Shown: positions 1-64,000 of the stretch, in pieces
How the letters are laid out: each line of letters starts with the position of its first letter
Position numbering within the stretch: the stretch's first letter is position 1
From: Sphingobium amiense
GTDB taxonomy: Bacteria > Pseudomonadota > Alphaproteobacteria > Sphingomonadales > Sphingomonadaceae
Assembly: GCF_003967075.1 (NCBI RefSeq)
Contig: NZ_AP018664.1
Location: 1,674,001-1,738,000, forward strand
Direction: 5' to 3'
Length of the DNA: 64,000 nt
Position numbers and translations under genes: made by a program
The notes under the pieces: model-generated
Databases searched by the model: none
What the model saw: only the letters and a program-made list of their open reading frames with translations
Told to the model about the DNA's origin: nothing

Positions 1-867
1 GCGGAACCGCTCCAGTTCGGCGATGCGCGACGCCTGGTCGATGTCGCCATGGATTTCGCCCGACCTGTAGCCGTGGCGCTGGAGGCTCTTGTTGAGTTCG
101 CGCACGGTCGTCTTGCGGTTGCAGAAGATGACGGCGCTATGCACGTCCTGACCGTCGATCAGGGCGCGCAGAGCCTCGCGCTTCTTGCGCGAATCCACCT
201 TCACCAGATGCTGTGTGATGTTGGTGGAGGCGGTCGCGGGACGCGCGACCTCGATCGACTTGGGGTTGGAGAGGAAGCGGTCGGCCAGCTTCTTGATGAC
301 CGGCGGCATCGTCGCCGAAAAGAGCAGCGTCTGACGCTGCGCCGGCAGCTTGGTGCAGATATGTTCGATGTCGGGAATGAACCCCATGTCGAGCATCCGG
401 TCCGCCTCGTCGATGACGAGCATGGAGCAGCCGTTCAGCAGGATCTTGCCGCGCTCGAACAGGTCCATCAGGCGGCCCGGCGTCGCGATCAGCACGTCGA
501 CGCCCTTTTCCAGCGCCTTGAGCTGATCGCCCATCTGCACGCCACCGATCAGCAGCGCCATGTTGAGCTTGTGATATTTGCCGTATTTCTCGAAATTCTC
601 GGCCACCTGTGCCGCGAGTTCGCGCGTCGGTTCCAGGATCAGGCTGCGCGGCATGAGCGCGCGGGCGCGGCCATGGGCGAGGATGTCGATCATCGGCAGC
701 ACGAAGCTCGCCGTCTTGCCTGTGCCCGTCTGCGCGATGCCGATGATGTCCTTCATCATCAGGACGGACGGGATCGCCTGTGCCTGAATCGGCGTCGGGG
801 TGTCGTAACCGGCCTCGGTCACGGCCTTCAACAGTTCATCGGATAGGCCGAGGTCGGCAAAAGTCAT
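1..867 (-). CDS. DEAD-box ATP-dependent RNA helicase, RhlE-like (3' end outside window)
   Basis: Reading the minus strand from ATG at 867 gives 289 residues with helicase motifs in order: a Q-motif (PTPIQAQAIP), Walker A AQTGTGKT, PTRELAAQ, a TPGR motif, DEAD, and SAT, then the start of the second RecA domain (AVIFCNRK). This is the superfamily 2 DEAD-box core, which unwinds short RNA duplexes with ATP in ribosome assembly or RNA decay. The coding sequence runs off the left edge, so the C-terminal basic tail that separates RhlE from related helicases cannot be seen. The Met start is supported by the typical N-terminus MTFADLGLSDELLKA. RhlE-like is the best guess; the exact subfamily is uncertain. 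Confidence 0.93.
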   Translation of the reverse strand, partial: MTFADLGLSDELLKAVTEAGYDTPTPIQAQAIPSVLMMKDIIGIAQTGTGKTASFVLPMIDILAHGRARALMPRSLILEPTRELAAQVAENFEKYGKYHKLNMALLIGGVQMGDQLKALEKGVDVLIATPGRLMDLFERGKILLNGCSMLVIDEADRMLDMGFIPDIEHICTKLPAQRQTLLFSATMPPVIKKLADRFLSNPKSIEVARPATASTNITQHLVKVDSRKKREALRALIDGQDVHSAVIFCNRKTTVRELNKSLQRHGYRSGEIHGDIDQASRIAELERFR

Positions 868-969
868 TCAGGTGTCCGGGATAGAGAGTGTCGCGCGACC
901 GGGAAGCTGACGCACGCGGAAATCGCGCGCGCCTTGCGAAAATATCGCGCAGTTGTCAAGGAAATCACG

Positions 970-1404
970 TCAATCGTCATCGTCCCGGGGGACCAGACGG
1001 CGGAAAAGATCAATAGCACAACTCATCCCGCTGCGCGCCTGCAATTCGTCCCGCCCGGAACAGAGCGAGCCGTCCGCATTCGGCTCGACATAGAAACCCG
1101 AATAAAAGCCCAGCGAATCGCACCCGCGCTCCAGCTTCGCGCGATACCGGTGGGTATCCGCCAGAATGAGATCCACCGCGTCGTCCACCGCGATCATCGC
1201 GCCGCGAATCGACCGCAGCGCGATGCAGCGCGGCCCCTTCTTTTCCTGCCAGCCGCCATCCTCGTCTTCCGAAGGGCGGGGAGGCGCCTTGCCCCGCCGG
1301 GCCATGGGAACGCGGATGATGATGCGCTGCTGAATCGTCATCTGCGCCATTTGCACCGGCTCGCCGGCAGGCGCGATCAGCAGCAGCAGGATAGATGGCA
1401 GCAA
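970..1404 (-). CDS. Hypothetical small exported protein
   Basis: An open frame on the minus strand extends far into the divergent FAD oxidase gene, but the likely start is TTG at 1404, preceded by an AAAAGGGG Shine-Dalgarno about 7 bases upstream. From there the protein is 144 aa and opens with a short hydrophobic stretch (LPSILLLLIAPAG) that looks like a signal peptide. The mature part is polar, with a basic Arg-rich patch near residue 35, several Cys residues and a C-terminal run of four Asp. I recognise no family domain. An ATG start near 1496 would overlap the divergent neighbour and lacks a good ribosome site. Function unknown; coding status is moderately sure. Confidence 0.6.
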   Translation of the reverse strand: MLPSILLLLIAPAGEPVQMAQMTIQQRIIIRVPMARRGKAPPRPSEDEDGGWQEKKGPRCIALRSIRGAMIAVDDAVDLILADTHRYRAKLERGCDSLGFYSGFYVEPNADGSLCSGRDELQARSGMSCAIDLFRRLVPRDDDD

Positions 1405-1479
1405 ATCAGACCCCTTTTGCCGGTCCCCTACCGGGCAGCGGTTGAACCGTCGATGAATTCTGTCGCATAGCGTCCTACC

Positions 1480-2904
1480 ATGATTGCACAGCATATTGTC
1501 GATCGCTTCGTCGCGATCCTGGGGCCGAAGGGCGTCATCACCGACCCGGACGATATTGCGCCATGGGTCGACGACTGGCGCGGGCGCTATCATGGCCGGG
1601 CCGCCGCCATCCTGTCCCCCGCCACCACGCAGGAGGTCGCGGACACGGTCAAGCTGGCGGCGGAGCTGGGCGTGCCGCTGGTCCCGCAGGGCGGCAACAC
1701 GTCGATGGTGGGCGGCGCGACGCCCCCGGCGGACGGCTCTGCCCTCATTCTCTCGTTGCGCCGGATGAACCGCATCCGCGCGCTGTCGCCGCACGATAAT
1801 CTCGCCATCTGCGAGGCGGGCGTGATCCTGAGCGTGCTGCACGAGGCGGCGGAGAATGCCGGGCGGCGCTTCCCCCTAAGCCTCGGCGCGAAGGGATCGG
1901 CGACCGTCGGCGGCCTCGTTTCCACCAACGCGGGGGGCACGCAGGTGCTGCGCCACGGGACGATGCGCGCGCTGGTCGAGGGGATCGAGGCAGTCCTGCC
2001 GGACGGCAGCGTCTTCGACGGGCTGGACGCGCTCAAAAAGGATAATCGCGGCTATGACATCAAGCAGCTTCTGATCGGCGCGGAAGGCACGCTGGGCGTC
2101 GTGACGGCGGCGTCGCTGCGCCTCGCTCCCGCCATCGCGGCGCGCGCGGTCGCCTGGGTCGGGGTGCAGACGCCCGCCGACGCGCTGGCGCTGCTGCGGC
2201 TGTGCGAAACGATGCTGGGCGACAGCGTCGAGGGGTTCGAGGTGCTGGCGGACGAGACATTGGGCTTTGTGCTGGGGCATATCCCCGGCACGCGCAGCCC
2301 CATCGAGACACGCACGCCATGGCATGTCCTGATCGAGGTCGATCATGCCGACCTGTCAGAACCCGGCCCGTCCGAACGGCTGGAGAGCGCGCTTGCCGCC
2401 GCATTCGAGCAGGAGATCGCGGTCGACGCCGCCATCGCCGCCAACGAAGCGCAGGCGGAAGCCTTCTGGCGTATCCGCGAATCGCTGTCGGAGGCGGAGC
2501 GGGCGCAGGGACCGGCGCTGCAATATGACGTCAGCGTGCCGGTGGCGAAGATGCCCGCCTTCATGGTCGAGGCCGCAGTGGCCGCGGAACGCGCCTTTCC
2601 CGGCACGACCGCATCCTCCTTCGGCCATCTGGGCGACGGCAATGTTCATTTTCATGTCCGCGCGCCGAAAGGGACCGGCGATGGCCCCGCATGGATCGCC
2701 GCACAGGGGCAGGCCATCAACGCCTTCGTCCATGATGCCGTGGTGGCCGCAGGCGGCTCCATTTCCGCGGAGCACGGCATCGGCCAGATGAAGCGCGCCG
2801 AACTGGCCCGCCTCGCCAGCCCGGCGCGGCTCGCCGCGCTACGCGCCATCAAGACGGCGTTCGATCCGCAGGGGCTGTTCAATCCGGGGAAGCTGGTTCC
2901 GTGA
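1480..2904 (+). CDS. FAD-binding oxidoreductase, GlcD / D-2-hydroxyglutarate dehydrogenase type
   Basis: 474 aa. The N-terminal half carries an FAD-binding PCMH-type fold with the nucleotide-contact segment VPQGGNTSMVGG near residue 70 and GGLVSTNAGG near residue 144; the C-terminal half has the FAD-oxidase C-terminal domain, with SFGHLGDGNVHFH and the closing GxxGxxGIGQMKR and FDPxGLFNPGK motifs. This family oxidises 2-hydroxy acids (D-lactate, glycolate, D-2-hydroxyglutarate) to 2-oxo acids with electrons passing to FAD and then to a carrier. Length and architecture fit the family. The substrate cannot be decided from sequence; proteins with this N-terminus are usually annotated as D-2-hydroxyacid dehydrogenases. 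It stands alone, divergent from the small exported protein. Confidence 0.9.
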   Translation: MIAQHIVDRFVAILGPKGVITDPDDIAPWVDDWRGRYHGRAAAILSPATTQEVADTVKLAAELGVPLVPQGGNTSMVGGATPPADGSALILSLRRMNRIRALSPHDNLAICEAGVILSVLHEAAENAGRRFPLSLGAKGSATVGGLVSTNAGGTQVLRHGTMRALVEGIEAVLPDGSVFDGLDALKKDNRGYDIKQLLIGAEGTLGVVTAASLRLAPAIAARAVAWVGVQTPADALALLRLCETMLGDSVEGFEVLADETLGFVLGHIPGTRSPIETRTPWHVLIEVDHADLSEPGPSERLESALAAAFEQEIAVDAAIAANEAQAEAFWRIRESLSEAERAQGPALQYDVSVPVAKMPAFMVEAAVAAERAFPGTTASSFGHLGDGNVHFHVRAPKGTGDGPAWIAAQGQAINAFVHDAVVAAGGSISAEHGIGQMKRAELARLASPARLAALRAIKTAFDPQGLFNPGKLVP

Positions 2905-2945
2905 ATGTCATCACATGCCCGGTCCGGCGCAACGCGAATTTCGGG

Positions 2946-3875
2946 TCAGGCACCGCTGCCAGGAGTTGCCATTTTCAATATCTCCTTCAATTTAAATACT
3001 TCTCGCTGACCCGATGGAATTTCGCCCAATTCATATAGGTGAGTAGCCTTTGGCGTCAACACCCGTTCCTGTCCGGTTTTGCCATCGACCAGCGTCATCG
3101 TCACATCGGACCTGTTGGACACGAAGACTTCTGCCATCTGCGAATATCGCAACGTGTCCAGATGATATGACTCCGATATTTTATGCCAGATCCAGAATCT
3201 ATAATTAAACGTAACTTCTCCGTTCGGCGGCACATTTATATAGACTTCTTCATCATGTCTTGGGCCGTATATTTCCTTCGGCTCCACGATGAACTGCTCG
3301 TCCCTGCGGCCGGTGCCGGTCCACGCGGCCAACAGAACGCCCTGCAACTGCGCAGGGTCGCCAACCTCATCGGTAACGATGTTGAATCCCTGACGCTCTC
3401 TCTCAAACGCCCTGTCCTTGAACATGTTCGTCAGGACACGTTCAACATGAAACACCGCTTTGATAGCGTCGAGCTTCTCGTCATAAGCCATAAAATCAAT
3501 CGACGTTTTATAGCGCGTAGAAAATATCCCCAGTGGAGCGACTTTTTCTATCAAAAATGCTCTTAATCTGTCGTTAACGCCATTCGCGTTGAACAGATAT
3601 TTTATCCTGCTGTCGAAGATGTCCTTATCGGGACGTTGCAGGCTCAAATAAAGGCCAATGACGCCGATCAAAGCGAAGAACGCCATATCTTCGAGAAAAG
3701 AGGCGGCCAGCGACACCCAGAAACCAGCGAGCAACTGCCCGTCCCCATAGGGAAGCGACGCGGCCTTGATGGCCACGATCAGCGTGGCCACCCCGAAAAT
3801 GACGATCCCGATCGAAGCGGCGATCAATCGCGTATCGCGCAAATAAGCGGCCTTAATCGCGCGAAAAAGCTTCAT
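2946..3875 (-). CDS. Hypothetical membrane protein, 309 aa
   Basis: The protein starts MKLFRAIKAAYLRDTRL and has two clear membrane segments, about residues 18-40 (IAASIGIVIFGVATLIVAIK) and 60-82 (a Phe/Leu-rich stretch ending IGVIGLYLSL). The remaining 220 residues are soluble, mixed alpha/beta in appearance, with no motif I recognise. Codon use is noticeably less GC-biased than in the flanking genes (many ATA, TTT, AAT codons), which suggests later acquisition or weak expression. It sits between the FAD oxidase (convergent) and sapC (divergent) with no obvious operon partner. Function unknown. The topology suggests two membrane anchors and a cytoplasmic C-terminal domain. Confidence 0.75.
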   Translation of the reverse strand: MKLFRAIKAAYLRDTRLIAASIGIVIFGVATLIVAIKAASLPYGDGQLLAGFWVSLAASFLEDMAFFALIGVIGLYLSLQRPDKDIFDSRIKYLFNANGVNDRLRAFLIEKVAPLGIFSTRYKTSIDFMAYDEKLDAIKAVFHVERVLTNMFKDRAFERERQGFNIVTDEVGDPAQLQGVLLAAWTGTGRRDEQFIVEPKEIYGPRHDEEVYINVPPNGEVTFNYRFWIWHKISESYHLDTLRYSQMAEVFVSNRSDVTMTLVDGKTGQERVLTPKATHLYELGEIPSGQREVFKLKEILKMATPGSGA

Positions 3876-4066
3876 TCGGGTCCCCCTGCACGCAAGACAT
3901 CATATTCGCAGGTGGCGCACAAGAACGATTTGCCCCGAACTGGCAGCGTTGCGCCGACAAAGCGATTGCACAACAGGCTCCGGGCCAGTATCGCCCTGCC
4001 CCATTCATCAGTCGGCGCACGGCTGCGGATCGTTCCGCCTGCGCCTCTAACAGAGTGGACCCGATA

Positions 4067-4855
4067 ATGGCCAGCGCGCCCGCCAACAGCCTGCCGATCT
4101 TCTACAACGACCTTCTGCCGCTGAGCAGCGCCGACCATGTCGATTACAAGGTCCAGCCGGCCGACGCCGCGCCTTTCCTGACGACCAGTCACGCCGTGCC
4201 GCTGACCGTCGACGAGTTCGTGTCGGCGCAGCGTTTCGCGCCGATCATCTTTTCGGCGGGCACCGATTCCGTGCCGCTTCTGCTGATGGGCCTCAATGAA
4301 GGCGTGAACACCTTCGTCGACGCCGAGGGCAAGCTGAACGGCCCCGCCTATATCCCCGCATACGTCCGCCGCTATCCCTGGATGCTGGCCAAGCTGCGGC
4401 CCGACAGCGACGAACTGTCGCTCTGCTTTGATCCGACCAGCTCGACCATCGGTGCGTTCGACGAAGGCCAGGCGCTGTTCGAGGATGGCAAGCCCAGCGA
4501 ACTGACGCAGGGCGTGCTCAAATTCTGCGAGGATTTCGAGCAGGCGGCGGCCCGCACCGGCCAGTTCGTCCGTGACCTTGAAGAAATGGACCTGCTGATG
4601 GAAGGCGAAGTGTCGATCCAGACGCCGATCGCCGAGCAGCCTTTCGTGTATCGCGGCTTCCGCATGATCAACGAGGAAAAGCTGCGCGACCTGCGCGGCG
4701 ACCAGCTCCGCAAGATCAACCAGAACGGCATGCTGCCGCTGATCCATGCGCATCTCTTTTCGCTCCAGTTGATGCGCGATGTGTTCGAAGCGCAGATCGC
4801 GCAGGACAAGGGGCCGATCCCGAAGCCCGAACTGCCCGCCGAAGCGACGGCCTGA
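4067..4855 (+). CDS. SapC family protein
   Basis: 262 aa from ATG at 4067; an in-frame GTG at 4055 would add four residues. The sequence LPIFYNDLLPLSSADH near the start, the HAVPLTVDEF block and the RRYPWMLA block match the SapC family (PF07277) of alphaproteobacteria, which is named after a peptide transport gene but is soluble and has no demonstrated transport role; members often lie beside TonB receptors or tryptophan-halogenase-like genes. Here it is isolated, followed by a structured intergenic region and a strong terminator. No signal peptide or membrane segment is visible. The family call is firm; the function is not known. Confidence 0.88.
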   Translation: MASAPANSLPIFYNDLLPLSSADHVDYKVQPADAAPFLTTSHAVPLTVDEFVSAQRFAPIIFSAGTDSVPLLLMGLNEGVNTFVDAEGKLNGPAYIPAYVRRYPWMLAKLRPDSDELSLCFDPTSSTIGAFDEGQALFEDGKPSELTQGVLKFCEDFEQAAARTGQFVRDLEEMDLLMEGEVSIQTPIAEQPFVYRGFRMINEEKLRDLRGDQLRKINQNGMLPLIHAHLFSLQLMRDVFEAQIAQDKGPIPKPELPAEATA

Positions 4856-4875
4856 GCTGGCAAAGCGCTGTAATC

Positions 4876-5039
4876 GGTAGGACAATTCGCCCCTTGAAAG
4901 AGCGGGCGACCTGTCCTACCTATGAAACATATGGTGCACCCGCCCCCCTTTCGGGTGTGTCATATGGGCGCCTCCCCCTTTTTGGAGGCGTCTCCTCCCT
5001 GAACCTTGGCCACCCCATGCTTGCATGGGGTGGTTTTTT
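4876..5039 (+). ncRNA. Candidate structured small RNA downstream of sapC
   Basis: Between sapC and tRNA-Glu four hairpins follow one another. GGTAGGACA (4876-4884) pairs with TGTCCTACC (4912-4920), with an inner TCGCCC/GGGCGA pairing; CATATG-containing arms flank the CACCCG/CGGGTG stem around 4928-4966; GCGCCTCC pairs with GGAGGCGT around 4969-4992; and a perfect terminator ends the series. A single-stranded linker reads CTCCTCCCT, an anti-Shine-Dalgarno-like motif of the kind seen in several alphaproteobacterial small RNAs. A 25-residue ORF (starting MKHMVHPPP) also fits inside, so a short peptide cannot be excluded. This could instead be the sapC 3' untranslated region. Inferred from base pairing only. 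Confidence 0.4.
5010..5039 (+). terminator. Rho-independent terminator
   Basis: CCACCCCATG (5010-5019) and CATGGGGTGG (5024-5033) form a perfect 10-bp stem with a CTTG loop, followed by six T. It ends transcription from sapC and/or the RNA candidate before tRNA-Glu. Confidence 0.9.
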
Positions 5040-5131
5040 ATGGGGCAAAGAGCCGCCGCGCTTTCCCTCACTTGACGGGCGCGCAAGGTCTGCTAGATCG
5101 CAGCCCCTGCCGGTTGCCCAGCGCAACCCAC

Positions 5132-5206
5132 GGCCCCTTCGTCTAGCGGTCAGGACGCGGCCCTCTCACGGCTGAAACACGGGTTCGATTCCCGTAGGGG
5201 TCACCA
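5132..5206 (+). tRNA. tRNA-Glu (CTC anticodon)
   Basis: 75 nt including an encoded CCA. The acceptor arm GGCCCCT pairs with AGGGGTC (one G-T), the D-arm is CGTCTAGCGGTCAGGACG, the anticodon loop is CCCTCTCACG with CTC read as anticodon for glutamate, and the T-arm is CGGGTTCGATTCCCG. Its last 16 bases are repeated at 20337-20352, showing that an integrating element used this gene as its attachment site and restored the 3' end on insertion, so the tRNA stays functional. Confidence 0.96.
5191..5206 (+). repeat. attL core, 16-bp direct repeat at tRNA-Glu 3' end
   Basis: CCCGTAGGGGTCACCA covers the T-arm 3' strand, acceptor 3' strand and CCA of tRNA-Glu. The same 16 bases occur at 20337-20352. 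The base before and after each copy differs, so the identity block is exactly 16 bp. Confidence 0.93.
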
Positions 5207-5370
5207 AAATCCTCTCCCAGAGGGTTCCAGATGATGCCATAACTGGCTGATTTCTGCGGTTTTCTTGTGGTATAGGTATCCCATGCGGAGCGGCTTCGTG
5301 CCACCGGATACCACCATCCTGATGGTATATCTGATGGTAGCGCGGTCCTCCCCTTGCCGGAGATACCATC

Positions 5371-6603
5371 ATGGCGCTTACCGCTGTCGCGATCAAAAAT
5401 GCCAAGGGCCGCGAAAAGCCCTACAAACTCACCGATAGTGACGGGCTGTTCCTCTATGTCACCCCCAATGGCGGTCGCTACTGGCGGATGAACTATCGCT
5501 ACCTTGGCAAGCAGAAGACGCTGGCGTTCGGGGTCTATCCCGACACCGGCCTTGCCGAAGCCCGCGAGCAGCGCGACGCGGCCCGCAAGGTTCTGGCGCG
5601 CGGCGATGATCCCGCCGAACAGATCAAGCTGGAAAAGGTTGCGGCGGCTGTCGCGGCGTCCAACAGCTTCAAGGCGGTAGCCGACGAATGGCTTGTGAAG
5701 GTCGAGCGTGAGGGTCGCTCCGGCGTCACCATGAAGAAGCTCCGCTGGCTGCTGGACTTCATCAACGAATCCATCGGCAAGCGCCCCGTCGCCTCCATCT
5801 CCGCGCAGGAACTGTTGGTGATGCTCCGCAAGATGGAGGGTAAGGGCCGCTACGAGACGGCCAAGCGCCTACGCAGCACATGCAGCCAGATATTCCGCTA
5901 CGCCATCGCCACGGCTCGGGCCGAGCGCGATGTCGCCGCCGATCTTCGCGGCGCGCTCATCGCGCCCCAGCCCGTCCATCGCGCCGCGATCACGAACGCT
6001 AACGAGGCGGGCGGCCTACTGCGCGCCATCGAGGCGTTCGAGGGTTTTGCCAACACCAAAGCAGCGTTGCGCTTGCTCCCGCATGTGTTCGTGCGTCCGG
6101 GCGAACTGCGCTATGCTGAATGGGCCGACTTCGATTTCGACGAGGCGCTTTGGACCATCCCGAAGCACAAGACTAAGATGCGCCGCGCCCACAGTATCCC
6201 ACTGTCCGCCCAGGCGCTCGCCATCCTCAAGACCATCGAGCATGACGCGGGCTACAGCTCCTATCTGTTTCCGTCGTTACGTTCTGTGGATCGGCCCATG
6301 TCGGAGAACACCATCAACGCGGCGCTGCGGCGCATGGGCTTCGCCCAGGACGAGATGACCGGCCACGGCTTCCGGGCGATGGCGGCGACGCTCCTGAACG
6401 AAATGGGCCTATGGCATCCTGACGCGATCGAACGGCAACTTGCCCATTGCGACAACAACGCCGTGCGCCGTGCCTACACGCGGGGCGAATATTGGGACGA
6501 GCGCGTGCGGATGATGCAGCACTGGTCCGACCATCTCGACTTCCTGCGTGATGGCGCGAAAGTCATAAAGGGCGATTTCAAGAAGGCAAAAGCCGGGGAG
6601 TAA
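5371..6603 (+). CDS. Tyrosine-type site-specific integrase, P4-like
   Basis: 410 aa. The N-terminal DUF4102 arm-binding domain (ALTAVAIKNAKGREKPYKLTD then DGLFLYVTPNGGRYW) is followed by a core-binding region and the catalytic domain. The visible catalytic set is Arg in VRPGELRYAEW, HGFR near residue 335, the LAHCDNNAVRRAYTRGEY block carrying the second His and the Tyr nucleophile. The ATG at 5371 has GGAG eight bases upstream. It lies 165 bp from tRNA-Glu in the standard position for this family, which integrates into tRNA 3' ends; it should catalyse recombination between the 16-bp repeats. Octamers GATGGTAT near both ends may be arm sites. Confidence 0.96.
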   Translation: MALTAVAIKNAKGREKPYKLTDSDGLFLYVTPNGGRYWRMNYRYLGKQKTLAFGVYPDTGLAEAREQRDAARKVLARGDDPAEQIKLEKVAAAVAASNSFKAVADEWLVKVEREGRSGVTMKKLRWLLDFINESIGKRPVASISAQELLVMLRKMEGKGRYETAKRLRSTCSQIFRYAIATARAERDVAADLRGALIAPQPVHRAAITNANEAGGLLRAIEAFEGFANTKAALRLLPHVFVRPGELRYAEWADFDFDEALWTIPKHKTKMRRAHSIPLSAQALAILKTIEHDAGYSSYLFPSLRSVDRPMSENTINAALRRMGFAQDEMTGHGFRAMAATLLNEMGLWHPDAIERQLAHCDNNAVRRAYTRGEYWDERVRMMQHWSDHLDFLRDGAKVIKGDFKKAKAGE

Positions 6604-6615
6604 CCCGGCTTTCCC

Positions 6616-6819
6616 TCATTCGGCGCGATCTTCGCGGTAACGCAGGGGATCGGCTATCCAGCGATTGACGGCGGATTCGTACCAGCCGGTTCCGTGCGTG
6701 CTGATCGGCACCCGCCGGGGGAACGTGCCCTCTTTGATCTTGCGATACATGGTGGAGCGGGACAAGCCGGTGCGGGCGAGAACAGTTTTCAGGCGGATGA
6801 TACGATCAGGGCAGTTCAT
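6616..6819 (-). CDS. AlpA family phage/island transcriptional regulator
   Basis: 67 aa from ATG at 6819 (GGAAG nine bases upstream); an upstream TTG at 6849 would extend it by ten residues. RLKTVLARTGLSRSTMYRKI is a MerR/AlpA-like helix-turn-helix, followed by the usual GTFPRRVPI and WYESAVNRWI segments. AlpA proteins act on the integrase promoter or as excision-directionality factors in P4-like elements. It is convergent with the integrase gene, 12 bp from the integrase stop. Family call firm; whether it acts as excisionase or activator is not decided by sequence. Confidence 0.9.
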   Translation of the reverse strand: MNCPDRIIRLKTVLARTGLSRSTMYRKIKEGTFPRRVPISTHGTGWYESAVNRWIADPLRYREDRAE

Positions 6820-7338
6820 GGGGACTTTCTTCCATTCCTTGGCTATCAATGGCTCCCCCTGAGCCGAGTTTTGGTGATTACAATTTTCCGCTCAAGTGCC
6901 TTTGCGAGGACATCCGGTGCCAATCGCAGCCACGGCAGTAAATACAGGCGGACGGCGGCAGACGGCTGTAAACGGATGCGGCTGGCGGTGCACGGCGACG
7001 CCGGGTAGCGCTTGGCGGAGCGCAATTTCACATTTCCGTCGCAACTGTGACGCGCACGTCACGTTGTTCGACACTATCGACGCAAAGTTGCGCTGCTGCT
7101 GATCAGATTGCGCGCCCGACTCGCGCACCATTGCAGACCTACCTTCCGATGGTCTGCCCGCTGAATGTCAGTTTGCCCCGCGCCATGCCAAAGGCGCAAG
7201 CCGCAGGCCATGTCAGTGCCGGTTTCGGTATATTACTGGCAGTTGCAGACTTTATTGCCCCTTGACATCCGCATCCCGCAAACCTTTTGAGAGGCGAAAA
7301 TCCTGCTTCCGGCTCGCCCCTTCTTTGCTATTGGGCAA
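6820..7338. promoter_or_regulatory. Gene-free control region between alpA and the sigma factor gene
   Basis: About 520 bp with no convincing coding frame. It holds two inverted repeats: GTGACG-CGCA-CGTCAC at 7047-7062, flanked by AAC and GTT, and GCAGACC/GGTCTGC at 7133-7139 and 7151-7157. A TTGACA hexamer at 7262-7267 lies 72 bp before the sigma gene, but I see no good -10 at the right distance. The region must carry the alpA promoter (leftward) and the sigma factor promoter (rightward). Confidence 0.45.
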
Positions 7339-7848
7339 ATGGGGGTGCCGATGCTGGCCGAACGCGATCAATTGCTCAGCGAAGTGTATGATGAACTGCG
7401 CGCGGCGGCCTCACGTATGCTGCACCGTGACGCACCCATGCTTACCTTGCAACCCACTGAACTGGTGAACGAAGCTGCACTGCGGATCATCAGGCTTGAG
7501 CAGATGAGTTGGAACGACCGCCAGCATTTCTTCGCCACCGGCGCACGGATCATGCGGCAAGCCATGATGGATGCAATCAAAAGCCGCAAGCGAGCCAAAC
7601 GCCAGGCACCGAGTATCTTTTTTGAAGACGACCCCGGGAATAGCGGGGTCGATGTCGAGATGCTGGACGCGGCACTCTCAAAGCTGGAAACGATCTCACC
7701 CGAACTTGCAAGAATCGTTGAGATGCGGTTTTTCGTTGGTCTTAAACCTGACGAAATCGCTGTTGTGCTGGAAAGTTCAGAATCGACAATCAAACGGCGC
7801 TGGCAGACGGCGCGGCTATGGTTGGCCGACGAATTGGCTGATAATTAA
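7339..7848 (+). CDS. ECF-type sigma factor of the kinase-linked class (ECF43 / TIGR02999-like)
   Basis: 169 aa. Region 2 covers about residues 8-75 and region 4 about 105-165, with PDEIAVVLESSESTIKRRW as the -35 reading helix-turn-helix. In ordinary ECF factors the region 2.2 helix begins with an acidic DAED motif that contacts core polymerase; here the equivalent place reads TLQPTELVNEAALR, with Thr40 where the acidic residues belong. That is the signature of sigma factors activated by Thr phosphorylation by a neighbouring Ser/Thr kinase (EcfK/PknS in Xanthomonas, EcfP/PknT in Vibrio). The gene is convergent with such a kinase and their stops overlap by four bases. No anti-sigma gene is nearby. 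The phosphorylation is inferred. Confidence 0.88.
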   Translation: MGVPMLAERDQLLSEVYDELRAAASRMLHRDAPMLTLQPTELVNEAALRIIRLEQMSWNDRQHFFATGARIMRQAMMDAIKSRKRAKRQAPSIFFEDDPGNSGVDVEMLDAALSKLETISPELARIVEMRFFVGLKPDEIAVVLESSESTIKRRWQTARLWLADELADN

Positions 7849-10238
7849 CCGCAGAGCCGGGTCGCTACTTTCGCAGCTTCGGGAACGTCCTTGGCGGCAT
7901 CGCGCGCGCCGAGGTTTCCAGCGGCCCGGATCGCAGTCCATTGCCGAACAGCCTCCTGGGCCGCATTGCACGCTGCACGATGGCTTCCTGCACGGGCTAG
8001 CACTTCGGCATGGTTAGGCAGTGCGACTGCGAGGTCGCGATTTCGTTGCGGATCGTGGGGTACGCGCGCTAGTCGTTCGCGTCGCAGCGCGATACTGGCG
8101 TTGGAGGCTGCGACCGCTTCGGCCATGCGCCCCATATCCGAAAGCACGTTTGCTTCTTGACCGTAGAGGATCAGCAAGCGCTTTTCGATGTTAGCATCTG
8201 GGCCGAATGCCAGCACGCGTTGAAGGGCCACAATCCCTTCGCGTGCTTCACGCAGGGCGGCTTCATTCTGCCCGTTAATATCGCCAAGCGTCCCGCTGAT
8301 GTTGAATTTGGCTTCGCCGAACTTGTCGGTCCATACCAGCGATGTTCCCTTGGCAAGCTCGGCGCGGATGATGGCCTCCGCCTCGCGATAGGGAACAAGT
8401 GATCCAGGCTTGTCGCCTGCGTAGTAGATAGCATCGCCGAGACGACCCAGCAGGTTCACTTCTAGCAGGCGGGCATCGCGCCGGTTTACACGCTCAAACC
8501 TAACGGCCCGCAGTCGGGAAAGCGCAGAGAACAGCACGGGGACTGCGGCGGCCGGGCGATTTTCGCTCCAGATCATATCATAGGCGCGGCTCTTTTCAGT
8601 GACCAGAAAGCCGATCAGCGCGCTCTGTCTGGCCGGGTCGATGGCAAGGGCTTGCCGGAAATAGCCAGCCGCACGGTTATTCAGTTGACGCGATTTGCCG
8701 TTGTCAGCCGCCATCGCCCATCGACCGGCAGTGACCCACCCTAGTTCCTCAAGCACTTCTGGATTGCCCGGCTGCTCCTTTGCCAGAACCGCTAGCAAAG
8801 CTTCAGCTTGATCGAGTGATTTCGCGGCCTGATCGGGATGGCCGAGGTTCGATGTGCCAGACAATCCTTGCAAACTGGCCAGTCGCCGATAGCCCTGCGC
8901 GGTATCGAGCCGAAGGTCGGCTGGCGCATCCCTAACGCTGCCCAGCCGTTCGAGATACTGCCCCGAAACCTCCGCAAGCCGCGCACGGGCGACAACCGTT
9001 CCCGGTGCATCGCTCAGATCATCACTGAGCTCGGTGAGCATGAATTTGGCAAGGTGGCGTACCTCGACAAACCTTGCGTCCGCTTCGGCGCGGGCACGTT
9101 CGGCCCGGACATACTGGACCGTGCTGATTGCTGTCGCCGCAACCAGCGCAAGTGCGGCCAGCCCGGTCAGCGTCAGACCCTTCCGGTGCCGCTGGATGAA
9201 ACGGCCCACGACATAACGCCATCCCGCATCGTGTCGCGCCGCCAGCGGCACAAAGGCGCGCATACGACGGATGTCAGAGAGCAAAGCGGCAACGTCGGGG
9301 TAACGATCCTCGGGCTTTTCAGCCAGTGTGCGGGCGGCAATCGCGCCCAGATCGCCGTCAAGCTGCCCTACCGGCAGGCGTGTGCCGGGAATGAAATCAC
9401 CGTCCTCTCCCGGCACCTTGCAACCGAGCATCCCCAGCAGCAACACGCCCAAGCTAAACACGTCACTGGTAATCGTCGGTGCCACACCCACCGCGCGTTC
9501 CGGTGCGGCATAGCCCTTGGTCAGCGGATAGGGATCGCCTGTCTCGTCGGTGTCAATCACCGAAATCAAACGGGCGATACCGAAATCAAGCAGATGCACC
9601 GCGCCGTCCGCGCTCATCAGCACGTTCGATGGTTTGATGTCGGCATGGATCACCAGACTGCGATGGGCAAAGGCCACCGCCTCACACACCGCCTCGAACG
9701 CATCGAGCCGTGCGGTCCGGTCCACCCCGGCCTTGCACAGCGCTTCGGTGATTGGGAGGCCATCGACATAGTCCATCGCCAGCCACGGACGGCCGTCGGC
9801 ATCGCCGCCATCGAGGATACGCACGATGCCCGGATGACGCAGCCTGGCGAGAATCCGGCGCTCCTCGGCAAATCGGGCTTTGGCGCGGTCACTTGCCAGA
9901 TCGCCCCGGATCAGCTTGATCGCCACCTGCTGCTGGAACACACCGTCATCACGCTCGGCCTTGACCACCGCCCCCATCCCGCCGCGCGCGATCTCGGCGG
10001 TGATTTTGTATGGCCCGATCCGTTTGGGAATCGCCTCAATCACGCCCAACGGCTTGATGAGGCTTTCGGTGGGAAGCAGTCGGAAATTTGTATGCTCATG
10101 TGCAAGCAGTTCTTCGACGCGCGCGCGTAAGCCTGCATCCTTGCCACAACGACCTATTACAAATGCGCGCCTTGCCTCGGCGTTATCAATGCCCAGTGCG
10201 GCTTCAACAACCTTGAGTGCTAATGAATCGACTGACAC
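7845..10238 (-). CDS. Transmembrane eukaryotic-like Ser/Thr protein kinase with C-terminal repeat region
   Basis: 797 aa from GTG at 10238, which has AGGA seven bases upstream; a TTG at 10268 is the alternative. The kinase domain spans about residues 75-330: ARGGMGAVVKA glycine loop, catalytic Lys in VAIKLI (108), HADIKPSN (198-205), DFG (218-220), GYAAPE (242-247). The catalytic loop has HAD instead of HRD. One membrane helix follows at about 354-376 (GLTLTGLAALALVAATA). The last 400 residues are Ala/Leu/Arg-rich helical pairs resembling TPR repeats and should be periplasmic, hence a sensor. The nearby sigma factor is the expected substrate. It is the last gene of the minus-strand cluster starting with the autotransporter. 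Confidence 0.92.
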   Translation of the reverse strand: MSVDSLALKVVEAALGIDNAEARRAFVIGRCGKDAGLRARVEELLAHEHTNFRLLPTESLIKPLGVIEAIPKRIGPYKITAEIARGGMGAVVKAERDDGVFQQQVAIKLIRGDLASDRAKARFAEERRILARLRHPGIVRILDGGDADGRPWLAMDYVDGLPITEALCKAGVDRTARLDAFEAVCEAVAFAHRSLVIHADIKPSNVLMSADGAVHLLDFGIARLISVIDTDETGDPYPLTKGYAAPERAVGVAPTITSDVFSLGVLLLGMLGCKVPGEDGDFIPGTRLPVGQLDGDLGAIAARTLAEKPEDRYPDVAALLSDIRRMRAFVPLAARHDAGWRYVVGRFIQRHRKGLTLTGLAALALVAATAISTVQYVRAERARAEADARFVEVRHLAKFMLTELSDDLSDAPGTVVARARLAEVSGQYLERLGSVRDAPADLRLDTAQGYRRLASLQGLSGTSNLGHPDQAAKSLDQAEALLAVLAKEQPGNPEVLEELGWVTAGRWAMAADNGKSRQLNNRAAGYFRQALAIDPARQSALIGFLVTEKSRAYDMIWSENRPAAAVPVLFSALSRLRAVRFERVNRRDARLLEVNLLGRLGDAIYYAGDKPGSLVPYREAEAIIRAELAKGTSLVWTDKFGEAKFNISGTLGDINGQNEAALREAREGIVALQRVLAFGPDANIEKRLLILYGQEANVLSDMGRMAEAVAASNASIALRRERLARVPHDPQRNRDLAVALPNHAEVLARAGSHRAACNAAQEAVRQWTAIRAAGNLGARDAAKDVPEAAKVATRLCG

Positions 10239-10319
10239 ACAGGCATCCTGAATTGATTTTTCTACCAAATACCACGAATGACATCGAAAGCCGATTGCGT
10301 CGGCGTCATTGCTCCCGGA

Positions 10320-11045
10320 CTATCCATTCCCGGGATCAACCTCTGAATTCGTCAGAGGGCGATAGGTGCGAACGTTGATCTTGTCCTTGAGTTCGTAAAG
10401 CTGTTCGGCGATGGAGCGATATTGGCTAGACAGGTTCTCGGCAAAGCCCTGCAAAACTGCCGTCATTTGATGCCGCAGGCTGATCAGGACCTGCGCTTCA
10501 TCGGCGGTCAACGCGATAACGGTGTCCTTCTGACCACTGGCCTCGAACAGCCGCAAACGATTGAGATAGGGCAGCATTTGTTCCTGAGTTTCGAGCAGAT
10601 CGTGCATTGTCGTTTCGAGAAGCGGATAATATAGCGCTCTTATCGTAGCGATGGTTTTGAGCAGTTCGATTTCGAGGTTGGGATCGCACAGGAAGATCGA
10701 CGCCTTGACTGCGGCAAGCCGCACATTGCCGAACAGTTTGAGATCGGATTTGTGAAAATCGGCTGGCTCGAAGTCCTTCGATTCGGCCTGCATCGTCAGA
10801 TCGCCGATGCCGCTTTGCAGGAAATATTCCCACTTCTCGACCGCGATGCGAAACGCGACCAGTTCGTTCTGTTCATGCGAGCGCAGTCCCGCCCTGATGG
10901 CGAGCGAGGCAGCGATGCGTTGCTCGGCAACAGCGAACCGGCTTTTCAGCATGCTTTCAAACCAATTCCGGCCAACATAGGCGAGCACGGCCAGAGCCAA
11001 GATCCACATCGGTGTCGATGACAAGGTGGTGACGAGTTCCGTCAC
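10320..11045 (-). CDS. Hypothetical membrane-anchored protein, 241 aa
   Basis: Starts with GTG at 11045 and a weak ribosome site. One N-terminal membrane helix (about residues 11-28, PMWILALAVLAYVGRNWF) is followed by about 210 residues of mostly helical, charged sequence with heptad-like Leu spacing, ending hydrophilic. No family recognised. It lies 81 bp before the kinase on the same strand, so the two are probably cotranscribed. A role as partner of the kinase (signal input or scaffold) is only suggested by position. Confidence 0.72.
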   Translation of the reverse strand: MTELVTTLSSTPMWILALAVLAYVGRNWFESMLKSRFAVAEQRIAASLAIRAGLRSHEQNELVAFRIAVEKWEYFLQSGIGDLTMQAESKDFEPADFHKSDLKLFGNVRLAAVKASIFLCDPNLEIELLKTIATIRALYYPLLETTMHDLLETQEQMLPYLNRLRLFEASGQKDTVIALTADEAQVLISLRHQMTAVLQGFAENLSSQYRSIAEQLYELKDKINVRTYRPLTNSEVDPGNG

Positions 11046-11128
11046 CGACCTATAGGGCCTTGGAAGTCAAAGAACGGCGGGAAGGTTGCTACTTCGGCCA
11101 TCGACTGATCCCGCGACGATAGCATGGG

Positions 11129-11329
11129 TCAGCTGTAATGCTGGCCAAAGGAGTGGCCACATCGACAATCGCCAGTACCGTCGTTGAAGAAGCTTCCGCA
11201 CCCGCAACATGTACAGGCTCCATATCCTGCGGTTTCCGGGATCTGATTTTTTCTCGCCTCAGCGAACCTGTAGCTGTTCGGGGCAATCATCTGACTGTCC
11301 TCGAACTTTTCATGCATAGCTTTCCACAT
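11129..11329 (-). CDS. Small Cys-rich protein, possible metal-binding
   Basis: 66 aa from ATG at 11329 with an AAGGGAAAGCA ribosome site. The C-terminal half has Cys39, Cys41, Cys42, Cys44, Cys55, Cys57, His59 and His64, a spacing compatible with a zinc ribbon or other metal site (ACTCCGCG then DCRCGH). The N-terminal half is polar. No signal peptide. No family recognised. It lies inside the autotransporter-to-kinase cluster. The clean start and Cys pattern argue that it is real. Confidence 0.6.
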   Translation of the reverse strand: MWKAMHEKFEDSQMIAPNSYRFAEARKNQIPETAGYGACTCCGCGSFFNDGTGDCRCGHSFGQHYS

Positions 11330-11423
11330 TGCTTTCCCTTTCGAGATTCCTCGCTGCGAACGATGGCGGCAGAGACACCAAATTGGTAAATGCGTTCACG
11401 CCGCCACGGCTCGACCGACCCGT

Positions 11424-11657
11424 TTAACCGAGATCGCAGTTGATCCGATCGGGCGAGGCATAACCACCTGACACCGAAACTTGATTTGAGCTTTCAATGC
11501 TTCCGCACCATGGTCGCACGGGATAGGTTCCGTCGGCATCGGGCAGAGTGACGGTATAGTATGAGTTACTGTTGAAAGGCCCAACAGTCTCGGAAGCAAC
11601 ATCGATATAGACCGATCCGTCAATTCCGCCAGTCCATGAAACATATACGCTTGCCAT
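11424..11657 (-). CDS. Small beta-rich hypothetical protein, 77 aa
   Basis: ATG at 11657 is preceded by a strong AAGGAG site, the best in the cluster, which suggests high translation. The sequence alternates short hydrophobic and polar residues (VYVSWTGG, VYIDVASETV, YYTVTLPDADG, NQVSVSGGY), typical of a small beta-sandwich or beta-barrel, with two Cys (in PWCGS and NCDLG) that could form a disulfide. There is no signal peptide. No family recognised. It follows the 230-aa gene in the cluster. Could be a carbohydrate- or surface-binding module; that is a guess. Confidence 0.65.
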   Translation of the reverse strand: MASVYVSWTGGIDGSVYIDVASETVGPFNSNSYYTVTLPDADGTYPVRPWCGSIESSNQVSVSGGYASPDRINCDLG

Positions 11658-11690
11658 CTGATTATCTCCTTTTTCTTGGTTAATCGTGCG

Positions 11691-12383
11691 CTACGCATTA
11701 TCTGTTTGCCTCGCGTTGCTTGAATGCCTCGGTTCTCTATCGCCCCCAAAGGGCGGGCTTGGGAGGAACGGCAGCCCACCAGAAGGCGGCATCGTCGTCG
11801 ATTGTGATGCTAGGCCGGGCCAACCCGTCATAGGACCGGGCGTACCCACGTCTCCGCCCTGCTGGGGAAGGTCAGGGATTACAGGCAGGCCCGCGTTCAA
11901 GGCGGCGAAGAATGCTTCCGGTTCCAAGCCTGGCCCCGGCATACCGGCGGCGACGGTGTTCTTGATTGCCGCTTGCGCCTGTACCGCGTCGTCCGCGAAG
12001 CGTTTGAGATAAGCCTGAAAGCCTGGTAAACCGAGCTTTGCCAGAACGTCAGCATCGGCTTGGTAGGCTTGGCAGAGCGTAACCAGATGGCCAATCATGT
12101 AACCTTGCGCTTGAAAAAGTCTGAGTGGCAGCATCTGACCCAGCGTGCGGCAGGATTGCGCCTGCGCGAACAAGCCCCCCATTTGCGCAGCGCAGGGCAA
12201 ATAGTCCGCGTCAAATTTTGCCGCAATTTCGGACTGAACCACTTTCAGCTCCGCTTCACGGCCCGTCTTAGCTGCATCGGTGGCATCGAGCGGGAGTGGG
12301 GCTAAAGTCTTGGTGGAGTGATCAAAACTCCCTCGGGAAACCCGTGCATCGACCGTTCCGGCCATGAAATCTTCAAAAGACAT
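11691..12383 (-). CDS. Hypothetical protein with Pro/Gly-rich tail, 230 aa
   Basis: ATG at 12383 with AAGGGA eight bases upstream, 18 bp after the autotransporter stop, so almost surely cotranscribed with it. Residues 1-140 are soluble and mostly helical (Cys in LPCAAQ, SCRTLG, LCQAY). From about residue 145 the sequence becomes Pro/Gly-rich (MPGPGLEPEAFF, PDLPQQGGDVGTPGP, GLPFLPSPPFGG), a low-complexity tail. No signal peptide or known domain. Position suggests a product linked to the autotransporter, either accessory or substrate-like. Function unknown. Confidence 0.68.
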   Translation of the reverse strand: MSFEDFMAGTVDARVSRGSFDHSTKTLAPLPLDATDAAKTGREAELKVVQSEIAAKFDADYLPCAAQMGGLFAQAQSCRTLGQMLPLRLFQAQGYMIGHLVTLCQAYQADADVLAKLGLPGFQAYLKRFADDAVQAQAAIKNTVAAGMPGPGLEPEAFFAALNAGLPVIPDLPQQGGDVGTPGPMTGWPGLASQSTTMPPSGGLPFLPSPPFGGDREPRHSSNARQTDNA

Positions 12384-12401
12384 GGGTTGGTTCCCTTGAG
12401 A

Positions 12402-15400
12402 CTAGAATTGGACCCGCACACCGCCCGAAATGGCGTGCCCGCGCACGCTATTCCCCCGGTCAAGCCGCCCTTCAATAAAGCCCGAAAGATGGCCACGCTC
12501 ATCGCGCAAGCTCAGCCCCGCGACATATTGGCCAGTTGAACGGTAGCCGGTGGCATTGAGGTTGTAGCCGATGACGGTGCCCGCCGCGTCCGCTGAGAGG
12601 ATCGTAGCAGTCTCGCTGTTCGACATATTCTTTACCCAATATGCCCCGGCATAGGGTTCGGCGAACAGTCCTGAGCCGACCTTGCCCGCCCATGACAATC
12701 GCGCGCCGAGCCGGGCGACGCTATTATTGTCGCTACCGGGAGCCAGCCGTGTGAAATTATCGATGGCAAAGGTATCGATGCGGCTGTTGCTCCAGCTCAA
12801 CGCCGCACGCGGGGTAAGTGCAAAGCCGTGTCCAAGCGGCAGGCGGTATGACGCCGCTACCGCGCCCGCCCATGCACGACCTTTGGTTCTGGTCGCTGCG
12901 GCAGTGCCAAACAGCACAGCATTGGTCACATCGAACCGCCGCCATTCGCGCCGCACATTGGCTTCGATGGTCAGCCTGTCGCCTGTCAACGCAGCATAGG
13001 CTCCCAGAAACGGCACATTCACCTTGATCCGTGTCGCGGGCTGGGTGGCGTCGGCACTATAGGTGCCACCCATGATGCCCAGATGCACGGACCAGCCCCT
13101 ACCGCCAAGATCGCTCCAACCGAGATCGGCTCCACCCTGGATCGAACGATGATCGAGTTCGAGCCGGTTGGTCGCGCTGGCAAGCTGCGTCGTGCTGTCG
13201 GAGATGACGGTCGCCAGCGTCTGGCCGAGACTACCCGAGGTGCCGCGTATCCATAGACCGAGGTGCGGCTTGCCTGAAGCAGCACCCTCGCGGCCAGTGA
13301 CATAGGGTAGCACGGAGTCATCAAGTGCCGCCGCCGCTGTTGCCGCCGTTACATGTAGTCCGCCCAGCCCGGTGAGCAGCGGATTGAACGCCTGCAAAAT
13401 ACCGAACTGGTTAGCGTTGGTCTTGCTCACCCCGAAGCTCTCACGGAACACGCCCGCGTCGGCAAAGGAAGTGGAGGTGAACGCCCCCGCCGCCGCACCG
13501 CCGGTGACAGTAATCAGCGGCAGGAATCCGCCCGCGATCCGCCCCTGCGCCAGCCGGTTGACGGTGACGGCGGTGGTGCCGGTCGCCGTGCCCGTGATGG
13601 TCAGCGTATCGGCACGGGCGGTTGCTGTGCTGGCATCAAGGAATATCTGCCCGCCGCCGGTGTAGTTTCCGGTGATTGTGATGGAATTGTTCCCGGCGAC
13701 CCCGTCCGCCGCGTTGATGATGCCGGTGTTGGCCAATGCGCCCGAAAACGACGAGTTTCCACTGCCTACATTCCAACGGCCTGAGTTGGTGAACAGCGAG
13801 GCGCTGACCGACGATCCGGTGACGTTGATCCCGCCGGTCATCGTGCCGGTTGCGCCATTGGTGATGCGGAATGCAGTGCCTGCGGTCGATCCGGCGACGG
13901 CGTTGGTGCCGCCAGTGAGGGTGCCGGTGTTGGTGACGACGGCAGTTCCCGTTCCACCCGCGATCAGCCTTATTCCGGTCGTGGTGCCCGAAACCGTGCC
14001 CGCATTGTTCGCCGTCAATACACCGGCCAGTTGCAGGCCCGCCACAGTTGGGGTGATATTGAGCTGGACAATCGCGCCGGTGCTGAAGTCGGAATTGGGA
14101 TCGGAATAGTCTGCGGCGGTGGTGAGATCGATTCCGGTGGCACCAGCAATGCTGCCGGTGGTCGCAACGGTGACCGTGAAATCGTTGCGCGTGCCGCGTC
14201 CCCACACTCCGGCGTTACCCGCGCTGATCGTGCCATTAATGTCTGCGGTCGCCGCGCCGGTCGAATAGCCGCTGAACAGCCGGATACCGGTGCCCTGAGC
14301 CGCACTGACTGTTTTGCCTGCCCCGACTGTTACCGCAAGGGTGGCGGTGTTGTTGTCAAGCCGGGTTGCCTGCTCCGCAGCAGACAGGGGGACAAACGAC
14401 CCTACTGCGGTGGAAATGCCCACGCCACTGTTGATGAGCAGATCGATGGCGTTGCCATTGGCGACGGTGATGTTGCCGCCGCCCGATGTCCGGTTGACCG
14501 AGACCGCGCCGCTTCCGCTGGTAGCAGCGTCAATCGATGCTGTCCCCAATGTTGCAGTATTATAGTTCCTCAGATCAACTCCGATGGTCTGGGTGAGATC
14601 GATCGTGACGTTGCCTGGTCCTTTCTTGAGCGTGTTCGCAGCAATGACGGTTGCCGCAGTAAGGTTCGGACCGAACGAATTGTCGGAGATCAAGCCGGTC
14701 CCGGTGCCGATGATCGATACGTTCCCGCGCGTGTCTCCTGTAGCAATCAGTCCACCGAAGATGCTGGCGCTGTTCAGGCCGATCCGGATATCGCCGGTGT
14801 TGGTTCCTCCCGAAACCTGAACTATCGCGGCGATGCGTGGCCGACTTGCGGCACTCCCAATATTGCCATTGACCGTTATCGTGGTCGCCGCGTTACGAGT
14901 GACGCCTGTCGGGGTGTAGACATTCGCGTTGATACCGAAGCTGGTCGTCAGGATGCTGCCGTTGTTGACCACGCTGACATCGCCGGTGCCGCGCTGCGTG
15001 ATGGCGATGCCGCCCAGTCCGTTGGAAAGGTCGAGGATCGATCCGTTGTTGGTGATCTGAAACGCGGAAGCTCCCGCACTGGTATCGTCGATGGTATTAG
15101 GATTGCCGCTGGATGCGTTGATACCGCCAACCAATGTCCCGTTGGTTGTTATCCGCGTGTCTGCACCACCGATGGCTTGGGTGCGGATTGCGTTAAAGCC
15201 GTAATTCAATCCGCCCAGTGAGTAGGAAGCACCCCGGATCGTCGAGGTCGCGCCTTGTGCGACATCAATCAGCCCGGTCGATGTCGTAGTGGATGCGTCG
15301 AGTCCGTAAGAACTGGCCGAGATCAGGTCGCCGTTGATCCGCGCAGTGGCTCCGTTACCGCCGCCACGCAAGGTCAGCGCGGTATAGGCAATCAGCGCCT

Positions 15401-15695
15401 GGCCCGGCCCCAGCGACGCCGCTTGGCTGGCGTTGATCGACGATCCCGCATCAATCGTCACGTTCGCGCCGTTGGTGGCATCACCGTTGACAGTCAGCCC
15501 GGTAGTGGCTGCCTGCGTCTCGCTATTTTGGAACCGCACAGAGCGCTTGCCGGTAATCGTCGCGGTCGTATTCGCCCCTGTCGCGCCGTCGCAGATTACG
15601 TCGGGCTGTGTCAGATCGCAATTCGCCCATGCCGTTCCCGGCACCATCAACGCTATCACAGCCGCACTCAGCCGTAGCTTTGAATGAATTGTCAT
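12402..15695 (-). CDS. Autotransporter (type V secretion) with beta-helical passenger
   Basis: 1097 aa from ATG at 15695 with GGAGA just upstream; an in-frame extension to 15953 lacks support. Residues 1-24 are a signal peptide (LRLSAAVIALMVPGTAWA). The passenger is long, Gly/Thr/Asn-rich with repeated short strands (ITNNGSIL, VVNNGSIL, VTNTGTLTGG), typical of a beta-helix. The last 270 residues form an autotransporter beta-barrel beginning after a Gly-rich linker (PHLGLWIRGTSG) and ending in the aromatic terminus GGVRVQF. It should display or release its passenger at the cell surface. It is the first gene of the minus-strand cluster that ends with the kinase, and the only obvious secreted product on the island. 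Confidence 0.92.
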   Translation of the reverse strand: MTIHSKLRLSAAVIALMVPGTAWANCDLTQPDVICDGATGANTTATITGKRSVRFQNSETQAATTGLTVNGDATNGANVTIDAGSSINASQAASLGPGQALIAYTALTLRGGGNGATARINGDLISASSYGLDASTTTSTGLIDVAQGATSTIRGASYSLGGLNYGFNAIRTQAIGGADTRITTNGTLVGGINASSGNPNTIDDTSAGASAFQITNNGSILDLSNGLGGIAITQRGTGDVSVVNNGSILTTSFGINANVYTPTGVTRNAATTITVNGNIGSAASRPRIAAIVQVSGGTNTGDIRIGLNSASIFGGLIATGDTRGNVSIIGTGTGLISDNSFGPNLTAATVIAANTLKKGPGNVTIDLTQTIGVDLRNYNTATLGTASIDAATSGSGAVSVNRTSGGGNITVANGNAIDLLINSGVGISTAVGSFVPLSAAEQATRLDNNTATLAVTVGAGKTVSAAQGTGIRLFSGYSTGAATADINGTISAGNAGVWGRGTRNDFTVTVATTGSIAGATGIDLTTAADYSDPNSDFSTGAIVQLNITPTVAGLQLAGVLTANNAGTVSGTTTGIRLIAGGTGTAVVTNTGTLTGGTNAVAGSTAGTAFRITNGATGTMTGGINVTGSSVSASLFTNSGRWNVGSGNSSFSGALANTGIINAADGVAGNNSITITGNYTGGGQIFLDASTATARADTLTITGTATGTTAVTVNRLAQGRIAGGFLPLITVTGGAAAGAFTSTSFADAGVFRESFGVSKTNANQFGILQAFNPLLTGLGGLHVTAATAAAALDDSVLPYVTGREGAASGKPHLGLWIRGTSGSLGQTLATVISDSTTQLASATNRLELDHRSIQGGADLGWSDLGGRGWSVHLGIMGGTYSADATQPATRIKVNVPFLGAYAALTGDRLTIEANVRREWRRFDVTNAVLFGTAAATRTKGRAWAGAVAASYRLPLGHGFALTPRAALSWSNSRIDTFAIDNFTRLAPGSDNNSVARLGARLSWAGKVGSGLFAEPYAGAYWVKNMSNSETATILSADAAGTVIGYNLNATGYRSTGQYVAGLSLRDERGHLSGFIEGRLDRGNSVRGHAISGGVRVQF

Positions 15696-15725
15696 GCCGG
15701 TCTCCATGCACAGGAACGCGAAGCA

Positions 15726-15772
15726 AATTTCGGTCTTTGTTATGCTAAGGCGACATCGGCGCGAATTTCGGT
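15726..15772 (-). promoter_or_regulatory. Possible ECF-type promoter and repeats upstream of the autotransporter
   Basis: On the minus strand TGAACC is followed after about 15 bases by a GTCG sequence, resembling ECF promoters (GAAC-type -35, GTC-type -10). ACCGAAATT occurs twice (15734-15726 and 15772-15764), 38 bp apart, and TCGGT-GA-ACCGA is a small palindrome there. Position is right for the autotransporter promoter. Pattern match only. Confidence 0.3.
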
Positions 15773-15825
15773 TCACCGATTTGAAAATATTTTTTGAGAT
15801 GGCAGGAAATGCGAGAGGATTTTCG

Positions 15826-16143
15826 TTATCTCTCGCTCTCGAATGCCCGTTTCCCTTTCCGTTTCCACAACACGAGCGCCTGTTCACGGTCCTCACTGCG
15901 CAGCTTGGCCGCAACGGTGAGGAACGCGCCGTAGAGCGCGGCGCGATCGTCATCGGTGAGATCGACCAGTCCGGCTTTCACGACGAGGCCGCCCAGTTCG
16001 ATCAGTTGACGCGTGCGTTCGCGGCGTTGCACGGCCCATTCGCGCATGTCGGTTCGCGCCTTCTGTGCTTCAAGCCGATACCGCGCCGCTGTCATTCGGC
16101 GTAGTGCTGCCTTTGTCGCGATCAGTTCCCGCAGTTCGACCAC
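15826..16143 (-). CDS. traD: Conjugal transfer protein TraD (mobilisation accessory)
   Basis: 105 aa from GTG at 16143 (AAGG eight bases upstream); ATG at 16095 is an alternative. The conserved TraD block ERTRQLIELGGLVVKAGLVD, followed by LTDDDRAALYGAFL and a WKRKGKRAFE end, matches the small TraD proteins of the Ti-plasmid-type Dtr module (PF06412), which help the relaxase at oriT. It overlaps the end of traC in another frame by about 70 bp, so the exact start is uncertain. Transcribed away from traA, as in Ti-type mobilisation regions. Confidence 0.8.
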   Translation of the reverse strand: MVELRELIATKAALRRMTAARYRLEAQKARTDMREWAVQRRERTRQLIELGGLVVKAGLVDLTDDDRAALYGAFLTVAAKLRSEDREQALVLWKRKGKRAFESER

Positions 16144-16375
16144 GCGCGTTGCCTTGAAAGAAGGTAGCCCCGCGCTTGCGCCAGCTCTCCTTTCGTGCGG
16201 CATCGTCGGTTTCGGCAATGACCAGCAACGCACCCGCCAGTGTTTCCGCGTCAGTGGCATCGGCTCGGCAAGCAATCACCAGTTCGCCGAGTTGCTGGAC
16301 GCGGCGTTCTTTGAGTTGACGTGCCTTGTCGGCCAGCGCCTTCAGTTCCGAATCGAAGTCCCTGGGTTTACGCAT
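16070..16375 (-). CDS. traC: Conjugal transfer protein TraC (mobilisation accessory)
   Basis: 101 aa from ATG at 16375 with GGAG eight bases upstream. The N-terminus MRKPRDFDSELKALADKARQ and VQQLGELVIACRAD are the TraC hallmark of Ti/MOBQ modules, where TraC binds oriT with the relaxase. The C-terminal 30 residues, after RKRGATFFQG, are low-complexity and overlap traD. Divergent from traA across the oriT-like site. Confidence 0.82.
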   Translation of the reverse strand: MRKPRDFDSELKALADKARQLKERRVQQLGELVIACRADATDAETLAGALLVIAETDDAARKESWRKRGATFFQGNARGRTAGTDRDKGSTTPNDSGAVSA

Positions 16376-16442
16376 CGCAAGTCTCCGTTGAGAGTTGATG
16401 CGCCCATGATAATAGTGTGCCGCGCGTAATGCTGTAGAGTCG

Positions 16443-16522
16443 TCGGGACGTTCTGGAACCAGATAGTCCCGAGCAGGATTTTATCATGGGAGGGCGCGCT
16501 TATACGTCGTTCCGACGTGCCC
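16443..16522 (-). other. Putative oriT of the element (MOBQ type)
   Basis: The traC-traA gap holds TCGGGAC/GTCCCGA (16443-16449, 16466-16472) and the perfect hairpin ACGTCG-TTC-CGACGT (16504-16518). Read on the minus strand the hairpin is followed directly by TATAAGCGCGCCCTCCC (down to 16488). This is the arrangement of RSF1010/Ti-type origins: inverted repeat, then a nick region with the core GCGCCCTCC. The nick would be on the minus strand near 16490. Assignment is from remembered family consensus, not alignment. Confidence 0.72.
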
Positions 16523-16547
16523 GTTGTAGTGTAGATGGATTGCCATC

Positions 16548-19505
16548 ATGGCAATCTTCCATTTCAGCGCAAAGGTCATCGGGCGGGCGAGCGGACGCAG
16601 CGCCGTTGCCGCCGCTGCCTATCGCGCAGGCGAACGGCTGCACGATGACCGGCTCGACCGCGATCACGACTTCACCAACAAGTCGGGCGTCGTTCATTCC
16701 GAAATTCTCCTGCCGGACAATGCGCCCGAGGAATTCGCCGACCGCGAGAAGCTGTGGAACGCGGTCGAGGCGGCGGAGGTTCGCAAGGACGCCCAGCTTG
16801 CCCGCGAAGTCGAGTTCGCCATTCCGCGCGAGATGACACAGGCACAGGGCATCGAACTGGCGCGCGATTTTGCAGGTCAGGAGTTCGTCAATCGCGGCAT
16901 GATCGCCGACCTCAATGTTCACTGGGATATTGGCGCGGACGGCATGGCGAAGCCGCACGCCCATGTCATGTTGACGATGCGCGAAGTGGACGAGGAGGGT
17001 TTCGGCGCGAAGGTCCGCGACTGGAACAGGACCGAGCTTGTCGAGCAATGGCGCGAACGCTGGGCCGATCATGTCAATGGACGGCTTGCCGAACTCGACA
17101 TTGACGCGCGCGTCGATCACCGCAGTTTGCAAGCACAGGGCATCGGGCTTGAACCGCAGGACAAGATTGGTCCCGCTGCATCACGCATGGGCGAGCGTGG
17201 ACTTGAGTCCGAGCGCATCGAGGATCACCGCGCCATCGCGCAGCGGAACGGCGAACGGATCATCGCGGAACCGTGTGTCGCCCTGGACGCAATCACCCAC
17301 CAGCAGGCGACATTCACGCACCGTGACATGGCAATGTTCGTGCATAGCCACACGGACGGGAAAGAGCAGTTCGACCGGGCATTGAGCGCCGTCCGTGCGT
17401 CCCCCGATCTTGTCGAGCTTGGCAAGGACGGACGCGGCGAAGATCGGTTCACCAGCCGCGAGATGATCGAGACCGAGCAGCGGTTACAGCGCGCCAGCGA
17501 GTTGATGGCCGAGCGGGAACGGCATCACGTGGACGGGAAGGACCGAGCCGCCGCATTGGCGCAGGTGAAAGGGTGCGGGCTGGCGCTGACCGGCGAGCAA
17601 CGCGCGGCGTTCGAGCATGTAGCGGACGGGCGCGGCCTCAGCGTGGTTGTGGGATACGCCGGAACGGGCAAGAGCGCGATGCTGGGCGTTGCGCGCGAGG
17701 CATGGGAGCGCGCCGGATTCGAAGTGCGCGGCGCGGCGCTGTCCGGCATCGCGGCGGAGGGGTTGGAGAATGGTTCCCGCATCGCCTCGCGCACTATCGC
17801 CAGCATGGAACATGGCTGGGCGCAGGGGCGCGACCTTTTGACTTCGCGTGACGTGCTGGTGATCGACGAGGCGGGCATGGTCGGCACGCGCCAGATGGAG
17901 CGCGTTCTCTCCCATGCCGTCGACGCGGGCGCAAAGGTCGTGCTGGTCGGCGACCCGCAGCAGTTGCAGGCCATCGAGGCGGGCGCGGCGTTCCGCGCGA
18001 TCCATGAGCGGCATGGCGGCGTCGAGATCACCCAGGTTCGCCGCCAGCATGAGGGCTGGCAGCAGGATGCCACCCGGCAACTTGCTACAGGGCGCACGGG
18101 AGAAGCGATCCGGGCCTATGCCGATCATGGCATGGTCCATGCCGCCGACACGCGCGAGGCAGCGCGCAGCGAGCTTGTCGAGCGGTGGGATCGCGAACGC
18201 ATCGCCGCGCCGGATCAGACCCGCATCATCCTTACCCACACCAATGACGAAGTGCGCGAACTCAATGAAGCGGCGCGCGACCGGATGCACACGAGCAATG
18301 CGCTGGGCGATGACGTGCTGGTGAAGGCAGAGCCCGGCAACCGCATGTTCGCCAGTGGCGACCGCATCATGTTCCTGCGCAACGAGCGCAGCCTTGAGGT
18401 CAAGAACGGCACGCTGGGCACGGTCGAAAAGGTCAGCCCAGAGCATATCGCCGTCCGCACCGATGACGGGCGCAGCGTCGCGTTCGACACCAAGCACTAT
18501 GCCCATGTCGATCACGGCTATGCCGCCACGATCCACAAGGCGCAGGGTATGACCGTTGACCGCGCCCATGTGCTGGCAACGCCGGGCATGGACCGCCACG
18601 GCGCATATGTCGGCATGTCGCGTCACCGTGAAGGTATGGCGCTCCACTATGGCCGCGACGACTTCAAGGACGAATCCCGCCTTGTCCGCACCCTGTCCCG
18701 CGAGCGGGCCAAGGACATGGCGAGCGATTACGAGCGCCGCGACCCAGCGCAGCAGTTCGCCGAACGGCGCGGCATCACCTTCCGCGAGCGTATAGCGGAA
18801 ATCATCCAGAAGATTCCCGAACGCGCGCGCGGAATGTTCGATGGGTTCCGGCCCAAAGCGCAAGCCCCCGAGCGCGAACCGGGCATGTTCGCCAACTTCC
18901 GTCCGCAACCCCACGGGCCAGAAGGAGAGAAGGAACAGGCGCTTGTCCGCCAAGCCCGCGCGCCCGATCCGCGCCGCGCGGTGGAGCGCTACGCCCGCGC
19001 TGCCGCCGACATAACGCGGATGCAGGGCCAGGGTCTCCCGGTGCTTCCGCACCAGCGCGAAGCGCTGGACAAGGCGCGCGCGGGAGTGGAGGCGATCCGG
19101 CCCCATGCCGCCGCCGATCTCGGCGCGGCGTTCCAGCGCCAGCCCGAGCTTGTCCACGAAGCCGCCGAAGGGCGCGGCCAGGCCGCCATGCGCGCGATGC
19201 AGCTTGAAGCTGAAATCCGTGCCGATCCCTTCCAGCGCGCCGACAGGTTCGTCGAAGGCTGGCAGCAGCTCCAGCGTCACCGCGAGGACTTGCAGCGCGA
19301 CGGCGACTTCCGAGGTGCGAAGCGTGTCGCGCAGGAAATGCACGGCATGGCGAAAGGCCTCGAACGCGATGCGCAGATGGAATCGGTCCTGCGCGGGCGC
19401 ACCCGTGAACTCGGCATCGACATGGAAATGGGCCGCAGCCTTGTCCGCGATCTCGCGGATTCCGTGCCGTTCGATCACGGGCGCAACCTTGGCATGAGCA
19501 GATAG
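16548..19505 (+). CDS. traA: Ti-type conjugative relaxase-helicase TraA
   Basis: 985 aa. The N-terminal MobA/MobL relaxase domain has AIFHFSAKVIGRASGRSAVA at the start, conserved YR in AAYRAGE, and the metal-binding His pair KPHAHVML near residue 137. A central RecD/TraI-like helicase follows with Walker A GYAGTGKSAML (about 367-377) and Walker B VLVIDEAGM, and a superfamily 1 C-terminal motif HGYAATIHKAQGMT. The last 250 residues are helical and charged. TraA nicks oriT, stays bound to the 5' end and unwinds the transferred strand. The length is slightly below Ti TraA (about 1100 aa). It starts 25 bp from the oriT-like site and is followed by the DUF6118 gene. Confidence 0.95.
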   Translation: MAIFHFSAKVIGRASGRSAVAAAAYRAGERLHDDRLDRDHDFTNKSGVVHSEILLPDNAPEEFADREKLWNAVEAAEVRKDAQLAREVEFAIPREMTQAQGIELARDFAGQEFVNRGMIADLNVHWDIGADGMAKPHAHVMLTMREVDEEGFGAKVRDWNRTELVEQWRERWADHVNGRLAELDIDARVDHRSLQAQGIGLEPQDKIGPAASRMGERGLESERIEDHRAIAQRNGERIIAEPCVALDAITHQQATFTHRDMAMFVHSHTDGKEQFDRALSAVRASPDLVELGKDGRGEDRFTSREMIETEQRLQRASELMAERERHHVDGKDRAAALAQVKGCGLALTGEQRAAFEHVADGRGLSVVVGYAGTGKSAMLGVAREAWERAGFEVRGAALSGIAAEGLENGSRIASRTIASMEHGWAQGRDLLTSRDVLVIDEAGMVGTRQMERVLSHAVDAGAKVVLVGDPQQLQAIEAGAAFRAIHERHGGVEITQVRRQHEGWQQDATRQLATGRTGEAIRAYADHGMVHAADTREAARSELVERWDRERIAAPDQTRIILTHTNDEVRELNEAARDRMHTSNALGDDVLVKAEPGNRMFASGDRIMFLRNERSLEVKNGTLGTVEKVSPEHIAVRTDDGRSVAFDTKHYAHVDHGYAATIHKAQGMTVDRAHVLATPGMDRHGAYVGMSRHREGMALHYGRDDFKDESRLVRTLSRERAKDMASDYERRDPAQQFAERRGITFRERIAEIIQKIPERARGMFDGFRPKAQAPEREPGMFANFRPQPHGPEGEKEQALVRQARAPDPRRAVERYARAAADITRMQGQGLPVLPHQREALDKARAGVEAIRPHAAADLGAAFQRQPELVHEAAEGRGQAAMRAMQLEAEIRADPFQRADRFVEGWQQLQRHREDLQRDGDFRGAKRVAQEMHGMAKGLERDAQMESVLRGRTRELGIDMEMGRSLVRDLADSVPFDHGRNLGMSR

Positions 19506-19514
19506 GAAAAAGAT

Positions 19515-20210
19515 ATGGAAGACAGATCACTGCCCTTGGATTCCGAACAGGAACCCGATCCGGCGACACAGGCGTTCGCACGGCTTGAAGGCGAAATGGC
19601 GCTGGTCCGCCGCGCGGTCCAGAATCTGGCGACCGAGAAGGCGGAAATCGACATTCCCGATTACAGCAACACCCTTGGCGAGATGGCGAAGCGGCTGGTC
19701 GCCATCGATGAGCATCCCGCCATGCAGATGACCCCAGAGGATATGGCGGCACGGATACAGGCCGCCGCCGCAAAAGCGCGGCGCGATGACCACGTCGCCC
19801 TTTCCGATGCAAAGCAGCAACATATCGAGTCATCCCGCGCCTTGCGGGCGTTGGCCGGAGACGTTGCCAGCTTCAACGAGCAACGCCGCCGCCTCAAATG
19901 GGCGGCAGGCGGCGGCTTGCTCGCCGGATGCCTGCTATGGGCTGTCCTTCCCGGCTTCATCGCGCGCATCCTCCCGGCAAGCTGGCATCTGCCCGAACGC
20001 ATCGCCGCGCGCACCGTGCGCGAGCCTACGCTATGGGAAGCTGGAACCCGGATGATGCGGGCCGATAGCCCGGAGGCATGGCAAGCCATATCCGATGCCG
20101 CCGATATACGCCGGGACAACCGTGAGGCCATCGATGCTTGCGAGCAGCAGGCCACAGTGGCCAAACAGCCAGTGCGATGCACGATCAGGGTGCAGAACCG
20201 ACAGCCGTGA
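19515..20210 (+). CDS. DUF6118 family protein
   Basis: 231 aa, ATG at 19515 with an AGGAAAAAG site, 9 bp after traA. The N-terminal 120 residues are acidic and helical (QAFARLEGEMALVRRAVQNL), then one membrane segment (about 135-155, WAAGGGLLAGCLLWAVLPGF) and a C-terminal domain ending in several Cys (IDACEQQ, PVRCTI). This architecture and its place just behind traA are typical of DUF6118 in alphaproteobacterial mobile elements. Role unknown; possibly linked to transfer. Confidence 0.82.
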   Translation: MEDRSLPLDSEQEPDPATQAFARLEGEMALVRRAVQNLATEKAEIDIPDYSNTLGEMAKRLVAIDEHPAMQMTPEDMAARIQAAAAKARRDDHVALSDAKQQHIESSRALRALAGDVASFNEQRRRLKWAAGGGLLAGCLLWAVLPGFIARILPASWHLPERIAARTVREPTLWEAGTRMMRADSPEAWQAISDAADIRRDNREAIDACEQQATVAKQPVRCTIRVQNRQP

Positions 20211-20336
20211 CGAAACCAGGCAGTGCCACTCCGGCTCATAATATCTCTATGGACAGATGGCACTTCCGATGGTATCAACAAGGCGCTTAACGCAGATACT
20301 GCCGTAAAATCAGTACCTTGCCACGATTGCCGGGTG

Positions 20337-20352
20337 CCCGTAGGGGTCACCA
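20337..20352 (+). repeat. attR core, 16-bp direct repeat
   Basis: CCCGTAGGGGTCACCA, identical to 5191-5206 in tRNA-Glu. It ends 2 bp before the glgX stop codon region (20355), so before insertion the tRNA gene was the immediate convergent neighbour of glgX. Confidence 0.93.
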
Positions 20353-20354
20353 GT

Positions 20355-22205
20355 TCAGTCCGTCAGGACATGAACGCTCCTTGGCGGCACGACAAAATTA
20401 CCTTGCGCTAAGCGAAAGCGGCATGGGCCGCTCGCTCCATTGATGCCAATCACAAGTCCGCTCGCGCGATAGCGCAGCGCCAGAGTGCGGCGTTCGGGGT
20501 CTTCCCATTGCTCCACCGTCAGCGGGCGGCCCTCCTCATCGAGCCACTCTACATCTGCGTCGGTCAGCATCGCCACGTCCCGAAGCTCCGGGCAGGCAGC
20601 GCGCAGGGCCGCCAGATCGCGCGCATGCTGCTCAAGCTCCCGGTCGCGCCCTTCCCAGTCCAGCCAGCCAATCTCGTTATCCTGCGCATAGGCATTGTTG
20701 TTGCCCTGCTGGGTGCGGCCGAATTCATCCCCCGCCGTCAGCATGATCGCTCCGCGCGAGACGAACAGCGTCGAGAGCAGCGCCTTGGCGTCGCTGCGGC
20801 GCGCGGCGACGACCTCGGGATCGTCGCTCGGCCCCTCGACACCGTTATTCCAGCTCAGATTGTCGCCATGGCCATCGCGATTATCCTCGCCATTGGCTTC
20901 GTTGTGCCGATGCTCGAACGCAGCCAGGTCGGCGAGGGGGAAGCCGTCATGCGCGGCGATGAAGTTGACGGATCGCGTCGCGACATGCCCGAACAGGTCC
21001 GACGATCCGCCAAGCCGCGTCGCAAGGTGCCCCAGCATCCCGCTGTCGCCGCGCCAGAAACGGCGCACATCGTCGCGATAGCGGTCGTTCCACTCCAGCC
21101 AGCCTTCGCCGAAATTGCCGAGCTGGTATCCGCCCGGTCCCACGTCCCATGGCTCCGCGATCAGGATGCGATCGGCCAGCAGCGGGTCCGCGCGCATTTC
21201 CTGCAACAGCGGCGCGGCCGGATCGAACCCCTGCTCCATGCGCCCCAGCGCCGGGGCGAGATCGAAGCGGAAGCCGTCGACACCGGCGTTCCGGACGAAC
21301 CAGCGCAGGGAATCGAGGATCAGGCCGCGCGCGGGCGGCGCGTTGCAGGCGATGCTGTTGCCGGTGCCGGTGTCGTTGATGAGGCTGCCGTCCGGCGCGT
21401 AGCGGAAATAGCCCCGCGCATCGAGACCGCGCAACGAAAGGGTTGGCCCCTGCCGGTCGCTCTCCCCGTCATGATTATATACCATGTCGAGAATGACGCC
21501 GATCCCCGCCGCGTGCAGCGCCGCCACGGCTTCGCGCAATTCGCCGATACCGCCCGGCGCGATCCGGGGATCAAGCGCGAAATAGCTGACGGGGTTATAG
21601 CCCCATGCGTTAGAAAGGCCGAGCAGCGGCAGGTGCCGCTCGTCGATCCATGCGTTGACCGGCATCAGTTCGACGGCGGAGACATGCAGCGCCTTCAGAT
21701 GCGCGACGATTGCGGGGTGGCCGAGCGCGGCGACGGTCCCGCGCAGCGCCTCCGGCACATCGGGATGCAGCATGGTGAAGGCCCGGACGGACAGTTCGTA
21801 GATCAGGCCGCCCGCCGCAAATCGCGGCGGCTGGTGGGGCAGGTCCGGCAGCGCCGCGGTGACAACCCCCTTGGGCATCAGGGGCGCCGTGTCGCCACCC
21901 TCCCCGCGCGGGGCCGCCAGCGCCGGGTCATAGCGGAACGGTCGGTCGATGGCCGTGGCATAGGGATCGAGCAGCAGCTTGTCGGGATCGAACCACAGGC
22001 CGCGATCCGGATCATAGGGTCCGTCCGCCCTCACGCCGTAAAGCTGCCCGACACCCACCCCCGCGGCGCCGATATGCCACCATCCGTCCGCGTCTCTCAG
22101 CATCGGCAGGCGGGTCTCGCGGTCCTCCACATCGAACAGGCAGAGCCAGAGCTGCTCCGCCTCGGGCGACCAGACGGAAAAGCGCGTGTCCCGCCTCGCG
22201 GGCAT
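20355..22205 (-). CDS. glgX: Glycogen debranching enzyme
   Basis: 616 aa from ATG at 22205, overlapping the glgA stop (ATGA). An N-terminal CBM48 domain (FSVWSPEAEQLWLCLFD) precedes a GH13 catalytic barrel with VILDMVYNHDGE, the nucleophile region DGFRFDLAPALGR, acid AEPWDVGPGG and the third acid region FIAAHDGF. GlgX hydrolyses alpha-1,6 branches of phosphorylase-limited glycogen. The C-terminal domain is short, making it somewhat smaller than the 657-aa E. coli enzyme. Last gene of the glg operon. The long upstream open frame up to 22517 is a shadow of glgA. Confidence 0.95.
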   Translation of the reverse strand: MPARRDTRFSVWSPEAEQLWLCLFDVEDRETRLPMLRDADGWWHIGAAGVGVGQLYGVRADGPYDPDRGLWFDPDKLLLDPYATAIDRPFRYDPALAAPRGEGGDTAPLMPKGVVTAALPDLPHQPPRFAAGGLIYELSVRAFTMLHPDVPEALRGTVAALGHPAIVAHLKALHVSAVELMPVNAWIDERHLPLLGLSNAWGYNPVSYFALDPRIAPGGIGELREAVAALHAAGIGVILDMVYNHDGESDRQGPTLSLRGLDARGYFRYAPDGSLINDTGTGNSIACNAPPARGLILDSLRWFVRNAGVDGFRFDLAPALGRMEQGFDPAAPLLQEMRADPLLADRILIAEPWDVGPGGYQLGNFGEGWLEWNDRYRDDVRRFWRGDSGMLGHLATRLGGSSDLFGHVATRSVNFIAAHDGFPLADLAAFEHRHNEANGEDNRDGHGDNLSWNNGVEGPSDDPEVVAARRSDAKALLSTLFVSRGAIMLTAGDEFGRTQQGNNNAYAQDNEIGWLDWEGRDRELEQHARDLAALRAACPELRDVAMLTDADVEWLDEEGRPLTVEQWEDPERRTLALRYRASGLVIGINGASGPCRFRLAQGNFVVPPRSVHVLTD

Positions 22206-23653
22206 CAGGCCGGTTCCGCGATCAGCGCGCGGTAGAGCGCCGCATAGCGGGCCGCGCTGTTGCTCCATGAAAAGTCGCAACGCATGCCCGCGCGCTGCAT
22301 CGCCTGCCACAGCGACCTGTCGGCATGAAGCTGCACCGTCCGCGCGATGGCGGCGTCCAGAGCGCCCGCATCTCCGGCTGCGAACAGCAGGCCCGTCGCC
22401 ACGCCCGCGCCGACCGCCGCTTCGTTCGCGTCGATCACCGTGTCGGCCAGACCGCCGACGCGCGCCACCACCGGCACGCAGCCATAGCGCAATGCATAAA
22501 GTTGCGTCAGGCCGCACGGCTCGAACCGGGAGGGGATCAATATGGCATCGCCCCCCGCCTGAAGCAGGTGGGACAGCGGCTCGTCATAGCCTATCTCCAC
22601 GCCGACCCGGCCCGGATGCCTGCCCCGCGCGGCGAGGAACGCGCTTTCCAGCGCATGATCGCCCGACCCCAGCAGCGCGAGCTTGCCGCCGCCCGCCACC
22701 AGCCGGTCGACCGCGCCCGCCATCAGGTCCATGCCCTTCTGCCAGGTGAGGCGGCTGACGATGATGAAGATCGGCGCATCGTCATGGTCCAACCCGAACC
22801 GCGTTTCGAGCGCGCGCCGGTTCGCCGCCCGGCCGCCGAGCGCGCGGGCGCTGTAGCGACGGGCGAGGAGATCGTCGGTCGCCGGGTTCCAGATGTCGCC
22901 GTCGATGCCGTTCAATATGCCATGCAGCCGGTCCGCCCGACCGTTGAGCAGCCCTTCCAGCCCCATGCCCTCGGCAGGCGAGCGTATCTCCCGCGCGTAG
23001 GTCGGGCTGACCGTCGTGATCGCGTCGGCGGACACGAGTCCCGCTTTCAGGAAACCGATGCCGCCATAATATTCGACCCCGTCCATGCCCCACGCTTCGG
23101 GCGGCAGACCGAGGCGCGGAAAGAGGCTGGCGGGAAACCGCCCCTGAAAGGCGAGATTGTGGATCGTCACGACCCTCGGCACGCGGGCCGCCGGGCCGAA
23201 GCGCATATAGGCGGCGGTCATCGCCGCCTGCCAGTCATGCGCATGGACGATGTCCGGCTGCCAGCCCTTCAGCGCCCCTTCGGCGATGTCCGCTCCCGCC
23301 CGCGACAGGGCTGCAAAGCGCAGCGCATTGTCGCTCCAGTCCTGTCCCGCCGCATCGCCATAGAGGCCACCGTCCCGCGCGAAGATGCCGGGGGCGTCCA
23401 GCACCAGCAGGTCCAGCCCATCGGCCTGCGCCGACAGGATCGCGGCAGGTGTGCCGAACAGGTCGGGGTAGCGATGCACCCGCCTGCCCTTGCCGATCCG
23501 CGCCATGACGGCGGGATAGCCGGGCACCAGCGAGCGCGCCTCCACTCCGTGCGGCGCCAGCGCGGCGGGCAACGCACCCACCACGTCCGCCAGCCCGCCA
23601 GTCTTCACCAGCGGGTAGATTTCCGACGCGACGGACAGCAGCTTGATGGACAC
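22205..23653 (-). CDS. glgA: Glycogen synthase (ADP-glucose type)
   Basis: 482 aa, GTG start at 23653. The ADP-glucose-binding KTGGLADVVGALP motif is at residues 17-29, followed by HAHDWQAA, and in the second Rossmann domain VSRLTWQKGMDL and the conserved PSRFEPCGLTQLYALRYG. This is a GT5 glycogen synthase, adding glucose from ADP-glucose to the non-reducing end. Starts 16 bp after glgC ends. Confidence 0.97.
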   Translation of the reverse strand: MSIKLLSVASEIYPLVKTGGLADVVGALPAALAPHGVEARSLVPGYPAVMARIGKGRRVHRYPDLFGTPAAILSAQADGLDLLVLDAPGIFARDGGLYGDAAGQDWSDNALRFAALSRAGADIAEGALKGWQPDIVHAHDWQAAMTAAYMRFGPAARVPRVVTIHNLAFQGRFPASLFPRLGLPPEAWGMDGVEYYGGIGFLKAGLVSADAITTVSPTYAREIRSPAEGMGLEGLLNGRADRLHGILNGIDGDIWNPATDDLLARRYSARALGGRAANRRALETRFGLDHDDAPIFIIVSRLTWQKGMDLMAGAVDRLVAGGGKLALLGSGDHALESAFLAARGRHPGRVGVEIGYDEPLSHLLQAGGDAILIPSRFEPCGLTQLYALRYGCVPVVARVGGLADTVIDANEAAVGAGVATGLLFAAGDAGALDAAIARTVQLHADRSLWQAMQRAGMRCDFSWSNSAARYAALYRALIAEPA

Positions 23654-23669
23654 GGGCGGCTTTGTCCTT

Positions 23670-24929
23670 CTACCGAGCGAGCGCGTCGATCATCGGCTGG
23701 GTAATGAGGCAGACACCATTGTCGCTCACCCGGAACCGCAGCGCGTCGTCGGCGGGATTTTCGCCGACGATGAGACCTGCCGGGATGATGATGCCGCTGT
23801 CCACCACGCATTTGTGCAGCCGTGCGCCGCGCCCGATTTCGCAATTGGGCATGATGACGCTTTCGGTGACGGACGAGAAGCTGTGCGTCCGCACGCCGGA
23901 GAACAGCAGGCTGCGGTGCAGTGACGATCCCGACACGATGCATCCGCCCGCGACCAGGGAGGACGTCGCCGACCCGCGCCGCCCATCCTCATTATGCACG
24001 AATTTGGCGGGCGGCGTGACTTCCGAATAGGTCCAGAGCGGCCAGCTCCGGTCGTAGAGGTCGAGCGCGGGCACCACATCGGTGAGGTCGATGCTCGCCT
24101 GCCAATAGGCGTCGATCGTGCCGACATCGCGCCAATAGGGTTCCAGCTCGCTCTCCGCCCGCACGCAACTGCTGGAAAAGCGGTGCGCGACCGCCTTTCC
24201 ATGCTTTACGATATAGGGGATGATGTCGCCGCCGAAATCGCGGTTGCTGCCCGGCGTATCGGCGTCGCGCCGCAACTGCCCGATCAGGAATTTGGTGCGA
24301 AAGACATAGATGCCCATCGACGCCAGCGCCATGTCGGGCTGGCCGGGAATGCCGGGCGGGTCTTTAGGCTTTTCGACGAAGGCAGTGATGTTGTCCGCTT
24401 CGTCCACATGCATGACGCCGAAGCCGACCGCCTCCATGCGCGGCACTTCGAGGCAGCCGACCGTCACGTCCGCGCCGCTGTCCACATGCTGCTGGAGCAT
24501 GAGTTCATAGTCCATCTTGTAAACATGATCGCCCGCCAGAATGACCATATATTCGGGCGCATAGCTTTCGATGATGTCGATATTCTGGAACACGGCATCG
24601 GCCGTCCCTTCATACCACTGGCTTTCGGAGATGCGCTGGCTGGCGGGCAGGATGTCGAAGCTCTCGTTGCGTTCGGGGCGGAAGAAGTTCCAGCCGCGCT
24701 GCAGGTGCCGGATCAGCGAATGCGCCTTATATTGCGTCGCGACGCCGATGCGGCGGATGCCGCTATTGAGCGCGTTGGAAAGCGCGAAGTCGATGATCCG
24801 CGCCTTGCCGCCGAAATGGACGGCGGGCTTGGCGCGCTTGTCGGTCAGTTCGGCGAGACGGCTGCCGCGCCCCCCGGCGAGGACATAGGCCATCGCGTCG
24901 CGGGCGATCGGCTGATATTTGGGGTTCAT
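23670..24929 (-). CDS. glgC: Glucose-1-phosphate adenylyltransferase
   Basis: 419 aa. The nucleotidyl-transfer loop [24 protein letters not shown] lies at residues 14-37, followed by [14 protein letters not shown]. The C-terminal left-handed beta-helix is visible as repeated hexapeptides ([32 protein letters not shown]). It makes ADP-glucose from glucose-1-phosphate and ATP, the committed and allosterically controlled step. Lies 37 bp behind glgB and 16 bp before glgA. Confidence 0.98.
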
Positions 24930-24966
24930 TGCGGCCTCTCCTTCTTGCGCGCCTGTAGCTCAGCGG

Positions 24967-27126
24967 TCAGTCATCCAGTTCCAGCATCAGCGTGGCGAAA
25001 GGCGGGATGGTGATGTTCGCCCATCCTTCGTCATCGGCATGGACGATGCCCATATTGCCAGCCCCGCCGCCACCATAATCCAGCGCGTCGCTGTTCAGTA
25101 TCTCGCGCCACTGTCCCCCGCAGGGCAGGCACAGGCGATAGCCGTGGCGCAGGACCGGCGTGAAATGGCTGATGACCACGACCGGCGGCGCGCCGGGCGC
25201 ACGGCGTGTCCATGCGAAGACGGAATCCGCGGCGGCATCGACCAGCGCCCATTCGAACCCCTCACCCTCGCAGTCACGCGCGTGGAGCGCGGGGTGAGAA
25301 CGATAGACCCGGTTCAGATCGCCCACCAGCCGCTGCATCCCCACATGCCGCGCATGGTCGAGCAGGTGCCAGTCGAGTGACCGCTCCTCGCTCCATTCGG
25401 CGCGCTGCGCGAACTCCTGCCCCATGAACAGCAGCTTCTTGCCGGGATAGCCCCACATCATGCCGTAATAGGCGCGCAGCGTGGCGAATTTCTGCCAGTC
25501 ATCCCCGGCCATCTTGTGCAGCAGCGATCCCTTGCCGTGCACCACTTCGTCATGGCTCAGCGGCAGGACGAAATTTTCGCTGAAGGCGTAGACGAGGCCG
25601 AAGGTGATGTCGTCATGATGATGCGCCCGATGCACCGGATCGCGCGCCAGATAGCGCAGCGTATCGTGCATGAAGCCCATATTCCATTTGAACCCGAAGC
25701 CGAGGCCGCCGCTATGGACCGGCTGCGACACGCCGGGCCAGCTCGTCGATTCCTCCGCGATGGTCATGACACCCGGATGGGTGCCGTAGAGCGCCCTGTT
25801 CATCTGCTGGAGGAAGGCGACCGCCTCCACATTCTCGCGCCCGCCATGATCGTTGGGTATCCACTCGCCGGGCTTGCGCGAATAATCGAGGTAGAGCATC
25901 GAGGCGACCGCATCGACCCGCAGTCCGTCGACATGGAAACGCTCGGCCCAGTAAAGCGCGTTGTTGACGAGGAACTGCATCACCTCGCGCCGTCCGAAAT
26001 TGTAGATGGCGGTGTTCCAGTCGGGGTGGAATCCCTTGCGCGGATCGGCATGTTCGTAAAGCGCCGTGCCGTCGAACCGGGCAAGGCCATGTTCGTCGGT
26101 CGGGAAATGCGCGGGCACCCAGTCGAGGATGACGCCGACTCCGGCCCGGTGCGCACCGTCGACGAAGCGCGCGAAGCCCGCCGGATCGCCGAACCGCGCT
26201 GACGGCGCATAGAGGCCGAGCGTCTGGTATCCCCAGCTCGGATCATAGGGATGCTCGCTGATCGGCAGGAACTCGATATGGGTGAAACCCATGCCCACGA
26301 CATAGGGGATCAGCCGGTTCGCCAGTTCGTCCCAGCTTAAAAAGCCGCCATCCTCGCTCCGCTGCCACGATCCGGCATGGACTTCGTAAATGGAGACCGG
26401 TTCGCGGCGGGCGTCGGCCTGCCGCCAGTGCGCGCGGTGACGCTCATCGCCCCAGTCATGATCGAGCGGCGGCGCGACGACCGACGCGGTCGAGGGGCGC
26501 AGTTCCGCCTCGAAGGCGAAGGGATCGGCCTTGAGCGGCAACATAACGCCGTCCGCGCCCACGATCTCATATTTATAGGGCGCGCCCGGATGCACATCGG
26601 GCAGGAAAATCTCCCACACGCCCGCGTCCGTCCGGTGGCGCATCGCGCCCCGGCGGCCGTCCCACCGGTTGAACGACCCCACCACCGACACACGCCGCGC
26701 ATTGGGCGCCCAGACCGCGAAGTGCGTTCCGTCGACGCCCTCATGTCGCATCACATGCGCACCGAGCTTGTCGAACAGACGGCCGTGCGATCCTTCCGCG
26801 AAATAATAATCGTCCATCGGTCCCAGCACCGGGCCGAAGCTGTAGGGATCGACCAGCGAGAACTCCGCCCCATCGGCATAGGTCGCGATGTAGCGCAGCG
26901 GCTGGCGCTTCCTGATCTTCACCTTCCCGCCGAACAGCCCCGCCTCATGCAGCCGCGCCAGATCGCCGACCGGCTTGCCCTCCAGCGTCTGCGCCGACAC
27001 GCTCACCGCATCGGGCAGAAGCACCCGCGCGACAAATCCCCTGCCGTCCGGATGGACGCCCAGGATCGCGAAGGGATCGTGCTCCTCCCCGCGGACCAGC
27101 CGGTCGATCTGCGCGCCATCGGTCAT
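24967..27126 (-). CDS. glgB: 1,4-alpha-glucan branching enzyme
   Basis: 719 aa. N-terminal CBM48 modules (about 1-210) contain FAVWAPNARRVSVVGSFN; the GH13 barrel has DWVPAHFP, nucleophile region GLRVDAVASMLYLDYSR, acid IAEESTSWPG and PLSHDEVVHGKGSL. The enzyme transfers alpha-1,4 segments into alpha-1,6 branches. The length is typical. ATG at 27126, 17 bp after glgP. Confidence 0.98.
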   Translation of the reverse strand: MTDGAQIDRLVRGEEHDPFAILGVHPDGRGFVARVLLPDAVSVSAQTLEGKPVGDLARLHEAGLFGGKVKIRKRQPLRYIATYADGAEFSLVDPYSFGPVLGPMDDYYFAEGSHGRLFDKLGAHVMRHEGVDGTHFAVWAPNARRVSVVGSFNRWDGRRGAMRHRTDAGVWEIFLPDVHPGAPYKYEIVGADGVMLPLKADPFAFEAELRPSTASVVAPPLDHDWGDERHRAHWRQADARREPVSIYEVHAGSWQRSEDGGFLSWDELANRLIPYVVGMGFTHIEFLPISEHPYDPSWGYQTLGLYAPSARFGDPAGFARFVDGAHRAGVGVILDWVPAHFPTDEHGLARFDGTALYEHADPRKGFHPDWNTAIYNFGRREVMQFLVNNALYWAERFHVDGLRVDAVASMLYLDYSRKPGEWIPNDHGGRENVEAVAFLQQMNRALYGTHPGVMTIAEESTSWPGVSQPVHSGGLGFGFKWNMGFMHDTLRYLARDPVHRAHHHDDITFGLVYAFSENFVLPLSHDEVVHGKGSLLHKMAGDDWQKFATLRAYYGMMWGYPGKKLLFMGQEFAQRAEWSEERSLDWHLLDHARHVGMQRLVGDLNRVYRSHPALHARDCEGEGFEWALVDAAADSVFAWTRRAPGAPPVVVISHFTPVLRHGYRLCLPCGGQWREILNSDALDYGGGGAGNMGIVHADDEGWANITIPPFATLMLELDD

Positions 27127-27143
27127 TCAGGTTTCTTTCGTCA

Positions 27144-29609
27144 TCACAGGATCTTCCAGATGTCGGTCGCATATTCGCGGATCGTGCGGTCGGACGAGAA
27201 CCAGCCCATCCGCGCGACATTGTGGATCGCCTTCTTCGCCCAGAGCTGCTGGTCGAGCCAGAGCGCATCGACCTGTCTCTGCGCCGCGGAATAGCTGTCG
27301 AAGTCGGCGGCGACCATGAACCAGTCATGGTCGTAAAGCCCCTGCACCAGCCCCTTGTAGCGATCCGGATCGTCAGGCGAGAAGACGCCGCCCGCAATGG
27401 CTTCCAGCGCCTGCGCCAGTTCCCGGCTCTCGCCGATCACGTCGCGCGGGCTGTAACCCTGCGCGCGGCGGTCGGCGACCTCCTGCGCGGTGAGGCCGAA
27501 GATCACGATATTCTCCTCGCCCACATGATCGCGCATCTCGACATTCGCGCCGTCGAGCGTGCCGATAGTGAGCGCGCCGTTGACCGCGAACTTCATGTTG
27601 CCGGTGCCGGACGCTTCCATGCCCGCGGTCGAAATCTGTTCGGAAAGGTCGGCGGCGGGGATCATCACTTCGGCCATCGACACATTATAGTTGGGCACGA
27701 ACTGGACCTTCAGCATCCCCTGCACCGACGGATCGTGATTGACCGTGCGCGCCACGTCGTTCGCCAGTTTGATGATGAGCTTGGCGTTGTGATAGCTGGG
27801 CGCGGCTTTCCCGCCGAACAGCTTGACCCGCGGCACCCACTCCTTTTCCGGGTGCGAGCGGATCTGGTCGTAGAGCGACACCGCCTCCACGATGTTGAGC
27901 AACTGCCGCTTATATTCGTGGATGCGCTTGATCTGGATGTCGAACAGCGCGGCAGGATCGAGCCGGGCATTGAGCCGGTCGCGCAGCAGCGCGGAGAGCG
28001 CCGCCTTGTTGGCGCGCTTGACCGCGAGGAACTTCTCCCGGAACGCGCTGTCGTCGGCGAAGCGGTCGAGGTCGCGCAGCTTTTCGGCATCGTCGAGGAA
28101 GCCGTCGCCGATCGCTTCGCGGATCAATCCCGTCAGCCCCGGATTGCACTGCATCAGCCAGCGGCGGAAGGTGACGCCGTTGGTCTTGTTGTTGATCCGC
28201 GCCGGGTAGAGGCGGTGAAGATCGGCGAACACCGTCTGCTTCATGAGGTCGGTGTGCAGCGCCGACACGCCGTTGACGCTGTGCGACCCGGCGAAGGCCA
28301 GATTGCCCATCCGCACCCGCCGGTCGCCGCCCTCGTCGATCAGCGAAATGGCGCCGATGGAGGAATCGGCGAACTGCCCCGACCGGCGCGCCTCGCCCAG
28401 CAGACGGCTGTTGATCGCATAGACGATCTGCATGTGGCGCGGCAGCAGCCGCTCGAACAGCGGCACCGGCCAGCTTTCCAGCGCCTCGGGCAGCAGCGTA
28501 TGGTTGGTGTAGCTGAAAGTGCGGCGCGTAATGTCCCACGCCTCGTCGAAGTCGATGCCGTGATCGTCCACCAGCAACCGCATCAGCTCCGCCACCGACA
28601 CCGCCGGATGCGTGTCGTTGAGCTGGATCGCCGCCTTGTCGGGCAGGGTGCGGATGTCGCCATGATATTGGACGTGCCGCCGCACGATGTCCTGAAGCGA
28701 GGCGGAGGAGAAGAAATATTCCTGCCGCAGCCGCAGTTCCTGCCCCGCAGGCGAGGAGTCCGCCGGATAGAGCACGCGCGTCAGCGCTTCGGCCCGGTTG
28801 CTTTCGGCGAGCGCGCCGAGATGGTCGCCCGCATTGAACTTGTCGAGCAGGATCGGGTCGATGGGCTGCGCTTCCCAGAGGCGCAGCGTATTGACCCGCT
28901 CGCCGCGCCAGCCCGCAATCGGCGTGTCATAGGCGGTCGCGATCACCCGCTCGCCCGGCCGCCAGCGCATCTGGTGCGGGCCGCAATCCGGCCCTTCCGC
29001 CGGATCGACCATGCCGCCGAAGCCGACTTCGTAGCTCGCCTCGCGCCGTTCGAACTCCCACGGATTGCCGTGCGTCAGCCATGTTTCGGGCAGCTCCACC
29101 TGCCACCCGTCGCTGATCTCCTGCCGGAACATGCCGTTCACATAACGTATGCCATAGCCATAGGCGGGCACGTCCACGGTAGCCATGCTTTCCATGAAGC
29201 AGGCCGCCAGCCGCCCGAGGCCACCGTTGCCCAGCGCCGCATCGGGTTCCAGTGCGGCGATGATGTCGAGGTCGACGCCCAGCTTGCGCAGCGCCACCTG
29301 AACCGCGTCCAGCATCTCCATGTTCGACGCCGCATCGCGCATCAGGCGACCGATGAGAAATTCGAGGCTCAGATAATAGACCCGCCGCCCCTTCTCCTCA
29401 TGCGTTTTCTTCGTCGATGCGATCCACGCGTCGATGACGCGGTTGCGGATTTCCATGATGACCGCGTGCAGCCAGTCGTGCGGCTTGGCGGCGGCGGCAT
29501 TCTTGCCCATGCGGTAGGTGAGGCGCTCGACGATCTGCTGCGCGAGCAGGTCGGGATCGAGCGGGCGCGGCGTAGGCGTGGGAAGCACGGTTTGCCCCTG
29601 AAGGTCCAT
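27144..29609 (-). CDS. glgP: Glycogen/maltodextrin phosphorylase
   Basis: 821 aa from ATG at 29609, with an AGGGGG site upstream; a longer frame to 29699 is not needed. GT35 family marks include YYLSLEFLIGR, ALGNGGLGRLAACFM, the IHEYKRQ block, and the pyridoxal-phosphate lysine in EASGTGNMKFAVNG. It releases glucose-1-phosphate from chain ends. First gene of the five-gene operon glgP-B-C-A-X, which combines synthesis and breakdown. Confidence 0.97.
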   Translation of the reverse strand: MDLQGQTVLPTPTPRPLDPDLLAQQIVERLTYRMGKNAAAAKPHDWLHAVIMEIRNRVIDAWIASTKKTHEEKGRRVYYLSLEFLIGRLMRDAASNMEMLDAVQVALRKLGVDLDIIAALEPDAALGNGGLGRLAACFMESMATVDVPAYGYGIRYVNGMFRQEISDGWQVELPETWLTHGNPWEFERREASYEVGFGGMVDPAEGPDCGPHQMRWRPGERVIATAYDTPIAGWRGERVNTLRLWEAQPIDPILLDKFNAGDHLGALAESNRAEALTRVLYPADSSPAGQELRLRQEYFFSSASLQDIVRRHVQYHGDIRTLPDKAAIQLNDTHPAVSVAELMRLLVDDHGIDFDEAWDITRRTFSYTNHTLLPEALESWPVPLFERLLPRHMQIVYAINSRLLGEARRSGQFADSSIGAISLIDEGGDRRVRMGNLAFAGSHSVNGVSALHTDLMKQTVFADLHRLYPARINNKTNGVTFRRWLMQCNPGLTGLIREAIGDGFLDDAEKLRDLDRFADDSAFREKFLAVKRANKAALSALLRDRLNARLDPAALFDIQIKRIHEYKRQLLNIVEAVSLYDQIRSHPEKEWVPRVKLFGGKAAPSYHNAKLIIKLANDVARTVNHDPSVQGMLKVQFVPNYNVSMAEVMIPAADLSEQISTAGMEASGTGNMKFAVNGALTIGTLDGANVEMRDHVGEENIVIFGLTAQEVADRRAQGYSPRDVIGESRELAQALEAIAGGVFSPDDPDRYKGLVQGLYDHDWFMVAADFDSYSAAQRQVDALWLDQQLWAKKAIHNVARMGWFSSDRTIREYATDIWKIL

Positions 29610-29743
29610 GGCTGACAATATCCCCCTGTGTGAACGCTGCGATGATGGCATAGCCTCCTTCCCCACGCCATCGCCATTTTTGCAGTGCAGCAAGGACAAC
29701 GTGCGGGCGGGACTTGCGATCCGCCGCCATCACCTAACCCCGA

Positions 29744-30943
29744 TCAGTTGCGGGAAGGTTTAAGGATCGCCTGCGCCACCCCCTGCCGCAACTGCGCGCG
29801 GATGGGATAGGTGCTGGAGGGGAGATGCTGCGTCATGAAGATGCCGATAGTGCGGTGAACCGGGTCGATCCAGAAATAGGTCGAAAATACCCCGCCCCAA
29901 TAATATTCGCCGCCCGCCAGCCCCATGGCGAAGCCGAGGCCGAAGCCTACGCCCTGATAGTCCGCTTCGCTGAACATGGCGCTCGACAGGCTGGCGAGGT
30001 CGCCTCCGCCCGGAAGCTGGTTGCTGCGCATCGCCGCCACCGTGTCGGGGCGCAGCAGGCGCACTCCGTCCAGTTCCCCGCCGCGCAGCAGCATGCGCGC
30101 AAAGCGATGATAGTCCGCCACGCTCGACACAAGGCCGCCGCCGCCCGAATGGAAGCACCCCGTCCGCCGCCAGCCGCTGCGCGCGCCATGGTCTGCGACG
30201 CTGATGCCGCCGCCCTCGTCCAGCCGCCACGCGTCGGTCATGCGGTCGGCCCTGGCGTCGGGCAGCATGAAGGTCGTGTCCGCCATACCCAGCGGCTTGA
30301 AAATCCGCCGCTGGAACACGCTCTCAAGGTTCGCGCCCTCCAGCCGCTCGACCACGACGCCCAGCACATCGGTCGACACCGAATAATTCCAGCGCGCGCC
30401 CGGTGAAAACTCGAGCGGCAGTCCGGCGAGCGCCGCGACAAACTCGTCAGAGGTGCGCTTCTGCTGGAATTCGTCGAGGCCCAGCGCCCGGTAGCGCGCA
30501 TCAATCGGCGTCTGTCGCTGCAATCCGTAGGTCAGGCCGGATGTATGCCGCAGCAGGTCGATCATGCGCATCGGCCGTTCGGGGCGGGGACCGTCAGCGC
30601 TCCCCACGCGCAGGTCGGAGAATTCCGGGATCACCGCCGTCACCGGCGTGTCGAGCGCGACCAGCCCCTCCTCCACCAGCATCATGAACGCGACCGAAGT
30701 GACGGGCTTGGTCATCGACGCGATGCGGTAAAGCGCATCCTCGTGCAGCGGCTCTCCGCCCTCCCGCGCGTGCCCGCGCACCACCGACAGCAAGGGCTGC
30801 TCGTCGCGCGACAGCAGCAACTGCATGTGCGGCAACCTGCCCCTCGCGATGTAGCGCCGGTCGAGATCGTCCACCAGCGCGTCGAGCCGGTCGGCGTTCA
30901 TGCCGGTCGCGCGGGCAGCGTCGCGGTCGGTGACGGGGATCAT
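29744..30943 (-). CDS. Serine hydrolase of the beta-lactamase / esterase EstB type
   Basis: 399 aa. The active-site SxxK motif is SMTK at residues 76-79, followed by the Tyr motif in WNYSVSTDVLGVVVE and a Gly-rich third motif region (CFHSGGGGLVSSVADY). This is the class C beta-lactamase-like fold (PF00144), used by esterases, D-aminopeptidases and some beta-lactamases. No signal peptide is seen, which argues against a periplasmic beta-lactamase and for a cytoplasmic esterase or peptidase. Stands alone, divergent from the FecI-like sigma gene. Confidence 0.9.
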   Translation of the reverse strand: MIPVTDRDAARATGMNADRLDALVDDLDRRYIARGRLPHMQLLLSRDEQPLLSVVRGHAREGGEPLHEDALYRIASMTKPVTSVAFMMLVEEGLVALDTPVTAVIPEFSDLRVGSADGPRPERPMRMIDLLRHTSGLTYGLQRQTPIDARYRALGLDEFQQKRTSDEFVAALAGLPLEFSPGARWNYSVSTDVLGVVVERLEGANLESVFQRRIFKPLGMADTTFMLPDARADRMTDAWRLDEGGGISVADHGARSGWRRTGCFHSGGGGLVSSVADYHRFARMLLRGGELDGVRLLRPDTVAAMRSNQLPGGGDLASLSSAMFSEADYQGVGFGLGFAMGLAGGEYYWGGVFSTYFWIDPVHRTIGIFMTQHLPSSTYPIRAQLRQGVAQAILKPSRN

Positions 30944-31075
30944 GCGGGGATGCTCGATGCGGCGGTCATGCCGGACGGGCTAGAGCAGCGGCGCGGCCAC
31001 GGCAACCGCTTGCCGATTGCCAAGACCGTCCGCGCGGTTCTATGGCAGGGCCGCCAATCTTTCCAACTGGACCAT

Positions 31076-31597
31076 ATGACAGGCATGGCCACCGGCCTCT
31101 CCGCGATCTTCATGGGCAACCGCCCGGCCCTGCTCCGCTTCCTGCGGGCGCGCGGCGCGGGGGAGGATGCGGAGGATCTGCTCCAGGACATGTGGATGAA
31201 GCTGGAGGCGAAGGATCTGGGGCCGGTCGCCGACCCTCTGCCCTATCTCTATCGCATGGCCAACAACCTGATGCTGGACCGCTACCGTTCCTCGACCCGG
31301 CGCGAGCGGCGCGAGCAGGACTGGGCGGAGGGCGCGGGCGGCGTGATGGCCGATCCGTCCGAAGACATTGGCATCGACGAACGCCTCATCCTCAACGAAA
31401 GGCTCGATCAGGCGCGCGGCGTCCTGCGCGGCCTTGGTCCCCGCGTCGAAATGGTGTTCCGCCGCTTCCGCATCGAGGGCGTGGGGCAGAAGGCCATCGC
31501 CGAGGAACTGGGCGTCAGCCTCACCACCGTCGAGAAGGATCTGCAAAAGGCGTATCGGGCGATGATCGCGCTGCGTCAGACATGGGATACGGAATGA
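31076..31597 (+). CDS. FecI-like ECF sigma factor
   Basis: 173 aa from ATG at 31076; ATG at 31085 is an alternative. A long in-frame upstream extension is not credible. Region 2 has the classical acidic motif in GEDAEDLLQDMWMKL and YLYRMANNLMLDRYR; region 4 ends KAIAEELGVSLTTVEKDLQKA. With the FecR gene 55 bp downstream and an STN-type TonB receptor next, this is an iron-siderophore-type surface signalling sigma factor that would be released when the receptor is occupied. Confidence 0.93.
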   Translation: MTGMATGLSAIFMGNRPALLRFLRARGAGEDAEDLLQDMWMKLEAKDLGPVADPLPYLYRMANNLMLDRYRSSTRRERREQDWAEGAGGVMADPSEDIGIDERLILNERLDQARGVLRGLGPRVEMVFRRFRIEGVGQKAIAEELGVSLTTVEKDLQKAYRAMIALRQTWDTE

Positions 31598-31652
31598 TGC
31601 GGGCGGCGGCGTCTGATGCCGGTAGGGGCAAAGTGGAAACAGGGCTGGAGCC

Positions 31653-32594
31653 ATGATGAACGAGGATGCGCTGGGTTGGGTGATCCGCACCCGCGATCCC
31701 GATTTTACGGACTGGGAGGGCTTCACGCTGTGGCTGGAGGCCGACCCTGCGCATGGGGCGGCCTATGACGCGCTGATGGCTGCGGACAGCGAGATGGACA
31801 GCTTCATTCCCGCTGCGCCCGTGGCGATGCCCGCCGCTGCCAACGATGCCGGATCACCGTCCGACCGCCGCCCGATGCGCTGGTTCGCGGGCGGAGCGGT
31901 CGCGGCGGTGCTCGTCGCGGCTGTCTCCTTCGCTGTCTCGAACCGCAGCGACATCTACAGCGTCACCACCCGTCCCGGCGAAACCCGCACCATCGCGCTC
32001 GATGATGGCACGCGCGTCGAAATGAACGGCGGCACGACCATGCGTTTCGACCGGAAGGACACCCGTTTCGCGGCGCTCGACGCGGGCGAGGCGGCCTTCA
32101 CCGTGCGGCACGACGCGGCCAACCCGTTCCGCGTCACCGTGGGCGACGACGTGTTCGAGGATGCCGGCACCGTCTTCAACATCGTGCATTCAGCGCAGAT
32201 CACCCGGATCGGCGTGTCCGAAGGCAAGGTCATCTATAATCCCAAGGCGGAGGCCATCGCGCTGCCCGCCGGGCGCGGGCTGACCGACGACGCGCAGGGT
32301 CTGCATGTGATGGATGTCGCCCCCGCCTCAGTCGCGAGCTGGCGACGCGGGCAGTTGATCTACGCCAACGCGCCGGTGACGCAGGTGGCGGAGGATGCGG
32401 CCCGCTCGCTGGGCATCGCGGTCCATGTCGCGCCAGCGGCCAGCGCCGCGCGCTTCACCGGCACGATCCGGCTCGACCGCGATCCGCAGCGCTTCTTCGG
32501 GCAAGCCGCGCCGCTGATGGGCCTTTCCGCCGTGCAGCAGGGCGGGGTATGGCTGCTGAAGGATATGAAAGAGGGGAATGGGCCGCAGAGCTGA
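31653..32594 (+). CDS. FecR-family anti-sigma / sigma regulator
   Basis: 313 aa. N-terminal DUF4880 region (MMNEDALGWVIRTRDPDFTDWEGFTLWLEADPAH), a single membrane helix at about residues 75-95 (RWFAGGAVAAVLVAAVSFAVS), and the periplasmic FecR domain (TTRPGETRTIALDDGTRVEMN). The protein ends with an STN-like segment. It should hold the FecI-like factor at the membrane and receive the signal from the receptor's STN domain. Its 3' end overlaps the receptor gene by 17 bp. Confidence 0.94.
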   Translation: MMNEDALGWVIRTRDPDFTDWEGFTLWLEADPAHGAAYDALMAADSEMDSFIPAAPVAMPAAANDAGSPSDRRPMRWFAGGAVAAVLVAAVSFAVSNRSDIYSVTTRPGETRTIALDDGTRVEMNGGTTMRFDRKDTRFAALDAGEAAFTVRHDAANPFRVTVGDDVFEDAGTVFNIVHSAQITRIGVSEGKVIYNPKAEAIALPAGRGLTDDAQGLHVMDVAPASVASWRRGQLIYANAPVTQVAEDAARSLGIAVHVAPAASAARFTGTIRLDRDPQRFFGQAAPLMGLSAVQQGGVWLLKDMKEGNGPQS

Positions 32595-35043
32595 CCGCCT
32601 TTCCGTCACCGCCCCCCTTCTCGCGGCCGCGCTTGCGGTTGCATCGCCCGCGTCAGGGGCGGAAAGACAGTCGATCACGCTTCCTCCCGGCAGGCTGGGC
32701 GAGGCGGCGATCGCGCTCGGCCGCCAGACCGGCGCGAATATCGGCCTGTCCGATCAGTCGCTCGCCTCGATCCCGACGCCCGCCGTGTCGGGCCGTCTGT
32801 CGGTGGAAGCTGCGCTCCGGGCGCTGACCAAAGGCAGCGGCGCAACGATCCAGCGTGCGGGAAAGGACGGCTGGCGCATCGTCCGCGCACGGCGTAGGCC
32901 TGCCGCATCACCGCCGCCCGCGCAGGCAGCGGCGGCGCCCCCGCCCGACCTTCCGCCTGCCGAGATCGTCGTCACCGCGTCCAAGCGCGACATTCCCCTC
33001 CCCCGCTACGCCGGTATGGTCGAGGCGCTCGACAGCAGCCTGTTCAGCACGGCGGAGAGCGCGGCGGGCACCGCAACCCTGCTTTCCCGCGTCGCCAGCC
33101 TCAGTTCCACCCATGCAGGCGCGGGCCGCAACAAGCTCTTCATCCGCGCCATCGCCGATTCAGGCGTCGCCGGACCGACACAGGCGACGACGGGGCAATA
33201 TCTGGGCGACATGCGCCTCAACTATGCCGCGCCCGATCCCGACCTCAAACTCTACGATGTCAGCCGGGTCGAGGTGCTCGAAGGGCCGCAGGGCACGCTC
33301 TACGGCGCGGGATCGCTGGGCGGCATCATCCGCATCATGCCCGCCGCGCCCAATCTGGGCCGTTTCGGCGGACAGGTGTCGGCGGGGGGCAGCATCACTC
33401 ATCATGGCGATCCGGGCGGCGACCTTTCCGCCGTGCTCAACATGCCCATCGTGCCGGAAAAGCTGGCGCTGCGGGTCGTCGGCTATGGCGTGCAGGACGG
33501 CGGCTATATCGACGATGTGCTGCGCGGCAAAAAGGACGTGAACCGGGTTCGCACCTATGGCGGGCGGGCCGCGCTGCGCTTCGCGCCGGACGCGGACTGG
33601 ACCGTCGATCTCAACGCCGTCTACCAGCATATCGACGGCGACGACGCGCAATATGCGAGCAAGTCGGTCGGGCGGCTGGAGCGCGCTTCCTCGGTGGCGC
33701 AGCCCTATGCGTCCGACTATATCCTCGGCAATGTCCGTATCGAGCGGGATTGGGACGGGCTGCGCTTCGTGTCCTCGACCGGCTATGTGCGCCACGATCT
33801 CGACGAAAGCTACGACGCCACCCAGCAGGGCGGATCGCCCGCGCTGTTCCGGCAGGACAACCGCGTCACCATCTTCTCGACCGAGAACCGCCTGATCCGC
33901 GATCTCGACAATGGCCTCGGCTGGATATTGGGCGCCTCCTATCTCGAAAGCCGGTCGACGCTGAGCCGCACGCTGACGGATTACGGCCCGCCGCCCGCCG
34001 AACGCCCCGCGCCGATGGAGCAGTTCGCGATCATTCCCGGCGTGCCGATCTACGGGCGCGGACTGCCTGCGACGGCGACCGGCGTGCGCAACCGGATCAG
34101 GGAAGCGACGCTGTTCGGCGAAGCCTCCTTCGAGCCTGTGCGCGGCCTCATCGCCACGGTCGGCGGGCGGCTGACCAACAGCAACCTGTCGGGCCGCGCG
34201 ATCAGCCCGGTCTCGCTGCTTTCGACCGTGGACATCGCGCGCGCCGAAGCGCAGGCGGACCGGACCGAAACGACCCTCCTGCCGTCCGCATCGCTGCTGA
34301 CCGACGCCATTCCCGGCGTCACCCTCTATGCCCGCTACCAGCAGGGGTTCAGGCCCGGCGGCCTTGCGGTCGACGACCAGCGCGTCCGGCGATACCGCAA
34401 CGATCGCGTGTCCACAATCGAGGCGGGCGTGCGCAAGGGCGTGCCGGGACGCGACATTTTCGCAGCGTCGGCGAACATCGCCTATACCGACTGGCGTGAC
34501 ATTCAGGCGGACGTGACTGACCGGATCGGCCTGCCCGCCACCGCCAATATCGGCGACGGGCGGATCTACACCGTGGAAGGCCGCGTCGCCGTGCGGCCCG
34601 TGCCCGAAGTGACGCTGGACGCCAGCGTCATCTATAATGACAGCCGCCTGACCCGGCCCAATGAATTCGTGCGCGCGCTGTCCTACGCTGGCGGATCGCT
34701 CAGCCTGCCCAATGTCGCGGGGCTTGGCGGGCGGCTGGCGGCGGACTATCGCGCGCCGCTGGGGCAGATGGGCCAGTTCAGCCTGTCCGCCTCGGCCCGC
34801 TATGTCGGCAAGTCGCGGCTCGGTGTCGGACCCATATTGGGCCGTGAGCAGGGCGATTATGTCGACACCAGCCTTTCGGCCGGGCTGGTCCGCGGGCCTA
34901 TCCGCTATTCCCTGTCCGTGACCAACCTGCTCGACAGCGACGGCAACCGCTTTTCGCTCGGCACGCCGTTCGACCTGCGCACCGATTATGTGACGCCGCT
35001 CCGCCCCCGGACGCTGCGAGCCGGGGTCGATTTCGCCTTTTAG
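32578..35043 (+). CDS. TonB-dependent receptor with STN signalling domain
   Basis: 821 aa, ATG at 32578. Signal peptide about 1-28 (LLAAALAVASPASGAERQ), STN domain about 30-108 (ITLPPGRLGEAAIALGRQTG), a Pro/Ala linker, TonB box region IVVTASKR near 131, plug domain, then a 22-strand-type barrel ending in the aromatic terminus TLRAGVDFAF. The STN domain links it to the FecR protein. The ligand cannot be named; the plug contains the usual DVSRVEVLEGPQGTLYGAGSLGG. No siderophore or transport genes accompany it; a second autotransporter follows. Confidence 0.95.
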   Translation: MGRRADRLSVTAPLLAAALAVASPASGAERQSITLPPGRLGEAAIALGRQTGANIGLSDQSLASIPTPAVSGRLSVEAALRALTKGSGATIQRAGKDGWRIVRARRRPAASPPPAQAAAAPPPDLPPAEIVVTASKRDIPLPRYAGMVEALDSSLFSTAESAAGTATLLSRVASLSSTHAGAGRNKLFIRAIADSGVAGPTQATTGQYLGDMRLNYAAPDPDLKLYDVSRVEVLEGPQGTLYGAGSLGGIIRIMPAAPNLGRFGGQVSAGGSITHHGDPGGDLSAVLNMPIVPEKLALRVVGYGVQDGGYIDDVLRGKKDVNRVRTYGGRAALRFAPDADWTVDLNAVYQHIDGDDAQYASKSVGRLERASSVAQPYASDYILGNVRIERDWDGLRFVSSTGYVRHDLDESYDATQQGGSPALFRQDNRVTIFSTENRLIRDLDNGLGWILGASYLESRSTLSRTLTDYGPPPAERPAPMEQFAIIPGVPIYGRGLPATATGVRNRIREATLFGEASFEPVRGLIATVGGRLTNSNLSGRAISPVSLLSTVDIARAEAQADRTETTLLPSASLLTDAIPGVTLYARYQQGFRPGGLAVDDQRVRRYRNDRVSTIEAGVRKGVPGRDIFAASANIAYTDWRDIQADVTDRIGLPATANIGDGRIYTVEGRVAVRPVPEVTLDASVIYNDSRLTRPNEFVRALSYAGGSLSLPNVAGLGGRLAADYRAPLGQMGQFSLSASARYVGKSRLGVGPILGREQGDYVDTSLSAGLVRGPIRYSLSVTNLLDSDGNRFSLGTPFDLRTDYVTPLRPRTLRAGVDFAF

Positions 35044-35146
35044 AGAGCGATTTCCTCCGACAAATGATGACGGGATGCCGCATTCGGCTCCGTCCCTCCC
35101 GTAACGCGCGCCATCCCAATCCAGCGCGGAACGCAGAGGAGACATC

Positions 35147-38100
35147 ATGCGACATTTTCTGGCCACCACGGCCATCGCCCCGGCGCTGGCGGCGATCAGC
35201 CTTGGCCAAGCCCAGGCGGTCACCACCATCGGTTCATCGACAAGCACGCCCGTCAAGACATCGACCGCCGCCAGCGGCAGCCCCGACAGCATCACCATCA
35301 GCTCCGCCGGCTCCGTGACCCTGACGAGCGGCACCGCCGTCACGATGGACAGCAACCACGCCGTGACGAATGCGGGCACGATCACCATCAACGATGCCGA
35401 CAATGCGACCGGTATCCTCGCAGCGCCGGGCACGAACGGCGCGATCACCAACAGCGGCACGATCACGCTGACGGAAAACTACACCGCGACCGATACAGAC
35501 AATGACGGCGATGTCGACGGTCCCTTCGCCAAGGGCACCGGCCGCAACGCCATCTGGGTGCAATCCGGCGCGGCGCATACCGGCGCCATCGACCATAGCG
35601 GCACCATCTCCATCGAGGGCAACCAGTCGGCGGGCATCCGCATCGACAGCGCGCTCATCGGCAACCTGTCCACCAGCGGCACGACCAATGTGGTGGGCGA
35701 CAACAGCTATGGCGTCCTGGCCCATGACGTGACCGGCAATGTCACCCTGCGCGGCACGACCAGCGTCGCGGGCGCGAACAGCGTCGGCGCGGCGCTGCTG
35801 GGCAATATCGACGGCGCGCTCAAGATTCAGGGCGCGATCGTCAGCACCGGCTATCGCAGCACGACACGCCCGACCGACGTGACGAAGCTCGACGCCGACG
35901 ATCTGCTGCAGGGCGGGTCGGCGGTCGTCATCGCGGGCAATGTCAGCGGCGGCGTGATCTTCGACATTCCCCCGACACTGGATTCCACCAAGCCGGACGT
36001 CGACAATGACGGCCTGACCGACGCGACCGAAGGCTCGGCCTCCGTCATCACCTATGGCAAGGCGGCGGCGGTGCAGGTCGGTTCGGCGACGCAGGCGACC
36101 AGCATCGGCGCGGTCGCGGCGGGCGGCACCGGCTATGGCATGATCGTGAACGGCAGCGTCGCGGGATACGGGATCTACGACGGCGTCGACGCCAACGGCC
36201 TCGCCATCGGCGGCCTCGGCGGCGCGGTGACGGTCGCCAAGGGCGTGCAGATCAAGGGCGCGGTAGGCGCCGTTTCCTACGACAGCAACGCCATTGGCCT
36301 TCGCGTCGGATCGGGCGCGAATGTCGGCGCCATCGACGTCAGCGGCACGGTCGGCGCGACCGGATCGGCGACCACCGGCACATCGGCCCGCGCCATCGTC
36401 ATCGACAGCGGCGCGACCGTCAACAGCATCAGCGTCAGCGGCACGGTCGGCGCGACGGCGCTCGACACGACCAAGGGCACGGCGATCGCCATCGTCGACA
36501 ATGCGGGCACCGTCTCGTCCCTCTCCAACAGCGGCAAGATCAGCGCTGCGGGCGGCCTGACCAACACCGCCATAGACCTGCGCGCCAACGGCACGGGCGT
36601 CACGCTGACGCAGGCGCTGGCCTCCTCCACCGCCACCGCGCCGTCGATCACCGGCGACATCTATCTGGGGTCGGGCAGCGACAGCGTCAGCATCGCGGCG
36701 GGCGGTGTCACCGGCAAGATCGACTTTGGCGCAGGCAACGACGCGCTGGCCCTGTCCGGCTCGTCGGCGATGACCGGGGGCGTCGCCTTCGGGGCAGGCA
36801 CGTCCACCCTCAGCCTCGCCGACACGGCAAAGCTGACCGGCGACGTCGATTTCGGCGGCGGCGCGGGCACGCTGACGCTGGGCGGCACATCGGCGCTTAA
36901 GGGCGCGATCGGCAATGCGGGCAATGTCGCGGTGACGCTGAACGGCGGATCGCTGATGGCGACCAACACCGGCACCGTGGCGCTGGCCTCGCTCACCGCC
37001 GGATCGACGTCCAGCATCGGCGTCACTGTCGATCCGTCGAAGAGCGCCAGCACCGTCTACACCGTGGCGGGCGCGGCGACCTTCGCCAGCGGATCGCAGG
37101 TCAAGGTCAATCTGACGCAGGTCAAGGGATCGGCGGGCGACTATGTAATCGTCCGCGCCGGATCGCTGACCGGCAGCCCGACCGTTTCGGCCACCACCAC
37201 CCTGCCCTATATCTTCAAGGGCAGCACCAGCAGCGACTCGGTGGCGGGCACCGTCACCCTGTCCATCGCGGCAAAGACCGTGGCGGAACTGGGGCTGAAA
37301 GGATCGACGGCCAGCGCCTATTCGGCGATCTTCAACGCGCTGGACAATGACGCCGCCGTCGCCAACGCCTATCTCGGCATCGCGGACGGCATCACGCTGA
37401 CCGCCAATCTGCGCCAGATGCTGCCCGATCATGCGGGCGGCACGTTCGAGGCAGTCACATCCGGCTCGCGCGCAACGGCACGCATCCTGTCCGACCCCAA
37501 CGGCATCTACCGCACAGCGGACGGCCGCCTCGGCTTCTGGTTGCAGCAGGTGGGCTTCGGCGGCGCGAAGAGCATCGGCGATACCGCATCCTACGACATC
37601 AGCGGCTGGGGCGCGGGCGGCGGCGTTGAATATCTGACCGACTGGGGCGCGTTCGGCGGCTCCATCGCCTATATCCACGCCAGCGATTCCGCCGGCGCGT
37701 CGCAGAATGCGGTCGATTCCGATCAATATGAGCTGGCGGCGCACTGGCGCGGGCAATGGGGTCCGTTGCAGGCCTTCGCGCGCCTCTCCGCCGCGACCAT
37801 CGCCTTCGACGGCACGCGGCACTTCAACAATGGCGATGTGACCCGCACCGCCGAGGGAAGCTGGGACGGCAAGCTCTATTCGGCGACGGCGGGCCTCTCC
37901 TACCAGCTTCAGATGGGCCGGTTCAGCCTGCGTCCGGCGGCGGGCGTCGACTATTACCGCGTGAAGGAAGACGGCTATGCCGAAAGCGGCGGGGGCGACG
38001 CGTTCGATCTGACCGTGCTCGGCCGCACCAGCGACGAAACGACCGTCAACGGCACGCTGACCGCCGGTTACGATTTCGGCAGCCTCAACCGCGATGACGG

Positions 38101-38350
38101 ATGGTTCCGCATCGAACTGGAAGGCGGTCGGCGGCAGATTGTCGGCGGATCGCTCGGGGCCACCACCGCCTATTTCAAGGGCGGCGACCGCTTCACCCTG
38201 ACGCCGGAAGACCGCACCAACGGCTGGACCGGCCGCGCGCGCCTCTATGGCGGCACCGATACCTTCCGCGTCGGCGGGGAGTTTGGCGCGGAGGAGCAAC
38301 AAAATCACGTCGCCCTTTCACTTCGTGCGACGGTTAATTTCGTGCTGTGA
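35147..38350 (+). CDS. Autotransporter with beta-helical passenger
   Basis: 1067 aa, ATG at 35147 with GAGGAG upstream. Signal peptide 1-24 (IAPALAAISLGQAQA), then a Ser/Thr/Gly-rich passenger with repeated beta-helix turns (ITNSGTITLTEN, VSGTVGATG, SISVSGTVGAT) and an acidic DTDNDGDVDGP insert that resembles a calcium-binding loop. The autotransporter barrel occupies the last 280 residues (GFWLQQVGFGGAKSIG to VALSLRATVNFVL). It lies 103 bp behind the TonB receptor and may be part of its regulon. Not obviously related in passenger to the island autotransporter. Confidence 0.93.
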   Translation: MRHFLATTAIAPALAAISLGQAQAVTTIGSSTSTPVKTSTAASGSPDSITISSAGSVTLTSGTAVTMDSNHAVTNAGTITINDADNATGILAAPGTNGAITNSGTITLTENYTATDTDNDGDVDGPFAKGTGRNAIWVQSGAAHTGAIDHSGTISIEGNQSAGIRIDSALIGNLSTSGTTNVVGDNSYGVLAHDVTGNVTLRGTTSVAGANSVGAALLGNIDGALKIQGAIVSTGYRSTTRPTDVTKLDADDLLQGGSAVVIAGNVSGGVIFDIPPTLDSTKPDVDNDGLTDATEGSASVITYGKAAAVQVGSATQATSIGAVAAGGTGYGMIVNGSVAGYGIYDGVDANGLAIGGLGGAVTVAKGVQIKGAVGAVSYDSNAIGLRVGSGANVGAIDVSGTVGATGSATTGTSARAIVIDSGATVNSISVSGTVGATALDTTKGTAIAIVDNAGTVSSLSNSGKISAAGGLTNTAIDLRANGTGVTLTQALASSTATAPSITGDIYLGSGSDSVSIAAGGVTGKIDFGAGNDALALSGSSAMTGGVAFGAGTSTLSLADTAKLTGDVDFGGGAGTLTLGGTSALKGAIGNAGNVAVTLNGGSLMATNTGTVALASLTAGSTSSIGVTVDPSKSASTVYTVAGAATFASGSQVKVNLTQVKGSAGDYVIVRAGSLTGSPTVSATTTLPYIFKGSTSSDSVAGTVTLSIAAKTVAELGLKGSTASAYSAIFNALDNDAAVANAYLGIADGITLTANLRQMLPDHAGGTFEAVTSGSRATARILSDPNGIYRTADGRLGFWLQQVGFGGAKSIGDTASYDISGWGAGGGVEYLTDWGAFGGSIAYIHASDSAGASQNAVDSDQYELAAHWRGQWGPLQAFARLSAATIAFDGTRHFNNGDVTRTAEGSWDGKLYSATAGLSYQLQMGRFSLRPAAGVDYYRVKEDGYAESGGGDAFDLTVLGRTSDETTVNGTLTAGYDFGSLNRDDGWFRIELEGGRRQIVGGSLGATTAYFKGGDRFTLTPEDRTNGWTGRARLYGGTDTFRVGGEFGAEEQQNHVALSLRATVNFVL

Positions 38351-38450
38351 CGTCTGACAGATGAGCAGGCGGGCCACACCCCATGGACCCTCCCGGTCCG
38401 CCTGTTCCGCCGCGGCACTTATGCCTTCCCCAAAGGCGCCGCGGCCATAA

Positions 38451-38493
38451 AAAGAGGGGCGTCGCCGGTACCCCCGGCGGCGCCCCTTCTTTC
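38451..38493. terminator. Bidirectional hairpin terminator
   Basis: AAGAGGGGCG-TCGCCGG and CCGGCGGCGCCCCTTCTT form a long stem with one bulge, with A-rich and T-rich flanks, placed between the convergent autotransporter and gatB genes. Can serve both strands. Confidence 0.8.
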
Positions 38494-38517
38494 TGTCCGG
38501 GAACGGCGGTCAGGCCG

Positions 38518-40017
38518 TCAGGCGGAAAGCGCCTTCTTCACCAGTTCGTTGACGACCTGCGGATTGGCCTTGCCCTGCATGGCCTTCATCGTCTGGCCGA
38601 CGAAGAAGCCGAACAGCGCTTCCTTGCCGCCCTTATATTGCGCGACCTTGTCCGCATTGTCGGCCAGCACCTTCGCCACCGCCGCTTCGATCGCGCCGGT
38701 ATCTGAGGTCTGCTTCAGCCCCTTCTCCTCGACGATCCTGCCCGGCTTCTCGCCGGTTTCGAGCATGATCTCGAACACCTGCTTGGCGATGGTGCCGCTG
38801 ATCGTGCCGTCGGCGACGAGGGCCAGCAATTCCGCGCCCTCCGCCGCGCTGACCGGGCTGTCCTCCAGGCTCCTGCCGAGGCGATTGAGCGCGCCATAAA
38901 GTTCCGACAGCAGCCAGTTGGCTGAAGCCTTGGCGACATCGCTTTCGCTCTTGCCCTGAATACGCGCGCCTTCCGCCAGCAGCGCCTCGAACCAGCGCGC
39001 GGTATCGGCGTCGGCGGTCAGCGTCGCGGCGTTGTAGGCCGACAGGCCCAGATCCTGCTCGTAACGGCGGCGCTTGGCGTCGGGCAGTTCGGGCAGCGAA
39101 GCCCGGCATTCCGCCAGAAACGCGTCGTCCAGTTCCAGCGGCAGAAGGTCGGGATCGGGGAAGTAGCGATAGTCGTGCGCATCTTCCTTCGACCGCATCG
39201 AGCGCGTCTCGTTCCGGTCCGGATCGTAGAGGCGCGTTTCCTGCACCACCGTGCCGCCCGCCTCCAGCACATCCACCTGCCGGTTCGCCTCATGTTCGAC
39301 CACGGCCATGACGAAGCGGACGGAATTGACGTTCTTCGTTTCCGTGCGCGTGCCGAACGCCTCGCCCGGCTTGCGCACCGAGACATTGACGTCCGCGCGC
39401 ATCGAACCCTGATCCATATTGCCGTCGCACGAGCCGACATAGCGGAGGATCGTCCGCAGCTTGGCGAGATAAGCGCCTGCTTCGGCTGGAGAACGCATGT
39501 CAGGCTTCGACACGATCTCCATCAGCGCCACGCCCGACCGGTTGAGATCGACATAGGAGCGCGTGGGATGCTGGTCGTGCATCAGCTTGCCCGCGTCCTG
39601 CTCCACATGGATACGCTCGATGCCGATGGTCTTGGTGCTGCTGTCGGGGTTCTTCTCGTCGAGCACGATGTCGATCTGCCCCTCGCCCACCAGCGGGTGA
39701 TAGAGCTGGCTGATCTGGTATCCCTGCGGAAGATCGGCGTAGAAGTAGTTCTTGCGGTCGAAGCGCGACCATTTGTTGATCTGCGCGTCGATCGCCATGC
39801 CGGTGCGCACCGCCTGCCGGATGCACTCGCGGTTGGGCACGGGCAGCATGCCGGGCATCGCCGCATCGACAAGGGACACCTGCGTATTCGGCTCCGCTCC
39901 GAAAGCGGTCGCCGCGCCGGAGAAGAGCTTGGCGTTGGACGTGACCTGCGCATGGACTTCCAGGCCGATCACGACCTCCCACTCGCCGGTTGCGCCCTGG
40001 ATTTTGTATGTGCTCAT
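38518..40017 (-). CDS. gatB: Aspartyl/glutamyl-tRNA amidotransferase subunit B
   Basis: 499 aa. Begins with [13 protein letters not shown] and contains [19 protein letters not shown] and [19 protein letters not shown], the GatB catalytic cradle marks, and a C-terminal YqeY-type tail ([21 protein letters not shown]). GatB activates Glu/Asp on tRNA for amidation by ammonia from GatA. Its ATG at 40017 overlaps the stop of the trypco2-like gene (TAATG), so translation is coupled to that gene. Confidence 0.98.
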
Positions 40018-40370
40018 TATTCGTCACGCCCGTTTTCTACGTAGGCTCGGGGTACAGAAAACCTAATGCGGCTGACTGTCGATGTTTCGGAGTGGCCCTC
40101 GCCACCTCCGCTAACGCCGACAGAAAAGACCTGCAGCTTTAGCTTCCCTCCAGCTTGCGCTGATCGCCTCGCCGTAACCGCAATATCGAACTCAATCTCC
40201 GTCGGTGCTTTAAACATGTAACGCCCATTGCCTTTAGGCGAAACGATGGCGGCCGATGTTCTTACATCACCGACACCTGCCATGACGGCGTTTAAAGTTT
40301 CCGAAACAAACAAACGGAGTTCGTTTGCGTCCGCGTCACTTTCAGCGGGGTTATTCATCTCTTCAGTCAT
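40017..40370 (-). CDS. Trypco2-like domain protein within the gat operon
   Basis: 117 aa from ATG at 40370, 2 bp beyond the gatA stop codon position. The pattern [14 protein letters not shown], then [15 protein letters not shown] and [14 protein letters not shown], ending RIRFSVP, matches the trypco2 domain (about 90 residues, known mainly from comparative work on bacterial conflict and signalling systems, where it is fused to or adjacent to peptidases). Codons are more AT-rich than in gatA and gatB, suggesting insertion into the operon. No peptidase partner is seen nearby. The family call is by pattern memory and moderately sure; function unknown. Confidence 0.62.
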
Positions 40371-40372
40371 GC

Positions 40373-41857
40373 TTACCACCACTTGTCCGGCCGCGCCGCG
40401 AAGCCCGCGCGTTCTTCGATGGCGAGGCTGGCGTTCAGCACCGTCTGTTCGTCAAGCGCCTTGCCGATGATCTGTAATCCGATGGGAAGGCCCGCCGCGT
40501 CCAGCCCGCCCGGCACCGCCATCGCGGGCAGCCCCGCCAGCGAAGCGGGCACTGTGAACACATCATTGAGATACATGGCCAGCGGATCGGCCTGCTTCTC
40601 GCCCAGCGCGAAGGATGCGCTCGGCGCGGTCGGCGTCAGCAGCAGGTCGCACTGTTCGAAAGCCTGCTCGAAGTCGCGGGCGATCAATGCACGCACCTTC
40701 TGCGCCTGCGTATAATAGGCGTCGTAGAAGCCCGCCGACAGCACATAGGTGCCGATCATGATGCGGCGCTTGACCTCCGGCCCGAAACCGGCGGCGCGGG
40801 TCGCGGCATACATGTCCTGCAGGCCCGCGCCATCGGGCAGGTCGCGCTGGCCGTAGCGCACGCCGTCATAGCGCGCGAGGTTGGACGAGGCTTCCGCAGG
40901 GGCGATGATATAGTAGGTCGGCAGCGCATATTTCGTGTGCGGCAGCGACACTTCGATCACATTGGCGCCCGCGTCCTTCAGCCACTCGATCCCGCGATCC
41001 CACAGCGCCGAGATTTCAGCGTTGAGGCCATCGGGGCGATATTCCTTCGGGATGCCGACCGTTTTGCCGCGAAGGTCGCTGGAAAGGTTCGCCTCCCACT
41101 GCGGCACCGGCAGGTCGAGCGACGTCGAATCCTTGGGATCGAAACCGGACATCACCTCCAGCAGGATGGCATTGTCGCGCACCGTGCGCGCCATCGGTCC
41201 CGCCTGATCGAGCGAGGAGGCGAACGCCACGATGCCCCAGCGCGAGCAGCGGCCATAGGTCGGCTTGATGCCGCTGATGCCCGTGAAGGCCGCGGGCTGA
41301 CGGATCGAGCCGCCCGTGTCGGTCCCGGTCGCCGCCGGGCAGAGCCGCGCGGAAATCGCGGAGGAAGAGCCGCCCGACGACCCGCCGGGCGCCAGCGCCG
41401 CATTGTCGCCGCCGCCCCGCCGCCAGGGCGAGATGACATTGCCGAAATAGCTCGTCTCGTTGGACGATCCCATGGCGAACTGGTCGAGGTTGAGCTTGCC
41501 CAGCATCCCCGCGCCCGCCGCCCACAGCTTGCCCGAAACGGTCGATTCATAGGTCGGCATGAAGCCTTCGAGCATGTGGCTGGCGGCGGTGGTCTGGACG
41601 CCCTGCGTACAGAACAGATCCTTCATGCCGATGGGCACGCCGGCCAGAGCGCCCGGCGCCTCGCCCGCCGCCTTCGCCTTGTCGGCGGCGTCGGCCGCTT
41701 CCAGCGCCTTTTCCGGCGTCTCGACGATGAAGGCGTTCAGCGCCTTGGCCGCCGCGACATTGGCGTTGAACGCGCTCGCCACTTCGCGCGCGGAAAAGTC
41801 GCCCGCGCGGAAGCCGTCGCGGATCTCGGCGACCGTCAGATCGGTAAGCTCGGTCAT
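40373..41857 (-). CDS. gatA: Glutamyl/aspartyl-tRNA amidotransferase subunit A
   Basis: 494 aa amidase. Catalytic Lys region [15 protein letters not shown], Ser-cis-Ser region [17 protein letters not shown] and [17 protein letters not shown] are present. GatA hydrolyses glutamine and passes ammonia to GatB, for organisms lacking GlnRS or AsnRS. Its start overlaps the gatC stop (ATGA at 41857). Confidence 0.98.
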
Positions 41858-42144
41858 TATTCGATCACCTTGGGCACAGCGAAAAAGCCATGTTCGGCCT
41901 GCGGGGCGTTCGCCAGCACCTTGTCGCGCACATCGCCATCGGTGACGACATCGTCACGCAGCCGCTGGTGATTGGGGATGACGGCGGTCATCGGCTCCAC
42001 GCCGGTCACGTCCACCTCGCCCAGTTGCTCCACCCAGCCAAGGATGTTGTTGAGTTCGGGCACCATCGCCTGCGCTTCCGCCTCGCTCACCGAAATGCGC
42101 GAGAGGCTGGCGATCTTTTTCACGGTCTGAAGGTCTATCGACAT
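41857..42144 (-). CDS. gatC: Glutamyl/aspartyl-tRNA amidotransferase subunit C
   Basis: 95 aa. Typical Gat[21 protein letters not shown], then [21 protein letters not shown] and the C-terminal [20 protein letters not shown]. It wraps around GatA and GatB to hold the complex together. First gene of gatC-gatA-(trypco2)-gatB; divergent from the DUF3089 gene. Confidence 0.97.
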
Positions 42145-42266
42145 GGGCCGCCGCTACCACCCGTTCCGGCGCGCTTCAAGCCGCTTTCGCGCCCCTTGCG
42201 CCCACCCCGTTCCTGCGTCAGACAGGAAAGGCTGGACAGCGACGGCACGGGCCGCCGCCGTGGGGA

Positions 42267-43394
42267 GTGAAACTGAAGGTGGCGCGCAAATTCCTGTATC
42301 TGATCGCGACGCTGGTGGTACTGGTGATCGGCGCGCTGCTGATCTACCGGATCTGGGGCACGGAACTGATCCGCATCGCCATGGTCCCGCGGGAGAATTT
42401 CACGCCGATCCAGCCCCTGCCCGCCAACGCTTACGACGACGCTAAGATGTGGATCGCGCGTCCCGACATCCCGAACAATCCCGCGCTCTGGACTCCGGCG
42501 GGCGTCGGGCCGGGCGCATCGGGGCAGAAAGCCGCGATCTTCTTCATTCACCCCACAAGCTACATCACCACCTTCGGCGACGCGCACTGGAACGCGCGGC
42601 TGGAGGACAGGGAGGTCGATGCGACCGCGCGCCGCTTCGTGATGAATCAGGCCAGCGCCTTCAACGGCGCGGGCGCGATCTGGGCGCCCCGATACCGTCA
42701 GGCCAATTATGGCGCCTTCCTGACCGATCAGCCCGCAGGCGATCAGGCTCTGGCGGGTGCCTATCGCGACGTTCGCCAGGCGTTTGCCGCTTTCCTGAAA
42801 GCCAATCCCGCCGGCCCGCTGATCCTTGCGGGACACAGTCAGGGGTCGCGCCATCTGCTGCGGCTGCTGCGCGAGGAGGTTGCGGGGAGGCCGGTGGAGG
42901 ATCGGCTGGCGGCGGTCTATGCGGTCGGCTGGCCGGTATCGGTGGAGGCCGATCTCCCTGCCCTCGGCCTGCCCGCCTGCGCGCGGCAGGATCAGGCGCA
43001 CTGCATCGTAAGCTGGCAGAGCTATGCCGACCCCGCCGATCCCTCCGCCCTGATCGAGACGTTCGAGCGGGGCACGGGCTATGCAGGCAGGCCGCGCAAG
43101 GGCACGCACATGCTCTGCACCAATCCCATCACCGGCGCGTTCAACGGCGCGGCCCCCGCCAAAGCCAACAAGGGCACGCTCGACGCACGCGAGGAAGGCA
43201 AGCCGCCCCGATTGATCGCCGGCATCGTCCCCGCGCGCTGCGACACCAGCGGCGTGCTCAACATCGGAGAGCCGGTGGACATGGGGCCGTTCACGCTGCC
43301 CGGCAACAATTACCATGTCTACGACTACAGCCTCTTCTGGGCCAATGTGCGCGATGACGTGCGAAAGAGGCTGGCGGCCTTCACGCATAAGTGA
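42267..43394 (+). CDS. DUF3089 alpha/beta hydrolase, membrane-anchored
   Basis: 375 aa from GTG at 42267; GTG at 42279 is an equally possible start. An N-terminal membrane helix (about 9-28, FLYLIATLVVLVIGALLIYR) precedes a DUF3089 domain with HPTSYITTFGDAHWNA and the nucleophile elbow GHSQG (189-193). DUF3089 proteins are alpha/beta hydrolases of unknown substrate, common in sphingomonads. Followed 12 bp later by ruvX. Confidence 0.88.
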   Translation: MKLKVARKFLYLIATLVVLVIGALLIYRIWGTELIRIAMVPRENFTPIQPLPANAYDDAKMWIARPDIPNNPALWTPAGVGPGASGQKAAIFFIHPTSYITTFGDAHWNARLEDREVDATARRFVMNQASAFNGAGAIWAPRYRQANYGAFLTDQPAGDQALAGAYRDVRQAFAAFLKANPAGPLILAGHSQGSRHLLRLLREEVAGRPVEDRLAAVYAVGWPVSVEADLPALGLPACARQDQAHCIVSWQSYADPADPSALIETFERGTGYAGRPRKGTHMLCTNPITGAFNGAAPAKANKGTLDAREEGKPPRLIAGIVPARCDTSGVLNIGEPVDMGPFTLPGNNYHVYDYSLFWANVRDDVRKRLAAFTHK

Positions 43395-43406
43395 CAGAGG
43401 GCGCGC

Positions 43407-43880
43407 ATGACGCTCGTGACGACCGACCGCGCCGCCTTCCGCGCCGCGCTGCCGCAGGGCGGGCGGCTGATCGGGATGGATGTGGGCACCAAGACCATCG
43501 GCCTTGCCCTGTGTGACGCCGAATGGACCATCGCCAGCCCCGCCTACACCGTCGCCCGCACCAAATTCGGCAAAGACAAGATCGGCCTTGCCGCCTTCAT
43601 CGAGCAGCAGCAGGTGAAGGGCGTCGTCATCGGCCTGCCGCTCAACCTCGACGGATCGAGTTCGCCGCGCGCGCAGGCGAGCCGGGCCTTCGCCCACAAT
43701 ATCGCAGACCTTGGTCATCCCATCCTCCTGTGGGACGAGCGCTGGTCGACGCAGGCGGTGACGCGAACCTTGCTGGAGGCGGACGCCAGCCGGGCCCGAC
43801 GCGACGAACTGGTGGACAAGCTCGCGGCGAGCTACATCCTGCAGGGCGCGATCGACGGGCTGGTCGCGGGACTGGAGTGA
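43407..43880 (+). CDS. ruvX: Holliday junction resolvase-like RuvX/YqgF
   Basis: 157 aa. RNase H-like fold with [15 protein letters not shown] (residues 23-37), IGLPLNLDG, and the late acidic motif [12 protein letters not shown] and [12 protein letters not shown]. YqgF proteins are linked to 16S rRNA 5'-end maturation and act as resolvase-type nucleases in some species. Close behind the DUF3089 gene. Confidence 0.96.
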
Positions 43881-43882
43881 CG

Positions 43883-44281
43883 ATGAGAAAAATCTGGGTG
43901 ACAGCCATGGCGGCGCTCTGCACGATGCTGCCCGCAACCGCTTATGCCGGTTTCTACGGCGGCGACGCGCTCTACGAAAGCTGCACGGCGGACAGGGACG
44001 CGAAGGATTACTTCGAGCGGTCCTACGAATGCGTCGGCTATATCGCCGGGGCGGTCGATGCGTTCAACACCACGCGCGAGGCGAACGGCCTCAAAAGCTG
44101 CATCCCCGGCGACGTGACGCTCAACGACCTGCGCCGCACGACGGTGGATTATCTGGGCAAGAACCCCAGGGACCGCGCCGCCAACTCCGCCTCGTCGCAG
44201 GTCTTCGCCGCCATCCGCAAAGCCTGGCCGTGCAAGGCCGCGCCCGCGAAGAAGAAGCTCGCCGCAAGGAAGAAGCGCTGA
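43883..44281 (+). CDS. Rap1a/Tai-like exported small protein
   Basis: 132 aa from ATG at 43883, 2 bp after the ruvX stop, with GGAG upstream. Signal peptide 1-24 (VTAMAALCTMLPATAYA), then a compact domain with SCTADRD, YECVGYIAGAVDAF and an RRTTVDYLGKNP segment and four Cys, resembling the Rap1a/Tai immunity fold (PF18602). The Lys-rich end (APAKKKLAARKKR) is unusual. Family members neutralise type VI amidase effectors, but most sphingomonad copies have no effector nearby; none is seen here. Immunity role doubtful. Confidence 0.72.
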   Translation: MRKIWVTAMAALCTMLPATAYAGFYGGDALYESCTADRDAKDYFERSYECVGYIAGAVDAFNTTREANGLKSCIPGDVTLNDLRRTTVDYLGKNPRDRAANSASSQVFAAIRKAWPCKAAPAKKKLAARKKR

Positions 44282-44285
44282 CGGC

Positions 44286-45164
44286 CTATTCCGTCACCCA
44301 CTGCGCCGAACCGATGCCCTGCGCATAGAGCAGCGCGGACAGATCGCCATGCACGATCTCCGCCGCCGCCGCCGCGCGCGTCTTTGGCTTGGCGTGGTAG
44401 GCAACGCCGAGGCCCGCGCCCTCGATCATCGGAATGTCGTTCGCGCCGTCGCCCACCGCCAGCGTGCGAGCGCGGTCGATGCCCGACGCGATCGCGGCTT
44501 CCAGCTCCGTCCGCTTGCGCGCCGCATCGACGATGGGCGTCGCGACCGTCCCCGCGAGCGCACCGTCGGCGATGTCCAGCACATTGGCGACATGCGCGTC
44601 GAAGCCGATCTCTCCCGCCACCGGCCCGGTGAAACGGGTAAAGCCGCCCGACACCAGCAGCGTCCGCGCGCCCCGCGCCTTCATCGTGCGGACGAGCGCC
44701 TTCGCGCCCGGCATGATCCTCACCCGCTCGATCCGGCAGCGGTCGATGGCGTCGGCGTCCAGCCCTTTCAGAAGCGCCACCCGTTCCCGCAGCGCGCCCT
44801 CGAACCCCAGTTCGCCGCGCATCGCCCGCTCGGTGATCTCGGCTATCTGCGGTTTGATCCCGGCATAGTCGGCCAGCTCGTCGATGCACTCGACCGTAAT
44901 CATGGTCGAATCCATGTCCGCGATCAGCAGTTCTTTCTCCCGGATCGCGACGGGCTGGACGATCACGTCGATCCCCTGCCCCAGCCCCGTCAGAGCGGAG
45001 CGGGCGGCGACCGGCTCTGCCGCGAAGAACAGGTCCGCCGCCTTGCCCGCGTCCAGCCACTCGCTGCCTTCGCTCTGGCACCCCGCTTCGTTCAGCCGGT
45101 CGGCGGCCTCGGCAATATCCCCCTGCCCCATGGAGCCACTTGCCACTAAGGTCGCGACGAACAT
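44286..45164 (-). CDS. serB: Phosphoserine phosphatase
   Basis: 292 aa. HAD-family motifs: DMDST (83-87, nucleophile Asp), SGGFTRF with the motif II Ser, and [19 protein letters not shown] for motifs III/IV. The N-terminal 75 residues are a degenerate regulatory region. Last step of serine synthesis. Its start codon at 45164 overlaps the divergent miaA start, so both promoters must lie inside the other gene. Confidence 0.96.
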
Positions 45165-46104
45165 GCCTTACTCCAAATCCCAGACAGGCGAATCCCGCCC
45201 GCGCGTGGCGCTTATTGCCGGGCCGACCGCCAGCGGCAAGAGCGCGCTTGCCGTAGAGGTGGCGAGGGCCGCCGGGGGGGTCGTCATCAACGCCGACGCC
45301 AGTCAGGTCTATGCCGACCTGCGCCTGCTGTCCGCCCGCCCGTCCGAAGAGGAAATGGGCGGCGTGCCCCACCGCCTCTTCGGCCATATCGACGGGGCGG
45401 AGGCATGCACCGCCGCGCGCTGGGCGGCGGAGGCGAAGGCGGAGATTGCTGCGGCCCATACGGCGGGACGGCTGCCGGTGCTGGTCGGCGGCACCGGCCT
45501 TTATATCCGCACCCTGCTGGACGGCATCGCGCCGGTGCCGGACATCGACCCCGACATCCGCGCCGCCGTCCGCGCGCTGCCGGTGGCGGAGGCGCACGCG
45601 GCGCTGGCGCATGAAGATCCGGAAGCCGCCGCCCGCCTCGCCCCCGCCGACACGACGCGCGTCGCCCGCGCGCTGGAAGTGGTGCGCTCGACCGGCGTGC
45701 CGCTGAAGCAGTGGCAGCGGCGCAAGGAAGGCGGAATCGGTGACCGGATCGCCCTGTCGCCGCTGATCCTTCTCCCGCCGCGCGACTGGCTGGCGGCGCG
45801 CTGCGACGCGCGCTTCGCCGCGATGCTGGAACAGGGCGCGGTGGCGGAGGTAGAGGCGCTGCTGGCGCGCGACCTCGATCCCGCTCTTCCGGTGATGCGC
45901 GCCATCGGCGTGCCGGAAATCGCCGCGCTCCTTAAAGGAGACAGCGACATGGACACCTGCATCGCGAAAGGCAGCCTTGCCACCCGCCAATATGCCAAGC
46001 GCCAATATACGTGGTTCGCCAACCAAAGCCCGCCCGGCTGGCCACGGGAAATGGGGGCGATGGACAAACTGACAACGGCGGACTTAGCAACTAAATTACA
46101 ATAA
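45163..46104 (+). CDS. miaA: tRNA dimethylallyltransferase
   Basis: 313 aa from ATG at 45163. P-loop GPTASGKS (20-27), [12 protein letters not shown] with the catalytic Asp, and [16 protein letters not shown]. Adds the dimethylallyl group to A37 of tRNAs reading U-initial codons. An in-frame extension to 44884 is a shadow of serB. The ilv genes follow on the same strand after a 105-bp leader. Confidence 0.96.
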
Positions 46105-46168
46105 TAGGGGGTTGACCGGTCATTTTATGTCCACTAGAGGCAGCCACCTTGCCAAGCCCCGCACTTGG

Positions 46169-46195
46169 GCGCAAAGGCTTGCGCTTGCGTTTTTT
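46169..46195 (+). terminator. Terminator-like hairpin in the ilvB leader (possible attenuator)
   Basis: GCGCAA-AGGC-TTGCGC (46169-46184) is a perfect stem, followed by TTGCG and six T ending at 46195. It lies directly before the ilvB ribosome site AAGGAG. Upstream CCAAG/CTTGG (46152-46168) could compete with it. Could terminate miaA transcripts or control ilvB by readthrough. Confidence 0.5.
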
Positions 46196-46209
46196 GAAGG
46201 AGTTGACAC

Positions 46210-47961
46210 GTGGCCGAAAAGAGCGGCGCGGACATATTGGTCGAATGCCTGGTCGATCTGGGCGTCGAAATTGTGTTCGGTTATCCGGGCGGCGCCGTGC
46301 TGCCCATTTACGACGCGCTCTACAATCACCCCACGATCCGCCACATTCTCGTCCGTCACGAACAGGGCGCGACGCACATGGCCGAAGGCTATGCGCGCTC
46401 GACCGGCAAGCCCGGCGTGGTACTCGTCACATCCGGCCCGGGCGCGACCAATGCCGTCACCGGCATCACTGACGCGCTGCTCGATTCCATCCCGATGATC
46501 GTCATCAGCGGGCAGGTCGGCACGCAACTGATCGGCACCGACGCCTTTCAGGAAGCGGACACGGTCGGCATCACGCGCCACTGCACCAAGCATAATTATC
46601 TGGTGAAAGACCCCGGCAAGCTGGCCGGCGTCGTGCACGAGGCGTTCCATATCGCCACAACCGGCCGCCCCGGCCCGGTCGTCATCGACATTCCCAAGGA
46701 CGTGCAGGTCGCAACCGCGCCCTATGCGAAGCCGGAACTCAAGGTCCACGCCAGCTACCGCCCGCAGACAAAGGCGGACGCGGCGGGCATCGACGCGGCG
46801 GTGGAGATGCTGGCCGCGGCCGAGCGCCCCATCTTCTACACCGGCGGCGGCGTCATCAACTCCGGGCCGCAGGCGAGCGCGCTGCTGCGCGAACTCGTCG
46901 CGCTGACGGGGGCGCCGGTCACATCGACGCTGATGGGCCTCGGCGCTTTTCCCGCTTCGTCCGACCGGTGGCTGGGCATGCTGGGGATGCACGGCACCTA
47001 TGAAGCCAACTGGGCGATGAATCAGGCGGACCTGATCCTGTGCGTCGGCGCGCGCTTCGACGACCGCGTAACCGGGCGGCTGGACGCCTTCGCCCCCTAC
47101 GCGCGCAAGGTCCATATCGACATCGACCGCAGCTCGATCAACAAGATCGTCGACGCCGATGTCGGCATCGTCGCCGATGTCGCCAGCGCGCTGGACGACA
47201 TGGTCGCGCTGTGGAAGCAGCGCGGGCATCAGGCGCAGGATCTGACCGAATGGTGGGCGCGGATCGCCGGATGGCGGGCGAAGCACTGCCTCGACTATCC
47301 CGAAACCGGCGCGGAGATCATGCCGCAGCGCGCCATCGCCGATCTCTACAAGGCGTGCCGCGCGACGGGCAGGGATGTCATCATCACCACCGAAGTCGGC
47401 CAGCACCAGATGTGGGCGGCCCAGCATTTCGGGTTCGAAGCGCCGAACAAATGGCTGACGTCCGGCGGTCTCGGCACGATGGGCTATGGCCTCCCCGCCG
47501 CCATCGGCGCGCAGGTGGGCAATCCCGACAGCCTCACCATCTGCATCGCGGGCGACGCTTCGGTCCAGATGAACATTCAGGAACTGGGAACGGCCAGCCA
47601 GTATCGCCTGCCGGTGAAGATCTTCATCCTCAACAATGAATATATGGGCATGGTCCGCCAGTGGCAGGAACTGACCTATGAAAGCCGCTATTCGAACAGC
47701 TATTCCGACAGCCTGCCCGATTTCGTGAAGCTGGGCGAAGCCTATGGCTGGACCGGCATCCGCATCGAAGGACCGCAGGAACTGGAGGCGGGCATCCGCC
47801 AGATGCTCGAGACGGACGGGCCGGTGATCGTCGATTGCCGCGTGGCGAAGCTCTCCAACTGCTTCCCGATGATCCCTTCGGGCGCGGCGCATACCGAAAT
47901 GCTGCTCGACCCCAAGCAGATTGCGGGCATCATGTCGGACGAAGCGAAGGCGCTGGTGTAG
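46210..47961 (+). CDS. ilvB: Acetolactate synthase large subunit
   Basis: 583 aa, GTG start with AAGGAG eight bases upstream. Thiamine diphosphate enzyme with GYPGGAVLPIYDAL, catalytic Glu in RHEQGATHMAEGYA, central FAD/DHAP-type domain and GDASVQMNIQEL plus NNEYMGMVRQWQ in the C-terminal TPP-binding part. Makes acetolactate and acetohydroxybutyrate for valine, leucine and isoleucine. Followed by a small gene and ilvN; the pair ilvB-ilvN is the ilvIH type. Confidence 0.97.
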   Translation: MAEKSGADILVECLVDLGVEIVFGYPGGAVLPIYDALYNHPTIRHILVRHEQGATHMAEGYARSTGKPGVVLVTSGPGATNAVTGITDALLDSIPMIVISGQVGTQLIGTDAFQEADTVGITRHCTKHNYLVKDPGKLAGVVHEAFHIATTGRPGPVVIDIPKDVQVATAPYAKPELKVHASYRPQTKADAAGIDAAVEMLAAAERPIFYTGGGVINSGPQASALLRELVALTGAPVTSTLMGLGAFPASSDRWLGMLGMHGTYEANWAMNQADLILCVGARFDDRVTGRLDAFAPYARKVHIDIDRSSINKIVDADVGIVADVASALDDMVALWKQRGHQAQDLTEWWARIAGWRAKHCLDYPETGAEIMPQRAIADLYKACRATGRDVIITTEVGQHQMWAAQHFGFEAPNKWLTSGGLGTMGYGLPAAIGAQVGNPDSLTICIAGDASVQMNIQELGTASQYRLPVKIFILNNEYMGMVRQWQELTYESRYSNSYSDSLPDFVKLGEAYGWTGIRIEGPQELEAGIRQMLETDGPVIVDCRVAKLSNCFPMIPSGAAHTEMLLDPKQIAGIMSDEAKALV

Positions 47962-47971
47962 GGACGATCCG

Positions 47972-48342
47972 GTGACAGGACATCTCAAACTGCGCATCCA
48001 TGTGACCGAGCCATGGGATTTCGAGCGGGAGGCCGGGACGACCGAGCTTACCGGCTGGACCACCGATCATGTCGATCCCGACAATGAAAGCTGGGAAGTC
48101 CATCTCGACCATGGCTTCGATTTCGCCAAGCGCCGCATCGGCACCCTGCTGGTCGGCCCGCGCTATGTGGGCGAGCGGCTGGAACGGATGTTCGACGCGG
48201 TGGCGGGCTTTCCGGTGCGCCTCGCCCATCGGCTCGACGGCGACTGGCACTTCGCCTTCGTCGCCATGATTTCGCAGCGGCATGACAGGCCCGAACCGGG
48301 CCATGACGCAGGCGACGACCATCAGGATCACGGAACCCTCTG

Positions 48343-48343
<1 letters not shown>
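47972..48343 (+). CDS. Hypothetical protein between ilvB and ilvN
   Basis: 123 aa from GTG at 47972. It begins GHLKLRIHVTEPWDFER and contains VHLDHGFDFAKRRIGTLLV and RYVGERLERMFDAVAGFP; the end is His/Asp-rich. No known domain. It lies 10 bp after ilvB and its TGA overlaps the ilvN ATG (TGATG), so it is cotranscribed and coupled to the regulatory subunit. The conserved-looking, non-repetitive sequence and coupling argue that it is real. A role in branched-chain synthesis is only suggested by position. Confidence 0.7.
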
Positions 48344-49927
<1,584 letters not shown>

Positions 49928-49931
49928 CGCC

Positions 49932-49955
49932 ATCCTCCCCTTTAGGGGGGAGGAT
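49932..49955 (+). terminator. Terminator of the ilv operon
   Basis: TCCTCCCC and GGGGAGGA form an 8-bp stem with a short loop, followed by TTTT. It ends 28 bp after the ilvC stop. Confidence 0.75.
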
Positions 49956-49959
49956 TTTG

Positions 49960-49993
49960 GAACGGATCGACCATTTGCAGAAACGATCCGTTC
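49960..49993. promoter_or_regulatory. 10-bp inverted repeat upstream of the first yceI
   Basis: GAACGGATCG (49960-49969) and CGATCCGTTC (49984-49993) are perfectly complementary across a 14-bp spacer. It lies about 77 bp before the yceI start. Candidate operator or second hairpin; no T-run. Confidence 0.45.
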
Positions 49994-50069
49994 GCCGATG
50001 CACCTCTGGATCAATCGGGGGGCGCTGCTATGGTGCAGCGCCCCTTGAGCGTTTCTGGAGAGATGATCC

Positions 50070-50693
50070 ATGCGTAAATTCCTGATCCCCGCCGCCGCCC
50101 TCATCGCGCTGGCCGGCGGTTCCGCCCTCGTCGCGCAGATGCCGACCGCCGCGCCCGGCACGAAAGACCCGGCCAAGGTCACCGGCGGCACCTACAAGGT
50201 CGATGGCGGCCACACGCAGGTCGTGTTCGCCTGGGATCATATGGGCTTCACCAACAATGCGGGCACCATCGCCGAACCCACCGGCACGCTGACGCTGGAC
50301 AAGGCGAACCCGGCGAACAGCAAGGTCAGCGTCACCTTCCAGATCGCGAACCTGCGCACCGGCGTCGCCAAGCTGGACGAGCATCTGATGAAGCCCGATT
50401 TCTTCGACGTGGCGAAGTTCCCGACCGCGACCTTCGTGTCGACCGGCGTGAAGCCCGATGGCGCGACCGGCGCGGAGATCACCGGCAACCTCACCCTGCA
50501 CGGCGTGACGAAGCCGGTGACGCTCGACACCCAGTTCTACGGCGTCGGCCCCAGCCCGATGAGCAAGAAGGAAAATATCGGCTTCGTCGCCACCGGCACG
50601 ATCAAGCGCAGCGATTTCGGCATGGGCTACGCCGTTCCGCTGGTCAGCGACGCGATCGAACTCAAGATCATCGCCGGTTTCGAACAGCAGTAA
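50070..50693 (+). CDS. YceI family periplasmic lipocalin-like protein
   Basis: 207 aa. Signal peptide about 1-22 (LIPAAALIALAGGSALVAQ) then the YceI domain: VDGGHTQVVFAWDHMGF, KVSVTFQIANLRTG, FPTATFVSTGV and LTLHGVTKPVTL. YceI proteins are 8-strand antiparallel barrels that bind long polyprenyl/quinone-like lipids. First of a tandem pair with the next gene. Confidence 0.95.
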   Translation: MRKFLIPAAALIALAGGSALVAQMPTAAPGTKDPAKVTGGTYKVDGGHTQVVFAWDHMGFTNNAGTIAEPTGTLTLDKANPANSKVSVTFQIANLRTGVAKLDEHLMKPDFFDVAKFPTATFVSTGVKPDGATGAEITGNLTLHGVTKPVTLDTQFYGVGPSPMSKKENIGFVATGTIKRSDFGMGYAVPLVSDAIELKIIAGFEQQ

Positions 50694-50694
50694 G

Positions 50695-51285
50695 ATGCAG
50701 GCGCGGGCGCGCCTCCTGACGCTGATCGGCGTCATGGCGCTTGCACCTGCCGCGAGCGCGCCGGGCCTTTACCAGCCCGGCCGCTACGCCGTGGACGGCG
50801 CCGCCACCCGCGTCCATTTCCATGTGAAGGCGCTCGTCGGCAAATATGAAGGCGACCTGCGCGATCCGCAGGGTGAAGTCGCCATCGACCCCGCCCGTCC
50901 CGACCGCGCCGACATCGACATCCGCTTTCCCGTGGACAAACTCACCACCGGCGATCCGTCCACCGACGCGATGCTGAAGGGCGGCAGTTTCTTCGACATG
51001 GCGCAATATCCGACGGTGCGCTTCGCCGCCGAAGGCGCGCCGCTCGCCAGTGCGCAGGGCGAAACCCGCATCGAGGGCAGGCTCACCATGCATGGCGTGA
51101 CCCAGCCTACGACCCTGACCGTCCGCCTCACCGGCGTCACGCCCGACGAAGCGCCCGGCATATCGACGCTGCATTTCACCGGCACGATGGCGGTGGAGCG
51201 CAGCCATTTCGGCATGGGCTTTGGCCGCCCCTTCGTCGCCGACCGCGTGGACCTCAGCGTCGACGCGGTTTTCCGCCGCTCCTGA
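50695..51285 (+). CDS. YceI family protein (second copy)
   Basis: 196 aa, ATG at 50695, one base after the first yceI stop. Signal peptide about 1-20 (LLTLIGVMALAPAASA). YceI marks: VDGAATRVHFHVKAL, VDKLTTGDPSTDAML, YPTVRFAAEGA and LTMHGVTQPTTL. Clearly diverged from the first copy, so an old duplication or a functional pair, not a recent repeat. Confidence 0.94.
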   Translation: MQARARLLTLIGVMALAPAASAPGLYQPGRYAVDGAATRVHFHVKALVGKYEGDLRDPQGEVAIDPARPDRADIDIRFPVDKLTTGDPSTDAMLKGGSFFDMAQYPTVRFAAEGAPLASAQGETRIEGRLTMHGVTQPTTLTVRLTGVTPDEAPGISTLHFTGTMAVERSHFGMGFGRPFVADRVDLSVDAVFRRS

Positions 51286-51344
51286 TCCCCGCGAAACAGG
51301 AAGGGGCTTTACCTGACCGCCGGAAAGCGGTTAAGGGCTGGGAC

Positions 51345-51392
51345 ATGCACGGCACGGCGCTCCTTACCCTGCTACGACTTACACGCCCTTAG
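51345..51392 (+). CDS. leuL: leuA leader peptide
   Basis: A 15-residue [18 protein letters not shown] then TAG, lies 115 bp before leuA. Five of the 15 residues are leucine (CTC, CTT, CTG, CTA, CTT), including codons rare in this GC-rich genome. AAGGG and GGG stretches stand upstream. Such Leu-rich leaders govern leuA by ribosome stalling when leucyl-tRNA is short. Too short for ordinary ORF finding; supported by the RNA structures that start at its stop codon. Confidence 0.75.
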
Positions 51393-51447
51393 GCGTGGCT
51401 TTTGGGCTGCCTTCCGACTAAAGGGCAGCGTTGATCCGCCTAAGGGC
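51382..51447 (+). promoter_or_regulatory. leuA attenuator-type RNA structures
   Basis: Three pairings compete. CACGCC-CTTA-GGCGTG (51382-51397) overlaps the leader stop codon. GCTGCC/GGCAGC (51406-51411, 51424-51429) forms the middle stem. GCCCTTAGGCG (51385-51395) is perfectly complementary to CGCCTAAGGGC (51437-51447), 11 bp. A ribosome stalled on the Leu codons would block the first and free the others. No clear T-run follows, so control might be by Rho or by translation. Confidence 0.6.
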
Positions 51448-51507
51448 ACTCACATCAGTCAAGTCGATCACCGGCGCCCCGACGCGCGCCGCGCAGGAAT
51501 ATATGCC

Positions 51508-53178
51508 ATGATGCTGAAGCAACCCTCGCTGAAATACCGCCCCTTTCCGCAGGTCGATCTGCCCGACCGCCAATGGCCCTCCAACGTCATCACCACCCCG
51601 CCGCGCTGGCTCTCGACCGACATGCGCGATGGCAACCAGTCACTGATCGACCCGATGAACGCGGAAAAGAAGCGCCGCTTCTTCGACCTGCTGGTCAAGG
51701 TCGGCGTCAAGGAGATCGAGGTCGGCTTTCCCAGCGCGGGCGCGACCGAGTTCGACTTCATCTCGGGACTGGTGCGCGACGGCGCGATCCCCGACGATGT
51801 GATCCCGCAGGTGCTGACGCAGGCGCGCGCCGATCTGATCGCCACCACCTTCGAAAGCCTGCGCGGCGCGAAGAAAGCCATCGTCCACGTCTACAACGCC
51901 GTCTCCCCCGCATGGCGCAACATCGTGTTCCAGATGGAACGTCACCAGGTCCGCCAGATCGCGGTCGACGCGGCGAAGCTGCTGCGCGACCATGCGGCCA
52001 GACAGCCCGACACCGACTGGCATTTCGAATATTCGCCCGAAACCTTCTCCACCGCCGAACTGGATTTCAGCCTCGAATGCTGCGAGGCGGTGATGGAAAT
52101 CCTCCAACCCACGCCCGAACGCCCGCTGATCCTGAATCTGCCCGCCACGGTCGAGTGCGCGACGCCCAACATCTATGCCGACCAGATCGAATGGATCTGC
52201 CGCAACATCTCGAAACGCGACAGCGTGGTGATCTCGCTCCATACGCATAACGACCGGGGCACGGGCGTTGCGGCGGCGGAACTGGGCATCATGGCGGGCG
52301 CGGATCGCGTGGAAGGCTGCCTCTTCGGCAATGGCGAGCGCACCGGCAACTGCGATCTCGTGACCGTCGCGCTCAACATGTATACGCAGGGCATCGACCC
52401 CGGCCTCGACTTTTCCGACATCGACGAAGTCATCCAGACGGTCGAATATTGCAACCAGCTCCCCGTCCACCCGCGTCACCCCTATGCGGGCGAACTGGTG
52501 TTCACCGCCTTTTCCGGCAGCCATCAGGACGCGATCAAGAAGGGTTTCGCCGCGCAGGACGCGCGCAACGACCAGATCTGGAACGTGCCCTATCTGCCCA
52601 TCGACCCCAAGGATCTGGGCCGCGACTATGAAGCGGTGATCCGCGTCAATTCGCAGTCGGGCAAGGGTGGCGTCGCATGGGTGCTGCAACAGGACAAGGG
52701 CTACAAGCTCCCCAAGCGGATGCAGGCGGACTTTTCCAAGGTCGTGCAGGCGCTGGCCGACAGCAGCAGCCGCGAACTCAACGCTGCCGACATCGGCGAA
52801 GCGTTCGAGACGCATTACTGCCTGACCGGCGACCAGCCCTACGCCCTCATCGACTATCATGAAGGCGGGCAGGCGGGCGACCGCATCTTCACCGGCAAGA
52901 TCGGCCACAAGGGCGCAGAGCGTTCGGTGTCCGGGCGCGGCAACGGCCTCCTCTCCTCGGTGCTGGCGGCGCTGCGCGACGAATTTGGCATCGAACTGGA
53001 GATTGCCGACTATAGCGAGCACGCCATCGGTGCGGGCAGCGACGTGAACGCCGCCGCCTATGTCGAATGCCGCACGCCGGACGGCCGCACCGTCTTTGGC
53101 GTGGGCACCGACAGCGACGTGGCGACCGCTTCGGTCAAGGCGGTCCTGTCCGCCGCCAACGGCATCGCCGTCCGCTGA
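51508..53178 (+). CDS. leuA: 2-isopropylmalate synthase
   Basis: 556 aa, long form. Begins [20 protein letters not shown], with catalytic [14 protein letters not shown] (metal and substrate), [28 protein letters not shown] with the metal His pair, and [12 protein letters not shown]. The C-terminal regulatory domain (about 430-556) gives leucine feedback ([14 protein letters not shown]). First committed step to leucine. Sits behind the leuL leader, about 220 bp from the second yceI. Confidence 0.97.
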
Positions 53179-53184
53179 CCGGCC

Positions 53185-53207
53185 GGGGCGGGGCCGCCAC
53201 CCGCCCC
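53185..53207. terminator. GC-rich hairpin after leuA
   Basis: GGGGCGGG and CCCGCCCC with a 7-base loop, 7 bp beyond the leuA stop. Stable stem but no T-run, so a weak or Rho-assisted terminator. Confidence 0.45.
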
Positions 53208-53385
53208 GCCCGTCATGGCACTGAAGCCCCATCTGCTGCATGGCGGATTTGCCCGGTCCGTCCGTTGAACCGGGCCGTGAGGAGAAAGGGCCACCTTATC
53301 CCTGTTATACGCCCGTCAAGAATTGCTTGCGCGCAATCGCGCGTGCGGCGTTCGATATAGGCGGTCGTTCGAAGGAAGAATATCC

Positions 53386-54705
53386 ATGGCCCTCCCCTAT
53401 CGCAGTTTCGGGTTTCAGGTGCTGGCCGGCATGGTCGCGGGCCTCGCCCTCGGCCTTGTCGCGCGGCAGATCGGCGCGGGGCCGGACGGCGACCTCAACT
53501 GGCTGGCGACCGCGCTCAAGACCGTCGGGTCGATCTTCGTCTCGCTGCTGAAAGCCATCGTCCCGCCGCTCGTCTTCGCCGCCATCGTCGCGTCCATCGC
53601 CAATCTGCGCGCGCTCGACAATGCGGCGCGGCTTGCGGGGCAGACTTTGCTCTGGTTCGCGATCACGGCGCTGATCGCGGTCGCCATCGGCATCGCCATC
53701 GGCGTGATCGTCCAGCCGGGCGTCGGCATGTCGAGCGCCGCTCTCGCCGCCAAGCAGCCCGATTCGGTGGGCGGCTGGCTCGATTTCCTGAAAGGCCTCG
53801 TCCCCGGCAACAGCCTTGCCCTGTCGGGCAACACCAAGATCGCGGAGAGCGGCGCGGCGACCACGACGATCTCCTTTAACATCCTGCAACTGCTGGTCAT
53901 CTCCATCGCGGTGGGCATCGCGACGCTCAAGGTAGGCGAGCGGGCCGAACCTTTTCTCGCCTTCGTCCGCTCGCTGCTCGCGGTCGTGCGCGCGATCCTC
54001 GGCTGGGTCATCCGCCTGACGCCCATCGGGTCGGCGGCGCTGATCGGCACCGCCATCGCCACTTATGGCTGGAGCGCGCTGGCGCAGCTCGGCACCTTCA
54101 CCGCTTCCATCTATCTCGGCCTCGCGCTGGTGCTGCTGGTCGTCTACCCCCTGCTGCTGATCGCCAACGGCCTTCGCCCCGGCGCTTTCTTTGCGAAGGC
54201 ATGGCCCGCGATCCAGCTCGGCTTCGTGTCCCGCTCCTCGGTCGGCACGCTGCCGGTGACGGAGGCGGTGACGGAGCGGCTCGGCGTCGACCGGGGCTAT
54301 GCCGCGTTCGCCATTCCTCTGGCCTCAACCACGAAGATGGACGGATGCGCGTCCATCTATCCGGCGCTCGCCGCGATTTTCGTCGCGGGCTTCTACGGCA
54401 TATCGCTGCACGCCATCGACTATGCCTTGATCGTCTTCGTGTCGGTGCTGGGATCGGCGGCGACGGCGGGCCTGACCGGAGCCACCGTCATGCTGACGCT
54501 GACGCTCTCGACGCTCGGCCTGCCGCTGGAGGGCGCGGGCCTGCTGCTCGCCATCGACCCGATCCTCGACATGGGCCGCACCGCCGTTAACGTCGCGGGG
54601 CAGGTGCTGGTCGGCGTGATCGTCGCCAGGCGGGAGGGGATATTGGACGAAAGCGCCTATTATGGCGCGGCATCGGCGGAGGCGTCCCCGCTCCCCGCCG
54701 AATGA
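53386..54705 (+). CDS. Dicarboxylate/amino acid:cation symporter (DAACS family)
   Basis: 439 aa, ATG at 53386; upstream frame not needed. Eight or more membrane helices, with the hairpin HP1 serine-rich motif in SRSSVGTLPVTEAV, the TM7 motif STTKMDGCASIYPAL (equivalent to the NMDGT sequence) and TM8 DPILDMGRTAVNVAGQ. These mark glutamate/dicarboxylate:Na+/H+ symporters. Substrate is undefined; the replacement of the usual NMDG-T by KMDGCA is a deviation from characterised members. Confidence 0.94.
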   Translation: MALPYRSFGFQVLAGMVAGLALGLVARQIGAGPDGDLNWLATALKTVGSIFVSLLKAIVPPLVFAAIVASIANLRALDNAARLAGQTLLWFAITALIAVAIGIAIGVIVQPGVGMSSAALAAKQPDSVGGWLDFLKGLVPGNSLALSGNTKIAESGAATTTISFNILQLLVISIAVGIATLKVGERAEPFLAFVRSLLAVVRAILGWVIRLTPIGSAALIGTAIATYGWSALAQLGTFTASIYLGLALVLLVVYPLLLIANGLRPGAFFAKAWPAIQLGFVSRSSVGTLPVTEAVTERLGVDRGYAAFAIPLASTTKMDGCASIYPALAAIFVAGFYGISLHAIDYALIVFVSVLGSAATAGLTGATVMLTLTLSTLGLPLEGAGLLLAIDPILDMGRTAVNVAGQVLVGVIVARREGILDESAYYGAASAEASPLPAE

Positions 54706-54715
54706 GCGGAAAGCC

Positions 54716-54928
54716 CTAGCTGGCTTTCTTCAGTTCCGAAGGCCTGTGCGCCGCCTTCTTCCCCGACTTGTCGCTTTTGACAATATATTGCGGGTCGTCC
54801 TTCGTCGCGGCGACCTTGTGCCCCTTGATGTGGGTCGTGCCGGTCTGCTTCTTCTCGACCGTGCCCCTGGTCTTGTCCTGCGGCGTGTTCCACTCGACCT
54901 TGTCGCCCTTCTTCAACTGCTTCGCCAT
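54716..54928 (-). CDS. DUF2945 (hypervirulence-associated TUDOR-like) protein
   Basis: 70 aa from ATG at 54928. KGDKVEWNTPQDKTRGTVEKK and TTHIKGHKVAATKDDPQYIVKSDKSGKKAAHRPSEL are the DUF2945 consensus, a small SH3/Tudor-like beta-barrel often found with stress genes. The upstream in-frame extension to 55144 runs into the next gene's promoter and is rejected. Convergent with the symporter. Confidence 0.9.
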   Translation of the reverse strand: MAKQLKKGDKVEWNTPQDKTRGTVEKKQTGTTHIKGHKVAATKDDPQYIVKSDKSGKKAAHRPSELKKAS

Positions 54929-55041
54929 CCTGCGTCTCCTTGCATCATGACGGAGCAATGTCCGGCGAGCCGCGCCGTTCCCGCCCTGCACCAAAGCGCA
55001 TGTGTGGGAATCTGCTCTTGCCGAATCAGAATATTCCGTTA

Positions 55042-55059
55042 TTTCTGTTTTTACAGAAA
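55042..55059. promoter_or_regulatory. Probable operator upstream of the GbsR-type regulator
   Basis: TTTCTGT-TTTT-ACAGAAA, a perfect 7-bp inverted repeat ending 8 bp before the regulator's start codon and just before its ribosome site. The position suits autoregulation by a dimeric winged-helix protein. Confidence 0.6.
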
Positions 55060-55067
55060 GGACCGTC

Positions 55068-55616
55068 ATGCCATTACTCGACCATCCGGACGCCAAGACT
55101 TTTCTGCTCCACTGGGGCGAGATGGGGACGCAATGGGGCGTCAATCGGTCCGTGAGCCAGGTGCACGCCCTGCTCTATCTGTCCGACCGTCCTCTGCCGG
55201 CCGACGAGATCGTTGAGCAACTCGGTCTCGCGCGGTCCAATGTTTCTACCGCTCTTAAAGAACTGCAGTCCTACGGTATCGTAAGGCGGGTGCATGTCGA
55301 CGGAGACCGGCGCGACCATTTCGTCGCGGAATTGGATTTATGGGACATGCTCACCCGCATCGCCGCAGAGCGTAAACGGCGCGAGATCGACCCGACTATA
55401 GTGCTGATGGGCGAACTAGCAGCCCGGCTTGCGAAGGATGATACCGCCCCGCGTCATGTGCGCGAGCGGATCACGCGGATGCACGAATTCCTTTCCACGC
55501 TGGGCAATTGGTATGAGCAGGTCCGCATTCTACCAAAGCCGACCCTGATCGCGCTCATGAAACTTGGCGGCAAGGTCGCTCGCTTCCTGCCGCGGGCCAA
55601 AGACAAGCAGAACTGA
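55068..55616 (+). CDS. GbsR/MarR family winged-helix regulator
   Basis: 182 aa from ATG at 55068 (AGAAAGGACC ribosome site). The winged helix spans about residues 25-85: VSQVHALLYLSDRPLPADEI, ELGL-ARSNVSTALKELQ recognition helix and the wing VRRVHVDGDRRDHFV. GbsR-type proteins repress osmoprotectant or membrane-related genes. It precedes an SRPBCC membrane protein that it may regulate; the palindrome just upstream is the likely binding site. Confidence 0.88.
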   Translation: MPLLDHPDAKTFLLHWGEMGTQWGVNRSVSQVHALLYLSDRPLPADEIVEQLGLARSNVSTALKELQSYGIVRRVHVDGDRRDHFVAELDLWDMLTRIAAERKRREIDPTIVLMGELAARLAKDDTAPRHVRERITRMHEFLSTLGNWYEQVRILPKPTLIALMKLGGKVARFLPRAKDKQN

Positions 55617-55670
55617 CGTTTATCGAAACGAAGGTCTCGACGATCGCCTCATTTTTCGGAGGTTTCAGAA

Positions 55671-56660
55671 ATGTCTGACAATGATGACAAAAATATCGAC
55701 CGTCGACGCAAGCTTGCCTTACTGCGCATTAGCGGCGCGGTCGCTACTTCCGTCGCCATCCTTCTTGGCGTGTATTTCCTTCTGGAGGCTGTGCGGCCCG
55801 AAAGCGGCCTTATAAGCTTCTCCTTCCTCCTCGTTCTTCCGGCCGCCATCTGCGCTTTCGCTACCTATATCGGCGATCCACTCGCAGAGCGGAGTAGGTC
55901 ATTCTACATGACCATGCCGCTTTGGCTGTTGGGCGGAGTTATGCTGATTTCAATTCCCGTGTTGCGGGAAGGAGTGATCTGCGTGGTGATGCTCGCGCCG
56001 CTTTGGATCGCGAGCGGCATGGTCGGAGCCTATGCCAGCTATCGGCTACGCGACCGCGCTGGCGACCGGGGCACCTACTGCATAACGGTCCTGATGATAC
56101 CGCTCCTCGCCATGCAGATCGAACCCTTCATTCCTCTCCAGCAGCCGGAGGCGACGGTCAGCCGGTCCATCGTCATCAACGCCAACCCGGATGAAATATG
56201 GCCGTTGCTGCGCGGTATTCCCGATGTACGGCAGGATGAAGGAGCCTGGACATTTACACAGAATGTGCTCGGTGTCCCCCGCCCTATCGGCGCCTACCTG
56301 CTGGGGAGCGGGATCGGCGCCATCCGCATGGCCAACTGGGGTCGCAATGTCCGCTTTCGCGAACATATCATCGACTGGCAGCCAGGCCGCGCGATCGGCT
56401 GGCGTTTCGACTTCCGCGGATTGGATGCATGGCAGTTTACCGACCGGCACCTGATGCCCGACAGCCGCTACTTCAAGGTTACGACCGGCGGATACCGGAT
56501 GGAGCCGGTAGGACAAGGGCGCACCCGCGTCACCCTCGACACAAGCTACCGGATGCAGACACCGGTCAATTCCTACTCACGCATGTGGGGCGAAGTCTTC
56601 CTCGGTGACATCGAAACCAATCTTCTGACATTGATCCGGCAGAGGGCAGAGCGCGGTTGA
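55671..56660 (+). CDS. Membrane protein with SRPBCC (START-like) domain
   Basis: 329 aa. Four to five membrane segments in residues 20-155 (ATSVAILLGVYFLLEAV, FLLVLPAAICAFATYI, MTMPLWLLGGVMLISIP, VVMLAPLWIASGMVGAY, TYCITVLMIPLLAMQI), then a C-terminal SRPBCC/polyketide-cyclase-like domain opening SRSIVINANPDEIWPLLRGIPDVR. Such a fusion suggests lipid or ligand binding at the membrane. It lies 54 bp behind the GbsR-type regulator and is probably in one operon. Codon use is less GC-rich than flanking genes. Confidence 0.85.
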   Translation: MSDNDDKNIDRRRKLALLRISGAVATSVAILLGVYFLLEAVRPESGLISFSFLLVLPAAICAFATYIGDPLAERSRSFYMTMPLWLLGGVMLISIPVLREGVICVVMLAPLWIASGMVGAYASYRLRDRAGDRGTYCITVLMIPLLAMQIEPFIPLQQPEATVSRSIVINANPDEIWPLLRGIPDVRQDEGAWTFTQNVLGVPRPIGAYLLGSGIGAIRMANWGRNVRFREHIIDWQPGRAIGWRFDFRGLDAWQFTDRHLMPDSRYFKVTTGGYRMEPVGQGRTRVTLDTSYRMQTPVNSYSRMWGEVFLGDIETNLLTLIRQRAERG

Positions 56661-56769
56661 TCTCTCCTACTCCCTCCAACCCTGACTATACTGCTCGCAT
56701 CGGGCAGCAAAATATCCTACCGGCGACCGTAAATTTCAAAATTTGTGGGAAAAGTGCGAAGTTAAGCCC

Positions 56770-58113
56770 ATGTCCGATCATCAGGTTCACATCATCGGCG
56801 GCGGCCTCGCGGGCACGGAAGCGGCGTGGCAGCTTGCACAGGCGGGCGTCAAAGTGCGCCTGTCCGAAATGCGCGGCAGCGGGGACATGACCCCCGCGCA
56901 CCAGACCGATGGCCTTGCCGAACTCGTCTGTTCCAACAGCTTCCGCTCCGACGACGCCGACAAGAACGCGGTCGGCCTGCTGCATCAGGAGATGCGGCGG
57001 CTCGGCTCGCTCATCATGGCGCAGGCGGAACCGGCCAAGGTGCCCGCAGGCTCCGCGCTGGCGGTCGACCGCCACGTCTTTTCCGATGGCGTCACCCGCG
57101 CGCTGGCGGAGCATCCGAATATCGAGGTCGTGCGCGAGCGCATCGACACCCTCCCTACGCAGGGCATGACCATCGTCGCCACCGGCCCCCTCACCGCTCC
57201 CGCGCTCGCGGCCAGCATCGGGCAGGCGGCGGGGATGGAGCATCTCGCCTTCTTCGACGCCATCGCGCCCGTCATCCATTTCGACAGCATCGACATGGAC
57301 AGATGCTGGATGGCCAACCGCTGGGACAAGATCGGCCCCGGCGGCGGCGAGGGCAAGGACTATATCAACTGCCCCATGACGAAGGACCAGTATCAGGCCT
57401 TCGTTCAGGGTCTGCTCGACGGCGAAAAGACCGAGTTCAAGGAATGGGAGGCCAACACCCCCTATTTCGAAGGCTGCATGCCGATCGAGGTCATGGCCTC
57501 GCGGGGGCCGGAAACGCTGCGCCACGGGCCGATGAAGCCGATGGGCCTCGACGATCCGCGCACCGGGCGCTGGCCCTATGCCGTGGTCCAGTTGCGGCAG
57601 GACAATGCGTCGGGCACGCTGTGGAACATGGTCGGCTTCCAGACCAAGCTCAAACATGGCGCACAGGTCGAACTGTTCCGCACGATAGCGGGGCTGGAGA
57701 AGGCGGAGTTCGCACGGCTCGGCGGCCTGCACCGCAATACCTTCATTCAAAGCCCCAAGCTGCTGGACGCGACGCTGCGGCTCAGGAGCGCGCCCCATAT
57801 CCGGTTCGCCGGGCAGATGACGGGGTGCGAGGGTTATGTGGAAAGCGCCGCCATCGGCCTGCTCGCCGGGCGCTTCGCGGCTGCCGAACTGCTGGGCCAT
57901 GCGCTGACGCCCCCGCCAGCCGATACCGCGCTGGGCGCGCTGCTCGGCCATGTGACGGGCAATGTCGCGACGGCGGACTATCAGCCGATGAACGTCAATT
58001 TCGGCCTCTTCCCTCCGCTCTCCGACGTGAAGAAGAAGAGCCGCAAGGAAGCCTATACCGCCCGTGCGCGCGCCTCGTTCGGGGAATGGATGGGGCACAT
58101 GGCGCTGGCCTGA
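56770..58113 (+). CDS. trmFO: Methylenetetrahydrofolate--tRNA-(uracil-5-)-methyltransferase
   Basis: 447 aa from ATG at 56770. FAD Rossmann motif [16 protein letters not shown] at the start, [12 protein letters not shown] with a catalytic Cys, and the C-terminal [23 protein letters not shown]. Makes 5-methyluridine at position 54 of tRNA with folate as methyl donor. ORF length typical. Convergent with the EF-hand gene. Confidence 0.96.
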
Positions 58114-58123
58114 CCCCCGTCCG

Positions 58124-58588
58124 TCAGCATTTGCAGCGCGGCTTCACGATCCGTTTCGGCGCGGTCGCGGCAAACTCCTCGGGCGTCAGCCTGCCGTCCC
58201 TGTTCGCATCCGCCGCGCCGAAACGGTCGGAAGTCGCGACCGCCCACTCCTCGAACGACAGCAGGTTGTCGCCATCCCTGTCCAGCGCCTTGAAAGCCTT
58301 GGTCCGGCTGCCCAGCATCTCCACCCGCGTGATGACGCCATCCCGGTTGCGGTCGTAGCGGGCAAAGCGCCTCTGCTCCCGGCTCTGCGGGCTGGCCTCC
58401 GCAGGCATGGGCGGCGCTTCGCCGACCGCATCGGGATCGCCTTCGGGCAGCGGCTCCAGCGCGGGCGGCGGCGGCGGCGCGGAGGCGAGCTGGGGCAAGG
58501 GCTGCTGGCTGGCGCGCCCCTGCCACCAGAACAGCCCGCCCGCGACCAGCAGCAGCATCGCCATCGCGCCTGCCAGCAAACGCCCCAT
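58124..58588 (-). CDS. Exported EF-hand calcium-binding protein
   Basis: 154 aa. Hydrophobic N-terminus (LAGAMAMLLLVAGGLFWW) acting as signal anchor, Pro/Ala-rich linker, then three EF-hand loops at about 79-90 (DRNRDGVITRVE), 103-114 (DRDGDNLLSFEE) and 127-138 (DANRDGRLTPEE). The second loop has the full DxDxDN-type ligand set. The end is Cys-rich (PRCKC). It should sit in the periplasm or membrane with calcium-dependent folding; partner unknown. Convergent with trmFO. Confidence 0.9.
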   Translation of the reverse strand: MGRLLAGAMAMLLLVAGGLFWWQGRASQQPLPQLASAPPPPPALEPLPEGDPDAVGEAPPMPAEASPQSREQRRFARYDRNRDGVITRVEMLGSRTKAFKALDRDGDNLLSFEEWAVATSDRFGAADANRDGRLTPEEFAATAPKRIVKPRCKC

Positions 58589-58630
58589 ACGCTCTAACTC
58601 CCTGTTTCGCGCCGACGCTATCCCGATCCG

Positions 58631-59344
58631 CTACCGCCCGACAAGCGCGATCCGCAATATGCGCAGCGCATAGGATCGCGGCAGCCCCGGTGGCGCGCCA
58701 CGCCCCGCGATCACATCCTGCCGCGCCAGCGCGAAGGCGATGCGCAGCGGCTTCCACCGCCGGGACCAGCGGCCCTCGCCCGCATCCGCCACGATTCCCC
58801 GCGCCAGCGTCAGCGCCGCCTGCGCCAGAGCGGGATCGCCGACATGGCCTGCCAGATCCCACAGCGCCCACACCTGCCCCGCCGCGATCAGCCATGCGGG
58901 CGGATCGCCCTCGCCCGCCAGCGCCCGGAACAGGCCACCGCCCCGCCCGGCGGCGTAATCGCGCAACTGCCCTTCCCCCAGATCCGGCTCGACCGTCAGG
59001 ATTTCCCACCCGTCGATTACCGCCTCCAGCCCCGGCGCGCCGATGGCGCCGGTCGCGCGCAGGGCGTCGGCCACCGGCTCGCCCCGCCCCTTCGCGCCTG
59101 CCGCATCGTCGATCACCTCGCTCCACCAGGCGAGCCGCATCTGCCCGATCATCGGCTCGCTCGTCGTGCGCGCCACGGCGGCAAGCCGCCCGTCAAACGC
59201 CCAGATCGCCCGCGCCCGGTCCGCGTCCGCCCCGGCATGGGCGCACAGCAGCGAGGGCAGCGGCGGCAGTTCTAAAGAAATTGGTAATCCCCCTGGGTGT
59301 ATTGGGCCATCAAGGCCCGGTCTGAACGGGCCAGGGTCGGGCAT
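58631..59344 (-). CDS. Squalene/phytoene synthase-like protein (NDUFAF6-type)
   Basis: 237 aa from ATG at 59344; a longer frame overlaps the divergent TadE gene. The sequence ARAIWAFDGRLAAVARTTSEP, MRLAWWSEVIDD and LEAVIDGWEILTVEP belongs to the trans-isoprenyl diphosphate synthase-like (SQS/PSY) fold, but the two canonical Asp-rich catalytic motifs are not clean, as in alphaproteobacterial proteins related to complex I assembly factor NDUFAF6. Enzyme activity is therefore doubtful. Confidence 0.75.
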   Translation of the reverse strand: MPDPGPFRPGLDGPIHPGGLPISLELPPLPSLLCAHAGADADRARAIWAFDGRLAAVARTTSEPMIGQMRLAWWSEVIDDAAGAKGRGEPVADALRATGAIGAPGLEAVIDGWEILTVEPDLGEGQLRDYAAGRGGGLFRALAGEGDPPAWLIAAGQVWALWDLAGHVGDPALAQAALTLARGIVADAGEGRWSRRWKPLRIAFALARQDVIAGRGAPPGLPRSYALRILRIALVGR

Positions 59345-59359
59345 AAGATCAGATAGACG

Positions 59360-59911
59360 ATGAAGCAACGCGCGCATCATGGACTGGCGAGGCTGCCCCT
59401 GAAACATCTGGGGTCCGACCGCCGTGGCGCAACGCTGGTGGAATTCGGCTTCATCATCATCCCGCTCATCGCGATCGTGCTGGCGGTGGTTCAGGTCGCG
59501 ATCACCCTGTTCACGCAGCAGACGCTGGAAACCGCGACGGAAAAGAGCGCCCGCCTCGTCATGACGGGGCAGAACCGCGCCAGCAACACCACACAGGCCG
59601 CGTTCAAGACGCTGGTGTGCGGCAAGCTGCCCAGCTTTGTGAACTGCGGCGACGTGATGGTCGATGTCGCGGCTTTCCCGACCGTGGCCGCAGCCGACAC
59701 CTCGACCCCGACCATCACCTACACCAACGGCGTTCCGAGCAATAGCTGGTCCTATAATCCGGGCAGCGATGGAGAGATCGTTCGGCTGCGGATCATGTAT
59801 CTGGCCTCCAGCGCCGCAGGGCCGCTCAATTTCACCGTCGCGAACCAGCCCAACGGCAAGCGGCTGATGATCGCCACGCTGATCTTCAAGAACGAAACGA
59901 CCTCGACATGA
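59360..59911 (+). CDS. TadE-like pilus assembly protein
   Basis: 183 aa. TadE signature DRRGATLVEFGFIIIPLIAIVLAVVQ at about 20-45, with the conserved Glu in VEFG and a following membrane helix, then an extended extracytoplasmic part. TadE/TadF proteins are pseudopilins of tight-adherence pili. First of three such genes; no tad ATPase or secretin genes lie in this window. Confidence 0.88.
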   Translation: MKQRAHHGLARLPLKHLGSDRRGATLVEFGFIIIPLIAIVLAVVQVAITLFTQQTLETATEKSARLVMTGQNRASNTTQAAFKTLVCGKLPSFVNCGDVMVDVAAFPTVAAADTSTPTITYTNGVPSNSWSYNPGSDGEIVRLRIMYLASSAAGPLNFTVANQPNGKRLMIATLIFKNETTST

Positions 59912-60441
59912 GGCGGCCCATCCTCATCGACGCGCTCCGCCGCCATCTCGCGGGCATGGCCGCCGTCGAGTTCGCGCTGACCGCGCCTGTGCTCATCCTG
60001 ATGTTCCTCGGCACCTTTCAGGTGACGGACGCGGTGGGCGCGAAACGGAAACTCGGCATCGCGACCCGCGCCATCGCCGATCTCACGACCCAATATACCT
60101 CGATCAGCTCATCCGAAGCGGACTCGATCCTGCAATCGTCCAATCAGATCATGGCGCCCTATAACGCGGCGCCCGGCACCTTCGTCGTCTCGCAGATCTA
60201 CGTCAGTCCGGCAGGCGCGGCGACCGTGCAGTGGAGCCGCGCGCGCAACGGAACGGCGCGCACCACCGGAGCGTCGGTCACGCTGCCGACGGGCGTTGCG
60301 CAGAACGACAGCTACGTGATCCTGGCGGAAAGCAGCTACCCCTACACCCCCACCGTCGGCCTCGCCATCGTCCCGACCATCACCATGAACGAGCAGATCT
60401 ACATGTATCCGCGCCTGTCAGACAGCGTCAATCTCCAGTAG
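59908..60441 (+). CDS. TadE/TadF-like pilus assembly protein
   Basis: 177 aa, ATG overlapping the previous stop (ATGA). The membrane start GMAAVEFALTAPVLILMFLGTFQ has the pseudopilin Glu in VEFAL, then the exported part carries RKLGIATRAIADLTTQYT. Paralogue of the previous gene. Same operon, 16 bp before the next. Confidence 0.87.
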   Translation: MRRPILIDALRRHLAGMAAVEFALTAPVLILMFLGTFQVTDAVGAKRKLGIATRAIADLTTQYTSISSSEADSILQSSNQIMAPYNAAPGTFVVSQIYVSPAGAATVQWSRARNGTARTTGASVTLPTGVAQNDSYVILAESSYPYTPTVGLAIVPTITMNEQIYMYPRLSDSVNLQ

Positions 60442-60457
60442 ATTCAGGACAACGCCC

Positions 60458-61810
60458 ATGCCCCTCCCCACCCTCTGCCGCTTCCGCGCCTTCTGCCAGA
60501 GCCAGCGCGGCAACGCGCTGATGATCTTCGCCTTCGCGCTGGGGCCGATGGTGATGGGGACCGGCATGGTGATCGACTATTCGCAGGCCGCGCGCCTGCA
60601 AAGCAAGATGAACGCCATCGCGGACGCCGCCGCCCTCTCGTCCGTGACCAAGCCGATGATGCGCGTCAGCGCCAGCACCGCGCGGCAGCAGGCGATCAAC
60701 CTGTTCAAGGGGCAGGCGGCGTCACTCAACGGGCTGGTGTTCGATCCCAACACCCAGTTGACCGTCACCGTCACGGACAATGCCGGCGCCACGATCAACC
60801 GCCAGACCACCGTCACCTACAGCGCCACATCGAAAAATTATTTCGGCGGCATATTGGGTCTGCAGGCCATCGCCATCGGCGGCACATCCTCGTCCCGCTC
60901 GGCGGACGCGCCCAATATCGACTTCTATCTGCTGGTCGACAGTTCGCCCTCCATGGCCATTCCCGCGACCACCGCCGGGATCGCGGCGATGATCAATGCG
61001 ACCAAATCGCAGGGCGGCGGCGCGGGCTGCGCCTTCGCCTGCCATCAGACCAGCACGACGACCTCCGATCCGGGCGGCACCAAGAAGGTGAACGGGGTCT
61101 ATGTCGATAATTATTATATCGCCAAGACCGACCTGAACCTGAAACTGCGCATGGATCTGGTGCAGGAAGCGGTGGCGGACCTGACCGACGTGGCGACAGC
61201 GACCGCCGCGGAAAACAAGGCGAAGTACCGCTTCGCCATGTCGAATTTCGACATTTCCTATAAATCGGTGCTGGCCGCTCCGACCACCCCGTCCACCGCC
61301 AAGAGCAGCGCGTCGAGCCTTCAGTTGCTGACGGTCTGCCGCAACAATCAGGCGGTCTGCGGCGTCAACGACAACGACCAGCACACCAACTTCACCGCCG
61401 CCTTCACTGGCGCGCTCGCCAACCTGCCGCTGGTGCCGGGCAGCGGCTCGAACCAGCCGGGCGACACGCCGCAGGCGATCCTGTTCCTGATCACAGACGG
61501 GATGCGCGACGAAAGTTCGGGCGGGCGCAAGCTGGGACCGATCCCGACCGCGCAATGCACCCAGATCAAGAGCCGCGGCATCCGCATCGCCGTGCTCTAC
61601 ACCGAATATCTCTATGAAGCGGCGAACGACAGTTGGTCCATCTCCAACGTGCGCAATCCCTACCTCGCCGCGCCGGAAAAGATCAGCCCCGCGCTGGCAA
61701 GCTGCGCATCGCCCGACCTGTTCTACAAGGTGACGACGGGCGACGACATCTCCGCCTCGCTCGCCGCCCTGTTCCAGAAAGCGGTATCGACGGCGCGCCT
61801 GACCCAGTAA
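60458..61810 (+). CDS. TadG-like protein with von Willebrand factor A domain
   Basis: 450 aa. N-terminal TadG motif SQRGNALMIFAFALGPMVMGTGMVIDYS and DAAALS typical of Flp/TadG-like proteins. From about residue 155 a VWA domain starts with FYLLVDSSPSMAIPA; the MIDAS triad DxSxS is complete at Asp161, Ser163, Ser165, followed by AILFLITDGMRDE. Cysteines at AGCAFACH, VCRNNQAVC and TAQC suggest disulfides. Probably an adhesive or assembly protein exposed outside; ends the tad-like operon. Confidence 0.9.
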   Translation: MPLPTLCRFRAFCQSQRGNALMIFAFALGPMVMGTGMVIDYSQAARLQSKMNAIADAAALSSVTKPMMRVSASTARQQAINLFKGQAASLNGLVFDPNTQLTVTVTDNAGATINRQTTVTYSATSKNYFGGILGLQAIAIGGTSSSRSADAPNIDFYLLVDSSPSMAIPATTAGIAAMINATKSQGGGAGCAFACHQTSTTTSDPGGTKKVNGVYVDNYYIAKTDLNLKLRMDLVQEAVADLTDVATATAAENKAKYRFAMSNFDISYKSVLAAPTTPSTAKSSASSLQLLTVCRNNQAVCGVNDNDQHTNFTAAFTGALANLPLVPGSGSNQPGDTPQAILFLITDGMRDESSGGRKLGPIPTAQCTQIKSRGIRIAVLYTEYLYEAANDSWSISNVRNPYLAAPEKISPALASCASPDLFYKVTTGDDISASLAALFQKAVSTARLTQ

Positions 61811-61823
61811 CGCGACGACGGAC

Positions 61824-61851
61824 GCCGGGCAGCCCCATAGGGCCGCCCGGC
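61824..61851. terminator. Bidirectional hairpin between the TadG-like gene and pdhB
   Basis: GCCGGGC (61824-61830) and GCCCGGC (61845-61851) pair, with an inner GCCC/GGGC; one mismatch. It lies between convergent genes; no T-run on either side. Confidence 0.55.
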
Positions 61852-61858
61852 TCCGGAC

Positions 61859-63244
61859 TTATTTGTAACTGACCTTCTTCGCCGCCTCGACCACGCGAGC
61901 GGCGTCGATCAGCGCGGCCTTCTCAAGGTTCGCGGCATAGGGCAGCGGCACGTCCTCGTTGGTGACGCGCAGCACCGGGGCGTCGAGGTCGTCGAAGCCC
62001 TTTTCCATCACCACCGCCGCGATTTCCGACGCGATGGAGCAGGTCGGCCAGCCTTCCTCGACCACCACGATGCGGTTGGTCTTTTTCAGGCTCTCCAGCA
62101 CGGTATCGGTGTCGAGCGGGCGCAGCGTGCGCAGGTCGATGACCTCCGCGTCGATGCCCTCGCCCGCCAGCGTTTCGGCGGCCTCCAGAGCGACGCCGAC
62201 GCCGATGGAATAGCTCACCAGCGTCACATCCGCGCCCTCGCGCACGATCCGCGCCTTGCCGATGGGCAGGACATAATCGTCCACCTGCGGCACGTCGAAG
62301 CTGCGGCCGTAGACCAGCTCATTTTCCAGGAAGACGACCGGATCTTCGGACCGGATCGCCGCCTTGAGCAGCCCCTTGGCATCCGCCGCGTCATAGGGCG
62401 CGATGACGATCAGGCCGGGGACCGACGCATACCAGGGACCGTAATTCTGGCTGTGCTGCGCGCCGACCCGGCTCGCCGCGCCGTTGGGACCGCGGAATAC
62501 GATGGGGCAGCGCATCTGCCCGCCCGACATATAGTTGGTCTTCGCCGCCGAGTTGATGATGTGGTCGATCGCCTGCATGGCGAAGTTGAACGTCATGAAC
62601 TCAATGACGGGGCGCAGGCCGCCCATCGCGGCGCCGGTGCCGATGCCCGCAAAGCCATATTCGGTGATCGGGGTGTCGATCACACGCTTCGGGCCGAATT
62701 CCTCCAGCAGCCCCTGCGTGACCTTGTAGGCGCCCTGATATTCGGCGACTTCCTCGCCCATGACGAAGACACGCGGATCTTTGCGCATTTCCTCCGCCAT
62801 CGCATCGCGCAGCGCTTCGCGGACGGTGGTCTTCGCATAGTCCGTGCCGTCGGGGATGGCGGGGTCTCTGACCGAAGCCTTCGTTTCGGCGGCGAGCTTG
62901 GACGTGCCGCTTTCCGCCTTCTTGGGCGCTTCGGGCGCGGCTTCGGATTTCGCGGGCGGCGTGCTTTCCTCGGCCTTGGGAGCAGGGGCAGCGGCCTCGC
63001 CACCCTCGCCCGCCATTTCGGCGATGACGGTGCCGACCTTCACGCCCTCCGATCCTTCGGGGATCATGATCTTGCCGATCTTGCCCTCATCGACCGCCTC
63101 GAATTCCATCGTCGCCTTGTCAGTCTCGATCTCGGCGAGGATGTCGCCCGATTTCACTTCGTCGCCTTCCTTCACCAGCCATTTGGCCAGCGTGCCCTCT
63201 TCCATCGTCGGCGAGAGCGCCGGCATCTTGATTGCGATACCCAT
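61859..63244 (-). CDS. pdhB: Pyruvate dehydrogenase E1 beta subunit with N-terminal lipoyl domain
   Basis: 461 aa from ATG at 63244 (TGATG overlap with the pdhA stop). Residues 1-78 are a lipoyl domain with the lipoylated Lys in [12 protein letters not shown] (Lys43); an Ala/Pro/Glu linker follows to about 130, then the transketolase-like E1 beta ([44 protein letters not shown]). This fused form is typical of alphaproteobacteria. With PdhA it decarboxylates pyruvate in the pyruvate dehydrogenase complex. Confidence 0.97.
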
Positions 63245-64000
63245 CAATATTGCTCCACCAGTACGTCGGTATAGAGTTCGGCCATATCCGGCTCGGGCGA
63301 AGTTTCGGCGAAGTCCGCCGCTTCGGCGACGATTTTGCGGATGTCCTGGTCGATCTGCTTGATCTCGTCCTCGCCGACGCCCGCGCCGACGAGATATTTC
63401 TTCACGCCCTCAATCGGGTCCGACTTGTCGCGCATCGCCTGCACTTCCTCGCGCGAGCGATATTTCGCCGGGTCGGACATGGAGTGGCCGCGATAGCGGT
63501 AGGTCTTCATTTCGAGGAGGATCGGGCCGTTGCCGTCCTGCACCCATTTGAGCGCTTCCTCGGTCGCGCCGCGCACGGCGAGCACATCCATGCCATCGAC
63601 CTGAAGCCCCGGAATGCGGAAGCTTTCGCCCCGGCGATAGAGCTGATCCTCGGACGAGGCGCGGTTGACGCTCGTGCCCATGGCATATTGGTTGTTCTCG
63701 ATCACGAAGATGATCGGCAGCTTCCACAGCTCGGCCATGTTGAAGCTCTCATAGACCTGACCCTGATTGGCCGCCCCGTCGCCGAAATAGGCGACGCACA
63801 CGCCCCCGTCGTCGTTATATTTATGCGCGAAGCCGAGGCCCGCGCCCAGCGAGACCTGCGCGCCGACGATGCCGTGGCCGCCGTAGAATTTATGTTCGAC
63901 GCTGAACATGTGCATCGACCCGCCCTTGCCGCGCGAGATGCCCGCTTCGCGGCCGGTCAGTTCGGCCATGATGACCTTGGGATCAATGCCGTAGGCGAGC
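63244..64000 (-). CDS. pdhA: Pyruvate dehydrogenase E1 alpha subunit (5' end outside window)
   Basis: 251 residues visible, entering from the right edge in frame ([20 protein letters not shown]). The thiamine diphosphate motif is [15 protein letters not shown] through VIENN, with the phosphorylation-type loop [18 protein letters not shown]. The N-terminal part including its start is missing. It is upstream of and translationally coupled to pdhB. Confidence 0.96.

Follow-up and report, generated by a model that had tools for sequence, protein, structure and literature searches.

We propose, with a probability of about two in three, that a mobile island of Sphingobium amiense carries a kinase-gated surface-protein switch, in which a kinase would activate a sigma factor and the sigma factor would transcribe the neighbouring autotransporter gene. 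The three genes belong to the cargo of an integrative mobilizable element of 15.1 kb inserted in tRNA-Glu. As judged from sequence comparison, the conserved core is the sigma factor, the kinase, a 27-bp promoter-like element and the autotransporter. Positions refer to the window, the whole stretch of 64,000 nucleotides that was analysed, and its relevant features are these:

5132..5206, plus strand: tRNA-Glu (ctc), the integration site (ARAGORN, Rfam)
5191..5206, plus strand: left attachment repeat, equal to the tRNA 3' end (16-bp direct repeat with 20337–20352)
5371..6603, plus strand: tyrosine integrase (PF00589, PF22022, PF13356)
6616..6849, minus strand: AlpA-type regulator (PF05930, 60.5 bits)
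7339..7848, plus strand: ECF sigma factor of the TIGR02999 family, with T40 in QPTE (TIGR02999, 153.4 bits; PF07638, 126 bits)
7845..10268, minus strand: Hanks-type Ser/Thr kinase with one hydrophobic, putatively transmembrane (TM) segment and a large C-terminal part (PF00069, 107.8 bits, aa 87–286)
10320..11045, minus strand: P241, hydrophobic N-terminus, only sub-cut-off family matches
11129..11329, minus strand: P66, small Cys-rich protein, possible counterpart at 9757–9945 of locus L079
11424..11657, minus strand: P77, small protein without family match
11691..12383, minus strand: P230, helical with an unstructured tail in a low-confidence model
12402..15695, minus strand: AT, classical autotransporter of 1097 aa, C-terminal barrel, last residue F (TIGR01414, 76.3 bits)
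15749..15775, minus strand: 27-bp promoter-like element TGAACCGAAATTCGCGCCGATGTCGCC, lying 53 nt upstream of the AT start adopted here and preceded by an A/T-rich stretch
15826..16375, minus strand: two overlapping TraD-like frames (PF06412)
16548..19505, plus strand: MobA/MobL relaxase-helicase (PF03389, 250.9 bits; PF13604)
19515..20210, plus strand: DUF6118 protein (PF19613, 74.1 bits)
20337..20352, plus strand: right attachment repeat, the right end of the island (16-bp direct repeat with 5191–5206)

The preliminary description had placed the cargo on a mobile element, and this was borne out: the direct repeats set the ends of the island at 5191 and 20352, and an integrase, a tRNA target and flanking direct repeats are all present. 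No type IV secretion genes were found among the identified island ORFs, which include the relaxase. The same cargo occurs in three other assemblies at 99–100% protein identity, and the DNA past the right attachment repeat is unlike across the three hosts compared; the near-identical copies point, indirectly, to excision or transfer of the island. Among plasmids, island DNA gave a single 89-bp match. Compared to tRNA-integrated mobilizable elements with a MobA/MobL relaxase, the island likewise has an integrase at tRNA-Glu, AlpA, attachment repeats, relaxase and TraD, but its cargo differs in being a signalling and surface-protein module.

The sigma and kinase genes are convergent, and their 3' ends overlap by 4 bp. 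The sigma factor exceeds the TIGR02999 cut-off (126.15 bits) and, having a PF07638/TIGR02999 match and an adjoining Hanks-type kinase gene, is classed with the kinase-linked (ECF43-like) ECF sigma factors, a group placement made by these features only. Catalytic residues are present in the kinase (AIKL at 116, HADIKPSN at 208, LDFGIA at 227), and the catalytic K, D and D-F-G are kept in 66 or 67 of the 67 aligned kinases. Since relatives, inspected by eye, begin at that position, the kinase probably starts at a GTG near 10238 and is about 797 aa long. Its most hydrophobic 19-mer lies at aa 366 (Kyte–Doolittle mean 1.84), between the kinase domain and the putative outer part, the TM call being made from hydropathy alone. 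A kinase gene beside a TIGR02999 sigma gene is an ordinary trait of the family, seen in 63 of 67 other loci. For the best plasmid relative of the kinase (Sphingopyxis, 48%), the gene table, which is known to have gaps, lists neither a sigma factor nor an autotransporter within 10 kb. A defence role, prompted by matches to PADLOC kinase models, was rejected and the matches were read as generic to the kinase domain.

Two pairs whose outputs are known guide the interpretation. EcfK–PknS of Xanthomonas citri consists of an ECF43 sigma factor and a Hanks-type kinase and controls type VI secretion; EcfP–PknT of Vibrio parahaemolyticus, as outlined in PMC8999054, is a kinase-activated ECF sigma system for the polymyxin response, and the same logic is proposed here. 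The transmembrane kinase may sense something outside the cell and, by analogy with EcfK and EcfP, would phosphorylate the adjoining sigma factor, the likely site being T40 of region 2.2. As in EcfK–PknS, an ECF sigma factor adjoins a transmembrane Hanks-type kinase, and Q-x-T-E is found at the phospho-threonine (QATE in EcfK, PMC13147305; QPTE at the putative site in the window). The window pair differs from it in its convergent genes, in its likely target, an autotransporter rather than type VI secretion, and in having a mobilizable element as carrier. Region 2.2 of a kinase-linked ECF sigma factor would be marked by a conserved Thr and by loss of the acidic DxxD residues. Whereas EcfP is described in PMC13147305 as lacking the negative charges of region 2.2, the window sigma factor has the Thr and retains the acidic E41, like EcfK; its likely target also differs from that of EcfP–PknT.

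T40 is present in five of five sigma factors of the window's clade but in only 30 of all 70 aligned, while position 41 is D or E in 59 of the 70. An acidic residue next to T40 would suit a sigma factor that controls the autotransporter with an activity that does not come through this kinase (constitutive, for example, by the charge of E41), the kinase acting instead on P241, P230 or other targets, and a T51A variant of X. citri EcfK is reported as functional in PMC13147305. We regard this reading as quite unlikely, given that the distance between kinase and sigma genes is at most 300 bp in 30 of 32 other loci and at most 600 bp in 33 of 35 further ones, and that EcfK, with the same charge pattern (QATE), is reported to be phosphorylated by PknS all the same.

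AT, the likely target in the proposed switch, resembles type Va autotransporters in having a putatively secreted passenger and a C-terminal barrel (TIGR01414 at aa 670–1097, against a cut-off of 16 bits); PF03797 gave no match on AT. At its longest, the open frame extends to 15953. The start was set at the ATG at 15695 on account of the N-terminus that this gives, MTIHSKLRLSAAVIALMVPGTAWA, which by eye resembles a Sec signal peptide. Related autotransporters occur at L079, a divergent related element with two of them (AT1 and AT2) around its sigma–kinase pair, and at L134, which belongs to another genus and has sigma factor, kinase and autotransporter in the window's order. AT1, AT2 and the L134 protein are homologous (60–66%); window AT is a distant relative of theirs (49% over 141 aa). 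AT1, AT2 and the L134 autotransporter also share leader sequence, and AT and AT1 stand next to TraD at corresponding positions of related elements, so that the promoter-like sites before these genes are partly one inheritance. Three weak relatives of AT were found in plasmids.

The 27-bp element consists of a -35-like TGAnCCG, a 13-bp spacer and a -10-like TGwCGCC, and its conservation suggests that active sigma factor would bind it and then transcribe the autotransporter. It is common to window AT and to both L079 autotransporters, which flank their sigma–kinase pair on opposite sides. Within the window, one match with up to three mismatches was obtained against 0.05 expected. Exact matches number one in the window's genome, one in IBVSS2 and two in SJ20, all before these autotransporters and none elsewhere in those genomes. 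A pattern fixed from the AT and L079 sites matched exactly twice in 397 family genomes, in the window and in L134's genome, a count on which the reading as a common sphingomonad promoter was rejected; a looser pattern matched 22 times in 199 genomes, and 20 of these sites have no TIGR02999 gene nearby. Weaker sites lie before the kinase and before a divergent gene at L061. The element-to-start distance is 50–53 nt for all four autotransporters, with starts placed by eye at the signal peptide. In their longest frames, AT, AT1 and the L134 gene would start before or within the element, which would be coding if those starts were real.

Among 35 new loci held out from the pattern, the sole weight-matrix hit of at least 18 bits precedes the L134 autotransporter, shifted controls reaching 18 bits twice in each locus set; at moderate scores, the matrix gave no clear excess over shifted controls. 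L134 also has the best kinase match of the 35 and is alone among them in falling inside the window's clade, whose five members (support 0.995 in the kinase tree and 0.998 in the sigma tree) have the convergent order. In hand-chosen promoter-binding columns, the L079 and L134 sigma factors are identical to the window's at 27–28 of 30 and 30–33 of 36 positions, and that of L080, another locus of the clade, at 24 of 30 and 29 of 36. Chance co-location of pair and autotransporter was rejected on the held-out loci and the 397-genome search. The preliminary description had named a lack of co-occurrence in other genomes as decisive against it; sigma factor, kinase and autotransporter are found together in the three cargo copies, at L079 with its two autotransporters and at L134 in another genus.

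Since AT1, AT2 and the L134 protein are homologous and the position of AT matches that of AT1, shared upstream DNA can be inherited, and mobile elements collect unrelated genes. The pair and the autotransporter might then be unrelated cargo, the element being kept for another reason (descent, a leader, another regulator's site) and the pair acting elsewhere in the genome. Consistent with this, L080 has the pair and no visible autotransporter within 10 kb on each side (ORFs by eye, tblastn with AT, Pfam tests of two proteins); the exact element is absent from its genome. We consider this reading unlikely: AT is distant from the other three proteins, yet between window and L134 the element (23 of 27 identical) is better kept than the leader (29 of 53), and both exact sites in the 397 genomes precede an autotransporter beside a TIGR02999–kinase pair. 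Furthermore, two locus sets both show an enrichment of surface-protein signatures next to such pairs (19/138 versus 4/169 and 21/148 versus 5/165). For TIGR01414 itself, among 29 genomes and apart from the window, a single genome (G055) has a match within 10 kb of a pair; PF03797 detected more such cases. A cut-off frame at L061, which has no Pfam match, had by eye suggested a link to two-partner secretion; this was dropped because none of 37 ShlB matches comes as near as 10 kb to a TIGR02999 gene.

The seven ORFs of the preliminary description (the sigma gene facing minus-strand AT, P230, P77, P66, P241 and kinase) were confirmed in place and strand. Its claim that the sigma factor drives the autotransporter cluster is supported for the autotransporter, through the shared promoter-like element, and is not supported for the cluster as a single unit. 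P241, P230 and P77 are present, among the loci and genomes searched, in the island and its copies only, and were not found at L079 and L134, which both keep sigma factor, kinase and autotransporter; these three look like island-specific passengers. P66 has a possible L079 counterpart, whose alignment score was reached in 4 of 2000 shuffles, with CxHx[FW]xxH in both. P230, P77 and P66 had no match in Pfam, NCBIfam or PADLOC at E 0.1, and P241 had one Pfam and two NCBIfam matches, every one under its cut-off. The single-sequence fold of P230 is of low confidence (pLDDT 55). Relatives of P230 and P241 were not found in plasmids.

The wider proposal had been one operon-level system with P230, P77, P66 and P241 as required autotransporter partners. 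The genes are tightly spaced on one strand, no terminator-like site was found from AT to the kinase on that strand, and the possible P66 counterpart in L079 is in the same position. However, three of the four proteins were not found at L079 and L134, and a search of 397 genomes, with up to three candidates scored per genome, yielded for all four one weak partial P230 match beyond the window's genome, which makes that proposal very improbable. Within the proposed switch, read-through from AT may raise the kinase too, because the six minus-strand genes lie close together and lack such a site. Upstream of the window's sigma and kinase genes themselves the search gave no such element; as it was detected only before the autotransporter, any control of the kinase would depend on read-through.

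Since kinase-gated ECF sigma factors are already known, 'undescribed system' was too strong a term. What is new is the evidence that suggests a link between the pair and an autotransporter; in the literature searched, no report of autotransporter control by a kinase-linked ECF sigma factor was found. More tentatively, and at somewhat less than even odds, many Sphingomonadaceae kinase-linked ECF sigma factors may be private switches, each mainly activating an adjacent surface protein (classical, trimeric or giant autotransporter, or PEP-CTERM protein), the window's clade being a mobile version whose sigma factor would recognise in each genome essentially a single promoter, that of its own autotransporter gene. 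Within the genome, the candidate AT promoter is almost unique. Should the neighbourhood pattern hold, dozens of sphingomonad pairs that are still uncharacterised would gain a target, the adjacent surface protein, and a mobile version would carry a ready-wired, signal-gated surface trait from strain to strain.

The seven cargo genes lie on an island bounded by an exact 16-bp direct repeat of the tRNA-Glu 3' end (5191-5206 and 20337-20352). Besides the cargo, the repeats enclose a tyrosine integrase, AlpA, two TraD-like frames, a relaxase-helicase of the MobA/MobL type and a DUF6118 protein; this 15.1-kb island is an integrative mobilizable element. Its relevant features are as follows:

7339-7848, plus strand, ECF sigma factor
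7845-10268, minus strand, Hanks-type Ser/Thr kinase
10320-11045, minus strand, P241
11129-11329, minus strand, P66
11424-11657, minus strand, P77
11691-12383, minus strand, P230
12402-15695, minus strand, autotransporter (AT)
15749-15775, minus strand, 27-bp promoter-like element
15826-16375, minus strand, two overlapping frames, each matching TraD (PF06412)

The positions assigned to the seven genes in the preliminary description were all correct, and the three genes that can be named were named correctly: the sigma factor matches TIGR02999 above cut-off, the Ser/Thr kinase has a single clearly hydrophobic segment, and AT has a TIGR01414 barrel. The sigma and kinase genes are convergent and overlap by 4 bp. 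P230, P77 and P66 matched no family at E 0.1 in Pfam, NCBIfam and PADLOC, and P241 gave sub-cut-off matches only. In the catalytic loop of the kinase (residues 208-215) HAD takes the place of HRD, which holds for 14 of the 67 kinases aligned; non-RD kinases are often differently regulated. The overlapping TraD frames suggest that this gene is frameshifted or duplicated, and L079, a related element in the SJ20 assembly, has a similar-looking pair of frames.

A scan of the genome contig collection with the kinase as query gave at least 80 candidate stretches, and 9 of those listed encode relatives. Among the relatives listed, L076, L077 and L078 carry the entire cargo at 99-100% protein identity, in assemblies named Sphingomonas or Proteobacteria. 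DNA identity to the window is 99.96-99.99% across 15.1 kb for L076 and L077, and 96.35% across 13.7 kb for L078, the IBVSS2 copy. Considering that the relaxase of this last copy is only 75% identical to the window's while the cargo is nearly identical, its transfer module seems to have been exchanged. The left flank of the window had no match in the stretches from L076 (which stops at the tRNA), L077 and L078, and the DNA past the right repeat is unlike among the three hosts compared (window, IBVSS2 and SJ20). Beyond the window's right repeat lies a glycogen-debranching-type gene; its DNA is matched in 35 of the 41 genomes from the genus, including the window's own. At the island end in L077, tandem tRNA-Glu genes (ctc and ttc) occupy 15063-15242.

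TIGR02999 was found above cut-off in 29 of 199 family genomes, and in 57 of the 397 of a larger sample containing them. In the first set, the 32 loci beyond the window from the 199 genomes, 30 sigma genes have a kinase relative no more than 300 bp away (in L039 it is 5 kb off and L054 is without one); in the second set, the 35 new loci from the 397, 33 have one no more than 600 bp away. The pair is convergent, as in the window, in 4 and 6 loci, and codirectional in 26 and 27. Since a kinase beside this sigma factor is a habit of the family, the pair alone is not novel.

We then counted open reading frames of at least 120 aa with a PEP-CTERM or outer-membrane-barrel C-terminus within 2.5 kb of a pair or at least 4 kb from it, those at 2.5-4 kb being excluded from both counts. 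In the first set these made up 19 of 138 near and 4 of 169 far frames (Fisher p 1.5e-4), at 15 of 31 loci having a kinase; individual calls may be wrong, as the frames follow from simple rules on length and codons and the classes from regular expressions. The same rules gave 21 of 148 near against 5 of 165 far in the second set (p 2.9e-4; 18 of 34 loci), a repeat rather than a phylogenetically independent sample, since its genomes, though different ones, belong to the same family and several of them to genera already in the first set.

Pfam check of 18 proteins at sigma-kinase loci
Classical autotransporter domain: L038, L049, L115, L125, L132, L137, L139
YadA-type: L047, L116, L118
PEP-CTERM: L053, L060
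PATR repeat: L134, autotransporter gene
YadA-type protein and Abi protein: L134, farther from the pair
Laminin-G: L050
TonB receptor: L122
No Pfam match: L052, 2213-aa protein

The window clusters with L079, L134, L080 and L061 both in the kinase tree (67 sequences, support 0.995) and in the sigma-factor tree (70 sequences, support 0.998), with weak support for the branching order inside this five-member clade; all five pairs are convergent. In L079 the relaxase is 90%, the sigma factor 77.5% and the kinase 65% identical to the window's, and an autotransporter (AT1, AT2) stands on each side of the pair; the second gene (13075-18203) is interrupted by the transposase gene of an IS (PF13701, 554 bits). 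The search proposed in the preliminary description, for the window's gene order near TIGR02999 sigma genes, recovered sigma, kinase and autotransporter in that order at L134, the sole clade member among the 35 second-set loci and the best match there to the window kinase. Its 1298-aa autotransporter is 60% identical to AT1 over 575 aa. P241, P230 and P77 were not found in L079, L134 or any other second-set locus. For P66, L079 has a similar protein of 62 aa at the equivalent place (4 of 2000 shuffles score as well).

Upstream of AT and of both L079 autotransporters lies a 27-bp element, aligned without gaps and with A/T-rich DNA ahead of it, that resembles an ECF promoter.

Sequences of the 27-bp element
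Window: TGAACCGAAATTCGCGCCGATGTCGCC
L079: TGATCCGATTTCCGTTCCAATGACGCC
L079: TGATCCGGTTTCCGCGCCGATGACGCC

The fixed pattern was written from these three sites and so matches them by construction; with up to three mismatches it has one match in the window against 0.05 expected, and none before the window's own sigma and kinase genes. Across five genomes, exact matches occur solely before these autotransporters (window 1, IBVSS2 1, SJ20 2) and are absent from G399 and G025, the genomes of L080 and L061; allowing three mismatches added five matches, two of them in the window's genome. In the 397 genomes the two exact matches are those of the window and L134, and one mismatch adds a single match, within an open frame in G311. 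A purposely looser pattern matched 22 times, in 21 of the 199 genomes (reversed control, 1): 6 of the 29 that have the sigma family and 15 of the 170 that lack it. Two of the 22 matches are no more than 10 kb from a TIGR02999 gene, in the window and before a PEP-CTERM gene adjoining the sigma gene (G149, L053).

The second set was drawn after the pattern had been fixed. A weight matrix was built from the three original sites only; at 18 bits or more its single match in the second set lies directly upstream of the L134 autotransporter. Real spacing gave three matches in the first set and one in the second, compared with two in total per set for 16 controls with the spacer shifted 1-8 bases in either direction; unrelated DNA, scored at 215,404 positions, reached at most 15.8. 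At 13.5 bits there was no clear excess (12 versus 4-14, and 12 versus 2-15). Versions of the element also occur beside other sigma-kinase pairs: before PEP-CTERM proteins (L053, 10144; L060, 6303), the 2213-aa protein (L052, 2568) and the laminin-G protein (L050, 7076), and inside the beginning of an autotransporter frame (L139, 10400). These sites hint at a family-wide promoter type; at moderate scores, matches are no more frequent than for the shifted controls.

The distance from element to start is 50-53 nt in all four autotransporters when each start is placed, by eye, at its signal peptide; for AT, AT1 and the L134 gene, the longest open frame begins upstream of or within the element. AT1, AT2 and the L134 autotransporter are homologous and share a leader, and AT and AT1 occupy equivalent places next to TraD in related elements; the sites are therefore not independent inventions. 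AT is only distantly related to the other three (49% over 141 aa) and window-L079 DNA similarity ends where TraD ends, so comparing the window's site with the other three is the most telling. Identity in element and leader is 23/27 and 29/53 with L134 (the leader figure is flattered by gaps in the alignment), 19/27 and 31/53 with AT1, and 21/27 and 30/53 with AT2.

Autotransporter and element occur together in three of five clade members. At L080 neither turned up within 10 kb on each side when the ORFs were read, AT was used as a tblastn query and two proteins were tested with Pfam, which counts against an obligatory sigma-autotransporter link. The L061 contig is 3.8 kb long, and its weaker element-like sites lie ahead of the kinase gene and of a divergent gene. 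In hand-picked promoter-binding columns, the L079 and L134 sigma factors are identical to the window's at 27-28/30 and 30-33/36, L080 at 24/30 and 29/36, and L061 at 18/30 and 23/36.

Kinase-gated ECF sigma factors are already known. The literature searched, with few subscription journals covered, yielded no autotransporter as dedicated target of such a factor, no mobile version and no family-wide ECF sigma link to surface proteins; the main texts of PMC13147305 and PMC8999054 contain neither 'autotransporter' nor 'Sphingo'. As described there, PknS phosphorylates EcfK, involving T51 in region 2.2 and linker residues (PMC13147305), and EcfP is activated by PknT (PMC8999054). QPTE at T40 of the window sigma factor resembles QATE of EcfK as given in PMC13147305. 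QPT[ED] is retained in all five clade sigma factors; among 70 from the family, 30 have T and 27 have G at position 40, and 59 have D or E at position 41. Activation through phosphorylation of T40 is therefore plausible for the window's clade and not transferable family-wide. From AT to the kinase gene the minus strand showed no terminator-like site, so transcription from AT may read through into the kinase, possibly forming a positive loop.
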